From the IMG/VR virus record IMGVR_UViG_3300037493_003170, positions 1 to 49,757 of that record: a stretch of DNA of 49,757 nt; one strand, written 5' to 3'. The notes beneath the pieces were generated by a model. The model searched no databases. It saw only the letters and a list, made by a program, of their open reading frames with translations, and was not told the origin of the DNA. Below, in pieces: positions 1-49,757 of the stretch; within the stretch, counting starts at the first letter, position 1; every line of letters begins with the position of its first letter. The translations under genes were made by a program, and so were the position numbers. The stretch is from a virus.

Positions 1-402
1 AAAGATCTCCGCAAACCCGCAAAGCTCGCATGGCAGAAGTCCGAAGACTATCTGCAACAGGAGTGCGCCAAGTTCGCCAAGAAGGCTCTCTACAACGCCA
101 AGCTCCCGCAGGTATTTCACGCCATCCCCAACGGGGGCAGGCGCACCCAGCGGGAAGCTGCGAAGCTGAAGCTGACCGGCGTGTTGCCGGGGGTTGCTGA
201 CACGTTCCTGCCGCTGAAATCCGACGAGTTCTCCGGCCTCTACATCGAGCTGAAGAAAGCCGGTGGCAGCATCAAACCAGAACAAAAAACCTTCCTCAAC
301 GCTGTCGCCGCAGAAGGCTACCTCGCCGTTGTGGTCAATGACCTCGAAACTTTTCAAGCGGTGTTTACCGCTTACCTCAACGATAGAAAACAACAAATAT
401 GA
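1..402 (+). CDS. VRR-NUC domain nuclease, 5' end missing
   Basis: The frame is open from base 1, so the start lies before the window. The 133 residues present match the VRR-NUC fold of small phage nucleases: an N-G-G-R-R stretch (about residues 45-49), then GVLPGVADTFLP, which carries the active-site Asp, and GLYIELKK, the E-x-K of the PD-(D/E)XK superfamily, followed by a KPEQ segment. Family members are structure-selective nucleases acting in replication or recombination. The stop overlaps the next gene as ATGA, and the gene heads a + strand run with a Cas4-like nuclease, helicase and polymerase, which supports a replication or repair role. I infer the substrate from the family only. Confidence 0.85.
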   Translation, partial: KDLRKPAKLAWQKSEDYLQQECAKFAKKALYNAKLPQVFHAIPNGGRRTQREAAKLKLTGVLPGVADTFLPLKSDEFSGLYIELKKAGGSIKPEQKTFLNAVAAEGYLAVVVNDLETFQAVFTAYLNDRKQQI

Positions 403-587
403 AAATGACCAAATACCACAGTGAACATGTAGGGGCATACCAATGCAAAGGAGCAACCGGAAGCTGCGAAAATCCCAAAAACCGCTATTCCCCCGAGCAG
501 GAAGCATGGCTCCGTGAGCGCAAGCTCTACACCGGGCGCATGATTGTTGACATCGCGCATCTTCCACCTGAACTGAAATTTCTGTAA
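399..587 (+). CDS. Small hypothetical protein of the replication operon
   Basis: A 62-residue protein that I do not recognise. It starts inside the stop of the VRR-NUC gene (ATGA), and its own TAA shares a base with the ATG of the Cas4-like gene (TAATG). This tight coupling is the main reason to believe it is real. It has two cysteines in the first half (Q-C-K-G and S-C-E-N), a basic middle (WLRERK) and a hydrophobic end. It is too short to assign a fold. An accessory role to the neighbouring nucleases is possible but unsupported. Confidence 0.6.
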   Translation: MKMTKYHSEHVGAYQCKGATGSCENPKNRYSPEQEAWLRERKLYTGRMIVDIAHLPPELKFL

Positions 588-1441
588 TGCTCGACATCAC
601 GAAAATCCTCGAAGCCCTCGACCGCTTCATCATGTCCAACCCGACTGAAGACTACCACGTCTTCATTGAGAAGGACGACCGCCAGCGGCCTTACCTTGGC
701 CTGAGCGGCCTCGGTGAGAAGTGTCTGCGAAAAGTGTGGTATCAGTGGCGGCACGCGGCAAAGCCCGTGTTTCCGCCCCGGATGCTGCGCTTGTTCCGCA
801 GGGGCGACCGGGAGGAGTTCGTGATGTGCTGGATGCTCCGTGGCATCGGCTTTGAGATTTTCGAGGTCGATGAGCAGGGCAAGCAATTCTCGGTGCGGGA
901 CTTCGAGAACCACCTCAAAGGTAATCTCGATGGGGTGGCGAAGATCCCCGCCGAGTTCTGGCTGTCAGGCCAGAAGCCAACCCCGCTGCTCACGGAATAC
1001 AAGACCGTCAACGACAAGGGCTTTCAAAAGTTCGTCAAAGAGGGCGTAGAGAAAACAAACCCGAAATACTACGGCCAGATGCAGGGCTATTGCGGCTACA
1101 TGGGGCTGAAAGGTGCGCTTTTCATTGCGGTCAACAAGAACGATGATGATCTCTACATCGAGTTTGTTCCTGCCAAGAAGAACAAGTTCTCCGCGCTCGT
1201 GGACAAGGCTCAGGCAGTCATCGAGTCGCAGGAGCCGCCGGAGCGGATGAGTGAGATCGCTTCGCATTGGGAGTGTAAATTTTGCGACTTCCACGGGATT
1301 TGCCACAAGAAAGAACCCGCCCAGAAGCTTTGCCGGACGTGCAAGTTTGCTTCGCCTGCTGCCGGTGGGAGCTGGGCTTGTGCGAAGGGCAAGGAGTATG
1401 GTGAGGTTTGCAAGGACTACAAAGACATCACCAAGCAATGA
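587..1441 (+). CDS. Cas4/RecB-like PD-(D/E)XK exonuclease with cysteine cluster
   Basis: A 284-residue protein of the Cas4-like phage nuclease type. Visible parts are an N-terminal GLSGLGEKCLRKVWY segment (first cysteine of the cluster), GNLDG carrying the catalytic Asp (about residue 109), LLTEYKTVN carrying the E-x-K (about 130), and a QMQGY motif like the QhxxY of RecB nucleases. The C-terminal third has CxxC-type cysteines (WECKFC, GIC, CRTC, WAC, EVC), which could hold an Fe-S cluster plus a zinc site. Related enzymes resect DNA ends. Its stop lies within the ATGA start of the helicase, so the two are probably translated together. The extra C-terminal cysteine pair is more than a minimal Cas4 needs. 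Confidence 0.82.
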   Translation: MLDITKILEALDRFIMSNPTEDYHVFIEKDDRQRPYLGLSGLGEKCLRKVWYQWRHAAKPVFPPRMLRLFRRGDREEFVMCWMLRGIGFEIFEVDEQGKQFSVRDFENHLKGNLDGVAKIPAEFWLSGQKPTPLLTEYKTVNDKGFQKFVKEGVEKTNPKYYGQMQGYCGYMGLKGALFIAVNKNDDDLYIEFVPAKKNKFSALVDKAQAVIESQEPPERMSEIASHWECKFCDFHGICHKKEPAQKLCRTCKFASPAAGGSWACAKGKEYGEVCKDYKDITKQ

Positions 1442-3078
1442 CCTTCAACGACCGCCAATACCAAGACGACATTTACAATGCCGTCTTTGAATACCTCTTC
1501 GAGAAAGAAGGCAATCAGGTTGTCGCCAGCCCCGGCGGCACCGGCAAGTCGCACGTGATGAACCGAATCATCAAAACGCTTGTGACGAAGTGGCCGGGAA
1601 CCCGCGTGATCTCCCTCGTGCATGACGCGAAGGTGATCGGCCAGAATCACGCCTCCATGCTGAAGTATTGGCCGAAGGCTCCGGCAGGGGTCTATTCCGC
1701 TGGCCTCAAGCGCAAGGAAGCCCACTTCCCTATCACCTTCGCAGGGATTCAATCTGTGGCCAAGAAGGCCGAGCAGATCGGCAAGCTCCACATCATCATC
1801 GTCGATGAGTGCGATCTCGTATCCCCCAAGGAGGAGACCCTTTACCAACGATTCATCACTGACTGTCAGAAGCTCAACCCCGCCCTCCGGGTCATTGGTT
1901 TCACCGCAACACCCTACCGCCTCGGTATGGGGTGCCTCACGAACAGCGACCTGTGGGACGAGATCAGCATTGACCTTACCCGCACCGAAAAATTCAACTG
2001 GTTCGTCGAACATGGATACCTGACCCCGCTGGTCACGAAGCGGGCTTGCGCCGAGATCGACATCACGAACATCTCGATGCGTGGCGGCGAGTTCGATGAG
2101 AAGGAAATGCAGGAAGCTGCCGACACCGACGAGCTGAACGCGGCTGTGGTTTCGGAGTGCATCAAATACGGCCATGACCGCAACCACTGGCTCGTATTTG
2201 CCTCCGGTGTAAAGCACGGCCACAAGATCGCCAAGATGTTCAACGCCCGAGGCGTGCCCGCCGTGATGCTCTCCGGCGCGGACTCGATGGAATACCGTGA
2301 GGAGATGGAGGAACGCTTCCGTGCCGGTGAGTTCCGTGTGCTGGTCAACGTCGGTCTCTACGGACGCGGCTGGGACTTCCCTGCACTGGATCTAGTTGCT
2401 TGGGCACGAGCCACCCAGTCGGTCGCTTTGTGGGTGCAGGGTAACGTGAGGCTTACCCGCATCCATCCTGATAAGCGCAACGGCCTCGTGCTGGATTTTG
2501 CAGGTAACACCCGCCGCCTCGGGCCGGTCAATGATCCAGTTGTCCCCGCACCTCGGCGCAAGGGTCAGGACGTGAAGGGGGAGGCACCTGTCAAGGAGTG
2601 CCCCCAGTGTTACAGTTATCTCCACACGCGCACGATGGTTTGCCCAGATTGCGGCTATGTCTTTCCCCCGCCGAAGAGCATTGAGAAGAAAGCTGCTAAC
2701 GAGGAAATTATGAAGCAGGCGGCTCCGGTCGAGCCTGTCATCGAAGAGTTTGTCCCTCTCGGCGTTAGGTTCAAGCCTATGGTTTCCAAGAAGGGTCTTT
2801 CCTATCTATCGGTCGGCTACTCCATAGGCACCTACACCTTCAACGAGGCCATCTTTTTCCATAGCGGCTCCATGCGCCATCTCAAGCTCTGGTGGGAACA
2901 TCGTAGCGGAAAATTCCCGCTGCCCACATCCGCGCAAGAAGCCGCCGACCGTTCCGGCGAACTCCGCACGCCTTCCTTAATCCGTGTGGACGTGACCCCG
3001 CAGAATAAATATCCCAAAGTTTTGGGTTGCGAGTTCGGGGAAACCCCGGATGATGCCGACGACATTGAACCTTTCTAA
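1438..3078 (+). CDS. DEAD/DEAH-box (SF2) helicase with zinc finger
   Basis: A 546-residue SF2 helicase. I start it at the ATG that overlaps the nuclease stop. Motif I is SPGGTGKSH (about residue 30), motif II is IIVDECD (about 120), motif III is GFTATPYR (about 150), and the second RecA lobe has VGLYGRGWDFP and QGNVRLTRIHP (motifs V and VI). A CPQC...CPDC zinc ribbon (about 385-405) follows. The last 130 residues are an unassigned C-terminal domain with aromatic patches. Such helicases are common beside Cas4-like nucleases and PolA in phage replication clusters, where they probably unwind or remodel replication and recombination intermediates. There is no sign of a separate primase or DnaB-type helicase here, so this may be the main replicative helicase, which is an inference. 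Confidence 0.9.
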   Translation: MTFNDRQYQDDIYNAVFEYLFEKEGNQVVASPGGTGKSHVMNRIIKTLVTKWPGTRVISLVHDAKVIGQNHASMLKYWPKAPAGVYSAGLKRKEAHFPITFAGIQSVAKKAEQIGKLHIIIVDECDLVSPKEETLYQRFITDCQKLNPALRVIGFTATPYRLGMGCLTNSDLWDEISIDLTRTEKFNWFVEHGYLTPLVTKRACAEIDITNISMRGGEFDEKEMQEAADTDELNAAVVSECIKYGHDRNHWLVFASGVKHGHKIAKMFNARGVPAVMLSGADSMEYREEMEERFRAGEFRVLVNVGLYGRGWDFPALDLVAWARATQSVALWVQGNVRLTRIHPDKRNGLVLDFAGNTRRLGPVNDPVVPAPRRKGQDVKGEAPVKECPQCYSYLHTRTMVCPDCGYVFPPPKSIEKKAANEEIMKQAAPVEPVIEEFVPLGVRFKPMVSKKGLSYLSVGYSIGTYTFNEAIFFHSGSMRHLKLWWEHRSGKFPLPTSAQEAADRSGELRTPSLIRVDVTPQNKYPKVLGCEFGETPDDADDIEPF

Positions 3079-3080
3079 TT

Positions 3081-3278
3081 ATGAAACACAAAACACTACC
3101 ACTGGACAAAGCCAAAGGCTACACCGTCATCACCCACGATTACAACCCCAACAGCCCAAAGGACATGGGTCTGCTTGACAAGGCGATAGCCGACATGCAG
3201 GGCACCGACTTTGTTCTCGTTGACATTCACGGCAAGATTGCCATTGCGCGGGCGAAGGGGGAGGTGAAGGGACTATGA
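3081..3278 (+). CDS. Small hypothetical protein, 65 aa
   Basis: It begins two bases after the helicase stop and ends in an ATGA overlap with the next gene. The sequence has a basic start (KHKTLPLDKAKGY), then alternating strand-like stretches (TDFVLVDIHGKIAIARAKG). This looks like a small alpha/beta or all-beta protein. I see no signal peptide or membrane segment. Its place between a helicase and a putative clamp suggests a replication accessory, but I do not recognise it. Confidence 0.6.
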   Translation: MKHKTLPLDKAKGYTVITHDYNPNSPKDMGLLDKAIADMQGTDFVLVDIHGKIAIARAKGEVKGL

Positions 3279-3499
3279 AGATGCGGATAACTTTCATCGA
3301 AGATGAGTCGGAACAGTTCTTCAACCTGACAGAAAAGGAAATTAAAGCTTTTCACACGCTGGCCAACTGTCCCGTTTTCAAGATGCTCACGGGGTCGGAC
3401 GCGCCGGTTTTCAGCGTCCCTATCTGTCACAGATGCCACATCCGCGATTCCAACACTGACACCGGCCTATGCTTTACCTGTGAATATACCGAACCATAA
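3275..3499 (+). CDS. Small zinc-ribbon protein, 74 aa
   Basis: The first 45 residues carry an acidic helix (EDESEQFFNLTEKEIKAF). The last 25 hold two knuckles, CHRC and CFTC, about 11 residues apart, which is a classic four-cysteine zinc ribbon. The start overlaps the preceding stop (ATGA) and the stop shares a base with the next ATG (TAATG). Small zinc-ribbon proteins in phage operons often bind DNA or a host polymerase. Which applies here cannot be read from the sequence. Confidence 0.6.
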   Translation: MKMRITFIEDESEQFFNLTEKEIKAFHTLANCPVFKMLTGSDAPVFSVPICHRCHIRDSNTDTGLCFTCEYTEP

Positions 3500-4431
3500 T
3501 GAAACACGCCCTCTCCCTCTGCTCCCTCGCGCTCAACCCACTCGCTCCGTCTCCCACGGCCAGCATGGTCAAGATCGAGGGAGGTCACATGACCTCATTC
3601 GGCGGCACCGCCTGTGTCCGCGTCCCTGTGGGCGTGGAAGTTGGCGCGTGCTTTAGCCCTTCACTGTTTGCCACGTTCTTCAGGAAAGAACGCGAGGCGG
3701 TTTCCTACACTCTCAGCAAGGGCAAGCTGGTGCTGAAAGAGGGCAAGGAGAAACTCTCCATCCCTTTCCTCCCGACGGACGAGATGCCTACGCTCGATGT
3801 GCTGTCACCTCCCATAGCATGTGAGCTGAACCTCGAACACCTGAAGCTTTGCGCCGATGTGGTCGATCCGACTCACCACAAACCTGAGTGTCAAGGTGTC
3901 AACTTCCGCTTCGGGGTCATGGAGGCTTCCGACGGGCGCGTGCTAGTGTCAGCCACCTCCGGCCTCGACGACGATATGTGGTTCAATCTACCGCTTGTGT
4001 CGGCCAAGATCCTGCTCAAGTTAAAGTCAAAAGTCGTGTCCGTTGCGCTGGAGAAAGCCGCCGTGAAGTTCAACTGTGCGGACGGCACTTCGGTCTGCTC
4101 CGTGTTGATTTATGAACAGCTCACTGACACCTCGCCGTTCTACAAGCACGAATGGATCAAGGCTGGAATCAAACAGTCGTTTGCAGCGGATGTTGCGAAG
4201 ATTGAATGTGAGAGTTTTGCATTTACCGAAGGCGGGGTCAAATATGTTCAAGAGAAGTCGGAAGGCTTTATCGAAGATGTTTGCGACAAGAGCTGCAAGA
4301 TGAGGATCTCAAAAACCTGTTTGGGTGTTTTACTCAAGGTCGGTAACGACATTAGGGTATCAGCGACAGGATCTTTAGCGATGTCTGTCAGTGAAGATCT
4401 TCGTGCGGTCAGTGTCCTTTACAGCTCTTAA
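3499..4431 (+). CDS. Possible DNA polymerase sliding clamp (beta/PCNA-like)
   Basis: A 310-residue protein made of repeating beta-rich blocks. Features that recall a DnaN-type clamp are an early I-E-G-G-H-x-T-S-F-G-G segment, a PFLPTDEMPTLDV motif near residue 95 that closely resembles the clamp signature, then CQGVNFRFG followed by ASDGRVLVSA (the 'GV.f...DG..l.A.' pattern of the second domain). It sits directly before the family A polymerase, where a processivity factor would be useful. Bacterial clamps are about 370 residues, so this is short and diverged. The alternative is an unrelated beta-rich phage protein. Confidence 0.5.
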   Translation: MKHALSLCSLALNPLAPSPTASMVKIEGGHMTSFGGTACVRVPVGVEVGACFSPSLFATFFRKEREAVSYTLSKGKLVLKEGKEKLSIPFLPTDEMPTLDVLSPPIACELNLEHLKLCADVVDPTHHKPECQGVNFRFGVMEASDGRVLVSATSGLDDDMWFNLPLVSAKILLKLKSKVVSVALEKAAVKFNCADGTSVCSVLIYEQLTDTSPFYKHEWIKAGIKQSFAADVAKIECESFAFTEGGVKYVQEKSEGFIEDVCDKSCKMRISKTCLGVLLKVGNDIRVSATGSLAMSVSEDLRAVSVLYSS

Positions 4432-4432
4432 A

Positions 4433-6412
4433 ATGCTACTCTGGCCTGAAGACTCACCGAAGAAGGGCAAGCGGTTCTCTCCGAACCCGACTCCTCGTGT
4501 CCCGAACACGGGGTGGAAGCCCTGCACCAATTTCCCTTCGCTCTCCGGCGCGAAGGCGATTGCCGTGGACGTGGAGACCTACGACCCCGAGATCGAAGAT
4601 CACGGCCCCGGCTGGGGTCGCGGTAAGGGTCACATCATCGGGATCTCACTGGCTACCAATGACGGCTTCAACCAGTATTTCCCAATCCGGCACGAGACCG
4701 GCTTCAACCACGATCCGCAGCAGACACTCCGCTATGTCCGGCAGCAGCTCTCGCTGACGCATCAACCCAAGGTCGGTCACAACCTCCTCTACGACCTCGG
4801 CTGGCTGGCTCACGAGGATGTGCCGGTCGTCGGGCAGGTTTACGACACATGGACGGCTGAAAAGCTGTTAGACCACACAGCGTCGGCCACCCTTGAAGAC
4901 ACCGCCCAGCGGCACGTCGGCGGGGGCAAGTCCTCGGATGCTCTCTACGATTGGGCGTGGCAGGCGTGGGGGCGTGGCACACCGAAGACTCTGAGCGACA
5001 AGCGCAAGTGTGCCATGAAGAACCTGCGGAACATCCCCGCCGAGCTTGTGGGCTTCTACGCCGAGTCGGACACCGCTCTGCCGCTGGAGATACTGCCCAA
5101 GCAGTTCTCGAAGCTCGACGAGCTGGGGCTGCTCGATGTTTTCCACATGGAGTGTGACCTGATTCAAGTTCTCGTCCAGATGCGGCTCCTTGGGGTGAGT
5201 GTGGATCTCGACGCGGCGGAACGTGCCCGCGACCAATTCCTCAACGCCGCCGCCGAGATCCAGAAGAAGGTCGATGAGATCGCAGGGAAGCCGATCAACA
5301 CCGGCTCTGCACAGGAGATCGCCAAGGTTTTCGACCGTCTGAAGATCGCCTATCCGCGCACCGAGAAAACAGGGGCACCGTCGTTCAAGGGAGAGTTCCT
5401 GAAGACCGTCACCCACCCCATCGGTGCGCTGATTGTGGAGCTGGAGGAGGTTAAGAAATACACGTCCACGTTCATCGAAAACGCCATCCTCGGGTCGAAC
5501 GTCAACGGCAAGATCCACTGCGAGTTCAACCCGATGCGGGCAATCACTGGGCGCATGTCGTCCAGCTCTCCCAACCTTCAGCAAGTTCCCTCACGGAACG
5601 ATCTGGCGAAGGTTGTGCGGTCGATCTTTGTGCCGGATACAGGGGATGTGGCCATCGGTAAATGGGATTACTCTTCAGTGGAGTCAAGAATCTTGGCGCA
5701 TTATGCCGTAGGGCCGGGGTCAGTGGCTCTGCGTAAAGAATACAACGACAATCCTCTCGTAGATTACCACAAGTGGACTATCGCGAAAGTGAAAGAGATG
5801 ACGGGAATTTTGCTGGAACGTAAGCCTGCGAAGATTATTTCCTTTGGTCTTGGCTATGGCGCATCCCCTAAGAAATTGGCCTCCATGTTAGGGCTGACAT
5901 TGGAAGAAGCGATGCCTTTGTTTGAAGCTTATCATGGAGGTCTCCCGTTCGTTCAGTCAACGATGAGTCATTTGAGTAAGTTTGCGGAAGAGAATGGATA
6001 CACCCGCACTGTCTTAGGGCGGCGTGCTATATTTAATCATTGGGAGCCACGATACACACCCAAAGGCGCACCTAGACCCATGCCTCTTGTATTTGACCAA
6101 GCAATTCGTTTCTACGGACCGAATATAAAAAGAAGTAATCTCCATAAAGCAGTCAACTACACCATTCAAGGGGCGGCTGCGGATTTAATGAAGATGGCGA
6201 TGGTTAAGTGTCACAAGGAAGGTGTTTTTGATGCAACAGGTTTTCCTCGTCTTGTAGTGCATGACGAACTTCTATACAGCATGAAAGAAGGCTACAAGCG
6301 TGAAGATTTCCTAGCCATGCAGGAAGTCATGGAAACCGCCGTTAAATTCAAAGTTCCGATCCGAACCGAAGGAGAGATCGGCCCGAACTGGGCGCAGACG
6401 GAAAAGTTTTGA
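4433..6412 (+). CDS. Family A DNA polymerase with 3'-5' exonuclease
   Basis: A 659-residue replicative polymerase. The 5' extension to 4391 overlaps the previous gene, so I start at the ATG two bases after that stop. Exonuclease motifs are AVDVETYDPE (Exo I), VGHNLLYDLGWL (Exo II) and GFYAESDTAL (Exo III), with the catalytic acidic residues present, so proofreading should be active. Polymerase motifs are GRMSSSSPNLQQVPSR, motif A WDYSSVESRILA, motif B around KIISFGLGYGASPKKL, and motif C VVHDELL. There is no 5'-3' nuclease domain. Base composition drops after about 5640: 36 of 60 bases are G or C at 5281-5340, but 25 of 60 at 6121-6180. This change is shared with the HNH gene that follows. 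Confidence 0.95.
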   Translation: MLLWPEDSPKKGKRFSPNPTPRVPNTGWKPCTNFPSLSGAKAIAVDVETYDPEIEDHGPGWGRGKGHIIGISLATNDGFNQYFPIRHETGFNHDPQQTLRYVRQQLSLTHQPKVGHNLLYDLGWLAHEDVPVVGQVYDTWTAEKLLDHTASATLEDTAQRHVGGGKSSDALYDWAWQAWGRGTPKTLSDKRKCAMKNLRNIPAELVGFYAESDTALPLEILPKQFSKLDELGLLDVFHMECDLIQVLVQMRLLGVSVDLDAAERARDQFLNAAAEIQKKVDEIAGKPINTGSAQEIAKVFDRLKIAYPRTEKTGAPSFKGEFLKTVTHPIGALIVELEEVKKYTSTFIENAILGSNVNGKIHCEFNPMRAITGRMSSSSPNLQQVPSRNDLAKVVRSIFVPDTGDVAIGKWDYSSVESRILAHYAVGPGSVALRKEYNDNPLVDYHKWTIAKVKEMTGILLERKPAKIISFGLGYGASPKKLASMLGLTLEEAMPLFEAYHGGLPFVQSTMSHLSKFAEENGYTRTVLGRRAIFNHWEPRYTPKGAPRPMPLVFDQAIRFYGPNIKRSNLHKAVNYTIQGAAADLMKMAMVKCHKEGVFDATGFPRLVVHDELLYSMKEGYKREDFLAMQEVMETAVKFKVPIRTEGEIGPNWAQTEKF

Positions 6413-6441
6413 TTGACATAGGGAAGTCAGCGTGGTATAGC
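6413..6441 (+). promoter_or_regulatory. Sigma-70-type promoter for the HNH endonuclease gene
   Basis: TTGACA at 6413-6418, a 17-base spacer, then TATAGC at 6436-6441. This is close to the consensus. The next ATG is at 6448, six bases after the -10 box, so transcription would begin at or beside the start codon and give a leaderless or almost leaderless message. The box overlaps the end of the polymerase gene. Confidence 0.65.
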
Positions 6442-6447
6442 TTTTCC

Positions 6448-6957
6448 ATGAAAGCTACACCTCTTCCACCTCTCGCCTACTTGAAAGAAATTTTCACATA
6501 CGAGCCTGAATCAGGACTTCTTATTTGGAACAAGCGGCTATCTATTAGGGTGTGGCCGGGTAAACCCGCAGGAAGACTAAACAATAGGGGTTATCTCCGT
6601 GTGGGTATTTGCGGAGTGCAGTATCTAGTTCATCGCATCATCTACTACATGGTCAATAAGATAGACCCCGGAGATTTTCAGATAGACCACGTAGATAATA
6701 ATAGGCTTAACAACAAAGCCTGTAACCTGAGATTAGCTACAAATTCGCACAACGGTCAAAACACCTTGAAATGTTCTTCAAATAAGAGCGGGTATAAAGG
6801 TGTCTGTTTTCACAAAAACACTTCAACGTGGAGAGGTTACGTTATGCTGAACCGAAAGCAATACAGTTGCGGCTATCACCCAACCCCCGAAGCTGCCGCC
6901 GAAGCTGTCCGCAAGCGACGGGAAGAGCTTCACGACAAATTTACCAACCACGGATAA
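6448..6957 (+). CDS. HNH homing endonuclease with C-terminal AP2-like domain
   Basis: A 169-residue free-standing homing endonuclease. The start chosen is the ATG just after the promoter; an upstream start at 6409 would read through the promoter. The N-terminal part holds a YDPETG-like segment (YEPESGLLIW). The core has VHRIIYYM, then QIDHVDNNRLNNKACNLRLA, the H-N-H core with its characteristic N-R-x-x-N-x-x-NLR run. The last 55 residues (KSGYKGVCFHK, TWRGYV, YSCGYHPTPEAAAEA) are an AP2-like DNA-binding domain. The gene is AT-rich (23 of 60 G or C at 6721-6780). It is expected to cut and spread into a cognate site near or in the adjacent polA. Confidence 0.93.
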   Translation: MKATPLPPLAYLKEIFTYEPESGLLIWNKRLSIRVWPGKPAGRLNNRGYLRVGICGVQYLVHRIIYYMVNKIDPGDFQIDHVDNNRLNNKACNLRLATNSHNGQNTLKCSSNKSGYKGVCFHKNTSTWRGYVMLNRKQYSCGYHPTPEAAAEAVRKRREELHDKFTNHG

Positions 6958-6959
6958 TT

Positions 6960-7157
6960 ATGTTTGGCTACTCCGACGAATTTCTAGGCACAGTTACGCC
7001 GCCTCTTTCCCGCGACAAGGCGGTTGTGGTCGCCGCGATCCTGAAGCATTCGATCAGCTACCCGCACCATGAGGAGATCAAGGTGTCGGTCGATTCGGGG
7101 AACCGGATGCTGTGGCTGAACGGGATTCTCTATACGTTCAAGGAGCTGGGGTTTTAG
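6960..7157 (+). CDS. Small hypothetical protein closing the replication operon
   Basis: A 65-residue product that starts two bases after the HNH stop. Longer readings upstream run inside the HNH gene and are shadows. The sequence has a central helix (RDKAVVVAAILKH) and a strand pair (IKVSVDSGNRMLWLNGILY). I do not recognise it. Its stop overlaps the stop of the leftward giant gene, so the two transcripts converge with no intergenic space. Confidence 0.6.
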   Translation: MFGYSDEFLGTVTPPLSRDKAVVVAAILKHSISYPHHEEIKVSVDSGNRMLWLNGILYTFKELGF

Positions 7158-10100
7158 AACCTGATCCAGTTGTATTCAGGCTCTTTCTTCTCGGTCTTTT
7201 CCCAAGGTGTCCGCACACCCACACCGAAGAACAGGGCTGTGGCCAGCACTGAGCCGTCACGGACTCCATGCGTCTCGAAGATGTTCACCAGATCCTCGAC
7301 GATGATCGGTTCCAAAAGTTGACGGGTGAAGCTGGTTGGGGTCATTGCGATGTCGCCAAAATGCTTCTGGGTGATTGTGTCGAGGATCATCGCCATGTTG
7401 ATGTTCTCGCGGTTCCTCACGAAGTCGTAGAGAGAATCGCGGAAGTCCTGCTTGCCGAAACCGATGGAGCCTTCCCCACGGAGCGGGATGACCTCTCCCT
7501 TGGAGTTCAGCTTGTAGCCCATGATGCCCTGCGCCAGCAGGTTGATGTAGGGGCGCATACCGCCGCCGAGGTCGATCATGGTGCCCTTGTAACTGATCCC
7601 GCCGAACTTGCCGGATGTGGGGTTCCACACGATGTCTTCCTCCTCATCGTCCGGCGTGATGGCACGCACGATGCCCACGATGACCGTGCCGAGGATAGCG
7701 CGGCCTACAATGGCCTTTCCATAAACATCGGCAGCGACGGTTGCCCGGATCTTCATCGTGCCGTCAAAACTCGCTCTGCGCGTCCAGATCGGCTCAAGGG
7801 CATTCATCTTGGCGCGGCTGACCGCCCACCGAGCCGAGATCGTCACCGTGTTGGCAAGGGCGAGGCCAGCATCGAGGCTGGGATTTTTGAGCGAACCACG
7901 GCCAGTCGCGTTCATCACGGCGTTGCCGATGATTGCAAGCTCATCCTTCGAGGGGTTGCCTTCGTCGCGGATTCCCTTCTCGATGAGCGTGTCGGCCATC
8001 TGGGCGCGGGTGAGGTTCGTGACGATGCGGTTGAAGCGTTCCACACCGAGGCCAAGCTCAGTGACCCAGCGGAGGGGGATGAACTTCGGCAGCTTCTTGT
8101 TGATGGTCTCCATCAGCTCGGGGTCGATTGCATCGGCCTCCTGCATTCTGTCGAGATCGGCGAAGGGACTCATAAACCGGAGATCCATTCGCTTATCGTA
8201 AACGGAGTTGGGACGGTCGATGACATCGTTGTAGTAAGCGATCTCCTTGTCGCGGCTGAACATGCCGGAGAAAGCCTTCGCAAAGGTTGTGGTGACTTTG
8301 ATCGGATTGGCCCAAGCGCGGAGCGTGTAGAAGTAGGCTTGGCGCATACCAATACCAAGCTCGAAGCCAAGCGTGGTGATCTTGCGGAGCTTGAATGCCC
8401 CGCCGACGTAGTGCCAGAAACGCTGGCTCGCGCTCATGTTAGCGATGGCATATTTCCGACCTTCCTCCAACCATTCGGCCTTTGCTTTCGCCTCGTCGAT
8501 CTTGGTCTGGGTGAGTCGGGAATCCTCTTTGGTGTCCCGCTTCACGGCCTTCGCGAAGTCGCCAGCGGCCAAACGCCTCTCGTAATTTTCCTTGCGTTTC
8601 TTCGACGCGGCGATCATGCGCTGGATGCGCTTCTCTTCAGGGCTGGTAGGCTTGAGCGCATCTTTCTTGAGCTGGTCGAGGGTTGCACGCAGGCTAACCA
8701 CAGTGGCCTTGAGGTTGCGAACTGCCGGGTCGGTGGACTCGGGCTTTTTGGCACGCTTCGAGAAGTCGCGCTTGGCGATCCGTGCGTTGAGGTCGGCGAT
8801 GGTCTTGTTGAGCTGCACGATGGCACGCCTGCGGGCGATCACTTCTGGCGGGGTCAGGATGCGACGATCCTTCTGGATCTCGCGCACGGTGTCGCGGAGA
8901 CGGTCACGGGTAGCCATCATCTCTTTCAACACGCTGTTGAGGGTCGGAGCCACGCCCTTAGCTGTGGGTGGGTAGGTGCCATTTTTGATGAAATACTCGA
9001 AGCGTTCGATGGACTTATTAACCGAATCGTAAAGTCGATTTGTTGCGATCTCAGCGGCGGTCTTCTTGGGGTTGCGGGCTTCCTGCGCGATGCGCTTGGC
9101 CTCACGGAGGGATTCCAGACGCTCGCGCTTCGCCTTTAGCTCAGGGCTGTCCAGCTTGACCTTCGTAGGCTTGTCGAGGATCTCACCGCGCATCTCCGCT
9201 TCCAGCAGGTTGATCTGGCGGTCGAGCATCTTGGAAGCGCGTTTGATCTGCGCTTCGAGGGAGATTTTCTTGCTGTCGATGCCGAAGATCGCCCTGTATT
9301 CTACCAGCATTTCATCACGACGTTTTTTAAGATCGTCGAGGATTGGATCTGTCACCGGATCACGCTTAGGGCGGTCGATGCGGATACGTTCATCAATCGC
9401 ATATTTCATGTCCCTGAGTTGATTCTCAAGTTGCCGCTTGATAGCGTCACGCGCACCTGCAAGGCGGGTCTTCTTATCTTGCTCCTCGGTGTAGTTCATC
9501 CCTGCGTCAATCATCGCCTGCTTGATCTGCTTCATCAATGAGCGGACGGGCGATGTGGTTGGGTCACGAGGAAGTCCCGTCTTCTTGGGGAAGAAACCTT
9601 TGGCGATGTCAAGGAGTTGTGCCCCGAGACGTTCAACAACTTTGAGTTCGCGGATGTCAACTTTGAGTTGCTCCTGAGAGACATTCTTGACCCGCCCATA
9701 ATTTGTGAACGCAACCACAACCTCTTCGCGGGTGAGGTTTGGGTAATCGTTCTGGAGGAGCTTGGTGACAGCGTCCAGCACTGCTTCACCTTTGAGACCT
9801 TGGCGCATGAAGCCGAGGGCCATATTATAGACCATCTTTTCACTGATACCCTTACTTGGGTCGATGAGCGAGGAAAGCTCCTGCGGGGTCTTCTGGCGTG
9901 CCGTCGAGGCCAACTTCGCCAGCTTGTCCTTGGCCAATCCGAAGACTGTTTCGGCCTGATCGCGAAACTCCTCACCGAACTCACTCACGAGCTTCTCGGT
10001 GAACGCTTCAATGGTCTTGGCATTACCGGCGAGGTATTCCGTGCCCACGTCCGAGAGCGCGTCGAGGATCTCGACTTGGGTAGATTCGGAGTCTTGGAAG

Positions 10101-13100
10101 AGAGTATCAGCTTCCCAAACTACCTTACTGCCATTGTAATTATCAGTCGTGATGGATGTATAGCCAACACTTTCGGCATGTGTGATAAGTGCTTTTCTTT
10201 GAGACGGCGTGAGTGTGTTTTTACTTTCACCAAAATCGACGTAGAGATTATTACCATCAACCACAACTCTTGCGAAGCCTGATTGTAAAGCAACTTGGAG
10301 AGCTTTGTTGATGTCTTGACTATTGCCTTTTTCTTTCAAAGCAATCTGCGCTTTGTATGCGTGGGTTTCATCAGAAGCCAACTCCAAGAAATTACCGCTT
10401 CGATCAAGTAAAGCAGCGACTTTCTTTTTTGGGGTTTCGGGAAGCTGACTCAACCGCGTCACCCCCACCCCCATCGCCCGCAGACGATCACGCGCCGACG
10501 TGGCGACAGCAGCGGCTTTCTCGACCAGCACGCCACGAGGTTTAGTGGGCTTCCTCTCCTTCGCCACATCTTTTTCTTTTTTGGAGATAATGGCGGCAGC
10601 TTCCTCACGATTATACTTGTCCTCAAGCTCCTTCATCAGACGCTCACGCTCCTTGATGAGTTCGAGGATCTTCTTGGATTGCTTCTCAGTGTCGCGCATT
10701 TCTGCCGGGGTGAGCGGGTCTTTCGCCTGCCCCGGTTTCTTCCCGGTGTTTTTCCAGATCGCACGGCGGCGGAGCATCGCATCCACGCTGTAAACTTCGT
10801 TGGCCACAAGCTTCATCGCCTGCAAGGCCAGACCGGCGCGGGAGCCTTGGAGCTGGGTGATGTTGACGAGGTCTTGGAAGTCGGCGAACAGGGCTTCCTG
10901 AAGCGTCTCGAATGCCTTCCGCTTCTGCGTCTCACCGGGATCAAGCTTCGTGATCTTGTTGTCGAGATCCTTGAGTGCCTTCTGAATCTCGAATCCGTGA
11001 ATGGCGAGCAGCGCGACCTCGACCTTGTTGGTGCCCCTGTTGTCGCCCATCAGATCCAGCACAAGCTCTTGGCCGACAAGCGCGGACTCATCTCCCTTAT
11101 CACGCTTCGCCAATCGAGCATACGCCTCATCAAGAGACTCCTCATCGGTCATGCGGACAACCATCCCTTGCCGCTCGGGGATACCGTAACGCCTACGGGC
11201 AGCGTCAAGGTCTTCACGCTTCACGCCGAAGGGGAGCGGTGCCGGGATTTTCCGTGCTGGGATCTTGCGTTTGGGCGCGGGCTGTGGTTTGGCTTTCGTT
11301 TCGGCTTTGGGCTTCGGTGCCTGACGCTTGATGTCAACGGGGAGAACAATAGGCTTCTTACCTTCGGCTTCCAGCTTTGCTCCTCGTGAAAGGAGGTCGT
11401 TGAAAATCTTCTCAATGTTCGGCGGGATGTCGATGTCAACGCTGCTGCCTTTGATGCCCTTGTAGATGTTGAGCATGATCTCGGCGATACGTGCAAACGC
11501 ACGGTCAACCGATTCCACACCCGTCTTCACACCGTTGATAACAAAACGCTCAAAGCCTCGGGCGATATATTCACGCTTCTTGCGCCAGTCATCGCCGACG
11601 TTCTCTTTGGCCCACGCTTCAAGCGCATCGGCTTTTTCACCTTCACCGATCTCACGGAGGAAATCTTCGATGGCGTGACCGGCCTCGTGAATCCCTGTTG
11701 TGGTGTCCGCTTTGCCCTCGATCAGCCCGAGGACTGTGTTGCTGACGTTCTGCGCTGCCGCTACGGCCTTGGGGGTGTAGGTGCCTTTGGGTCCTTCAGT
11801 GTCTTGGAAGAGGATGGACCGGGATTCTGGATTAAACCGCTGCGAGAGCGGGATCACGTTGCCTTGCTCGTCGTAGGTGACGGGGTCGGCGGATTTGATG
11901 TTTTCCGGGGAGAAGACAGCAAAGGATGTAATCACCCCATTACCACTTTCACTTTCGTAGTATCCGTCGTAGCCAAGGTCTTTCAGGCTTTGCTGGACTC
12001 TCGCGTCCTCAAATACCCCATAATCTGCTTGGTTGATTTCCTGTTTGGAAATGCCGGTTTCCTTAGCAAGTAATTCAACTTGCTTGGTGTCCTTGGGATC
12101 AAAGTATCTCCCTTTAGTGAGCAGGTTGAGGACGATGGGTTCTGTGGATTCGTAAGGCATCTGATCGCCTTCACGATCCACTATGTCTCGAACATTTGCC
12201 GCTGCTGCATTTGCGAAATCCTCTGCAATTTCTTTGTCTGCGGTGAGGTGCGCTGCAACACCACGGTAGCCTTTGGGGACAGTGAATTTATACGCTGTTC
12301 CGTGATACCCTCGAATGATGAACCCCGCAGCCCTCGCCGCCTCATCCACCATCCGCTGCGCCATCTCCATATCCCCCGCCTCGACGGCGGCGAGATAGGC
12401 TTGGTCATCTACACCAACTTCTGTATCTTGGAAAAGAGTCCCTTGCTCTCCGCCAGCGGCACGTCCCTCTTGAGTCCGCGCACCAGTTCCTTTGCCGCTT
12501 CGTCCGTTTCCGCGTCCTCCCCCGGAACGTAGCCCATCAGATTGATTCCCGCTATCTTCGACAGAGTAAGTGGATGTCCTGTTCCAAGAAGTGCCACTAT
12601 CCCCGAGACCAAGTTCGGGTTGTTGATACCATGAGGGGAAAGAATATCCTCCACCTGCTTCGTAAGCTCTTTGCCTGATTGTTTCATACGATTCCTTTGT
12701 TCTTCCGCGTGAGAAATTATTCCACATTTCACGGAGCTGGTCAACTTTTCCCGTATTCCGTTTGAAAGCCGCCGGGAAGATGTCGCGGATGGCTTCCCAT
12801 GTGACGCTCTGCATCTCGGAAGGCTTGACCCCGCGCTTCTTGGCGGCAAGGCGATAGGCTTCGGTGATGAAGGCGTAGGTTCCACGATAGCCGTCCGTAG
12901 TGATCCCGCCGAAGTTATCGGTAACTTCTTTGGCCGCACCGGACAGCGGCATCATATAGACCACAGCGACGGCGTGGGTGTCGCTCGTCACGGTCACGTC
13001 CGAGTCAGGGTTGATGATGTTGTTGTAGAAACTGCGGATCTTGTGGGCGTGACCGAGTTCCTTGGATATGTTGTCGAGCGACGGATTCTCAAGCATGGAA

Positions 13101-16100
13101 ACCGCCGAGGCCGTCATGTGGACCGTGCCCCAAGCGATTTTGGTGGGTGAACCGTCCTTGTTGATGTGGTCTTTCCCGAAACGCCCGTCGGGGGTAATCA
13201 TCGCATAGGATCTGGGATTGTAGGTCTCATCGTAAAGGCGGATGAAAAAAGCTTTATCGAGGATACCGAGATCCTCGAACTTGCGCCCCGTCAGTTCCTT
13301 GAGACGCTGCCCATGCTCGAAGAGTTCTTCGCGGACACCGTCAATGATGAGATACTTCTTGCCCTTGGCCTGCTCCTTCTGTGCCGCGTCCATCTTGGCG
13401 GCGGCGGCTTGCATCTCGGGGCCAAACACATCGGTCTTGCGGTTTTTGCCTGTCCAGATGTCTAGCACGCGCTCGGCGAGAGATACATTCTGGAACCAGT
13501 CTTTCTGGGGCGACAAAGCGGCGATCACACCGGCGACAGACTCGGTGGAAACGGCATACTGTTCAGACCACATGTTAGCGATCCTGTTGGCCCCCTTATA
13601 CCACTTCTTCGACTCGGTGCGGATGTTCTCAGGCACACTGTCATACACGAAGAGAATGTTATCCGTCATCTGCTTGAGGATTTTCTTACCGATCTCCTCA
13701 ATGCTCAGGTTATCCAAGCTGCCCGCACGGAAGACGTGATGGCTCATAAGGCGTTTAACAATCTTCGTAAACGCCGCCTCGTTGGCCTTGAGCTTGCGGT
13801 AGGAAAGATCGCTCGCCGGAGCCTTGTCCGTGCCTTGTTTCGCAGGGATCTCCGACTGGGGTTGTGGCGTGTGGGTCTCAGGAAGCTGTTCGAGCGTATC
13901 CATCCCCACCACACGAGCGGCCACACGATCCACAGGCTTGCGCTTGATGTCATCCTGCATCGGCGAGGCGTTGGTGCTGGAAGGGAGTGCTGCACGACGA
14001 CCATTTACGTTGCGGCGAAGATCGGACAGCATGGTCAGGCGGCGGTTGTCGGCACCCCCCGTCAGACGGCGAAGTGTGGTATCATCGAGTTTCTCGGTGA
14101 CAGCCATCATGTCGCTCGGACTGACACGCGCCAGCACGTCCACAATCTCACGAGCGGAAAGCTTGCTCTTCTGGATGTTGCGGACAACCATGTTTCGCTG
14201 CTCCTTCGAGAGAGAGCTTGGGACAGTCCCAGCGGTGCGCTCAACACCTTGGAACAGCTCACCCTGCACAAGGCTGGGCTGGGTCGTTGGAGCCTCCTGC
14301 CCCGGCAAACTGGCCGGACGGGTGCCAGCGGCAGCAAACACCAACAGTGCGGCGTTCACATCGTTCGGGTTCTCGATGACCGCTCTGGCGATGTCCTCGA
14401 TAGGGGCGTTGCGGAGGTCTTTTTTGTCCTCAGTCTTGTCCACCGTAACTGCTTCAGCCTTAGGTTGTTGCGCTGGTTTTGGGGAGGGCTTTGTCCCTAC
14501 TTCTTGACCTTCACCTTCCCGCTGTGCAGCTCCTTTTTGAGCTTGGCCTTCTGCTGCGGGTTGAGCGGGCTGTTTTTGCTCAGGAGCAGGCCGACCTGTT
14601 TTTTCGATTTTTCTTTCATTGGTTGTTGGGGTTGTGAGTTGTGGTGTGGCGGGTTTTTGCGCGGAAGGTTGCGCGGGATTTTCATCAACCAACGCCTTGT
14701 CCTGCGCCTCCATAGCGTCGTAGTCAACTTCCGGGGTGTAGATCATCGTCTCGCCATCTTCCTGCAACTCAAAACCCTGTTTTGAATACCAGTTGATGAG
14801 CGTAGGCTTCGACATCTCATCCGAAGGTTCAACCGTGAGTGAGATCGGTAACTGCTTCTCATCGGCCACACGCTTCAAATCGGTGATAGCCGCTGTGGCA
14901 CGACCCTTTCTTTGCTGCGACTTGTCAGTGGTGATCCCGAGAAGTTGGATACCGGATTTGTTCTCTTCCACGCGAAGGTCAACGCCGTTGGTTTTTGCAG
15001 CAGTGGCTACCGCCGCAACCCCTCCCGCCTCTGGAGAGGGCGCGGTCGGCACAGCCGCAGTCGCGGTGGGTGTGGTGGGTGCAGGGACCACAACCGGCTC
15101 ACTAGCAGCACCCGGCTGCTGAGATTCTTTGGCGAAGACAATGGCTTTGACCTTCTTGACAAAGCTGGGGGCCATACCTTTCCAGTTCTTGTCGAAGTCC
15201 TCTTCGGTCCAATCGAGAACCTCTTCGGCGGCACCAAGTTCTTCGAGTTGCTTTGCTTTCGCAGCGCGGGCCGGATCTACTGCCGGTGTGGTTACTGGAG
15301 GCGTAGTATTTTCCACTTTGGCTTTCTCACCCACAACCTTCACCGGCTTCAGATCAAACCCATAGCGATCAGCCACAGCCTTGTGATCCATGTTGTCCCC
15401 AACGTTCGCTTCGAGGAAGTCGAGTTCCTCCTGCTCCTCCTTGGTGAGTTCTTGCGGGCGATCTGAAAAATTGACAGCCTCCCCCGGCATTGGCTCACGA
15501 CCTTCTTTTTTGCGAAGAAGATCGGACCGTCTCTTGGAGGCCGCTATTTCAAGTCCCCTGTTAGAAATGAGTTTCAGCTCCACACCCCACTCCCCGGCAA
15601 GTTCTTCCGGCGCGGCCTCGGCCAAGGTCTTCTTCTCCTCGGGGTCCTCGGTCAGCTCGATCTGCGCGGCTCTTTCGCGTTCAATTTCTGCCAAGCTAAC
15701 TGGGCCTGATGTCGGGAAAGCCCTTCCCGCTGTTTCAGCTTCAGGAAGGTTTTCTTGGGTGGCACGGGCGGTGTATTCTTCATCGGATAGGTCATGGAGT
15801 TCTTCGGTAGTCTTGTCGCGTGTGGAAAGGTTTTTAACGTCGCCAACGAGAGTGATTGTCCCTTTTGTTCCAGCAATACTGCCGGAGGCAAAAGCAGTGG
15901 CGATGATTGTATCGCCGATGGCTTTGCGGACCTGCTCGTCCGTCATGTCGGGATTGAGCTGCTGCTGGACGTGGACAGCGTCAAGGGCTGTGATGAGGCT
16001 CTCCTCGAAAGCTTCCGAGATCGGGGCGAGCGCAAAGTTGTCAGCAGCTCGCAGCACAGCGGCAGAAGCGGATTTGGCGAAGGCTTCCCGTGTGGCTTTT

Positions 16101-17587
16101 GACGCAAGGGCCTTGCCCATATCTTCCACACCTTTCAGCCCAATCATGCTCATCCCTGTGGTGACTCCGAACTCGCTCAAGAAAGACTTAGCGGCAAGTT
16201 CCCCAGCACGCGCACGAATGGCAGGGTCGTCGGACTGGGATGCACGCTCCCAAGTGTCCAACGCCTGTTCACCGCCGTAGATTGCTGCCGTAGGCGCGAC
16301 AGTGAGACCGGCCTTGACTCCGCCTAGAACAGCGGCTCCAACCTTGCCAGCGCGGGCTATGCGCTCGGCCTTGATGAGGTTCCCCGCACCACCGGTTACG
16401 GCGGTGAGAGCTACCGACTCCACAACGGAAGCCGCACCTTGACCGATACTCGCAGCATCTGTTCCGAAGATCCGAACCTTGTCCTGCTGGATCTTGTCGG
16501 AGAGGGCGTTGATACCGTCAATGCGCTTGGCCTCGTCTTCCGCGACTTTCTTGAACTCGCCCGCGACGGCTCCGATAAAGGGGTCTTCTGTGGTTTTTTG
16601 TTTGGCCCACATTACATCCCCAACTCTACCAAGAGCGTAAGGCGCAACCCCCGAAAGAGCCTGAGCCGTCTTCGACTTGTTCGTGGCATCAACAATCTTG
16701 CGGTAGTTCTCGTTGATGTCGTCGCCGAGACCAAGCTCCTTTGCAAGCTCGGGGAAGTTCTGCTTGGCGGTTTGCACTACGTTCTCTTTGAAGAGGGCCA
16801 CACGCTGCGGAGCCTCGTCCTTCGCCTTGGCTTTCGCCTGATCGGGAAGATTGGACTTGTCCACAATGGCTTCGATCTCATCAGTGTTCTTGACAAGCGC
16901 ACTGTCCTTGAAGTGAAGAGTTCCGAAGGCATCACGGGAGACATCGCCCTCATACTTGTTGAGGCGATGGCGCATGACATCATCGACTTCCTCGGGAGCG
17001 AGGTTGAAGTCCTTGGAGACAGTGTCGCGGAGCTTTTCGTAGCGGACCTTGTCCTCGGCAGCTTTCTTGGAGAAGGCTCCGAACGTGACCCCATCAGCCG
17101 CAACCGTGGCTGCGCCCTTGAGACCGCCTTCTCCACCGAAGTAGCCGCTGTCCGAAGCGTAGCGGTCGAGTGCCTTCCACGTCGGCTCCATCTCTTTCGC
17201 AACCTCCGGCTTGAACAGGGAGAAGGTCTTGTCGAGCTGCTGGCGTTTGGCTTCGAGTTCAGCCTTGCGTTGGCCGATCATTTGCTCGCGCTGCTGTGGT
17301 GATTCCCACCCGCCGTCAGCGTCGAGGTTGTTGACCACAAGCTGAGTCTCGGCCTGATCGCGCTGGAACTCCAAGGCACGCTTGGAAAGGGGGTCGGCTG
17401 AAGCAAGTGCCGCTGTGGATTCCAACGCCCTGCGCGAAGCCTGCGCCTGCGACTCACCCCACTTATCGCCGGGGTTCTCGCGTTGATAGGCGTTCCAATA
17501 CTTGTCGTTCAGCGCAAGCTTTTCTTCGGCGGAGGCGTTTGCGAAAAATGGGTCCTTGATCGCGTCAGAGTATTTCGGAAGAGGCAT
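7154..17587 (-). CDS. Giant multidomain polyvalent protein (3477 aa), probable ejected virion protein
   Basis: The ATG at 17587 lies eight bases after the previous stop; a longer reading needs a TTG start inside that gene. Visible domains, in order: a helical N-terminal region with Gly/Ala-rich hydrophobic stretches (about residues 380-440 and 563-583); a GNAT-like domain (about 866-956, with QQRKGRATAAI); a DUF7178-like domain (about 1300-1680, with ALSPQKDWFQNV); an ADP-ribosyltransferase-like domain (about 1755-1920, with RGYHGTAYKF, LGYDGYYES and FSPENIKSA); a zincin-type HEAGH motif (about 1966); a small domain ending near 2497; a long charged coiled-coil region (about 2550-3040); and a C-terminal domain typical of large polyvalent phage proteins. 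Four LFQ motifs mark module borders. Such proteins are known to enter the host with phage DNA. That this one is ejected is inferred from its place last in the virion gene row. Confidence 0.85.
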   Translation of the reverse strand: MPLPKYSDAIKDPFFANASAEEKLALNDKYWNAYQRENPGDKWGESQAQASRRALESTAALASADPLSKRALEFQRDQAETQLVVNNLDADGGWESPQQREQMIGQRKAELEAKRQQLDKTFSLFKPEVAKEMEPTWKALDRYASDSGYFGGEGGLKGAATVAADGVTFGAFSKKAAEDKVRYEKLRDTVSKDFNLAPEEVDDVMRHRLNKYEGDVSRDAFGTLHFKDSALVKNTDEIEAIVDKSNLPDQAKAKAKDEAPQRVALFKENVVQTAKQNFPELAKELGLGDDINENYRKIVDATNKSKTAQALSGVAPYALGRVGDVMWAKQKTTEDPFIGAVAGEFKKVAEDEAKRIDGINALSDKIQQDKVRIFGTDAASIGQGAASVVESVALTAVTGGAGNLIKAERIARAGKVGAAVLGGVKAGLTVAPTAAIYGGEQALDTWERASQSDDPAIRARAGELAAKSFLSEFGVTTGMSMIGLKGVEDMGKALASKATREAFAKSASAAVLRAADNFALAPISEAFEESLITALDAVHVQQQLNPDMTDEQVRKAIGDTIIATAFASGSIAGTKGTITLVGDVKNLSTRDKTTEELHDLSDEEYTARATQENLPEAETAGRAFPTSGPVSLAEIERERAAQIELTEDPEEKKTLAEAAPEELAGEWGVELKLISNRGLEIAASKRRSDLLRKKEGREPMPGEAVNFSDRPQELTKEEQEELDFLEANVGDNMDHKAVADRYGFDLKPVKVVGEKAKVENTTPPVTTPAVDPARAAKAKQLEELGAAEEVLDWTEEDFDKNWKGMAPSFVKKVKAIVFAKESQQPGAASEPVVVPAPTTPTATAAVPTAPSPEAGGVAAVATAAKTNGVDLRVEENKSGIQLLGITTDKSQQRKGRATAAITDLKRVADEKQLPISLTVEPSDEMSKPTLINWYSKQGFELQEDGETMIYTPEVDYDAMEAQDKALVDENPAQPSAQKPATPQLTTPTTNERKIEKTGRPAPEQKQPAQPAAEGQAQKGAAQREGEGQEVGTKPSPKPAQQPKAEAVTVDKTEDKKDLRNAPIEDIARAVIENPNDVNAALLVFAAAGTRPASLPGQEAPTTQPSLVQGELFQGVERTAGTVPSSLSKEQRNMVVRNIQKSKLSAREIVDVLARVSPSDMMAVTEKLDDTTLRRLTGGADNRRLTMLSDLRRNVNGRRAALPSSTNASPMQDDIKRKPVDRVAARVVGMDTLEQLPETHTPQPQSEIPAKQGTDKAPASDLSYRKLKANEAAFTKIVKRLMSHHVFRAGSLDNLSIEEIGKKILKQMTDNILFVYDSVPENIRTESKKWYKGANRIANMWSEQYAVSTESVAGVIAALSPQKDWFQNVSLAERVLDIWTGKNRKTDVFGPEMQAAAAKMDAAQKEQAKGKKYLIIDGVREELFEHGQRLKELTGRKFEDLGILDKAFFIRLYDETYNPRSYAMITPDGRFGKDHINKDGSPTKIAWGTVHMTASAVSMLENPSLDNISKELGHAHKIRSFYNNIINPDSDVTVTSDTHAVAVVYMMPLSGAAKEVTDNFGGITTDGYRGTYAFITEAYRLAAKKRGVKPSEMQSVTWEAIRDIFPAAFKRNTGKVDQLREMWNNFSRGRTKESYETIRQRAYEAGGGYSFPSWYQQPELGLGDSGTSWNRTSTYSVEDSGNQSDGLRSGGGRGNGRSGKGTGARTQEGRAAGGEQGTLFQDTEVGVDDQAYLAAVEAGDMEMAQRMVDEAARAAGFIIRGYHGTAYKFTVPKGYRGVAAHLTADKEIAEDFANAAAANVRDIVDREGDQMPYESTEPIVLNLLTKGRYFDPKDTKQVELLAKETGISKQEINQADYGVFEDARVQQSLKDLGYDGYYESESGNGVITSFAVFSPENIKSADPVTYDEQGNVIPLSQRFNPESRSILFQDTEGPKGTYTPKAVAAAQNVSNTVLGLIEGKADTTTGIHEAGHAIEDFLREIGEGEKADALEAWAKENVGDDWRKKREYIARGFERFVINGVKTGVESVDRAFARIAEIMLNIYKGIKGSSVDIDIPPNIEKIFNDLLSRGAKLEAEGKKPIVLPVDIKRQAPKPKAETKAKPQPAPKRKIPARKIPAPLPFGVKREDLDAARRRYGIPERQGMVVRMTDEESLDEAYARLAKRDKGDESALVGQELVLDLMGDNRGTNKVEVALLAIHGFEIQKALKDLDNKITKLDPGETQKRKAFETLQEALFADFQDLVNITQLQGSRAGLALQAMKLVANEVYSVDAMLRRRAIWKNTGKKPGQAKDPLTPAEMRDTEKQSKKILELIKERERLMKELEDKYNREEAAAIISKKEKDVAKERKPTKPRGVLVEKAAAVATSARDRLRAMGVGVTRLSQLPETPKKKVAALLDRSGNFLELASDETHAYKAQIALKEKGNSQDINKALQVALQSGFARVVVDGNNLYVDFGESKNTLTPSQRKALITHAESVGYTSITTDNYNGSKVVWEADTLFQDSESTQVEILDALSDVGTEYLAGNAKTIEAFTEKLVSEFGEEFRDQAETVFGLAKDKLAKLASTARQKTPQELSSLIDPSKGISEKMVYNMALGFMRQGLKGEAVLDAVTKLLQNDYPNLTREEVVVAFTNYGRVKNVSQEQLKVDIRELKVVERLGAQLLDIAKGFFPKKTGLPRDPTTSPVRSLMKQIKQAMIDAGMNYTEEQDKKTRLAGARDAIKRQLENQLRDMKYAIDERIRIDRPKRDPVTDPILDDLKKRRDEMLVEYRAIFGIDSKKISLEAQIKRASKMLDRQINLLEAEMRGEILDKPTKVKLDSPELKAKRERLESLREAKRIAQEARNPKKTAAEIATNRLYDSVNKSIERFEYFIKNGTYPPTAKGVAPTLNSVLKEMMATRDRLRDTVREIQKDRRILTPPEVIARRRAIVQLNKTIADLNARIAKRDFSKRAKKPESTDPAVRNLKATVVSLRATLDQLKKDALKPTSPEEKRIQRMIAASKKRKENYERRLAAGDFAKAVKRDTKEDSRLTQTKIDEAKAKAEWLEEGRKYAIANMSASQRFWHYVGGAFKLRKITTLGFELGIGMRQAYFYTLRAWANPIKVTTTFAKAFSGMFSRDKEIAYYNDVIDRPNSVYDKRMDLRFMSPFADLDRMQEADAIDPELMETINKKLPKFIPLRWVTELGLGVERFNRIVTNLTRAQMADTLIEKGIRDEGNPSKDELAIIGNAVMNATGRGSLKNPSLDAGLALANTVTISARWAVSRAKMNALEPIWTRRASFDGTMKIRATVAADVYGKAIVGRAILGTVIVGIVRAITPDDEEEDIVWNPTSGKFGGISYKGTMIDLGGGMRPYINLLAQGIMGYKLNSKGEVIPLRGEGSIGFGKQDFRDSLYDFVRNRENINMAMILDTITQKHFGDIAMTPTSFTRQLLEPIIVEDLVNIFETHGVRDGSVLATALFFGVGVRTPWEKTEKKEPEYNWIRF

Positions 17588-17595
17588 GAGTGTTT

Positions 17596-18783
17596 TTACC
17601 GCAATTCGGGAACATTCCAAGGACTATTTGAAGGGGGTGTGGTCGTCGATCCAGTCATCCCGAACTTCTTCTGCGCGTAATTCCATACGCGTTTACGTGC
17701 AGCTTTTCCAGCCGGACTGAGGCCGGGAACCTTGTTGACATACTCATTTTCTTCCATGTTGGAAGCAGATGTCAGCTCGTTTGACACCTTATCTTTTTCG
17801 TAAAGTTTGGCTTCTTCAACTTGCTGAGATGTTGGATTCTTTCCAACGGGAGGAGGGAAGAAGGTCTTGTTGTCAAACAGTCCCAATGTTTCTTTTTCCT
17901 CTGCTGTGGTCGAAGGTGCTTTTGGTGCATCAGGCTTCGCAGTAAGGCGCATCTCCTCATCCTTCAGCTCTTGGCTTCTGACTTCAGCGTTGACCCGCGC
18001 CTCGCCTTGGAGAGCAGGGTCTTTCAAGTCCATTTCCACTCTTGCACGCTCCTCGCGAGTTTTACGAAGATTGTCGGGTGCCGGAGTTTCCGCAGGACTG
18101 AGCATATCAGCGGAGGACGGAACCTGCCGGGGCAATCTTGGGTTTTGATCTTCCACATCAGCTATGATGTTTTTAGACCGAGTATCGGCGGCATTATCTT
18201 TGACACCGAACAGGTTACGGGCACCTATCATATTACCCTCATCGCGCTTGAGTTTTTCGTTCGCCACGATCTCAGGATTGTTAATTGGCGTTCCTGTTCC
18301 TGTTCCTGTTCCTGTTCCTGTTCCTGTCCCATCACCATACCGCTCACCGAACCGCAGTAAATCCTCCGCACGCTTACGCTTTTCCTCTTCAGCCGCAGCT
18401 TGCTCAGACTCAAATTGAGACTCAAGCAGTCCCATTTTCCGGCTCTGGATGTCCCGAGAAAAAGCATCATTGGCAGAAATTCTTGATTGTGTCTGCTGAT
18501 CCAAACCATACCGGCGATCCGACTCGAAGGCGGAGCGGTTGAAACGCATGGCATCTTCCATGTCCTGCTGCGTGTTCTCGGCCCTGCGCTGCATCAGGTT
18601 TGTCTCCTGCTGACGCATGGCGAAAAGGTCCCGTTCCTGTGCGAGCTGCTTGTCGGCCATCGAACGCCCGAGCGAAATCGCTTGGTTCATAATGCTGCTA
18701 ATTGCCTCGGGACCGGCACGCAGAAGACCCTCAATGGAGTTCGAGCCATTGTTCTGAAACATCTGGATTGGTGATAGAGCCAT
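17596..18783 (-). CDS. Internal virion-like protein with coiled coil and Gly-Thr repeat
   Basis: A 395-residue protein that I do not recognise by family. The first 170 residues are strongly helical and rich in Gln, Arg and Glu (SMADKQLAQERDLFAMRQQE, then EEEKRKRAEDLLRFGERY), which suggests a coiled coil. A Gly-Thr repeat follows, encoded by a six-base microsatellite, and then a charged, probably disordered second half. It is placed between a RlpA-like protein and the giant polyvalent protein in a row of close-packed late genes. That position and the helical composition resemble the internal core or ejection proteins of podoviruses. Confidence 0.6.
   Translation of the reverse strand: MALSPIQMFQNNGSNSIEGLLRAGPEAISSIMNQAISLGRSMADKQLAQERDLFAMRQQETNLMQRRAENTQQDMEDAMRFNRSAFESDRRYGLDQQTQSRISANDAFSRDIQSRKMGLLESQFESEQAAAEEEKRKRAEDLLRFGERYGDGTGTGTGTGTGTGTPINNPEIVANEKLKRDEGNMIGARNLFGVKDNAADTRSKNIIADVEDQNPRLPRQVPSSADMLSPAETPAPDNLRKTREERARVEMDLKDPALQGEARVNAEVRSQELKDEEMRLTAKPDAPKAPSTTAEEKETLGLFDNKTFFPPPVGKNPTSQQVEEAKLYEKDKVSNELTSASNMEENEYVNKVPGLSPAGKAARKRVWNYAQKKFGMTGSTTTPPSNSPWNVPELR
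18289..18330 (-). repeat. Hexanucleotide microsatellite encoding Gly-Thr repeats
   Basis: About seven tandem copies of a six-base unit (GTTCCT on the + strand) lie in frame in the internal virion protein gene and encode alternating Gly and Thr. The unit is two codons long, so slippage would change the linker length without shifting the frame. Confidence 0.85.
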
Positions 18784-18785
18784 GA

Positions 18786-19571
18786 TTAGCGTTTGTAGAA
18801 GTTGGAAATATCACCTTGACTTGAGACTAAGTCAAGACTTCGTGGATTGGTTTTCTTGCTCATTTTTCGGATACCTACGACAGTTCCTCCGAAAGAGTTG
18901 CTGCCTTTGGTTTCATAGAGATCGACGGTTTCGGGAAGGGGCTTTCCTTTATACGTTGTTGGCACAGTGTCGTCGTAAGTGCGAACCATGACCTCGCCGT
19001 CAGCCGTCAGAACCTCGAACTCGTCGCCTGTTTTCAGACCGTATCGTCTGGCGAGACTTTTGGTGAGTGCAGCAGAACGTCCATCAACAAGCTTGTTATT
19101 GGCGTGGCCGATCTTCAGAACATTGGAATTGTAATCAGGAGAACTGTCGGAAGTGTAGCCGTAGTTGGCGAGCTTGAGCTTGACCTTGTTGAAGTCACCA
19201 GCGTTGGCCTGAACCACATCCTCTTTGGAAAGATTGATGTTAGGCTGTGGCAAATCAGCGGGAGGTTTAGGGTTGTAGCTGGCGACGGGGTCCTCGTCGT
19301 TTTCCATGAGCGAAGCCTGCCGCTTGGCCCGGAACTGTTGAATGAAATCCTCATCTTCCTGTGCCGCGAACATCTCATTCTGCATCTGGCGGGAGGTATT
19401 CTCATCGCGCCGACGCTTGGCATCATCAAGACCGGCGGGATCTTCATCTAACAGATCGAGGAAAGAGTTGACCTGTGGAACCACAGACTCGTTGAAAATC
19501 TCCGCGCCGCGTTTTCCAGAAAAATCCATGATCTTTCCGGGGTCTGTTGAGAATAGCCCTTGAGTGGTCAT
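18786..19571 (-). CDS. Virion protein with RlpA-like double-psi beta-barrel domain
   Basis: A 261-residue protein. The N-terminal 125 residues are acidic and helical. From about residue 130 it reads like an RlpA-type double-psi beta barrel: ANYGYTSDSSPD, then NNKLVDGRSAALT, LKTGDEFEVLTADGE, RTYDDTVPTTYKGKPLPETVDLYE. The pattern of a Y-x-S start, a G-R-S-x-A-L turn and a late D-D-T with V-D-L-Y is seen in phage and bacterial members that bind or cut peptidoglycan. It overlaps the preceding gene by four bases and lies among internal virion genes. A role in local wall digestion during DNA entry is plausible. Without a structure comparison the catalytic Asp cannot be confirmed. Confidence 0.6.
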   Translation of the reverse strand: MTTQGLFSTDPGKIMDFSGKRGAEIFNESVVPQVNSFLDLLDEDPAGLDDAKRRRDENTSRQMQNEMFAAQEDEDFIQQFRAKRQASLMENDEDPVASYNPKPPADLPQPNINLSKEDVVQANAGDFNKVKLKLANYGYTSDSSPDYNSNVLKIGHANNKLVDGRSAALTKSLARRYGLKTGDEFEVLTADGEVMVRTYDDTVPTTYKGKPLPETVDLYETKGSNSFGGTVVGIRKMSKKTNPRSLDLVSSQGDISNFYKR

Positions 19572-20659
19572 ACACGTTGCGCCCTAAGAGGGTTCTCCCA
19601 TGAGCCGGGTTGGCCCGCCGGTGCGCCCGTCCGTCCGCCAGAATACCCTTCTTGTGATTGGTTAGGTGCCCCGAAGAAGTGACTGCTGTTAGCATTACTG
19701 ATCGCCTGACCGATACTTCCAACAAGTCCGGTGATATTGCTCATCGTAGGTGAAGGAACAATAGCTGCGAAGTTGGGAACGTGGGTGTTGACGAGCAACG
19801 CCTCGGAAGCCTTCTGCTGAAGACGCACGATGTCGCGCTGCATCTTGAGCTGCAACTCGGCCATGAGAAACGGTTCCTTCTGGGCTAGAGCATTGTTCTT
19901 GTTCTGAAGAGACTGCTGGATGAGCTGTGCTTGCTGGAGAGCGAGCTGAATCCGCATGGTTGGATTGACCATCATGTCCATGAGGTTGACTTGACGATTT
20001 TGGGGGCTGACGGCAGAGTTGACCCACGCTGTCGCTTCGCGGAACTCGCGACGGCCCTCGGACTGCGCCCTGAGCTTGGAGATCCCGAGATCGCGGGCCG
20101 TGGTTTTGCGGGTGTTGCCAATACGTCCTGTCAGCGAAGCGCGTTCCGCATTGTCTGTCAGAACCTCAACCACGTCCCCTACCGGCAGGATTCCCCGTGT
20201 GAGGTCTTGAACCGATTGGGATTGGATGTCGAGGGTGACGAGGAACCGTGGATCGAACTGGAGAACGTGGACGAGATCGTTGCGCTCGTGGAGCCGGTTG
20301 ATGTTTTGAGCGAACACGTCCGCCCGCTCGGATTTGTCGATGTTGCACTCTATGGTCGCGCCTTGAACACAGCAGGCATCCACAGGGACAAACTCTGCGG
20401 CGATAGGCACGTCCGGGAAAGCATTCTCGAAATCGTCACCGTCGAGGAGGTCCTGCGTGTTGACAAGGTAGAAGTCAATGGCAGCGTTAAGGATCTCCCG
20501 CTGCTCTTTGCTGATCGCGTCGTAATGCTCCTTTTGGAGACGCAGCACTTCCTTGTTTGCCTCGGCTTGAAGCTTCGGCATTCTCTTGGCCTCGGACCAA
20601 GAATAGATATTTGACGCGGCGTAAATAACAGCCGCCACTGCTGCACCTGTATCACCCAT
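19568..20659 (-). CDS. Internal virion-like structural protein
   Basis: A 363-residue protein without a recognised family. It opens with a short Ala-rich hydrophobic stretch (TGAAVAAVIYAASNIYSW), then a helical region (EANKEVLRLQKEHYDAISK), a beta-rich middle (residues about 75-190), and a long Gln-rich helix (MRIQLALQQAQLIQQSLQ and AELQLKMQRDIVRLQQK). The Gly-rich tail (GYSGGRTGAPAGQPG) looks disordered. A hydrophobic start plus long amphipathic helices is common in podovirus ejection proteins. Unlike most genes here it has a clear Shine-Dalgarno sequence, AGAGGAGG, about nine bases before the ATG. Confidence 0.6.
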   Translation of the reverse strand: MGDTGAAVAAVIYAASNIYSWSEAKRMPKLQAEANKEVLRLQKEHYDAISKEQREILNAAIDFYLVNTQDLLDGDDFENAFPDVPIAAEFVPVDACCVQGATIECNIDKSERADVFAQNINRLHERNDLVHVLQFDPRFLVTLDIQSQSVQDLTRGILPVGDVVEVLTDNAERASLTGRIGNTRKTTARDLGISKLRAQSEGRREFREATAWVNSAVSPQNRQVNLMDMMVNPTMRIQLALQQAQLIQQSLQNKNNALAQKEPFLMAELQLKMQRDIVRLQQKASEALLVNTHVPNFAAIVPSPTMSNITGLVGSIGQAISNANSSHFFGAPNQSQEGYSGGRTGAPAGQPGSWENPLRAQRV

Positions 20660-21125
20660 TTGGTTTATCCTCCTCTAAGTGTTTGATGAAAATCTTTTCT
20701 TGCGGCTCGAAGCCCGCGTCGATCCACATCTTTGATGTGTCCTTGGCTCCCCGGTAAATCCATGAAGTTCCTATGACCGAATCCGCCCCGTTCAGTCTGG
20801 CGTAATTCTCCGCCGTGCGGAGAAGAACCTCAACCACATCAGCATCGCCTCTCTTCTCGGGGACGATGTAGATGAGGTTGATAAAAGCCATCATGTTGAA
20901 CGTGGCCATGCCGGGGAAGTGTGTCATAATGAGGACGACCTTTGGGTCTTCGACACTGTCAGCATAAGCCCCGAGATACTTGCCGTCATATCCGCGCTCG
21001 GCGTTAAACAGGCAAAGCTCGGGGGTGGATCGCATCTGAAGGTTCGATTCCTTGATGCGGTCGGCGAACACTTTCTTCAGGCTGGAAAGCTGGTTCTTTT
21101 TCAGGGGCTTGAGAATAATGCTCAT
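20652..21125 (-). CDS. GNAT-like acetyltransferase fold protein (gp13-like)
   Basis: A 157-residue protein resembling the GNAT-fold proteins of podovirus late regions (compare the T7 gp13 type). The core is VVLIMTHFPGM, FINLIYIVPEKRGDADVVEVLLRTAENYARLNGADSVIGTS, with a strand, a helix following a R-G-D-A turn at the usual acetyl-CoA position, and a late IDAGFEPQEKIFIKHL strand pair. It lies at the entrance of the internal virion block, where gp13 is also found. Whether it still acetylates anything or is structural only cannot be told; the canonical Q/RxxGxG/A loop is degenerate. Confidence 0.6.
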   Translation of the reverse strand: MSIILKPLKKNQLSSLKKVFADRIKESNLQMRSTPELCLFNAERGYDGKYLGAYADSVEDPKVVLIMTHFPGMATFNMMAFINLIYIVPEKRGDADVVEVLLRTAENYARLNGADSVIGTSWIYRGAKDTSKMWIDAGFEPQEKIFIKHLEEDKPNG

Positions 21126-22114
21126 ACTGCGTATCCGGGGAGTGATTTACGGGGCACCGCTGCGGCACCACGGTAAGGGTTTTCGTCCTGCATGGCACGG
21201 CCACGAAAACGACTCATCTCACTGAGAATGAGTCGTTCCATCTCCTGCCGGTCGAGCTGGGCGCGATTGATTTCTTTGACTTCGGTTGTGGCCTCCCCGA
21301 ATTTGAAGTAACGGGATGCGGCTTCGATGATGAGGCGGTTGCCAAGTTCAACAATGTCGTGGTCGAAAAACACGTCCCGGTAGCGGCGGTTCCCATGAAG
21401 CAAGACCACACCCGTCGGGCAGATCGAGCGGAGCTTCATCCGGCGATAGCTTGGGACGGTCTCCCACGGCACGTATTCGGAAAGTTCGTAGCCATCGTCC
21501 TGCATGAGCCTGACGCTGCCCTTGCGGTTGCCGGGAAGGGACACGCTGTGGATCTTGGAAACCTTGACTGGCGAAACCACAAAACTGTCACCGATGAGGT
21601 CGAAGCAGATTTTCTTGAGCCTGCCGGAAGCGTCGGTCGCTTCCATGTTCACAACCTTGCCCGTATCATCCGTGCTGGTAGCGAACAACTTGACCTTCGT
21701 GGTTTTCTGGAGGTCACGCTCGGTCGGAAAGGTTTCCGCCATCATCAGGGCTTCGACACGCCCTTGACCATCGACACCAAGGCCATTGTGGGCCTCGCGC
21801 CAACGGGAACGGAGCTTGAGGGACTGCCCGTAGCTGAAGACAGCCTCGGGACCGGCGACATCCTCGGGGAGGGTGAAACCTTGGTATTCCTCCACACAAT
21901 CGCCGAGATTACACTCCTTGAACTTGGCTACGCAGATCGTGTGAAAAACGTCATCGAAAAGCTTGAATTTGTCGTATTCGGTATAGACCAAAAGACGATA
22001 CTTGTTGATGTATTTGACAACCTCGGCTCTATCAGAAGACCAGTCGAGGCCCATCGCCTCGGCCACGATTGGACCGGCTTCTGCAACGGTGATAGGATTT
22101 ATGCCGAGGGCCAT
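21122..22114 (-). CDS. Structural protein, possible tail adaptor
   Basis: A 330-residue protein not recognised by family. The N-terminus is helical (ITVAEAGPIVAEAMGL, then DRAEVVKYINKYRLLVYTEYDKF), and the middle is beta-rich with many short strands. The C-terminal part returns to helix (LGNRLIIEAASRYFKF, LDRQEMERLILSEMSRFRGRAM). It overlaps both neighbours (four bases downstream, sixteen upstream) and lies between a beta-rich tail protein and the gp13-like protein. A head-tail adaptor or tail protein is a reasonable guess by position only. Confidence 0.55.
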   Translation of the reverse strand: MALGINPITVAEAGPIVAEAMGLDWSSDRAEVVKYINKYRLLVYTEYDKFKLFDDVFHTICVAKFKECNLGDCVEEYQGFTLPEDVAGPEAVFSYGQSLKLRSRWREAHNGLGVDGQGRVEALMMAETFPTERDLQKTTKVKLFATSTDDTGKVVNMEATDASGRLKKICFDLIGDSFVVSPVKVSKIHSVSLPGNRKGSVRLMQDDGYELSEYVPWETVPSYRRMKLRSICPTGVVLLHGNRRYRDVFFDHDIVELGNRLIIEAASRYFKFGEATTEVKEINRAQLDRQEMERLILSEMSRFRGRAMQDENPYRGAAAVPRKSLPGYAV

Positions 22115-23520
22115 CTTTCTTCAAAAGGTTGGTTGTTGAGCCTGAAGTAGTCGTCCTTTGGAGTATCCACCACATAGCTTTGCTTCCTGCCATCCTTGAT
22201 GACGGTCGGGGAAAAGTCAAGTTGCAATAAGCGAAGCTCCATTTCGCCAATTCCTGTCAAGCGAATTTGAATCCAAGTGAACTCGGCGCACTTCTTGGGC
22301 GGCTTGCCGAAAGACTCGGTGAAGAGGATTTTCTGGCCTTCGGTAAGCGGCTTGGGAGGGGCCTCGACAAGGTGCCAGCGTTGCCATTCGAGGCACGCAT
22401 CCGTGCGGCATTCCACAAGAAGCTTGGAGAAAGTCTGACCGCCGAGAACCTCCATCGCAAGGCCGAGGCAACTGTTTTTGGACATCAGGCCGGAGGGCGC
22501 GATTTGGCCGGTGATAAGCTCCCACTCGATAGGGATCTCGACGGCATCGCGCAAATCAACGGTGCTTAGGGAGTTTATCTTTGAAACATAAACTTCACCC
22601 CCTTTGTCCGAAGCGATGAATCGAAAGCCATCCTCGCTGGGGTCTTCCGTGTGGTCAATGAAGCAGTGGATTCCAGCGATTCCCGGATCGGGCAACCACA
22701 ACCCCTCCCAGATTGCGATGGGCGTGCGGTCATCGGTGAAAGTAAAAGCTTGGTTCCACGAGACAAATCCTTTTCCGAAAGAACCGGAAGAATGGTCGTA
22801 ACTCATTGATAATCCAGTAGTTGCAAACATTCGGTCGCCACGGAACCAGAAGCCACATGCCGCACCTTGGAGGTTCGTGTCGGCAGCGAGCAACGGCTCC
22901 ACGTCGGAGGAGAGCTTGTTGACGTTTTCGCTGCGGAAGGTTTCCACACCGGCCATGATGCTCAGGAAATGAAGGCCTTTGGTCGAACGGAAAAGGTGGT
23001 CGCGCTGAAGCACGGCGACGGCGTAGCGTCCAGTCGCGGAGACGGAGTTAAGCATGTGGTTGACAAGACGCTTGGTGTCCCAGCCCTTCTGGATGACTGT
23101 GCCCTTGCCGTCGTGGCGGGTCTCGCGGGGAACCTCGAAGGTGTTGAAGCTCACGACCCCGTGTTCGTAGTAAGCCACAAGCACACCCTCGCCGTTTGCG
23201 CTGTTCATCGCCGGGAGGACAGCCATTGCCTTGAGATCGCCGAGGCGGGAGTTCGTGGACAGCGGCTCCCCCATCGAGAGGAGGTTCTGCTCCTCCATGA
23301 GCAGAATGTCGCTGGACATCAGGTGCCCACGCTTGTGGATGAGATCCGAGACGTAGATCGTGTGGCCGATCTCCTGATGGATGCGCCCGTGCGCGTAGAT
23401 CCCCAGACCGGCGTTGTTCTCAAGCCAGTTGCGAAACTTGTCCTCATCGAACGAATCGTGCGAGGCCTCCTTCGTGTGAAGGGCCTGCGCTCCGAAATAT
23501 GGTGTGAGGTTTTCGCTCAT
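22099..23520 (-). CDS. Beta-rich tail protein (propeller or nozzle-like)
   Basis: A 473-residue protein dominated by short beta strands with repeated aromatic and Gly turns: GLGIYAHGRIHQE, GEGVLVAYYEHGVVSFNTF, GRYAVAVLQRDHLFRS, DRTPIAIWEGLWLPDPG, FIASDKGGEVYVS. The spacing suggests a beta propeller, as in the tail nozzle or tubular B proteins of podoviruses. It follows the glycosyltransferase pair with a four-base overlap. I infer a tail role from fold pattern and position. No catalytic motif is seen. Confidence 0.55.
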   Translation of the reverse strand: MSENLTPYFGAQALHTKEASHDSFDEDKFRNWLENNAGLGIYAHGRIHQEIGHTIYVSDLIHKRGHLMSSDILLMEEQNLLSMGEPLSTNSRLGDLKAMAVLPAMNSANGEGVLVAYYEHGVVSFNTFEVPRETRHDGKGTVIQKGWDTKRLVNHMLNSVSATGRYAVAVLQRDHLFRSTKGLHFLSIMAGVETFRSENVNKLSSDVEPLLAADTNLQGAACGFWFRGDRMFATTGLSMSYDHSSGSFGKGFVSWNQAFTFTDDRTPIAIWEGLWLPDPGIAGIHCFIDHTEDPSEDGFRFIASDKGGEVYVSKINSLSTVDLRDAVEIPIEWELITGQIAPSGLMSKNSCLGLAMEVLGGQTFSKLLVECRTDACLEWQRWHLVEAPPKPLTEGQKILFTESFGKPPKKCAEFTWIQIRLTGIGEMELRLLQLDFSPTVIKDGRKQSYVVDTPKDDYFRLNNQPFEERWPSA

Positions 23521-24101
23521 TTGAATGGCGGGTATGAAATAGCTTTACCCAGTTTTTCGGGCCATGTCCACTCGTTATCGCTGCGCTCCCTGTCGCCGTG
23601 CTGGTAAAACCTATAACCCTCCAGAATTTTAACCTCAAAATGATTCCGATGACGACGATATTGAATCCTGTGGTCAACTGACATCTGCACCATGTTGACG
23701 GGGTTCACACAACGAATATGCTCCTCCAAAAGAACGGCGGCAGACGCTGGGGTTACAACATAGGCGTGAGTATTACATCTTTCAGTGAAGAACAAAACTT
23801 CGTTACCGAAAAACTCGTCAACGTGATCGTTCAGTTTTTGCCAATCAATCTCAGCATCGCATAAAACATCATCTTCAAAAATCAATACGTTTTCTTGAAG
23901 CGCGATACACTTCATCCACGCGAGAGCGTGGGAGGCGCGACAGCAAAGATCGCCCCGGCACTCGACATAATCGGAGACGAAATGATTCTCGTCTTTGTCA
24001 ATAGCGTCGAGATATTCAAACGGACATCCTTTGCCCACCCCCTCGATGAACGAGCGGTGCCGGTCAATTCTACGCGCAATGTGTATGCAGAGGATTTTCA
24101 T
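23517..24101 (-). CDS. GT25-family glycosyltransferase (second copy)
   Basis: A 194-residue GT25-type enzyme. I start at the ATG that overlaps the upstream stop as ATGA; a GTG three codons earlier is less likely. It keeps the family order: ILCIHIARRIDRHRSFIEG at the N-terminus, CRASHALAWMKCIAL, then VLIFEDDVLCD, the E-D-D that binds metal and sugar nucleotide, and a late Y-V-V-T-P-A-S-A segment. GT25 members transfer galactose or related sugars to LPS or, in animals, to hydroxylysine of collagen. It is diverged from its neighbour copy and Cys-rich. The tight coupling between the pair and the Ser-Gly-rich protein upstream suggests that protein as the acceptor. Confidence 0.8.
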   Translation of the reverse strand: MKILCIHIARRIDRHRSFIEGVGKGCPFEYLDAIDKDENHFVSDYVECRGDLCCRASHALAWMKCIALQENVLIFEDDVLCDAEIDWQKLNDHVDEFFGNEVLFFTERCNTHAYVVTPASAAVLLEEHIRCVNPVNMVQMSVDHRIQYRRHRNHFEVKILEGYRFYQHGDRERSDNEWTWPEKLGKAISYPPFK

Positions 24102-24802
24102 TTCCACCACCCTTCGTCATTCCACCATTCTTCAGGCTTTTCCTGACCGTTAATTTGGGAAGGCCCCGCCGCCTGACCGCAAAGCCACGGATGGGCCGCA
24201 AGGATGATCTGCTGGCCGCGTTCGTGGAGGTAGCCGAGCTGGTGGTCAATGTGGGGGAAGAACTCCTTGACCTTGTCCTTCGGTGCGATGTGCTTCGCAA
24301 GATAGTCCGGCGCATGAAGGATATGCTGATAGAACTTCAGCATGAACTTCCTGTTGATCGCCATCGCGTGCGTTCGGTTGACGTTCCGGCACCTGACCAC
24401 ACCCTCGGCGTAAGGCCACGGTGGGGAGGTCTCCTTGTAGAGGTGTTGCCCGCCAAGATAAAGCTGATCCCACTGAACGCCCTTTAGAGTCTCCATTGTC
24501 TTAGCCAGCCGGTCGCAGAAGTCGTCCGAGAAAACCACATCGTCCTCGAAGACAAGGTAATTCTGCAACCCGTCCATAAGGGCCTGCTGCGCGATCCCAG
24601 CGTGCGACATGAGACAGCCCCACGCACCGTTACCGGCACGCCACCAAGCCGGGTGACAACAGGCATTGCCGTGGACACCACGGTATCTCTCGAAGCCGGT
24701 GATGCCTTTCTCGGCAGCGCGTTCTTGGAACTGTTCCCAACGCTCGGGATTTTTGTCGAGGTTGATGACGAAAGTTCTGCTGAAGTAGTTAGTAAAGTTC
24801 AT
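24098..24802 (-). CDS. GT25-family glycosyltransferase (first copy)
   Basis: A 234-residue enzyme with clear GT25 features: FVINLDKNPERWEQFQE at residues 12-28, GCLMSHAGIAQQAL at about 62-75, and YLVFEDDVVFSDDF at about 82-95 carrying the E-D-D motif. A long C-terminal part has AMAINRKFMLKFYQH and FFPHIDHQLGYLH, where D-x-Q matches the second acidic motif of the family. It starts two bases after the stop of the Ser-Gly-rich virion protein and overlaps the second GT25 gene by four bases. The host surface or the phage's own tail protein could be the target. Confidence 0.9.
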   Translation of the reverse strand: MNFTNYFSRTFVINLDKNPERWEQFQERAAEKGITGFERYRGVHGNACCHPAWWRAGNGAWGCLMSHAGIAQQALMDGLQNYLVFEDDVVFSDDFCDRLAKTMETLKGVQWDQLYLGGQHLYKETSPPWPYAEGVVRCRNVNRTHAMAINRKFMLKFYQHILHAPDYLAKHIAPKDKVKEFFPHIDHQLGYLHERGQQIILAAHPWLCGQAAGPSQINGQEKPEEWWNDEGWWK

Positions 24803-24804
24803 GG

Positions 24805-27009
24805 TTAAGGCGCAGAATAAATTCTAAATGTCATCGTTCCCTCGTTATCATCATAAAGTAGGTCGTAGAAATAGAAACAATAATCACCTGCCTTGTCTGC
24901 ATCGACTGTGAAGGTTTTGGGACTCATCGCTTCAGCACTCTCTGTTGCCGCCGCCTCTGTTTCTGCTGCACCAGTAACAAATACCCCTCTCCGAGGACCA
25001 TCCGGCAACAATCTTATGTAAAGAGCAACTATGTATTTCGGAAGTATGCTGTCATCGGGTCGAAATTGAGCCACACCAGAAATATATTCACAAATATAGT
25101 CCCCCGCTGGGAGCGTGAAAGTTGAGGCACACGCGGATGTTGTGGCATTTAACGTAATCGTTTCATCGAAGCTGGAGCCAGAGCTGGAGCCAGAGCCAGA
25201 GCCAGAGCCAGAGCCGGAGCCGGAGCTGGAGCCGGAGCTGGAGCCGCATCCTGTGCAAGGTCCGAAGGTGTATTCAATGCCCCCGTAAGTAATTGGGCCG
25301 GTGTTTGGACAGTCAACACTATCATACCACATGGCTTCTCCCTCCGCCCCAACTGGACCCACACTCAAATACCAGTCTCCTTCGTCACGGATCAAAACAA
25401 CACCCTGATCCAGAACAAGGTCGTAGTAAGAATAAGCATCATTTTGTGGCGAATAATTCATTTCAGCACACACTTCCTCCCCGGTGCCGGGGCGTATGTA
25501 ATTGATCTGAACACAACAAGGAGATCCAGAGCTGGAGCTAGAGCTGGAGCTGGAGCTGGAGCTGGAGCCGGAGCTGGAGCCGCATCCTGTGCAAGGTCCG
25601 AAGGTGTATTCAATGCCCCCGTAAGTAATTGGGCCGGTGTTTGGACAGTCAACACTATCATACCACATGGCTTCTCCCCCATCCACAGATAAATACCAAT
25701 CTCCTTCGTCGAGGGTGAGTGTAATATCTTCAAATGTGTAAACCCCGTCGGCAAACGTCATCTCAGCACAAACTTCCTCCCCGGTGTCGGGGCGTGTGAA
25801 ATTGATCTGAACACAACAAGTAGAGCCAGAGCTGGAGCTGGAGCTACCGCCACCGCCGCCGCTAGTTGAGCCGGAGCCGGAGCTGGAGCCAGAGCCGGAG
25901 CTGGAGCCGGAGCTGGAGCCAGAGCCGGAGCCAGAGCCGGAGCTGGAGCTGGAGCCAGAGCCGGAGCCAGAGCCAGAGCCGGAGCCAGAGCCGGAGCTGG
26001 AGCTGGAGCCGGAGCCAGAGCCGGAGCTGGAGCTGGAGCCAGAGCCGGAGCTGGAGCTGGAGCCGGAGCCAGAGCCGGAGCTGGAGCTGGAGCCAGAGCC
26101 GGAGCCAGAGCCGGAGCCGGAGCTGGAGCTGGAGCTGGAGCCAGAGCCGGAGCTGGAGCTGGAGCTGGAGCTGTAATCAGGATCTTTGCAAAGCAATACA
26201 AGAATGTCTCTTTCCCCGCCAACAAGAAGTTGGGGGTCAACACAGGTATCGAACTCATATTCCACACCTTCTCCGGTGATGACAAATGGGACATCCTCGG
26301 CGGGAAGATAGCCGAGTTTCCTGACATCGTAATTGTAGGAGCGCGAAACTGGATTTAACGAAAAGCGGCCCTCGTCATCGCCCATTCCCGAATATGCTCT
26401 GTGGTTGTTGTGGCGGATCTCCCACAGAGGCTCGGGGATCGGTTCGCGTGTGTCGCAGTCAAGAACGAGGAAACGAAGCTCGATCCCGCTTTCAGGGAAG
26501 CCAATCTCGCACTCAGGAATATCAGCGACGGGTGCCACATATTCAATCTCCTTGATGGGTGTCTCGCTCTCAACCCAATCGACTTCGTTCATGCCGGGGC
26601 TACGTGTTAGGGTCATACCATCCCACCAAAACGTATCGCAATTCGGGCTTTGAAACACGAGATAGTTCTCGGCTTGGAAAACGTGGACATCCTCGCAACA
26701 TCCAAGTGATTCACCGAGAGGGTGACAACCAAGGATCGGAACCCCATCGACCACAACGGCAATACCGGAAAGTGCCTGCGAGAGAGGTGCGGCGGAGATC
26801 CCCCGGCGCGGGCGGAAACTGGCAGCTCCGTTGAACTGACCTACGGCACCAGTAGTAGTATAGACAAATCCGGGGCGTGTCTTGACCACGCCCTCATCGA
26901 AGACAAGATTGGTAGCCGAGTGAACCCTCCGCTTTTCCCCTACAAGAAGCGGGCTGGACTTCATGTCCACACCTTGCGTCCCGAGCTGGATGATGTTGAT
27001 TTTAGGCAT
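24805..27009 (-). CDS. Modular virion protein with long Ser-Gly stalks and repeated Cys modules
   Basis: A 734-residue protein from the ATG at 27009; a GTG at 27030 would extend it further into the upstream gene. Residues 1-280 are beta-rich and begin like podovirus tail proteins ([19 protein letters not shown]). Then comes a stalk of about 117 residues made almost only of Ser and Gly, a Cys module ([29 protein letters not shown]), a second Ser-Gly stalk, a second copy of the module, a third stalk and a beta-rich C-terminal domain of about 130 residues ending in FRIYSAP. The layout is that of an adhesin or fibre with flexible stalks. Ser-Gly is a common O-glycosylation context, and two glycosyltransferase genes follow directly. 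Confidence 0.85.
25241..25342 (-). repeat. Copy 1 of a near-identical coding repeat in the Ser-Gly protein
   Basis: These roughly 100 bases match 25577-25678 without a difference that I can see. The copies are offset by 336 bases, or 112 codons. They encode the C-terminal half of each Cys module. The flanks of the modules have diverged, so this part was duplicated recently or is kept alike by gene conversion. Confidence 0.9.
25577..25678 (-). repeat. Copy 2 of a near-identical coding repeat in the Ser-Gly protein
   Basis: Partner of the repeat at 25241-25342. It encodes the segment from near the [13 protein letters not shown] part through the FGPCTGCG end of the Cys module, followed directly by a Ser-Gly tract. 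Confidence 0.9.
25822..26172 (-). repeat. Ser-Gly-encoding low-complexity repeat (long stalk)
   Basis: About 350 bases of GAGCTG/GAGCCG/GAGCCA-type units encode the first stalk. Units of six bases or multiples keep the frame, so slippage would alter stalk length and not the reading frame. Shorter tracts of the same kind lie at about 25527-25585 and 25162-25246. Confidence 0.95.
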
Positions 27010-27757
27010 CTGCTGACCAATGGTAGCCACTTACGGAGTTCCACTTCAAGATCGAAGTTACCGTTGGTGTCGGCAGAAATTCGGCGACGGATGCGAAAGA
27101 TCCTTCGGGGTCACACACGTCGCCCACGGTGGCAACTGGCTTGACCACAATGATACCCTCGCCTTGAAGCGTGGACAGGCAGCGGATTTCGTTCTCGTCG
27201 CCGTTGGCAGCAATATGCTTGTAACCGATGATCTCCAGTGTCGTGCGCCTTGGCAAGAGACCCTTCACACACTTGGGGATCTCCTCCACAGGAGTCTGGA
27301 CGAACTGCTTTGCGGAAGCGTCCCACAACGTCAGGCTGTCCTTCTCGGGCGTGCCTTGGATCGCGTGCATGTCACCGAGGCAATCGGCGATGACTTGGAA
27401 CTTGAAAGGCAGCGGCTCACCGGGAATCGGTGTGGACGAAGGCGTTTGCTTCCAGAAGTTGTGGTAGAGTTGAGTGACCTTCAGCGGAACCGATTTCACC
27501 ACGCTGGCGAGACCCTCAACGATCTTGATGAATCCCGAACCCGAGAAACGTGCGAGCTTGTCGCCCTTTCGACCGAGGATGACAATCTCATCGACAGAGC
27601 AAGTGGAATCGAGCCAAGTGCTTGCGAGCGTAGTGCCCTCGCTGTTGTCCGACTTGAGCGAATCGTCCGTGGTCGGACAAACGCGGCAAAGCGGGACTGT
27701 CTGCGGGGTGGCGCAGGTATCAGCGAGGGTCGGGAGTTGGTTGCAGTTGCAGGACAT
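27002..27757 (-). CDS. Hypothetical structural protein with Cys-rich N-terminus
   Basis: A 251-residue protein that I do not recognise. The first 30 residues carry five cysteines (SCNCNQLPTLADTC, then PLCRVCP), and the rest is a mix of strands and short helices (VDEIVILGRKGDKLARF, TTLEIIGYKHIAANGD). It follows the small lipoprotein gene and overlaps the start of the Ser-Gly-rich protein by eight bases. Cysteines are frequent in this tail block (also in the Ser-Gly protein and the capsid linker), which hints at zinc sites or disulfides in the particle. A tail-tip or adhesin assembly role is inferred from position only. Confidence 0.55.
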   Translation of the reverse strand: MSCNCNQLPTLADTCATPQTVPLCRVCPTTDDSLKSDNSEGTTLASTWLDSTCSVDEIVILGRKGDKLARFSGSGFIKIVEGLASVVKSVPLKVTQLYHNFWKQTPSSTPIPGEPLPFKFQVIADCLGDMHAIQGTPEKDSLTLWDASAKQFVQTPVEEIPKCVKGLLPRRTTLEIIGYKHIAANGDENEIRCLSTLQGEGIIVVKPVATVGDVCDPEGSFASVAEFLPTPTVTSILKWNSVSGYHWSADA

Positions 27758-27763
27758 GGTGGC

Positions 27764-27922
27764 TTATTTGTTAGATTCCGTTGCGATGATGATCCCCCGC
27801 GCCACTTCCTCGCCATCCAATGCCCATGTGCGCGTGCCGTCCGGCGAGACGGTCAGTGAGCATCCCGAGCATCCGTAAATCACGAGGGCGAGGAGTGCGG
27901 CGGTGAGGAGAGTGGTTTTCAT
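27764..27922 (-). CDS. Small predicted lipoprotein, 52 aa
   Basis: The 52-residue frame starts three bases after the SGNH gene stop. It opens MKTTLLTAALLALVIYGC: two-residue basic start, 14-residue hydrophobic core, then a Cys at position 18 in a lipobox-like context (I-Y-G-C; the Tyr is unusual), with a second Cys at 21. The remaining 34 residues are polar (SPDGTRTWALDGEEVARG). This is the form of a short exported lipoprotein. Phage lipoproteins beside receptor-binding genes can block the receptor against superinfection, and others act as outer-membrane spanins. Position behind a tail adhesin and away from the lysis genes favours the first, as an inference. The overlapping 132-aa frame at 27771-28169 looks like a shadow. 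Confidence 0.6.
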   Translation of the reverse strand: MKTTLLTAALLALVIYGCSGCSLTVSPDGTRTWALDGEEVARGIIIATESNK

Positions 27923-27925
27923 GGA

Positions 27926-29932
27926 TCAGTAGTTCATGTTCTGTTGGCTGTAATCGGTGACGAACTTCGGCGCGATCTCCATGCTGAAATCCGTGATCCA
28001 GCATTCCCGCACACCGCCGGGAGTGGTTGGGGTCGTGCCGGTGATGAGGGCGAAGTAGGTCGAGGAATCCGAGCTGCCGCCCACGGTGATTGTGCCGCTC
28101 CAGTCGGCGATCATGCGGCGGGCGGGCAGTCTGGTGCTTGACCCTGCCGCTGTCGCGGGCTGATGCCATGCCCGGAAACGCTTGGTGACACTTGTGCCAT
28201 TGCCGATGTATTCAATCCAGTAGATGTTATCCGTACTCGTAATCCATGTGCCTCCAGCATATGGCGCGGCTGCGGTGGTGGTGGAGTGGTAGATTTTCGG
28301 CGAGACGGTTTCCGTGATGCCCGATCCTTTTACGGCGAACTGGATGTATGGCACGGACTGACTGGAAATGACATCAACACCGTGGATGATCCTGAATCCG
28401 TTCCAACTCGTGTTGGTCATGCCGACCGCTTCGGTCGAAGAGGCTCCCCCGCAAAGGATGACGGCACGGATGTCGTCTAAAAGATTCCCGTCGAACAGGC
28501 GGTATTTGTAAATCTGCCGCTGCCCCATTTGTGGCCCGAAGTCCATGATTTTCCCGGATCGGCCCGTGGATGCAACGGGCGCGGGCGAGGCCGTGAAGGT
28601 GTAAGTCATCTTGCCGTGATCCGGCGAAGTGACCCCGAAATTGCTCGCCCCGATCAACTGACTTGATTGTGCCCAGATCGTCGCCCGCGTGGTGGTGTCG
28701 GAAAGGGTGCGCATCGCGCTGGATTCTGCCGTCTGGAGGTTGAACCGTCCTCCCGGCACGTGAAGGTTGAGAAGTAGCTTGTCGATGATCCACGCCGCGA
28801 TGAATCGGCGGGCGGGAATGGTGAGGTGAGGCGCGATGGCGGATTCATTCCACCCATCCGCCGTGCTGCCGACGGTGTCCATGTAGGCGACGGTGCGGAG
28901 GAGTTTCTGGCCGTCCACGAACGCCCATTTGTAGGTCGCGCATTTCGTCCGGATCGCCGCGTTGGTGGTTACGTCAAGCCCGCCGTCTCCCGATGGCGAG
29001 GATGTGTTGCCGACCCACACGTGCGAGCAATTCGGATGTTGCTCATACCATCGGGTCATCATCGCGTCGAGGTCGCTGAGGTCGGTATCCTCTTCCTTGA
29101 CGGCGTGGAAAATGAGACGTGCATCCATCGCCGCGCAGAGGGTGGCGAGGTTCGCGGCGGGCGAGGTGAGGGCTTGCGCGTAGCTTGATCCGCCTCGCCC
29201 GACCGTGACCGGAATCACGCCGGAATCTAGATACATGTAGGTGCCGAGGTAGTGGGAAACGCCGGTTGCATTCGATACCACGAGCGTCGGCTTGCCGTTT
29301 TTCAGGAGTCCATCCGCAGCCTCAAAATCCACGTATCCGATGGTTCCTGCCGTTCCCGCCCCCGTGTCGGCGGTTTTCGCCGTGATCGCCACGCCGTATT
29401 GGGAGACAGTGAAAGTGAGTGTTCCGCCGCCGGATCTCCGCGCATACCAACAACGGATTTTCGTCCATCCGGCGTGGATGTTTGCGGATTGAGGCGTTTC
29501 CGTAACTGTGCCTGCAATGGGCAGGGAATAATACTCGCCATTGGGGAGGTATGTGAAATCACCGGAAAGCAACGCAGCGGAACCACCGAGCGTTACCGTC
29601 GTGGATTGTTGTCCAGAACCGAACGCGATGCCTCCAGTAAAAGTGGACGTGCCGACGCATCCCTGACCAAAGCGACGGATCATTTCCAACGCGACATAAG
29701 GGGGAAATGCTGATCCAGCGGTCGCCATGCTGTCCCCGCCCGTGCCGAACACTACGTATTTCCCATCGCCGGGGTATTCGGTGACGCTGAAATCAATCAA
29801 CTGATCGTAGAAATGATGGATCGCCTCGGGGGAGGTGTCGATGGGGTAGGCGTTTACAGCCTCCCCTATTTCAATAGTAATATCCGCCGGATTAAGATCC
29901 TCCTGTCGATACAATGGTCGTGTGAGTGGCAT
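27926..29932 (-). CDS. Tail adhesin with SGNH/GDSL hydrolase domain
   Basis: A 668-residue protein. Residues about 59-72 read YVVFGTGGDSMATA, a block I GDS motif with the nucleophile Ser near 68. Block III is probably VWVGNTSS (about 300), and the late D-G-W-N-x-x-x-x-x-P-H (about 362-372) would give the catalytic Asp and His. A beta-sandwich-like insertion (about 90-250) separates block I from the rest. The C-terminal 260 residues form a beta-rich domain, probably for binding. SGNH domains in phage tails remove acetyl or acyl groups from surface glycans. The gene lies after two small fibre-like genes and directly before the small lipoprotein, so it is a likely receptor-binding or receptor-modifying protein. 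Confidence 0.72.
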   Translation of the reverse strand: MPLTRPLYRQEDLNPADITIEIGEAVNAYPIDTSPEAIHHFYDQLIDFSVTEYPGDGKYVVFGTGGDSMATAGSAFPPYVALEMIRRFGQGCVGTSTFTGGIAFGSGQQSTTVTLGGSAALLSGDFTYLPNGEYYSLPIAGTVTETPQSANIHAGWTKIRCWYARRSGGGTLTFTVSQYGVAITAKTADTGAGTAGTIGYVDFEAADGLLKNGKPTLVVSNATGVSHYLGTYMYLDSGVIPVTVGRGGSSYAQALTSPAANLATLCAAMDARLIFHAVKEEDTDLSDLDAMMTRWYEQHPNCSHVWVGNTSSPSGDGGLDVTTNAAIRTKCATYKWAFVDGQKLLRTVAYMDTVGSTADGWNESAIAPHLTIPARRFIAAWIIDKLLLNLHVPGGRFNLQTAESSAMRTLSDTTTRATIWAQSSQLIGASNFGVTSPDHGKMTYTFTASPAPVASTGRSGKIMDFGPQMGQRQIYKYRLFDGNLLDDIRAVILCGGASSTEAVGMTNTSWNGFRIIHGVDVISSQSVPYIQFAVKGSGITETVSPKIYHSTTTAAAPYAGGTWITSTDNIYWIEYIGNGTSVTKRFRAWHQPATAAGSSTRLPARRMIADWSGTITVGGSSDSSTYFALITGTTPTTPGGVRECWITDFSMEIAPKFVTDYSQQNMNY

Positions 29933-29933
29933 A

Positions 29934-30155
29934 TTAAAGAATCCTTACGTTAGCTGCTCCGGTTAGGCGTGCGCGGTTATGTCCAACACCGACAAAGTTG
30001 CCGGGTGCAAGAATGGGGATTTCAGGACCGTAGGCTTCGAGCCGAGGGTTCCAGAAAGCGATGGTGATGTCAGCATCCGTGTGGATTTGAACTTCTTGTC
30101 CTTCGGGGAGGTTGTAAACCTCATCGGTCGTGGTGATTTCGTTGTCGTAGAGCAT
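29934..30155 (-). CDS. Small hypothetical virion protein, 73 aa
   Basis: I start at the ATG at 30155, five bases after the upstream stop, because the longer reading runs into the preceding gene. The protein is beta-rich (EVYNLPEGQEVQIHTDADITIAFW...) and ends ANVRIL one base before the ATG region of the SGNH adhesin gene. No family is recognised. Its composition suits a small decoration or fibre-connector protein. Confidence 0.5.
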   Translation of the reverse strand: MLYDNEITTTDEVYNLPEGQEVQIHTDADITIAFWNPRLEAYGPEIPILAPGNFVGVGHNRARLTGAANVRIL

Positions 30156-30160
30156 GGTGA

Positions 30161-30895
30161 TTATGCAGTGTAGTTTTGTCCAAGGACTTGTCCAATCCAA
30201 CTTGTTCCATCAGCCTTGAATTGGAGCATGTCAAATTTGCTGGCGGTTACTGTGATGGTGGGTGCCGAAGCTCCCGGCCATTTGACTCCAGTAAAGGCGG
30301 CGGTAAAGCTGCCTGCGCCGGTAAATAGTTTGAGCGTTAGTGTCTTTCCTGCCGTCGCAGTGGGCATGGTAAATACGCAGTTCCCTGTGAGGGTGCAAAT
30401 CTGGAAAGTGCCGGAGGTCAGCACAAGCGTTTCCAGCGTGCCACTAGGTCCAATGTTGATCGAAGCTTCAGTGGGGTTGACAAGCGTTTGGTTTGTGGAC
30501 GTGCCGTCGGCTATTAGAACCCTGAGGGCATCTGCGGCGATTCGAGCAGCCTCCTCCGCAGCCGCATCGGCAATGCGGTCGGCGATCTCTTGGTCAAGCG
30601 CGTTGGCTACGACTTGTATCTGCGAAACCACAGCGGTTCCGCTGAGGATTGCTCCCGTGGTAAGAAGGCTGACCACAAGAAGATCGGCCTCATCATACTC
30701 AATGTTGTAGGAAGTGGCAGTCTCGCAGTTGACCTTGGTGATGGGGTGCTGGATCGTCCCGAAAATGAACTCGGGCCAACCGGGGTTCACGTCCTGATCG
30801 AGGAACAGTTTGACCTGATCGCCAACCTGAGCTTCCGGTCCCGTGTCGTATTGATACAGGGCGGGTTCGACAATAAGATCTTCGAGGAGTTCCAT
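30161..30895 (-). CDS. Fibre-like virion protein with coiled coil and beta C-terminus
   Basis: A 244-residue protein, first in the leftward transcript after the capsid terminator. The N-terminal 85 residues are mixed and acidic. Residues about 95-130 form an Ala-rich coiled coil (ALDQEIADRIADAAAEEAAR). The C-terminal 100 residues are a beta domain of a kind seen at the ends of phage fibre proteins (GNCVFTMPTATAGKTLTLKL, GVKWPGASAPTITVTASK, FKADGTSWIGQVLG). A trimeric fibre with a head or tail anchor at the N-terminus fits. A shorter protein at 44470-44853 has a similar beta domain. Confidence 0.6.
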   Translation of the reverse strand: MELLEDLIVEPALYQYDTGPEAQVGDQVKLFLDQDVNPGWPEFIFGTIQHPITKVNCETATSYNIEYDEADLLVVSLLTTGAILSGTAVVSQIQVVANALDQEIADRIADAAAEEAARIAADALRVLIADGTSTNQTLVNPTEASINIGPSGTLETLVLTSGTFQICTLTGNCVFTMPTATAGKTLTLKLFTGAGSFTAAFTGVKWPGASAPTITVTASKFDMLQFKADGTSWIGQVLGQNYTA

Positions 30896-30907
30896 GAGCG
30901 TAAGAGG

Positions 30908-30952
30908 AAAAAGGGAGGAGGGGCGAGCCGGGGTTTTCCCAACCCGCCCCTC
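30908..30952 (-). terminator. Intrinsic terminator after the capsid gene
   Basis: On the - strand a strong hairpin forms between GAGGGGCG and CGCCCCTC (+ strand 30918-30925 and 30945-30952), with a further GGTT/AACC-type inner pairing. A CTCCCTTTTTCC tract follows. It lies between the capsid stop and the fibre-like gene, so it would reduce expression of the tail genes relative to capsid. Confidence 0.8.
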
Positions 30953-30974
30953 GGTTATAGGTTAGACCAAAAGG

Positions 30975-32789
30975 TCAGGAGTTGTCAACAAGTGTGACAG
31001 TGGTGACGTTCGCGCCAGTTCCGAGGGTTGCGCCGACCGGAGTGGTAAGCGTGACCGTGAAGGTCTGATCGGTTGCAGCAACGGCAGTCGCGAGGATGTC
31101 GATCTCGATGAACTTCGGATCGTTGTCGCCCGCTTCCCATTCCAACGTGCCGGTTCCGTCGAGGAAGTCGGTGTCGTTGGTGGTGACGTGGGCGGTCGTC
31201 CAAGTGACCGAAGCTGCGCCAGCGTTTCCACCGGTGCGGTTGACCGCGATGCGGAGGGTGTAGGCATCGCCCTCGAACACCGTAGTAGCGGTTCCAGCAG
31301 GGGAGAGACCCAACACGGAAGCGTCGGCGGACTCAGGAGCCACGCACTCGCCATCGTGTTCAGCGACCTTACCGCACTGGGCGCACTCGGCTTGCGAGCA
31401 GGCATCGGCAGCGGTGGTGTCGAACTCTTCTGGTCCGGCGAAGTTGTCGATACCGGGGCCGTAGTTGCGCTCGGTGACTTCGAGAACGTAGCCGGGGCGT
31501 TGGCTGTGGCGATAGGCAATGAAGCCCGAGAACTCGGGGTATTTTGCCTTGAAGCGGAACTCGTGGCGAGCGGCAAGCTTGAACTTGTCGTTATGCTCGT
31601 TGCACGAGAGGAAGCTTCCGTCCACAACCTTGACCGCGTAGTTCACGCCGGAGTTGTCTCCGCCGACAGGCTTGATGGGTTTCATCAAACCGTAACGCTT
31701 GAAGGAGCGCGGGTCAACGTGAGGGATCAGCGTGACCATGTCATGCTTGATGCCGTCAACCACAATGGAATCCTTGCGGTATTGGTGGTTGGTTCCGGTG
31801 ATGAGACCGCCATCCTCACCGAGGGTGTTGACCCAGTCGTAAACACGAACGAAGGCATAGACGGGGTTTCCGCCAGCGGTGCCGGTCTGCTTGAAGTAAC
31901 CACGGATCGGGGTCTCGTTGAAGTAGCACTTGATACCGCCGTAGGTATCATACATGCGTCCCTTCATCGGGCCTTCGGTGTCCTTGAGTTGATCGTTGAG
32001 ATACTGCGTTCCGGTGATGTCGCGCTCGATTTTGTCTTTGATGACTGCGTCCTGCCAGTCAAGGCGGGGCATTTCAACTTCGAGCATGTAATCCTCGGAA
32101 GCCGCGAAACCGCGACCGCGAAGTTCGGCCATGATGTGATCGCGATAGTCCTGAAGGAAGTGAATCGTGATGCGATATTGTGGAGGGGCTTGCCATCCAC
32201 CAGCGGACACGTTGAACTGATCTCCTGCGAGAACCGAAGCGTTGGCTTCACCGTGACGGATCACGAGGTTCAGGAGGTTGTCCGAGAAGTTGGACATACC
32301 CCAGCGGGTGAATTGGTTCTTCATGCCGTTGAAGTAGCCACGAATGTGGGCTTCTCCAAGACGGTCGAGTTCACGAGCGCACTTGACGGGAGTATCGAGC
32401 GAAAGCTCGAAGTCCTCGAACTCACGGATACGGAAGCCCTGCGAAAAGTCGATGGTGTGCTGGCCGTGGCAAGCATTGTCATCAATATCGTTGGTCAGGT
32501 TTCCGAAGATACCGTTTGTGCCGTGGAGGGTGCGACCTTTGAAGTCACCACCCTCAACGAGGGCACGCTCGGAATGATCGACGGAGTTGTAGGCCACGGA
32601 AGCCTGTTTGGCCTCGCCGTAAATAACGGACGAGCTGTTAGCATTGCGACGAACGACCCCACCATCGGGGATCATACGAAGTGCGAGATTCGGGGAGTCT
32701 TTAATCTCCTCACGGACGATGTCGGTGATTACCTCGGTCTGCTCGTAAAGGGCAGCGATAATCTTGTCTGGATTACATGCGGTTGACAT
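30975..32789 (-). CDS. Major capsid protein with C-terminal Calx-beta domain
   Basis: A 604-residue protein, assigned as major capsid by place (after portal and scaffold), size and its own promoter and terminator. Residues 1-455 are the presumed capsid fold (EQTEVITDIVREEIKD start; long arm; repeated Trp/Tyr strands). Residues about 460-482 hold a Cys cluster (CSQAECAQCGKVAEHDGEC), perhaps a zinc knuckle. Residues about 493-604 read like a Calx-beta domain: TTVFEGDAYTLRIAVNRTGG, ASVTWTT, GTGTLEWEAGDNDPKFIEI, QTFTVTLTTPVGATLG, VTTVTLVDNS. Calx-beta folds are known from exported adhesion proteins. Here it would be displayed on the capsid surface. I could not confirm the capsid fold directly by motif. 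Confidence 0.78.
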   Translation of the reverse strand: MSTACNPDKIIAALYEQTEVITDIVREEIKDSPNLALRMIPDGGVVRRNANSSSVIYGEAKQASVAYNSVDHSERALVEGGDFKGRTLHGTNGIFGNLTNDIDDNACHGQHTIDFSQGFRIREFEDFELSLDTPVKCARELDRLGEAHIRGYFNGMKNQFTRWGMSNFSDNLLNLVIRHGEANASVLAGDQFNVSAGGWQAPPQYRITIHFLQDYRDHIMAELRGRGFAASEDYMLEVEMPRLDWQDAVIKDKIERDITGTQYLNDQLKDTEGPMKGRMYDTYGGIKCYFNETPIRGYFKQTGTAGGNPVYAFVRVYDWVNTLGEDGGLITGTNHQYRKDSIVVDGIKHDMVTLIPHVDPRSFKRYGLMKPIKPVGGDNSGVNYAVKVVDGSFLSCNEHNDKFKLAARHEFRFKAKYPEFSGFIAYRHSQRPGYVLEVTERNYGPGIDNFAGPEEFDTTAADACSQAECAQCGKVAEHDGECVAPESADASVLGLSPAGTATTVFEGDAYTLRIAVNRTGGNAGAASVTWTTAHVTTNDTDFLDGTGTLEWEAGDNDPKFIEIDILATAVAATDQTFTVTLTTPVGATLGTGANVTTVTLVDNS

Positions 32790-32791
32790 AA

Positions 32792-32804
32792 TTTTTGTTG
32801 GTTG
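32792..32804 (-). promoter_or_regulatory. A-rich leader motif before the capsid gene
   Basis: The 13 bases CAACCAACAAAAA on the - strand lie two bases before the capsid ATG. The identical 13-mer lies two bases before the ATG at 42580. There is no Shine-Dalgarno sequence at either gene, so this may be the translation-initiation element. Confidence 0.5.
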
Positions 32805-32816
32805 AAGTTTCGATTT

Positions 32817-32950
32817 CTCGTTTCCGCAACTAACGAGCCACCGTCAGTCTCCTATGGACACCGTTGGAGGGACGCTAAATCCTCCGGTAAGCTGAACGTG
32901 ATGCTCAAAGGCTGTGGCTTGGAAAACCACTAGGCTGAGAGCAATTCAGC
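32817..32950 (-). promoter_or_regulatory. Structured leader region upstream of the capsid gene
   Basis: Several perfect stems can be drawn. GCTGAA/TTCAGC (32945-32950 with 32891-32896) plus TGCTC/GAGCA (32939-32943 with 32902-32906) enclose GTGGT/GCCAC around a 7-base loop. GGAGG/CCTCC (32881-32885 with 32866-32870) and CTCGTT/AACGAG (32832-32837 with 32817-32822) follow. The -10 box lies in the outermost arm, so only read-through RNA could form the first large stem. Confidence 0.55.
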
Positions 32951-32971
32951 ACGTCTCCGAGGAACTGTCAA
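32943..32971 (-). promoter_or_regulatory. Promoter for the major capsid gene
   Basis: On the - strand TTGACA (32966-32971), a 17-base spacer and TGAATT (32943-32948). The -35 box is perfect and the -10 box matches the consensus at its invariant first and last T. Transcription from here gives a leader of about 145 bases before the capsid ATG. Confidence 0.6.
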
Positions 32972-32979
32972 CATAAAAA

Positions 32980-34311
32980 TCACCAGTCGTCTTCTTCGGA
33001 TGGGCCGAAGATACCGGCGAGAGGATCGCGCTTGCGCGGATCTTCTTTTGCTTTCTTGCCGTCAAGTTTAACTCTTTTTCTCGATGCCTTCTGAACGGCA
33101 TCAAACTCGGTCTCAGCTTCATCATCATTATCTGAAGCCTTGGAAGCTTTCTCGACGTATTTGGAAAACTCGGCGCGGGTGACGAGAGCTTGCACAAACA
33201 TCGGTGCGAGCTTTTTAAGTTTGGTTTGATGAAGTCTATCTCGCTCAACGAGATACTCTTTGATGTCGGTGCCGTTGGCTTCGAGTTTGTCGATGTCATC
33301 CTGAGTCAAGACACGCGGACCCACAAGCACGTCTAAAACATCCTTCTGAGCTTTTTCAAAACGCTTTTTGGCTTCAGGTGAACTCTTGATGAGCTTGGCT
33401 ACAATGGCTTCAATAGAGTGTGGCTTGGCTTCAAGAACTTCATCAGGCACGTCACCAACTTTGTCGATGATCGGCTTGAACTCATTGGTTTTGTTTTCAT
33501 ATTCCTTGTAGCCAACGGAAAGCTTGCCGGTTTTGGCGCGGCTTTCGAGCTTGGTGTAGAGATTCTGAAGATCGCGTGTTTTCTCGGAGTTACGTTCGAG
33601 CAAGCCCATGATTCGGTCAACGGTGGGCATAGCCGCGCTGCGTTCATCTTCGTCCATCTCCTCATACGGCACGTCTGAAAGTTTGAGGTTATCCACAATC
33701 GCGCCCGTTAGTTTTTCGTCGGCCTCGGCGGCTTTTTCAGAGGGCACCTCGGAAGCTTCGAGAAAGGCATCCATTAGAAAACCGAACTTCTTCACAAGGA
33801 GAGTCTTCGTTTCGCCGGGGAGGCGACGGGAAACCACACGAACGTCGGACAGGATGGTCTCCCGTGCGCTGACGTAATCGGGATGTTCAAAAGGTTTGAT
33901 CTGAGTAGCCTCAACCTCCTCAAGGCGAGACTTTTTCTCCTCAAGCTCCTTGGTGACTCGGGCGAGTTCAAGGTCCTTTTCGGTGAGCTTGGCTTTCAGC
34001 TCTTTCGCCTCACGCCCACGAATCTTTGCTTGTTCTCGGGCCTTGGATTCGATCCGGGGTGATTCCTCCTGCTCGTCTTCTTGGTCGTCGTCCTTACTCA
34101 GAACCTCATCGTAGTCGATGTCATCATCCGTGGAATCGGTGTCGTCGGATTCCTCTTCGGTGTCTTCGATTTCGTCCTCCACAGTATCCTCGATTTCATC
34201 ATCCACGGTGTCCTCGACCCTATCGCTTTCCTGCGACTCGGAGCCGAAAAGTTTGTCCATGATTTCCTCTGAACGCGGCGAAGCTACATCAATATCGTTG
34301 TTTTCTGACAT
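32980..34311 (-). CDS. Capsid scaffold protein
   Basis: A 443-residue protein with an extremely acidic N-terminus (residues about 25-85 are rich in Asp and Glu, for example VEDTVDDEIEDTVEDE), a long charged coiled coil (AKELKAKLTEKDLELARVTK, about 100-150), and a basic C-terminal region (RKRVKLDGKKAKEDPRKRDP). An acidic, helical body and a basic capsid-binding tail are typical of podovirus scaffolds. The gene lies between portal and capsid genes, the standard scaffold position. No protease motif is seen. Confidence 0.8.
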   Translation of the reverse strand: MSENNDIDVASPRSEEIMDKLFGSESQESDRVEDTVDDEIEDTVEDEIEDTEEESDDTDSTDDDIDYDEVLSKDDDQEDEQEESPRIESKAREQAKIRGREAKELKAKLTEKDLELARVTKELEEKKSRLEEVEATQIKPFEHPDYVSARETILSDVRVVSRRLPGETKTLLVKKFGFLMDAFLEASEVPSEKAAEADEKLTGAIVDNLKLSDVPYEEMDEDERSAAMPTVDRIMGLLERNSEKTRDLQNLYTKLESRAKTGKLSVGYKEYENKTNEFKPIIDKVGDVPDEVLEAKPHSIEAIVAKLIKSSPEAKKRFEKAQKDVLDVLVGPRVLTQDDIDKLEANGTDIKEYLVERDRLHQTKLKKLAPMFVQALVTRAEFSKYVEKASKASDNDDEAETEFDAVQKASRKRVKLDGKKAKEDPRKRDPLAGIFGPSEEDDW

Positions 34312-34323
34312 ATTTTATTGTTT

Positions 34324-34584
34324 CTATTTTTGTTTTTCTTGAGATTGTTTGAGATCGTAAGCTGCTTTGAAAAGCAGAAAGATGTCGTCAATGTGTTTCA
34401 TGGCAAGAATGGTTGGACCAATCTTGTCAATGTTATTAGGCGTGATGACGGCACGTTGGATGTCGGTCAATACTTCCCTGATGTCAGGGTAGGCCGATCC
34501 GATGGATGCTACGAAACGGGGGTCCTTGAGAGCCGCATCAAGTTGCACGGTCTTGTGGACCGATAAAGGGGTGTGTTCGATCAT
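34324..34584 (-). CDS. Small helical protein between portal and scaffold
   Basis: An 86-residue protein, mostly helix (TILAMKHIDDIFLLFKAAYDLKQSQEKQK at the end is cut here as LAMKHIDDIFLLFKAAYDL). It overlaps the portal stop by four bases and sits twelve bases before the scaffold gene. I do not recognise it. Small proteins at this place can be head assembly factors. Confidence 0.6.
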   Translation of the reverse strand: MIEHTPLSVHKTVQLDAALKDPRFVASIGSAYPDIREVLTDIQRAVITPNNIDKIGPTILAMKHIDDIFLLFKAAYDLKQSQEKQK

Positions 34585-36872
34585 TCTTTTCTTTGTTGTT
34601 GTTTCCGCATTTCAGCCTGCTTCTCGATCCGCTTGTCGTCAAGCTTCAAACGCGCTGACTCGTTAATCTCACGAACGTATTGACCACGTTGGGCGAGAGC
34701 CTGACGTGAAGCGGCATTCTTGTTCAGCCTGTCCATATTCTCAGCCTTGAGACCAAGTTCAACGGAACGCTGTCGGAGAGTTTCAAGCTTTAACGTGTAA
34801 TCTGCCTGCTCCTTTGCACTCATCCCCATCCCTTCGTCGGGCGTAGCCTCGTCGATTTCTTGGACGATAGTCTGTGCCGACTCGGAGATCATCTGATAAT
34901 CTTGAAGGAAAAGCTTTGCCTCCCCCGCCGTGACAGGGTCGCCCATAAGTGTCTGGAGGTGTTGGCCGGTGTGTTCGACAAGGCCAGCAAAAGAAATGAC
35001 ATCGAGCTTGTCCCAAGGGCGAACGCTGTGAGCGGCCACATGGGCTTGCATGTCGAGAAGGTGAATCGGGATGTGGTCCTGATGGATGTCGTCTTGTGAG
35101 ACTGGGAGTATCTGACCGAGCGCGGCACGACGGCGGATCGTGTCGTATTCATTCTCGGCGGTGATCTTCTGGGTGTTGATGATAGCCTTTGGAACCTTGA
35201 CCAAGCTTTCAGCAAGGTCGGGGTCCTGAGTGCGAAGAAGGAGGGCCTGCTGGATCGCCAGCGGTCGAGCGATGGGTTCAAGGGCCATGCGGTTCGCCAT
35301 GATCCAGTCGGCTGTCTCAAGCTGCTGCTGGCGATCACCGTTGCCGATGGTCCGCTTGACACGGATGCGGAGCCAAGTGAATTTTCCGTATTTCCTCTCG
35401 GCGAGCTTCTTGTAATCAATCCCGGAGGCTTCAAGCTTTTCGCGCACGCGCATTGTCTCACGGTGTCCGGCAGTCCCCGGCTTGGTATCACCGGCGAGAA
35501 GCCGCCACACGACGGTCTCAAGAATGGATTCCATGTGGTTGTAGGCTTCGGAGACACGGTTGGTCTGAAGCATGACCGAGTTTTTCTGGCGTTCGACTGC
35601 CTGCTGGCGAAGCTCGCCGCCGCGACCTGAGTTCGCCGTGTCCGACGTGGCCAGACCGGCAGCGTTCTGCGAAAGCAGCGAGAAGGGGGTCATCAGGCTC
35701 GCGGAATTGTTCCTGATCTGCATTTCCTCGATACCTTGCGGGACGAAAGCGTCGGACACCGAGTTCCACTTCAGGACCTCCTCTGGGTCGGCCCCGTCGG
35801 TGAGTTTCCACTTGGGCTTGGCGCGTGCCTTGTCACCTTCGATGATGAGGTTGAGCAACTCCTCCATCTCCGCGCCCGAGGCGTAGCTCATCTCAGCCAC
35901 ACCACGAAGGGTGTCGGTCGTCTTGACTCCGCCAATTTCGGAATCGACCGTGACCATGTGAAGCCAATCGGAAGCGTTCTCATACGCCTTGTCAAAATAG
36001 GCTATGATGCAGTGGGCAGAAGCATCCTCGGATTTTGACTTCAGCTCAATGCCCTCAATGTTGTCAATGAAGAGAGTGGCCGACACATACTGGTCGCTGC
36101 TTCTTTCCTTGGTTTTTATTTCGTAATACCAGCACGCGGAAATCGTAATCTGCCTGTCAAACAAATCGTTTTGGCGGACAGACTGGGCAATCGCAAAATC
36201 GTTTGAACTCTTCTTACTGTTTTCGCCGATTTGCTCTTCGATTGCCTCAATGAGCCTGTCGATGTTATCGACGGCGATGTGCTTGCCCTTTTCACCGCCT
36301 ACGGCTTCACGGAGATTCTTGAGATCCATGACCCCAAGTTCAACCGATTGGAAAGCGTAGGGGATCTCTTCAGCGTCCAAAGACGTATTCCGTGGGAAAT
36401 ACATATCTGGCGATGGGGTGGGAAGCCAGCCGTATTTCTGTGGAAAAACCACAGGACATCCCCCGGCAATGACAATCTCCCCGGCGACCTTGCGCCAAAG
36501 GTTTGCAAAACGGCCTTTGTGGTGGATGGCGTTCTCGTTGATTGCTTGGCTGATCCGTTGACTGGTGACAAAGTCCTGCTCCGGGTTGTCGGTGTCCACG
36601 ATGACCTCAAGGAGCGAGTTCGTGACCGTCACCATTGAAGTGAGCTGGGTCTCGTTCTGGAGCATGTCCCGGTGCGTGAGACCGTGGTTGACGATCTCGG
36701 TCCGGTTGAGTTGCTTGGCCTCCTCTTCGGAGAGCGTGTTCATCATGTTTGTGAACTTGCGAACAATCCCCAACCGGTCACGCCTGTCCCTGATATTTTC
36801 CCAAGCATCCTCACGAGCCTGTGCAAGTTCGGTGGCGTTTTCAAAATACTCGGAGTCAAATTTCATGTCCAT
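34581..36872 (-). CDS. Portal protein (head-tail connector)
   Basis: A 763-residue protein, the size of large podovirus portals. The N-terminal helices (AREDAWENIRDRRDRLGIVR), an early wing domain with IAGGCPVVFPQKYGWLPTPSP, a central section with LTDGADPEEVLKWNSVSDAFVPQGIEEMQ, and the long stem-and-crown helices with NSGRGGELRQQAVERQKNSV fit a portal. The C-terminal 150 residues are a Gln/Arg-rich barrel-like helix ending in RKQQQR. It follows the terminase and one unknown gene and precedes the scaffold. I rely on order, size and overall pattern, since portals have few fixed motifs. Confidence 0.85.
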   Translation of the reverse strand: MDMKFDSEYFENATELAQAREDAWENIRDRRDRLGIVRKFTNMMNTLSEEEAKQLNRTEIVNHGLTHRDMLQNETQLTSMVTVTNSLLEVIVDTDNPEQDFVTSQRISQAINENAIHHKGRFANLWRKVAGEIVIAGGCPVVFPQKYGWLPTPSPDMYFPRNTSLDAEEIPYAFQSVELGVMDLKNLREAVGGEKGKHIAVDNIDRLIEAIEEQIGENSKKSSNDFAIAQSVRQNDLFDRQITISACWYYEIKTKERSSDQYVSATLFIDNIEGIELKSKSEDASAHCIIAYFDKAYENASDWLHMVTVDSEIGGVKTTDTLRGVAEMSYASGAEMEELLNLIIEGDKARAKPKWKLTDGADPEEVLKWNSVSDAFVPQGIEEMQIRNNSASLMTPFSLLSQNAAGLATSDTANSGRGGELRQQAVERQKNSVMLQTNRVSEAYNHMESILETVVWRLLAGDTKPGTAGHRETMRVREKLEASGIDYKKLAERKYGKFTWLRIRVKRTIGNGDRQQQLETADWIMANRMALEPIARPLAIQQALLLRTQDPDLAESLVKVPKAIINTQKITAENEYDTIRRRAALGQILPVSQDDIHQDHIPIHLLDMQAHVAAHSVRPWDKLDVISFAGLVEHTGQHLQTLMGDPVTAGEAKLFLQDYQMISESAQTIVQEIDEATPDEGMGMSAKEQADYTLKLETLRQRSVELGLKAENMDRLNKNAASRQALAQRGQYVREINESARLKLDDKRIEKQAEMRKQQQRKE

Positions 36873-37600
36873 AGGTTCTTAGCGGCGTATTGGTCAAAAT
36901 TTCCATCAAACAGTCCGAGATCGTTTATGGTCGCCCACAACCACTGCCTTGCGGCTTCGACGGTGTAGGTCGGTATGTCGGATAAGTTTTCAAGGTTTAG
37001 GATGATCTTTTGGAAGTCGGAAGAGGTCCCCGAAAACGGGGATTTCTCGGGACTATAAAGGTCCTTGACAACTTCCGCAAGCATAATGAATCGACCGTAA
37101 CTGAACCGGCTAGGAGCAACGCAAAGGTAGAGTTCAAGCAAGGACCACAATGAGCGTTGGGTCGCTGTGTCGAAGGGTCGTGTCTTGGTGTGAGGGTCGG
37201 ATGACTTCTGGTATTTGATCGGAATGGCGACGGACATAAGCGTGAAAAGGTCAATCCTGCGGTATTTCTTCGGCACCCGCTGGAGCCATTGAATGTTCAG
37301 GTTGAGCCACAGGTCGGCGCGGGTGTAGTCGATGAGGTTAAGGTCAAAGTTCCGTGCGACATTCTGGTAAACGATCTCGGCTGTCGCCCCCTCGAAATGC
37401 GTCTGGATTGAATTAACGAAGAAGTCCACACCCCATCCACCGAAAGGGCTGTGTGGTTTCTTGGCAATGGGTTGGGAGAGATCAACGATCTTGCCGAACC
37501 TGTCGCTAATAGGCTGGGCTTCAGGTTCCAACTGGTAGTTCAGCCCCGAGTGCCCCATCGAGATAGGGGCTTTGATTTTGTTGCATGTTTGGCAGCTCAT
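36863..37600 (-). CDS. Hypothetical protein between terminase and portal
   Basis: A 245-residue protein with an N-terminal CQTC pair and many aromatic residues (LWLNLNIQWLQRVPKKYRRIDL, RSLWSLLELYLCVAPSRFSYGRF). It overlaps both terminase (four bases) and portal (ten bases), so it is probably made with them. I recognise no family. The order terminase-unknown-portal suggests a DNA packaging or head-completion role. Confidence 0.6.
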   Translation of the reverse strand: MSCQTCNKIKAPISMGHSGLNYQLEPEAQPISDRFGKIVDLSQPIAKKPHSPFGGWGVDFFVNSIQTHFEGATAEIVYQNVARNFDLNLIDYTRADLWLNLNIQWLQRVPKKYRRIDLFTLMSVAIPIKYQKSSDPHTKTRPFDTATQRSLWSLLELYLCVAPSRFSYGRFIMLAEVVKDLYSPEKSPFSGTSSDFQKIILNLENLSDIPTYTVEAARQWLWATINDLGLFDGNFDQYAAKNLWT

Positions 37601-39600
37601 ATTTTCTTGATGATACGGCTTTTACCCAGACCTTTCTTTTCAAGCAAGCTCCAAAGTGACTCGCTGCGCTTTCCGTTCGTTACAGTTTTTGCTCGGAATC
37701 CGACACGTTGAAGTAACCCTGAGATCCCCATTAGAACGTCTCGATCATCTGGCGATACTTGCTGCCAGCGAGCCTTGTATTCCTTCTTGCCTTCGGAGAC
37801 GTATTTCTTGTTGACAGTCTCATAAAGCGTCCGGCTGAGTTGAATGACAGCAGTTTCAATGTTGCTGCCACCACGAACCTGCTTAGTTAGAAATAGGTCA
37901 CTCGCGAGGAAAGCAAGTTCCGTGCATCGGTTTTTACAACAATCCTCGCTGTTCTTTTTGATGTTCTGGAGAAAGACACCTTCTGGGGCTTGATTGTAAT
38001 CGAAAGCGTGGATGGAGTAGCCGAGCATCCGAGTCATCGACGAGACAATATCCGGCCTCATCGAGAAGTCATACCCGAAGTGAGAAGGTTTGATTCCGTG
38101 CGCGAGATTTAGTTCAGCGCACTGGATAGCAATCTGATCCTCGTAGGAAACCATTCCTCCGATAGTGAAGCCAGAGGTCTCGACCCTTGCCGCACGCATT
38201 CTACCGAACCAGTAGTCGTTGTAGGTGGCATCCTTGACCAACTTGAGGGTCTTGAAGAAGTCCTTGAAAAGAACGACTTCCTGTGTTTCGTCATTGCCGT
38301 TGGCATCAGTGACCTTGGCGATCCCGTATTGCGCGTAGCCCCACTTCGACTTGTCGCGTCCTCCGAAAGCAGGGTCGCAAAAGGAAACTGCACCGTCGAT
38401 GCGGATCATGGTAAAGTATGGGTCCTTGTAGCGGGAGGACGAGAGCTTGGCCTTCGAGAGGACTGAGTTCATGTCGTCGCCCCGCGCCGGGAACGAACGC
38501 ACCTGAGAATAGTAGTCCGGCGACTGCTCGCCGTAATCATCGAGCATCTGCTGGAGGTTTGACTGCTTGAAGAGCTTGGGGTAGAGGGTCTTGCCCGAGA
38601 GAATGTTCGGCGACTTGTGGCCATCGAAGCGAAGCGTGATCGAAGAGGCTTCGCTGTGCCACCAAGCATGTTCTTCGATGTCGAGATCATCGAAGGAAGC
38701 GGGACCCCCGTAAGTTGGTTTCGGACTGGTGAGCCTACCGCCCATGTCATCCTCGTTTTTGAAGTTCTGGGATGTGATGGCGAAGAACGCATCCTGCTGC
38801 GAGATGTTTGCCAGTGTGGTCAGGAAGGCCATGTTCTCGATCTCGTTGACCTCATCGACCACAATAAGCATCACGCCACGGTCGGTGTCCTTACCCCGAG
38901 TTTTTGATCCCTTGTATTTTCCAACATGCTTGGTGTTCCGCAGCTCGATCCTCGCGGCTTTCGGAATGTTGGGCATGAACTCAAGGCAGCGGTTGGCGTA
39001 TTTTCGACCGTAAGGAAACAGCACGGAGGCATCTCCGAATCCTTGTCCGGTCGTGTTCGGGTGGGCTTCGCAGAGTTGATCCCACAGCTCTTCAATGTCG
39101 CCCCACACGGTCGAATCGGAAGCGGAGTCGAAGGGGTTGGCGACATAGACAACCGTGTATTCTGGGTCAATATACATCAGGGCAAAGGCGATGCGGCAAC
39201 CGGAAGCGGATTTGCCTGAGTTTGCGCTACCGATGAGATTGAGTATTTTTTTGTTGGCTCCTCCAATACCCCGACAAAAAAACATCACAGCATCCGCAAG
39301 GGACGGTGTGATGTCTGTTTCTGGAAACAGTAATTTTATCAGTGTGAGAAAGTGCTGGTAATACGGTTTGCCATGCTTTGAAAGACCGCCCCAGTTTGGA
39401 CGCTTGGCCTCGAAAAGGATTTCACGCTCGATCTCCCACGGTTTCTTGTCCGGTTGAAGGACCCAGTATTTGCGGGGGCTGTTGCCGATCAGGGTGGAAC
39501 TGATGCGGTCAGCCGTCAGGTTTTGGTCCGACCAGTCGAGCCGGTCGTGATTGAGAACGATCCCCTCGAAGGGATCTTTCCTGACTTCCTCTTCGATCAT
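37597..39600 (-). CDS. terL: Terminase large subunit
   Basis: A 667-residue packaging motor. I start at the ATG at 39600, which shares one base with the upstream stop. The ATPase half has Walker A GSANSGKSASG (about residue 126) and Walker B VMLIVVDEVNEIENM (about 245), followed by a coupling motif around FAITSQN. The nuclease half has SFCDPAFGGRDKSKWG (about 400), HFGYDFSMRP (about 510) and a late DDRDVLMGI, the acidic residues of the RNase H-like fold. It pumps DNA through the portal and cuts concatemers. Gene order with portal, scaffold and capsid is standard. Confidence 0.95.
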   Translation of the reverse strand: MIEEEVRKDPFEGIVLNHDRLDWSDQNLTADRISSTLIGNSPRKYWVLQPDKKPWEIEREILFEAKRPNWGGLSKHGKPYYQHFLTLIKLLFPETDITPSLADAVMFFCRGIGGANKKILNLIGSANSGKSASGCRIAFALMYIDPEYTVVYVANPFDSASDSTVWGDIEELWDQLCEAHPNTTGQGFGDASVLFPYGRKYANRCLEFMPNIPKAARIELRNTKHVGKYKGSKTRGKDTDRGVMLIVVDEVNEIENMAFLTTLANISQQDAFFAITSQNFKNEDDMGGRLTSPKPTYGGPASFDDLDIEEHAWWHSEASSITLRFDGHKSPNILSGKTLYPKLFKQSNLQQMLDDYGEQSPDYYSQVRSFPARGDDMNSVLSKAKLSSSRYKDPYFTMIRIDGAVSFCDPAFGGRDKSKWGYAQYGIAKVTDANGNDETQEVVLFKDFFKTLKLVKDATYNDYWFGRMRAARVETSGFTIGGMVSYEDQIAIQCAELNLAHGIKPSHFGYDFSMRPDIVSSMTRMLGYSIHAFDYNQAPEGVFLQNIKKNSEDCCKNRCTELAFLASDLFLTKQVRGGSNIETAVIQLSRTLYETVNKKYVSEGKKEYKARWQQVSPDDRDVLMGISGLLQRVGFRAKTVTNGKRSESLWSLLEKKGLGKSRIIKKI

Positions 39601-40064
39601 CAAGCCTTGGCCAGCTCGGCGAGCTGCTTCAGTTTGGCGACGGGGACCCCGAGATGCTCGGCGGTATCAGGCAGCTTGTTGAGCTGGTAGAGGTCGATGG
39701 TCGTGATCTCACCGCGAAGGAGGATGTTGACCAGCTCCTTTGGCTCCTTGACCACAAGGGTAGTCTTGCCGGGTTTCTCCTTGGAGATTTCCAGCTCGGT
39801 GACGAGGCCGGTGATTGCGTCCTTGAGGAAGAAGCGTTGTTCGATCACGGGGTCGGGTTCCGGCTCAGGAGCCTTGGCGGCAGCGGGCTTTTTCTTCTTC
39901 GGTCCGAAGTCATCCGGGTAGGTCGTCTTCAGTGCCGCGATGTAACCTGTCATTACGCTCTCGTCCTCGGTGGCGAGGAAAGCGAGAATGTCGTCAGCTT
40001 CAGTGGAGCCGCCATTGAGGAAGTAATCCCGGAGGTCGGCTAGTTTATTTTTGTTGATGTCCAT
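39600..40064 (-). CDS. Possible small terminase subunit
   Basis: A 154-residue protein directly before the large terminase, sharing one base with it. The N-terminal part is helical (NKNKLADLRDYFLNGGSTEADDILAFLA), followed by a Lys/Pro linker (PKKKKPAAAKAPEPEPDP), a beta segment and a terminal helix pair (LPDTAEHLGVPVAKLKQLAELAKA) that could be a short helix-turn-helix. Position supports a small terminase. The protein at 41208-41636 is a competing candidate, as it has a clearer helix-turn-helix. Confidence 0.45.
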   Translation of the reverse strand: MDINKNKLADLRDYFLNGGSTEADDILAFLATEDESVMTGYIAALKTTYPDDFGPKKKKPAAAKAPEPEPDPVIEQRFFLKDAITGLVTELEISKEKPGKTTLVVKEPKELVNILLRGEITTIDLYQLNKLPDTAEHLGVPVAKLKQLAELAKA

Positions 40065-40087
40065 GTTATTTCTATTGTTGAGAGTGT

Positions 40088-40170
40088 GACCCCGGCTCGC
40101 CTACAATTTAGAGGTGAACAAAAAACCCCGCAAGGTTTCGCCCTTGCGATTAACTCAGCGCACCGGGGTC
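40088..40170. repeat. Inverted repeat flanking the terminator
   Basis: GACCCCGG at 40088-40095 and CCGGGGTC at 40163-40170 are perfect 8-base inverted repeats. They enclose the terminator hairpin at 40129-40148. The outer arms could form a longer stem in RNA read from either strand. Confidence 0.6.
40120..40148 (-). terminator. Intrinsic terminator after the metallophosphoesterase gene
   Basis: On the - strand CGCAAGG and CCTTGCG (40142-40148 with 40129-40135) form a perfect 7-base stem with a 6-base loop. It is followed by GGGG and six T. It separates the endolysin-phosphoesterase genes from the terminase-portal genes. Confidence 0.8.
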
Positions 40171-40200
40171 GCGTGAGGGTTTCATGGGGGTATGAGTTTG

Positions 40201-41211
40201 TCAATGTTTCATGCGGCTGTGCATCGAACCCACAAGCGACCGACCTTCCCAGATCGGAATGTTGAGATGGAGGAACTCGCCCGAGGATGCGACAAACTGC
40301 ACACCATAGCCGTGACTCCAACCCGTCGGATTTGAGTGTCTCCACAGTGGTTGGCGCAGGCAAAGGCATCCGGGGTTGAAAGCCTTGACGAGGCCGACAC
40401 CGGGAAGCACGAGCGAAGAGGTGTCCTCTTGGTGGGTGTGGGCATAGACGACATTGCCGCCGGTCCGCCCCACGGCGGACGAAGCCGCGTTCTTGCCGCT
40501 GCCAAGTTCATGCACGAAGAAAACCTTTCCGAGCTTGAGCCAACCCGGCGGAAGTGTGGGACAAGTCTTTTCGCCGCGTCGATAAAATTTAATCCCCCGT
40601 TCTTCAAGACGCATCAGCTTGTCGGGCGCGAGCATGGAGCGAAGGAACTCGGCATCGCGGTTGTGGCGCATGGTCTGGTCCACAACCCAACGCTCGACGC
40701 GGTCTTCGTGGTTGCCTTCGAGGTAATGGATCTCGGCGCGGGGGGCGGCTTCCATCACGCGGTCGAGGAACCAGTTTCCGCAGGCGATGTCATCCTGCCA
40801 AGAATACTCGGTCTGGGCCACATACCCGAGAGTGTGGTGAGCCGCGAGGAAACCCCCGCACTCAACAATGTCACCGAGGAGGACAATCTCATCAGGGTCC
40901 CACTTTTTCAAGTCTGTTAGAAACGCTTCAACGGCATCACGATCCATACCGCTACCGTGAACATCGCAGCAGATCACGCGAACGAGATCCTTGGATTTCC
41001 CCTTTCGTGGCTTGCTTGGAATCGGCTCTGGGTATTTTGCCTTGTGGAGATTGTCGAACTCGACGAGAAGCTCGTCGCGGTCCTTGGTGACGGCGTTGAG
41101 TTCGCGCTTGATTTTCGCGAGAGCCGTTCTGGCGCGTGTTACTTCTGAGACTGCTTCGTCGCTTGAGACGCGCATCTTGCTAAGATCATGTCCGTTGGTG
41201 GGTTCATTCAT
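40201..41211 (-). CDS. Calcineurin-like metallophosphoesterase
   Basis: A 336-residue enzyme. Residues 20-70 are a coiled coil (ARTALAKIKRELNAVTKDRD). The catalytic domain shows all the family motifs in order: CCDVHGSG (D-x-H), LLGDIVE (G-D), EGNHEDR (G-N-H-E), FFVHELG and YAHTHQED (G/A-H-T-H). Two metal ions would be bound. Phage members include SbcD-like nucleases and protein or nucleotide phosphatases; no SbcC partner is seen. The ATG overlaps the stop of the HTH protein upstream. The gene ends at the terminator before the packaging genes. Confidence 0.88.
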   Translation of the reverse strand: MNEPTNGHDLSKMRVSSDEAVSEVTRARTALAKIKRELNAVTKDRDELLVEFDNLHKAKYPEPIPSKPRKGKSKDLVRVICCDVHGSGMDRDAVEAFLTDLKKWDPDEIVLLGDIVECGGFLAAHHTLGYVAQTEYSWQDDIACGNWFLDRVMEAAPRAEIHYLEGNHEDRVERWVVDQTMRHNRDAEFLRSMLAPDKLMRLEERGIKFYRRGEKTCPTLPPGWLKLGKVFFVHELGSGKNAASSAVGRTGGNVVYAHTHQEDTSSLVLPGVGLVKAFNPGCLCLRQPLWRHSNPTGWSHGYGVQFVASSGEFLHLNIPIWEGRSLVGSMHSRMKH

Positions 41212-41636
41212 AATGCGTATTTTTCTGCTGTTTCGGGATTCATAATTAAAGCGACCCAGTCATCCTCACTGACTTCAACGTATTTGAGGCAACCCATTTC
41301 GCGAGCGTGTTTACGGATGGTCTCTTCGCTCATCCCCCACTCCTGCGATAATTTCTTGGGGTCAAAACCGCGACCATTCGCAAGACGCTTGATGTATTTA
41401 GTGGCACTCTCAGCAGGACGGCGAGGAAGCACACGCTTACCTTGAAGGTTGTATGATCCGCCAGTGGGCTGAACAGTCGCCGGTGTAGGCGTTGGGACCT
41501 CGCCGGTGACAAGCGCGTCCCTGACTACCTGAACGTCAGCGGCGTTTACCTTGTTCATATTCCGGCTAATGGCCCAGTTGCTTTTCTCAGGGTAGCGTTG
41601 CAGTGCCTCTGCTATCTTTTGTTGCTTTGTTGTCAT
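41208..41636 (-). CDS. Helix-turn-helix protein, candidate small terminase or regulator
   Basis: A 142-residue protein with two likely DNA-binding helical parts. The first is QQKIAEALQRYPEKSNWAIS at the N-terminus (an 'x-AIS-x' turn). The second is PKKLSQEWGMSEETIRKHARE at about residues 95-115, a good helix-turn-helix. A Pro/Thr linker lies between them. It overlaps the endolysin stop and the phosphoesterase start by four bases each. Phage small terminases are of this size and carry an HTH, but this gene is one gene away from the TerS candidate at 39600-40064. Confidence 0.6.
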   Translation of the reverse strand: MTTKQQKIAEALQRYPEKSNWAISRNMNKVNAADVQVVRDALVTGEVPTPTPATVQPTGGSYNLQGKRVLPRRPAESATKYIKRLANGRGFDPKKLSQEWGMSEETIRKHAREMGCLKYVEVSEDDWVALIMNPETAEKYAL

Positions 41637-42148
41637 GCTTTAATGAGTTTCTCTTGCCTGAAACGGATACGGCTACGGATCTTGGAAACATGACGGAGTT
41701 TTCGGTAAACCCCGCCGCCCTCACGGCTTCCACTGGCATCGGTATTACCTTCGATAGTGGCGATGTTTCCCGAGCTATCGGGAGACGACATGGCAAAGCC
41801 AATGTGTGAGAAGGTGAAGACCACAATGTCGCCGGGGAGAATGTCGTCGGCGTGGGGCTTGCGCGTCCATGTAGTCGCGTCCTGAGCCAGAGACCAATTT
41901 TCCATGTCGTAGGCACCGGCGGTCTTCGGGCGTTTGAAGGATTTGGTTTCCTTGGCACCGCAGGACTTCAAAGCTTCGCGAACGACCCAGCACACGAAAG
42001 CTGCACACCAAGGCCAACCTTTTTTTGGGGTGAGCCAAGTTGCGGCTTTATACTCGTTCACACGGGGGCCACAGTTGCTCCCGTTGACTTCCTCAATTCC
42101 CACCTCGCCATTGGCTATGCGGATGATTTCTCTTACGAGATCCGTCAT
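41633..42148 (-). CDS. CHAP-domain endolysin
   Basis: A 171-residue peptidoglycan hydrolase. The pattern is that of CHAP amidase/endopeptidases: GSNCGPRVNEY, then WPWCAAFVCWV with the catalytic Cys (about residue 48), LPGDIVVFTFSHIGFA with the catalytic His (about 114), and IATIEGNTD with the third polar residue (about 133). No signal peptide is seen, so a holin or other exit route is needed. Two membrane proteins suited to that lie just upstream (42152-42580 and 43799-44122). Confidence 0.88.
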   Translation of the reverse strand: MTDLVREIIRIANGEVGIEEVNGSNCGPRVNEYKAATWLTPKKGWPWCAAFVCWVVREALKSCGAKETKSFKRPKTAGAYDMENWSLAQDATTWTRKPHADDILPGDIVVFTFSHIGFAMSSPDSSGNIATIEGNTDASGSREGGGVYRKLRHVSKIRSRIRFRQEKLIKA

Positions 42149-42151
42149 AAA

Positions 42152-42580
42152 TTATTTGGTTGCGTCAATCTCACGAGCGAGCGGGCCGCTAACTTGACCG
42201 ACTCCGATTAGCTTGCCCTGATCGTCATAGACTGGGATGCGGACGGACGCACGAGGCGGTTTGCCCGGCTCAAAAACAAGACCGCCCTTGGCTCCGGTTT
42301 CGGGGTCGAGGTAGCTGATCTGGCCAACGAGCGGATACTCGGAATCCGCGCACGACGGCAGGAATAGAATCGCGGCGGCAAGGGGGATGACAAGTATGCC
42401 AATGCGCTTGGCAAGTTCAGGCGCGTATTTGACAACCGCCCATGTGGCTGTTCCAATAGCGAGTAAGGCAATAGCGTTAGCTGCGTCTTCGGCCCCCTCG
42501 ACAGGTAGCTTGGCTCGCTCGATGAGCAAGAGGACAGCAGTGACAATCAAATGGCGGATGTAGCTGGATATAGCAGTCAT
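42152..42580 (-). CDS. Holin-like membrane protein with lipobox-like motif
   Basis: A 142-residue protein with about three hydrophobic segments: residues 6-21 (YIRHLIVTAVLLLIER), 33-51 (AANAIALLAIGTATWAVV) and 60-76 (IGILVIPLAAAILFLPSC). The third ends in L-P-S-C-A-D, a lipobox-like sequence. A soluble C-terminal domain of 65 residues follows (GQISYLDPETGAKGG, SVRIPVYDDQGK). It is immediately upstream of the endolysin. Three membrane spans suit a class I holin. The Cys and periplasmic tail suggest that a spanin function could be joined to it. Confidence 0.62.
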   Translation of the reverse strand: MTAISSYIRHLIVTAVLLLIERAKLPVEGAEDAANAIALLAIGTATWAVVKYAPELAKRIGILVIPLAAAILFLPSCADSEYPLVGQISYLDPETGAKGGLVFEPGKPPRASVRIPVYDDQGKLIGVGQVSGPLAREIDATK

Positions 42581-42582
42581 AG

Positions 42583-42595
42583 TTTTTGTTGGTTG
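42583..42595 (-). promoter_or_regulatory. A-rich leader motif before the holin-like gene
   Basis: The same 13-mer found before the capsid gene, CAACCAACAAAAA on the - strand, lies two bases before the ATG. Confidence 0.5.
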
Positions 42596-42613
42596 GTAAG
42601 CAGTGCCTGACGC

Positions 42614-42642
42614 AGAAAAGCACCCTTTGACGAACGTGTCAA
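42614..42642 (-). promoter_or_regulatory. Weak candidate promoter for the lysis genes
   Basis: TTGACA on the - strand (42637-42642) with TTTTCT 17 bases downstream. The -35 box is perfect but the -10 box is poor. The -35 box also forms part of the interrupted dyad TTGAC/GTCAA (42627-42642), so a regulator may bind here. Confidence 0.35.
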
Positions 42643-42648
42643 GATAAT

Positions 42649-43794
42649 TTATGCAAGCGATACAGAAATGTTCAACGCATGAACTTTCAAGTCATCGGTC
42701 GAGGATGTGTTAGCGACAAAGATCTCGACGTAGTCGTTGGTGGCTAGGGATACGAGAGCTGTCACGTTTACTTGATGGACTTCAGCAACGGTTTTGACTT
42801 CGCTCAGTGTCCGACTTTCGGAAATAACTGCCCCGTTTTTTGCAACAGCAAAAAGCGCAAGATCACTCGCACCGCCGGAGTGGGATACCGTGGCGTGAAC
42901 ACTGAAAATCCTTGGGGTGATAATTCCGGTGTATTGGAGCCTGCCCAACGAGCCTGTGCCCCCTGTAAACTCATTGCTGGTGCCGGACACCGCTGTTGCA
43001 GGATTAACCACAACGAAGTTGTTCGTGCCGTCCGAGATGGTGCTAATCACGATGGTCTGCCCCGCGATGCTGAAATAGCTGGCGTAGCCTTTTGGCGTGG
43101 AGGAGCTTGTTCCTAAACCGAGGTTGGTGATGGTCGTCTCATGCTCGTTGAGGAGCGCAAGATACGCCGGGGTAAACATGATGTTCCCTGCGAGTGTCCA
43201 CGTCTCACCGTCATCAAAAAGGATGTCGGCAAGGTCGGCTGCGTCCGGGGTGTAAGGGACTGTCTCAACAACCCATGCCGGGGTGCCGTTTGGGTTCCAC
43301 CAGTAGCGAGCGAAGGCCGGTCCGGCGACTGTGACGTAATCACCGACCGCAGGAACAGGGCTAAAAGAGAAAGCGTTGACCGCTGCGATGTTCGCAAAGT
43401 TGCCACGGAAAAACCCAGCGGCGGGGAGATTGTCCAACTTGGTTTTCAGCGTGTTGGTAAAATCATTTGCGGAGAGAACTTTGGCACCGTCAACATCGAC
43501 CTTGTTAGCGAGGTCGGCGACAAAGGCCAGCGAGGAGGCAGGGATTGAGCTGCGCTTGACCAGTTTGCCGGTGGTGCCGTTAAAGAGAACGAGTTCATCG
43601 TTGACCGGAGCGGTTCCGCCGAAGACCACAGCATCCGTGCCGTCAGGTGCCTCGACCCATTCGGTCGCGTAATCGGTGCCAGAAGATTTGACGAGGATCT
43701 GGCCCGCACTTCCCCCGGTAGGGATACCTTTTCCTGCGGGCCCCTTGTGGCGAATGATGACCCTGTTCGGGCCGGATGTGTATGACTCAGGCAT
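42649..43794 (-). CDS. Fibre protein with C1q/TNF-like C-terminal domain
   Basis: A 381-residue protein. It starts with a short Gly-rich linker common to phage fibres (KGPAGKGIPTGGSAGQILVKS, cut here to GPAGKGIPTGGSAGQILVK, then DGTDAVVF). A middle region (about 80-220) has a helix and several strands. The C-terminal 150 residues alternate hydrophobic and polar (YFSIAGQTIVISTISDGTNN, GRLQYTGIITPRIFSVHATVS, DYVEIFVANTSSTDDLKVHA), as in jelly-roll C1q/TNF-like domains that trimerise fibres and bind receptors. It lies away from the main tail block, upstream of the lysis genes. Confidence 0.6.
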   Translation of the reverse strand: MPESYTSGPNRVIIRHKGPAGKGIPTGGSAGQILVKSSGTDYATEWVEAPDGTDAVVFGGTAPVNDELVLFNGTTGKLVKRSSIPASSLAFVADLANKVDVDGAKVLSANDFTNTLKTKLDNLPAAGFFRGNFANIAAVNAFSFSPVPAVGDYVTVAGPAFARYWWNPNGTPAWVVETVPYTPDAADLADILFDDGETWTLAGNIMFTPAYLALLNEHETTITNLGLGTSSSTPKGYASYFSIAGQTIVISTISDGTNNFVVVNPATAVSGTSNEFTGGTGSLGRLQYTGIITPRIFSVHATVSHSGGASDLALFAVAKNGAVISESRTLSEVKTVAEVHQVNVTALVSLATNDYVEIFVANTSSTDDLKVHALNISVSLA

Positions 43795-43798
43795 GGCG

Positions 43799-44122
43799 TT
43801 AATTTTTGTCGTCGATTTTGTTTAAGACCGTGATGAGCTTATTGTTCTGTTCCTTCCAATCGTCTCGAATTTCTTTTTCGAGATCGTCCTTGGCTTTGAT
43901 GAACGCCGCACGTTCGGCGGTAAACTCCCTGCGTTGTTCCTGCAATGATTTCCAAAGGGTAATGCACCCGTAGGAAAGTCCGCCGATCAGCCCCGCCGTC
44001 CCGCCGACCTGAAGCCAAGGTGCGTGAGCGGGCACGGTTTCAGCAAGCCACATGATTCCCGACGAAGCCGCCGCAAGCATGTATCCGAGGACAGGTTGGA
44101 GTGGGTCGATGTGAGGTGTCAT
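43799..44122 (-). CDS. Two-span membrane protein with coiled coil, holin or spanin-like
   Basis: A 107-residue protein with hydrophobic segments at about residues 10-28 (VLGYMLAAASSGIMWLAE) and 38-56 (VGGTAGLIGGLSYGCITLW), then a charged coiled coil of about 48 residues (QEQRREFTAERAAFIKAKDD). This form is found in class II holins and in inner-membrane spanin or antiholin proteins. Its nearness to the endolysin and the other membrane protein suggests a lysis role. Confidence 0.55.
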   Translation of the reverse strand: MTPHIDPLQPVLGYMLAAASSGIMWLAETVPAHAPWLQVGGTAGLIGGLSYGCITLWKSLQEQRREFTAERAAFIKAKDDLEKEIRDDWKEQNNKLITVLNKIDDKN

Positions 44123-44466
44123 GGCAAAGTGGGGCGGTTGTTCACAGCGATTGGCTCGGTATCAAGAAGCGGTTCGTCGCTCTCGTCGAGGCTCCCGATT
44201 ACGTCGATCTGATAGATACTGTTTTTCAGTGCCAAGGTCTGCTCGCGGGTCAGCGAAAGGGTGAGAACAGAGTCTTCGGTTGAAACGCTAACGTCAACAA
44301 CGAGGGCATTTTCAAAAATGCCTGTGACCTTATTCTTGACCGCGTCCTTTTCTCGAATCTGAGATTTGATTGTGTCGAAGATCGAGAGATCAGTCATGGG
44401 GCCGTCCTCATTATCGAGAACGGTAAAGTCTTGTTGCCAAGAACGGCCCCTGACGATTTCGAGCAT
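44119..44466 (-). CDS. BppU N-terminal-like beta protein
   Basis: A 115-residue protein. The start (EIVRGRSWQQDFTVLDNEDG) and the following DLSIFDTIKSQIREKD resemble small phage tail or baseplate proteins whose N-terminal domain has a 'G-x-S/T-x-x-x-x-F-x-v-x-d-x-d-G-x-x-x-D-L' pattern, such as BppU-type receptor-binding anchors. It is four bases coupled to the membrane protein downstream and three bases after the small fibre protein upstream. Its role in this phage is inferred from resemblance only. Confidence 0.5.
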   Translation of the reverse strand: MLEIVRGRSWQQDFTVLDNEDGPMTDLSIFDTIKSQIREKDAVKNKVTGIFENALVVDVSVSTEDSVLTLSLTREQTLALKNSIYQIDVIGSLDESDEPLLDTEPIAVNNRPTLP

Positions 44467-44469
44467 GGC

Positions 44470-44853
44470 TTACGCTTGTGCGGTCCAAGTTCCGTTGTGG
44501 TTCTCAACATCCCAAGTTCCGGGAGTGAGACAGACCAAGGAGATCGTTTCACCGATTGCGTCGGCAACGATGTATTTCCCTGCTGTTTGTTGCACGCCGT
44601 TGGCAAGGGCAGCGGTCTCGGTCCCGTTGGGATCAAGGCGAAGCTCTTGCGCGGCTTGCACGATAGCGGTTACTCGCATTCCCCGCTCTGCGGCAGGGAG
44701 GGCGAAGGTTACAGCTCCCGTAGCGGCCTTGTTACTCACGACGACTTCATTCCAAGCCTGATCGCGGGTTACTGTGGTGTTTGCGGTAGCTACGACGGCG
44801 GCGGGGCGAAGTCTCGCCTCGATACGTTGGATTATTCTGAATAATGCACTCAT
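44470..44853 (-). CDS. Small fibre-like protein, 127 aa
   Basis: I start at the ATG at 44853, as the longer reading would cross the terminator at 44.9 kb. After a basic helix (ALFRIIQRIEARLRPAA) comes a beta domain (NEVVVSNKAATGAVTFALPA, GMRVTAIVQAAQELRLDPNG, ETISLVCLTPGTWDVENH). The pattern is similar to the C-terminal domain of the fibre-like protein at 30161-30895. It is the first gene after the terminator. Confidence 0.6.
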   Translation of the reverse strand: MSALFRIIQRIEARLRPAAVVATANTTVTRDQAWNEVVVSNKAATGAVTFALPAAERGMRVTAIVQAAQELRLDPNGTETAALANGVQQTAGKYIVADAIGETISLVCLTPGTWDVENHNGTWTAQA

Positions 44854-44891
44854 AGCGACGGCAAGCTGAATGACGTTAGTAGAAAAGTCAA

Positions 44892-44933
44892 CAACAAAAG
44901 AAAACCCCCGCCAAGGGGTTTCCTCGGCAGGGG
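44892..44933 (-). terminator. Intrinsic terminator between early and fibre/lysis genes
   Basis: On the - strand CCCC(T)GCC pairs with GGCGGGG (44926-44933 with 44906-44912, one bulge). An inner AGG/CCT pair follows, then a TTTTCTTTTG tail. It ends the cluster of small genes that begins near 47.9 kb. Confidence 0.72.
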
Positions 44934-44976
44934 CCACACATCGCACGAACACTACCAAATGATCTGCGCGGGAGAA

Positions 44977-45330
44977 TTACGACTTATCGACGGACGTGTC
45001 AAGCTTTTTCATCCAGCACTTGTCGGGACGTTTTTTGGCTTCTTCGGGTGAGTCCTTGTGGAGATCATCTTCTGTGGCAGGGATGAGCAGCATGAAGGAG
45101 CAACCACACACGCCGCACTTCTGGCCGTTGAGATCCGCAGGAACGCGATGCTTGTTGGCCAGCACTCCGAGATAGCGAGAAATCTTGGACGGTGCGCCTG
45201 TCACGCGCCGTTTCATAGGGCACTTAGCGCAGATGGTAGCGCGGCGGAAGACTTCGTCAGGGGAAACCACATTCCCGTTGACGGCTTCGGTGAACGCCTT
45301 GATGGCGGCGATGGCTCCGGTGATGTTCAT
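44977..45330 (-). CDS. Cys-rich, probable zinc-binding small protein
   Basis: A 117-residue protein with CAKCPMK (about 33-39), CGVCGCSF (about 72-79) and a late DKCWMKK. The pair of CxxC motifs 38 residues apart looks like a zinc-binding site. The N-terminus is a helix (GAIAAIKAFTEAVNGN). I recognise it only as a general phage zinc protein. It is the last gene before the terminator at 44.9 kb. Confidence 0.6.
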   Translation of the reverse strand: MNITGAIAAIKAFTEAVNGNVVSPDEVFRRATICAKCPMKRRVTGAPSKISRYLGVLANKHRVPADLNGQKCGVCGCSFMLLIPATEDDLHKDSPEEAKKRPDKCWMKKLDTSVDKS

Positions 45331-45366
45331 GTCGGTATTTTGGTTAGGTAATTGCGCCGGTGATAT

Positions 45367-45786
45367 TCATCCCCAAACCTTCAGTATGTGGTTGCAGGTT
45401 TCAAGCGCGGATTTCAACGGCTCGACGGAACGTGGCGAAGCATGGGCGCAGTAGAGGTGGTTCAAAGCCAAACCCAAGAAGCCCGAGAAGCGTGACTCCC
45501 AACTCAGCACGGCCTTGATGGATGTAGGTCCGTCGTTACGCGGGAGATAGGACGGGTCCTCGCGCATGAACTTCCAGCGGAAGCCTTCGCGCCGTTTGAT
45601 CTCGTCCTCGATATACCAGATCGCCTTCTTGATGTCCTGCATCGTGTTCTCTTTTTTGTCGCAGCGGTAGAGATACTTGAAAGCGTTGCCCACGTTGAAG
45701 GACATTTCGCGGGTGATGGTGATTGCCTCAATGCCGGAGGGGTGAGAGCAATAGTGGGTGGGGTGGTTGACGGGGTCGTGGTTCAT
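45367..45786 (-). CDS. DUF3310-like protein
   Basis: A 139-residue protein from the ATG at 45786. The first half has the DUF3310 signature: DPVNHPTHYCSHPSGIEAI, then MSFNVGNAFKYLYRCDKKE and DIKKAIWYIEDEIKRREG. The family is widespread in phages and described only as nucleotide-kinase-like or unknown. The C-terminal half (FMREDPSYLPRNDGP, FLGLALNHLYCAHAS) extends beyond the usual domain. It lies in the early gene cluster. Confidence 0.8.
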   Translation of the reverse strand: MNHDPVNHPTHYCSHPSGIEAITITREMSFNVGNAFKYLYRCDKKENTMQDIKKAIWYIEDEIKRREGFRWKFMREDPSYLPRNDGPTSIKAVLSWESRFSGFLGLALNHLYCAHASPRSVEPLKSALETCNHILKVWG

Positions 45787-45787
45787 G

Positions 45788-45934
45788 TTATTTCGGTTCC
45801 TTACAGATGTGATATTGACTGCACTTCTCGCACTGGTAGCAGAACCACGGATTGACGCGGCCCGGCTCGACGCAGGCGAAGATGGCTTTGCAGGCTTCCG
45901 CAAGGGTGCCTCCTTTCTTGGTGCATCTGCTCAT
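45788..45934 (-). CDS. Small zinc-ribbon protein, 48 aa
   Basis: It starts at the ATG at 45934, which overlaps the upstream stop as ATGA, and ends one base before the DUF3310 start. The 48 residues hold six cysteines, the last four as CYQCEKC and HIC. They could bind one zinc with the nearby His. I do not recognise the family. Confidence 0.6.
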   Translation of the reverse strand: MSRCTKKGGTLAEACKAIFACVEPGRVNPWFCYQCEKCSQYHICKEPK

Positions 45935-46200
45935 CTCCACTCCTCCAGAAATTCGTTCATCATCGCCTCGGTCTCGAAGCCGATCCATGTGTGGCCGCGC
46001 ACGGTGGCGGAACCTATCATCCAGTTGCCGTCGTTGCGCCCGATGGGGCACCGGCCACGGCCATAGCGGTCGCACAGCCATTCGTAGATCTCCTCGTAGC
46101 GGATGCTGCCGAGGTGGTCGGTCCAGTGGTTCACCATCCAAGGCGTGTGTATCCACACGAACTTCAGGCTCTTGTCGAGATTTTGGTAGAGTTCAGTCAT
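45931..46200 (-). CDS. Hypothetical protein, 89 aa
   Basis: It begins at the ATG at 46200, inside the end of the previous gene, and ends in an ATGA overlap. The sequence is rich in Trp and acidic residues (FVWIHTPWMVNHWTDHLGS, EEIYEWLCDRYGRGR, MMNEFLEEW). It could be a small alpha/beta protein. No family is recognised. Confidence 0.6.
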   Translation of the reverse strand: MTELYQNLDKSLKFVWIHTPWMVNHWTDHLGSIRYEEIYEWLCDRYGRGRCPIGRNDGNWMIGSATVRGHTWIGFETEAMMNEFLEEWR

Positions 46201-46378
46201 CTTCGTCTTCAAGTTGTTCCATGTCCTCCTCGAAATCCAGATCGGTCTGAATCCGGTGCATCGTGCGGGCGAGGTAGCCCAGCACGAAAAAAGCATCCAG
46301 ATCGAACTCGTCGGCAATCTGGTCGATGCGCTTGTCAACCTCACGGATGAAGATTTGTTCTTGCTCGTAGCGGTCCAT
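46193..46378 (-). CDS. Hypothetical acidic helical protein, 61 aa
   Basis: It starts at the ATG at 46378, one base after the regulator stop, and overlaps the next gene by eight bases. It is helical and ends in an acidic tail (DFEEDMEQLEDEDD). Strongly acidic small phage proteins sometimes mimic DNA or bind host proteins. I do not assign a function. Confidence 0.55.
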   Translation of the reverse strand: MDRYEQEQIFIREVDKRIDQIADEFDLDAFFVLGYLARTMHRIQTDLDFEEDMEQLEDEDD

Positions 46379-46379
46379 A

Positions 46380-46583
46380 TTACTTTCCCAAAAGATCTTC
46401 CCACGAACAGCCCAGCGCACGGCGTAATTTGCGTAACGCTGTGGTGGATGGCTCGCGGCGGTAGTTCTCGTAGTGCGAGACCGTGCCGGGGCCAAAACCA
46501 CAGACATGCTCCAGATGCTTCTGGGTGATCCCCATTGCAATCCGCACGCGATGGAGCTGGTCTCCGAATGTGGTGTTGTTCAT
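46380..46583 (-). CDS. XRE-family helix-turn-helix regulator
   Basis: A 67-residue protein from the ATG at 46583, which overlaps the acyl carrier protein stop (ATGA). It is a single XRE domain: FGDQLHRVRIAMGITQKHLE, then VCGFGPGTVSHYENYRREPS with the recognition helix, then TTALRKLRRALGCSWEDLLG. The size matches Cro-like repressors. The dyad operators at 48.2-48.3 kb and the motif at 47.9 kb are candidate binding sites. Confidence 0.88.
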   Translation of the reverse strand: MNNTTFGDQLHRVRIAMGITQKHLEHVCGFGPGTVSHYENYRREPSTTALRKLRRALGCSWEDLLGK

Positions 46584-46810
46584 GCTATCTGTTTTTCGAT
46601 CTGGCTCACCAGCTCGGCGATAGTGGTAGGCCACACGTTCTCGATGTCAATCTCAATCCCAAGACGTTGACCGACCTCGATCACAAAACGTGTGATGTCA
46701 AGGCTGTCCATGTTCAACTCTTGGAAGGTGACGTTCGGATCGAAGGGGTCTTCGCCTTGGATGAAAGCGTTTTCCTCCAGCACTTCTTGGATGACTTTGA
46801 TGACGTTCAT
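46580..46810 (-). CDS. Acyl carrier protein
   Basis: A 76-residue protein with the full acyl carrier form: four-helix size, acidic composition and NMDSLDITRFVIEVGQRLGI, where Ser36 in D-S-L would take the 4'-phosphopantetheine arm. The end (WPTTIAELVSQIEKQIA) matches helix IV. It needs a host or phage transferase to be charged; none is seen here. It is coupled by four-base overlaps to a small basic protein and to the XRE regulator. Phage acyl carrier proteins are rare. Possible roles are host lipid redirection or sequestering of host enzymes, which is inference. Confidence 0.85.
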   Translation of the reverse strand: MNVIKVIQEVLEENAFIQGEDPFDPNVTFQELNMDSLDITRFVIEVGQRLGIEIDIENVWPTTIAELVSQIEKQIA

Positions 46811-46995
46811 ACCAGCCCGAATTTGAGGATGAGCTTCTTCAACTGCCGCTTGGGATTGATCCGGCGGTGTTGGCGATAACCGTGGCGATTGGGGCGATTG
46901 AACTGACGATCCACAAGCTGATTGATTTGCTCGTCTCCGTTGTTCATGTATCGGGTGATTGCTGCGTTGAGCAGTTTGTTTCTTGTTGCGTTCAT
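46807..46995 (-). CDS. Small basic protein, 62 aa
   Basis: A 62-residue protein very rich in Arg, Asn and Gln (NRPNRHGYRQHRRINPKRQLKK, cut here as PNRHGYRQHRRINPKRQLKK). It overlaps the acyl carrier protein start by four bases. The charge suggests nucleic acid binding. No family is recognised. Confidence 0.55.
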   Translation of the reverse strand: MNATRNKLLNAAITRYMNNGDEQINQLVDRQFNRPNRHGYRQHRRINPKRQLKKLILKFGLV

Positions 46996-47002
46996 AGAGT
47001 TG

Positions 47003-47113
47003 TTATCTGTTCATTACCCACATCATTGTGGCCAAGCCGAAGACCGTTCCAACGAGGGCGAAGGCTTCGGACCATGTTGTTGCCGAGTTTGTTATTTCTG
47101 CTATTGCGTTCAT
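47003..47113 (-). CDS. Small membrane peptide, 36 aa
   Basis: A 36-residue frame from the ATG at 47113, four bases after the upstream stop. After a polar start (NAIAEITNSATTWSEA) it has a single hydrophobic segment (FALVGTVFGLATMMWVM) and ends NR. It could be a small inner-membrane protein, for example an inhibitor of a host membrane protein. The short length keeps confidence low. Confidence 0.45.
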   Translation of the reverse strand: MNAIAEITNSATTWSEAFALVGTVFGLATMMWVMNR

Positions 47114-47117
47114 AGAT

Positions 47118-47906
47118 TTATTGCTTTGCTGCTTTAATGATGAGATCGACGAAGATGTCAAGCCCAGTGTCGCGGATGTCCGCGTAACATCCAAAATATC
47201 TCTGGAGGATGTTCTTCGCCTCGGCGGCGTAATCGGGTTCAGGGTGGGGTCTCACCACATCCAATGCGGGGTCGCACATCGCCTTCACCAACCCCGGCAC
47301 CTTGGCGCACAACACATCCTCCTGCGTGGTGCCATCGTCGCTGGTGTATGCGGCTTTCCCGATGGCTTGCCCACACTGGATGACTAGGTCGCGATAGTAT
47401 TCCCGCGCTTTGTTGAAATCCGTTGCGGTCGCCTCCCAGTTGTCGCGTTCTTTTTTCAGTTGCTCGATCATGTCCGGCAACCTCGCGACCATGGGATCAG
47501 CAGCGAAGTTGGAATCAATTTTGTGGCAACATTTAATCAGAAGCGCAGCCATCCCGTCGGCACGGCTAGTCTCGTTTTTGTAGATGGATTTGTAGGTGTT
47601 CAGCTCCATCTTTAGCAGCTCGACTTCCTTCTCCAACGCTTCCGCGATCCCTTGCGCTGCATCCAGCTCGGTGCAGAGTTTCTCGATGAGGGGGATGTCG
47701 GAGGTGGAAGCCACAGCTTCCCAGTAGTGGTAGTCGGCGAGGCCGTTGGGGGTGGCGTAGGGGCGATACGCCGGATCACCCCGGAGTTCGTCCCACACCG
47801 TCAAGTATCCTGCGATTTCCCGTCCGGGGTTCCACCCCATGCCACGGTATTGCCACGTGTGGCCGGTCGGGGGTTCTGGTAGTTGTATTTCTGGTTCGTT
47901 GTTCAT
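47118..47906 (-). CDS. Hypothetical early protein with coiled coil, 262 aa
   Basis: I start at the ATG at 47906, behind the promoter; the longer reading to 48131 runs through the promoter and the GGTGCC repeat. The N-terminus is Trp/Pro-rich (PPTGHTWQYRGMGWNPG). A helix of about 60 residues follows (AEALEKEVELLKMELNTYKS), then a second helical part and a C-terminal segment. It is the first gene of the leftward block. No family is recognised. Confidence 0.65.
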   Translation of the reverse strand: MNNEPEIQLPEPPTGHTWQYRGMGWNPGREIAGYLTVWDELRGDPAYRPYATPNGLADYHYWEAVASTSDIPLIEKLCTELDAAQGIAEALEKEVELLKMELNTYKSIYKNETSRADGMAALLIKCCHKIDSNFAADPMVARLPDMIEQLKKERDNWEATATDFNKAREYYRDLVIQCGQAIGKAAYTSDDGTTQEDVLCAKVPGLVKAMCDPALDVVRPHPEPDYAAEAKNILQRYFGCYADIRDTGLDIFVDLIIKAAKQ

Positions 47907-47916
47907 GTCGGGGGCA

Positions 47917-47945
47917 GTCGTAGGCTGGGCATACGGATGTGTCAA
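47917..47945 (-). promoter_or_regulatory. Promoter of the leftward early operon
   Basis: On the - strand TTGACA (47940-47945), 17 bases, then TACGAC (47917-47922). The ATG at 47906 follows ten bases later, so the leader is only a few bases long. The sequence CTTGACACRTYCGTC is shared with 42631-42643 and 44990-45003. Confidence 0.5.
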
Positions 47946-48084
47946 GAAAAAAGTTTGACGGGTTGGTATAGTGGGGTAGTTGACGGATACGTCAGGTAGG
48001 GGTCGATTGAGAAAATCGAGATTCTGTATTTGTGCGCCCACCGCTGGCGACCTCCCGCGCTGGCGATTCTGCCCGGGAAGCCCC

Positions 48085-48181
48085 CCCACCGGTGCCCGTG
48101 CCGGTGCCGGGGAACCTTCAACCCACCCCATACCCCCCGCCCCGGTGCCGGTGCCCGCCGGTGCCGGTGCCCGGTGCCCGC
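48085..48181. repeat. GGTGCC-rich repeat tract, left side of cassette
   Basis: GGTGCC and GGTGCCG units occur about seven times in this stretch, some directly adjacent. The same units return at 49620-49672 on the other side of the three-gene cassette and are scattered within its genes. Confidence 0.8.
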
Positions 48182-48214
48182 TTCAATCCAAAGATTGAAA
48201 CGCTTGTTTCAATC
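48182..48214. repeat. Alternating TTCAATC / GATTGAA repeats
   Basis: TTCAATC (48182-48188), GATTGAAAC (48193-48201) and GTTTCAATC (48206-48214). The middle copy can pair with either neighbour: 7 bases on the left, 9 on the right. This gives two exclusive hairpins. It could be an attenuator or a tandem operator. Confidence 0.7.
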
Positions 48215-48221
48215 AAATGAC

Positions 48222-48241
48222 ATACGACAAAATTGTCGCAT
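48222..48241. promoter_or_regulatory. Operator-like dyad 1
   Basis: ATACGACAAAATTGTCGCAT: arms CGACAA and TTGTCG with two central bases, and further AT-ends that nearly match. An identical 20-mer lies 58 bases to the right (48280-48299). Confidence 0.7.
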
Positions 48242-48247
48242 GTTCTA

Positions 48248-48267
48248 TTTACTAGAAACGTAGTAAA
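48248..48267. repeat. Dyad between the two operators
   Basis: TTTACTA and TAGTAAA are perfect 7-base arms around GAAACG. It is placed midway between the two identical operator-like dyads, so it may be a site for a second regulator or a hairpin. Confidence 0.6.
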
Positions 48268-48279
48268 TGGACGCATGAA

Positions 48280-48299
48280 ATACGACAAAATTGTCGCAT
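48280..48299. promoter_or_regulatory. Operator-like dyad 2, overlapping a -35 box
   Basis: Identical to dyad 1. Its right arm TTGTCG (48291-48296) is also the -35 box of the rightward promoter, so a bound repressor would block that promoter. Confidence 0.7.
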
Positions 48300-48320
48300 G
48301 TTGGTATCTGAAAATAAAAT
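48291..48320 (+). promoter_or_regulatory. Candidate rightward promoter of the cassette
   Basis: TTGTCG (48291-48296), 18-base spacer, TAAAAT (48315-48320; five of six consensus bases). Transcription would start near 48327. This favours the ATG at 48394 over an in-frame ATG at 48319. Confidence 0.5.
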
Positions 48321-48362
48321 GAAAAAAGCTTGTGCCGGTGCCTTTCCTTTTCTACCTTGTCC

Positions 48363-48386
48363 GCGTGCCCGCAAACAAGGGCACGC
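48363..48386 (+). promoter_or_regulatory. Leader hairpin before the first cassette gene
   Basis: GCGTGCCC and GGGCACGC are perfect 8-base arms around an 8-base loop and end seven bases before the ATG at 48394. At this place the stem could limit ribosome access. No T-run follows, so it is not a normal terminator. Confidence 0.55.
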
Positions 48387-48393
48387 TTTACAC

Positions 48394-48612
48394 ATGAAAA
48401 TAAGAGAGATTATTGAAAGTTGGAAACCGGAGCTTTGCCTTTCTGGCATTTTTTCGGCAGTCATAGCCATGGCTATTTTAGGTATCAATGGAGCATCAGA
48501 GAAACGCTATTCAGAAGAAAATTTTCGCGCTTGGAATAAAATCCACAGCACGGAGTTGACTTTCCAAGAATGGAAAAGTCTAAGCCTCAACGGCCTTTTA
48601 GGAAACAAGTAA
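48394..48612 (+). CDS. Small membrane protein, 72 aa
   Basis: A 72-residue protein with one membrane segment at about residues 14-30 (LSGIFSAVIAMAILGIN), a short basic cytoplasmic start (KIREIIESWKPE) and a polar C-terminal part of 42 residues (EKRYSEENFRAWNKIHSTEL). I start at the ATG at 48394 because the upstream promoter leaves the ATG at 48319 in the -10 box. It is the first gene of the rightward cassette. I do not recognise it. Confidence 0.5.
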   Translation: MKIREIIESWKPELCLSGIFSAVIAMAILGINGASEKRYSEENFRAWNKIHSTELTFQEWKSLSLNGLLGNK

Positions 48613-48626
48613 GAAAAAGTAAGAAC

Positions 48627-49100
48627 ATGAAAACACTGGAAATAAACATCGGCCTAAGCTCGAAAGAGTTTGGGGAAATTCACCCGGAAACGGCCTTGAA
48701 TGAGCTACGCATTCAAGGCTTTGAAATTCTAACCTACCGCTTGCAAGAATCCACTTGCGACGACGGCGCGGAAACGTGCCTATCGGCGCGCGTCGGCCTT
48801 CCTGATGATTGGCAAGTTGGCCTCTCCTATCTTGCCGACAAGCTCGGACAAGATTGTATCGCCATTGCCGGTTTCACCGGTGCCCGCCCCTATGCAAGTT
48901 TTGACGCTTCGCTATGGGTGCCGGTGGATGAGCAGGAAAACACGGCAGACTTTGAAACGGAGGAAAGGCTTTTCCGTGCATCACGTAAAGGTGGCACTGT
49001 GGAAACTTGGGAGCTTGTGCTTTCTTCACCGGATACCGGAGAAGACTTGCAAGAGCAGGCCTTCAACGGTTTACAAGACGCGGGAATTCTTGACGCTTAA
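48627..49100 (+). CDS. Hypothetical protein, 157 aa
   Basis: Start at the ATG at 48627 after an A-rich leader (AAGAAAAAGTAAGAAC). The protein looks like a soluble alpha/beta domain: KTLEINIGLSSKEFGE, LNELRIQGFEILTYRLQES, LSARVGLPDDWQVGLSYLA, QDCIAIAGFTG, ETWELVLSSPDTGEDLQEQA. No family is recognised. It contains GGTGCC units in the coding sequence, as does the next gene, which sets this cassette apart from the phage body. Confidence 0.65.
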   Translation: MKTLEINIGLSSKEFGEIHPETALNELRIQGFEILTYRLQESTCDDGAETCLSARVGLPDDWQVGLSYLADKLGQDCIAIAGFTGARPYASFDASLWVPVDEQENTADFETEERLFRASRKGGTVETWELVLSSPDTGEDLQEQAFNGLQDAGILDA

Positions 49101-49121
49101 ACCCTAACCCATCAAACCATC

Positions 49122-49538
49122 ATGAAAACATTAAGAGACTGTGCATTTCATTTCCCAAACCATAAGAGCGTGATCTGTCATTCCGCCCGCCACCGTTCAA
49201 CGTTCCGCCTTTCGGCCGACGCGACAAAGACGGTGTTTCCAAAGAACGGAAACCCATACCAGCGCGCCTTCACCGGGTGCCGGTTGGCTTTCCGCTCGTT
49301 CTGGTATTGGAGCAGGCAAGAGCAGGCCGCAATCAACGCTTGGATTGAAGCCATAGAAGAGGAAAGGGGATGGGAGCAGGCCGACAAAGAAGCGTGCATA
49401 GCGTCCCGCCCCGGTTGGAAATTTTCCGAAAGGAAACGCCCCGGCTTTGGGTATCTGTCTGCCGCCCGTGCCGACGGTGCCCTTGCCGTTCATCACTCTG
49501 CTAACTCATGGAGGGAGCTTCATTACGTGACAAAGTAA
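49122..49538 (+). CDS. Hypothetical basic protein, 138 aa
   Basis: It starts with KTLRDCAFHF, close to the KTLEINIG start of the gene before it. The sequence is basic and aromatic (CRLAFRSFWYWSRQEQAA, NAWIEAIEEERGWEQ, RPGWKFSERKRPGFGYLSA), which could suit nucleic acid binding. No family is recognised. It is the last gene of the cassette and is followed by a terminator. Confidence 0.6.
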   Translation: MKTLRDCAFHFPNHKSVICHSARHRSTFRLSADATKTVFPKNGNPYQRAFTGCRLAFRSFWYWSRQEQAAINAWIEAIEEERGWEQADKEACIASRPGWKFSERKRPGFGYLSAARADGALAVHHSANSWRELHYVTK

Positions 49539-49555
49539 ACTCCCATACATAGAAA

Positions 49556-49621
49556 ACCGCGCAAGCGGTATCTGGATGGCCACTGTGGCGTAATCTGTAA
49601 AGGTTACGCCACTTTCCGTTT
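49556..49621 (+). terminator. Double hairpin terminator of the cassette
   Basis: A first small hairpin, ACCGC-GCAA-GCGGT (about 49557-49570), has a GNRA-type loop. The main one is a perfect 9-base stem, GTGGCGTAA (49585-49593) with TTACGCCAC (49604-49612), followed by TTTCCGTTT. Confidence 0.78.
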
Positions 49622-49672
49622 CGCCGGTGCCGGGTGACGGTGCCGGGTGACGGGTGACGGTGCCGGTGCCGA
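49620..49672. repeat. GGTGCC-rich repeat tract, right side of cassette
   Basis: Four GGTGCC units mixed with repeats of GGGTGAC. They mirror the tract at 48085-48181. The rest of the window to 49757 has no gene that I can support. Confidence 0.78.
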
Positions 49673-49757
49673 CCGGCCAGCCAGAAAACCGCCTCCTCTT
49701 CGCCCGCCGACTCTGCCCTTAACCCCGCCCGTTACTGTCCCTCGATCCCGGTCTTCA

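What the first reader, a model, noticed from the sequence alone, without database searches (positions are those of the whole stretch)
23517..27009. Possible virion self-glycosylation cassette: Ser-Gly-rich adhesin with two GT25 enzymes
A tail-like protein with a stalk of about 117 Ser/Gly residues and two shorter stalks is followed, with a two-base gap and a four-base overlap, by two GT25 glycosyltransferases. GT25 enzymes are known for LPS galactosylation and for collagen hydroxylysine glycosylation, and Ser-Gly is a common O-glycan context. The strict gene coupling suggests that the enzymes act on the protein made just before them. If so, the phage would sugar-coat its own adhesin, to mask it, stiffen the stalks or mimic the host. 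An equally simple alternative is that they change host LPS.
Basis: partly seen in the sequence, partly recalled or inferred. Interest (0 to 1): 0.85.

Follow-up and report, generated by a model that had tools for sequence, protein, structure and literature searches.

The report
Phage sugar-coating cassette for serine stalks
A virus of bacteria carries, right behind the gene for a serine-rich stalk protein, sugar-attaching enzymes of the collagen-decorating type, and otherwise unrelated viruses repeat the pairing, so these viruses probably sugar-coat their own stalks.

Summary

Relatives of enzyme 1 (>= 99 bits) have a same-strand Ser-rich gene in 22 of 30 viral loci (15 of 22 clusters), against 0 of 50 viral loci with lower-scoring GT25s (cut-offs set after a first look). 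35 of 37 Ser-rich genes lie 1-4 genes upstream. Outside the Ser tracts these proteins form 17 groups without detectable similarity. In the parts examined of three phage records enzyme 1 is the only protein shared with the window.

Enzyme 1 is predicted (pLDDT 90) to fold most like the catalytic domain of human collagen galactosyltransferase COLGALT1 (Z 22.4; other GT25s 17.6 or less) and keeps its EDD metal motif.

The pair is not the unit: enzyme 1 is conserved; its partner is swapped or fused (sulfotransferase, second transferase).

Best reading: enzyme 1 O-glycosylates the Ser tract and the partner elaborates the sugar. No chemistry is shown; donor, linkage, host and benefit are unknown. 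LPS modification is unlikely.

The parts
24805..27009 (-). Ser/Gly-stalk protein (adhesin), 734 aa, proposed acceptor
   Evidence: N-terminal ~180 aa shared with sister phages
26491..27009 (-). conserved N-terminal domain, probable virion anchor (inferred)
   Evidence: no fold or family assigned
25819..26172 (-). main stalk: 79 Ser, 37 Gly, 2 Thr; mostly alternating [AGC or GGC]-[TCC or TCT] codons
25582..25818 (-). Cys-containing module, copy 1
   Evidence: read from translation
25522..25581 (-). second stalk, 20 residues
25246..25521 (-). Cys-containing module, copy 2
   Evidence: read from translation
25171..25245 (-). third stalk, 25 residues
24808..25170 (-). C-terminal tip domain; BLAST finds no match to it in the sister adhesins
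24098..24802 (-). GT25 enzyme 1, conserved partner of Ser-rich proteins; EDD at residues 86-88
23517..24101 (-). GT25 enzyme 2, at the variable partner position

Best explanation
This is a phage self-glycosylation cassette. The adhesin is a virion protein with an N-terminal anchor, Ser/Gly stalks and a variable tip. Enzyme 1, a GT25 of the collagen-galactosyltransferase type (metal- and UDP-sugar-dependent by analogy with COLGALT1), transfers a sugar to Ser hydroxyls of the stalk in the host cytoplasm before or during assembly. The partner enzyme (here a second, short GT25) extends or caps the glycan; other phages use a different transferase, a methyltransferase-transferase fusion or a sulfotransferase domain fused to enzyme 1, so the final coat differs between phages. 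The result would be a hydrophilic, mucin-like stalk that carries the tip. Shown here: gene order, association with Ser tracts across otherwise unrelated phages, predicted fold and metal motif. Inferred: virion location, acceptor, donor sugar, order of steps and benefit.
For: Association: at >= 99 bits to enzyme 1, 22 of 30 viral loci (15 of 22 clusters at 80% identity) and 8 of 16 cellular loci (7 of 13 clusters) have a same-strand Ser-rich ORF, against 0 of 50 viral (0 of 39 clusters) and 1 of 64 cellular loci (1 of 49 clusters) below (Fisher on viral clusters 2.4e-9). Position, by gene rank from the GT: 12/25 at -1, 11/34 at -2, 5/34 at -3, 7/27 at -4, 1/30 at +1, 1/27 at +2, none at -5 to -7 or +3 to +7 (near-copies included). 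Rarity elsewhere: in the window and parts of nine records, 12 of 13 Ser-rich ORFs among 674 lie by the GT (records picked for carrying the pair). Independence: 17 groups without similarity once Ser tracts are masked; GT1 is the only protein the window lineage shares with the parts examined of G010, G013 and G019; GT1 of L030/L031 nests inside the window group although only GT1 and one further window protein match in G004, the record of L031. Tree: 25 of 26 Ser-linked rows fall in one 44-row group of 97 rows. Structure: pLDDT 90.2; best match COLGALT1 residues 335-562, Z 22.4, 195 aligned; EDD invariant in 38 of 38 sequences, the motif that forms COLGALT1's metal site (PMC13382579, passages). 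Fusions: a sulfotransferase domain in 11 clade loci, 0 control loci; a second transferase fused in 8 clade loci.
Against: No chemistry is shown. 8 of 30 viral and 8 of 16 cellular clade loci lack a Ser-rich ORF at the cut-off. L114 and L115 are cut by contig ends and L046 reaches only 9 Ser in 25, but L045, L047 and L049 lie behind a head-protein-like gene (one search tested L045 and L049) and L055, L056 beside neck/tail-like genes, so the acceptor need not always be a Ser tract. The 99-bit and 12-Ser cut-offs were chosen after a first look; L057, a Ser-free locus, falls just below at 98.6 bits. The control group has one Ser-rich hit on the same strand (L129) and two on the other strand (L090, L147). 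The second transferase also occurs in 3 control loci (near-copies) and the type-24 methyltransferase in 6 control against 2 clade loci, so that methyltransferase is not specific. Some partners match capsule-synthesis families (L036, L044). Enzyme 2 has only weak PDB matches and none to COLGALT1.
Confidence: 0.72

Rival explanations
1. The enzymes glycosylate another virion protein (head or tail subunit, or the adhesin tip or Cys modules), and the Ser stalk is only a flexible neighbour.
For: In L045 and L049 the enzyme sits behind a major head protein, in L055 and L056 by neck/tail-like genes read by eye; mycobacteriophage glycans are reported on capsid and tail tube subunits (PMC12619734 passages).
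Against: Non-stalk parts of the proteins near the clade fall into 17 groups without similarity while the Ser tract recurs; Ser-rich ORFs are rare elsewhere in the phage records examined.
Confidence: 0.14
2. The enzymes alter host LPS or capsule, for example for superinfection exclusion.
For: Pfam names GT25 for LPS biosynthesis; partner genes in L036 and L044 match capsule-synthesis families.
Against: Closest solved relative is the protein-modifying COLGALT1; no LPS family among 20 window proteins scanned with Pfam; two viral exceptions lie by head genes; lower-scoring viral GT25s lack Ser neighbours.
Confidence: 0.07
3. The association is a shared insertion hot spot: Ser-rich host-range genes and GTs both collect at variable sites without acting on each other.
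For: Tips and partner enzymes are swapped, as at a hypervariable locus.
Against: Enzyme 1 is the stable element (60-65% identity) in the sister phages; the Ser-rich gene is nearly always upstream; lower-scoring viral GT25s do not share it.
Confidence: 0.05
4. The enzymes glycosylate modified bases of phage DNA.
For: Phage glucosyltransferases of that role are known (PMC12619734 passages); PHROG hits are labelled glucosyltransferase.
Against: Genes sit behind the adhesin, not by the replication genes at 587-6957; the nearest solved structure, COLGALT1, modifies protein.
Confidence: 0.02

Closest known systems
Virion glycosylation of mycobacteriophages (Freeman 2023; not held, known here from recall and from passages of PMC12619734 and PMC11256854)
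   Same: Phage-encoded glycosyltransferases act on the phage's own structural proteins
   Different: Reported acceptors are capsid and tail-tube subunits; whether those enzymes are GT25 was not compared here; here the partner is a Ser-tract protein and the GT occurs with such proteins in otherwise unrelated phages
Human COLGALT1 (procollagen galactosyltransferase, GT25)
   Same: Best sequence and fold match of enzyme 1, same EDD metal motif
   Different: Acts on hydroxylysine in collagen and has a second, inactive domain; no hydroxylase family among the 10 window proteins scanned around the cassette
Serine-rich repeat glycoprotein loci of Gram-positive bacteria (recalled, no call)
   Same: Ser-rich adhesin with its own adjacent glycosyltransferases and varying accessory enzymes
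   Different: Cell wall protein with dedicated secretion and other first enzymes; here a probable virion protein and GT25
GT25 beta-1,4-galactosyltransferase 8xkd
   Same: Same family name and fold (Z 17.4)
   Different: Clearly weaker match than COLGALT1 (Z 22.4; E 1e-6 against 7e-20)

Membership tests
GT25 (PF01755) | Match above the curated Pfam cut-off | tested here: met
   Enzyme 1 47.7 bits, enzyme 2 44.2 bits, cut-off 24
GT25 (PF01755) | GT-A-type fold and EDD metal-binding motif | tested here: met
   Enzyme 1: model pLDDT 90.2, Z 22.4 to COLGALT1, EDD invariant in 38 sequences. Enzyme 2: FEDD read in the translation, fold not predicted
GT25 (PF01755) | Sugar transfer from UDP-sugar | not testable with these tools
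   needs biochemistry
Phage virion glycosylation | Glycosyltransferase gene within the structural gene block | tested here: met
   Directly behind the adhesin in the presumed late block; relatives downstream of a tape measure gene (L027, L044) or a major head protein (L045, L049). Most window late genes have no family hit
Phage virion glycosylation | Glycan on a virion protein | not testable with these tools
   needs mass spectrometry
Serine-rich repeat glycoprotein system | Long Ser-rich acceptor with adjacent glycosyltransferases | tested here: met
Serine-rich repeat glycoprotein system | GtfA/GtfB first enzymes and accessory SecA2/SecY2 export (recalled) | tested here: inconclusive
   None among 20 window proteins scanned with Pfam; the rest of the genome was not scanned for them
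LPS serotype conversion | Neighbouring LPS or flippase genes | tested here: not met
   No such family in the 10 window proteins around the cassette; two viral exceptions lie by head genes; but capsule-type partners occur in L036 and L044

The most novel reading that the evidence does not exclude
A mobile, modular system of phage and prophage cassettes in which a COLGALT1-like GT25 is the first enzyme on Ser tracts of otherwise unrelated virion proteins, and swappable partners (second transferase, methyltransferase, sulfotransferase) build different, even sulfated, mucin-like coats. It would be a new class of prokaryotic protein O-glycosylation that recognises low-complexity Ser sequence rather than a fold, apparently centred on phages of Planctomycetota (15 of 16 cellular clade loci carry a Planctomycetota title).
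Probability: 0.5. Interest if true: 0.88.

Novelty: new variant of a known kind. Interest (0 to 1): 0.76.

Why it matters
Glycosylated phage particles are known from few phages. A recognisable enzyme-plus-Ser-tract cassette would let sugar-coated virions be predicted from sequence, would explain poly-Ser proteins in uncultured phages, and gives a compact two-gene system for testing how Ser tracts are decorated. It would also place a collagen-type glycosyltransferase in bacterial viruses with a Ser acceptor, which bears on the origin of collagen glycosylation.

Tried and rejected
Cultured relatives: tblastn against 50,697 phage records found one weak hit for enzyme 1 (29%, uncultured phage of 484 kb), none for the adhesin, p473 or p763, and eight records for enzyme 2 (seven Synechococcus phages annotated 2OG-Fe(II) oxygenase, one Roseobacter phage).

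Tail nozzle idea: the adhesin N-terminus plus p473 (22099-23520) look like a split tail nozzle to the eye; the p473 model failed (pLDDT 37) and neither profile has a credible PDB match, so this is not claimed.

Slippage artefact: the window stalk is a hexamer-like DNA repeat, but stalks of six relatives encode Ser with five or six codons of both kinds, so selection on Ser is likelier than pure DNA slippage.

Host: 15 of 16 cellular clade loci are Planctomycetota by title, but only 5 of 294 sampled genomes of that phylum carry the enzyme at E <= 1e-20, one of them the centre genome (at most ten candidates per genome were scored). The host of the window phage is unproven. No tRNA was found.

Literature: searches turned up, by title and start of abstract, no paper on phage GT25 with Ser-rich proteins; none on phages infecting planctomycetes. 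They cover open-licence PMC only; one search showed 15 of 87 papers. Seen: passages of PMC12619734, PMC11256854, PMC13313380, PMC13382579; the rest as search listings. Freeman 2023 itself was not held.

Statistics not used: the multiplied probability over contigs, because contigs were picked for carrying the pair. First Cys count used an expectation that did not fit its window; replaced. Rows dropped: one search used 97 of 160 loci (6 near-copies and short matches left out); searches kept 80 of 111 and 80 of 100 confirmed loci; searches left out 8 near-copies. L028 in the counts is a longer record of the window's own virus.
Full report
OBSERVATION. The window is an IMG/VR virus record of 49,757 bases; the same virus occurs in a longer record of 64,657 bases, G001, offset by 14,936. 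On the minus strand a presumed late block runs from a terminase-like gene (37597-39603; read by eye from Walker-like and nuclease-like motifs; no family or PDB hit) through unnamed proteins (p763, p443, p604) and a tail-fibre-like gene (30161-30895, PHROG 9017) to the adhesin, the two GT25 genes and further unnamed genes.

SISTER PHAGES. p473 (22099-23520) led to three relatives at 51% identity, and p604 and enzyme 1 to more. In L010, L011, L012, L021 and L024 the gene order around the cassette is the same. Their adhesin homologues match the window only over the first ~180 residues (38-41% by BLAST); then come nearly pure Ser stalks and another tip. Enzyme 1 follows at 60-65% identity. The next gene differs: a methyltransferase plus transferase fusion in L010, L011 and L021, a GT8-like plus GT25 fusion in L012 and L024, a short GT25 in the window.

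OTHER PHAGES. In L022 (14 kb) enzyme 1 (61%) is the only match to the 22 window proteins compared; it overlaps by 4 bases a 245-aa protein with Ser/Gly/Asp tracts, behind another Ser-Gly protein. In L027 a 39% relative, fused to a sulfotransferase-like domain, follows a 295-aa Ser-rich protein behind a tape measure gene. A profile scan gave 80 viral and 80 cellular loci.

TEST. I called ORFs (longest first, limited overlap) and defined Ser-rich as >= 12 Ser in 25 residues. At 99 bits or more to enzyme 1: 22 of 30 viral loci, 8 of 16 cellular. Below: 0 of 50 and 1 of 64. Both cut-offs were chosen; with >= 15 Ser the viral clade count is 20 of 30. After clustering at 80% identity: 15 of 22 against 0 of 39 viral clusters. 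A tree of 97 rows needs no score cut-off (the Ser cut-off stays): 25 of 26 Ser-linked rows fall within a 44-row group (support 98/47, the second value weak); 10 changes of label against a mean of 23.0 in shuffles. Position is one-sided, 35 of 37 at ranks -1 to -4. In the window plus parts of nine records (one the same virus), 12 of 13 Ser-rich ORFs of 674 lie by the enzyme; these records were picked for having the pair, so this shows only that Ser tracts are rare elsewhere. In the three cellular contigs, 4 of 7 Ser-rich ORFs of 219 lie by the enzyme. Seven further loci from a draw of Planctomycetota and three from genomes already known, with only about 1.5 kb on each side at most, showed a Ser-rich ORF, strand not required, in 4 of 10.

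EXCEPTIONS. L045 and L049 follow a major head protein; L047 is a near-copy of L045. L055 and L056 sit by neck/tail-like genes, read by eye; L050 and L051 are unassigned. L046 has a Ser-Gly run of 9 Ser in 25 in the gene upstream and a sulfotransferase fusion. L114 and L115 are cut by contig ends; L121 lies by a cupin/JmjC gene; L118 and L122 by genes that read as phage-like. I recognised no LPS operon at those inspected; L111, L120 and L123 were not inspected gene by gene.

ENZYME. Profile searches of the PDB put COLGALT1 first (E 7e-20), then mimivirus R655 (2e-16), then a GT25 beta-1,4-galactosyltransferase (1e-6). The AlphaFold model superposes on COLGALT1 335-562 (Z 22.4, 2.4 A, 195 residues), R655 17.6, the beta-1,4-galactosyltransferase 17.4. 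That COLGALT1 domain is its active one, with the metal site Glu435-Asp436-Asp437 (PMC13382579 passages); the matching EDD is invariant in 38 sequences. Enzyme 2 was not modelled.

MECHANISM. The simplest account: the Ser tract is the acceptor, enzyme 1 the first or common enzyme, the swapped partner the elaborator. Fusion of the GT25 to a sulfotransferase domain (11 clade loci, 0 controls) or to a second transferase (8 fused, 3 more downstream, 3 control loci) argues that they act in one pathway; the type-24 methyltransferase is not specific (2 clade, 6 control loci). Ser needs no prior hydroxylation, unlike collagen lysine. Benefit (extended hydrophilic stalk, protection, variable surface) is inference.

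NOVELTY. Phage virion glycosylation is established; the COLGALT1-like enzyme, the Ser-tract acceptor and the modular cassette were not found described in my searches. I file it as a new variant of a known kind.

Noticed in passing
window 24805-27009 and Ser-rich proteins of clade loci: Ser tracts are often bordered by Cys: 30 of 53 tracts have a Cys within six residues outside the tract, against 16.1 on average and 24 at most in 1000 shuffles of the non-tract residues. Possible disulfide pins or metal sites; unexplained.
   Followed up: partly
window 7154-17620 (-): A 3,488-aa ORF with DUF7178 and an ART-PolyVal (ADP-ribosyltransferase) match below its cut-off, perhaps an ejected virion protein.
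   Followed up: no
L108 2483-4237, L109 3438-4310: In a Nevskiales and a Planctomycetota genome the Ser-Gly protein beside the GT25-sulfotransferase fusion carries a Hint-like domain (below cut-off).
   Followed up: no
window 30975-32789 (-): Conserved protein (58-61% in sister phages), possibly the major capsid protein by position, with a C-terminal Calx-beta-like domain.
   Followed up: no
window 23517-24101 (-): Nearest annotated relatives of enzyme 2 are cyanophage proteins labelled 2OG-Fe(II) oxygenase, hinting at GT25-hydroxylase fusions like those of collagen modification.
   Followed up: no
L031 4620-4988 and sister-phage adhesin tips: The 122-aa Ser-rich protein of L031 groups with the sister adhesins once Ser tracts are masked, apparently by the tip domain, though the phages are otherwise nearly unrelated: possible exchange of tips.
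   Followed up: no
window 18290-18327, 48139-48178, 49623-49671: Short perfect or near-perfect tandem repeats.
   Followed up: no
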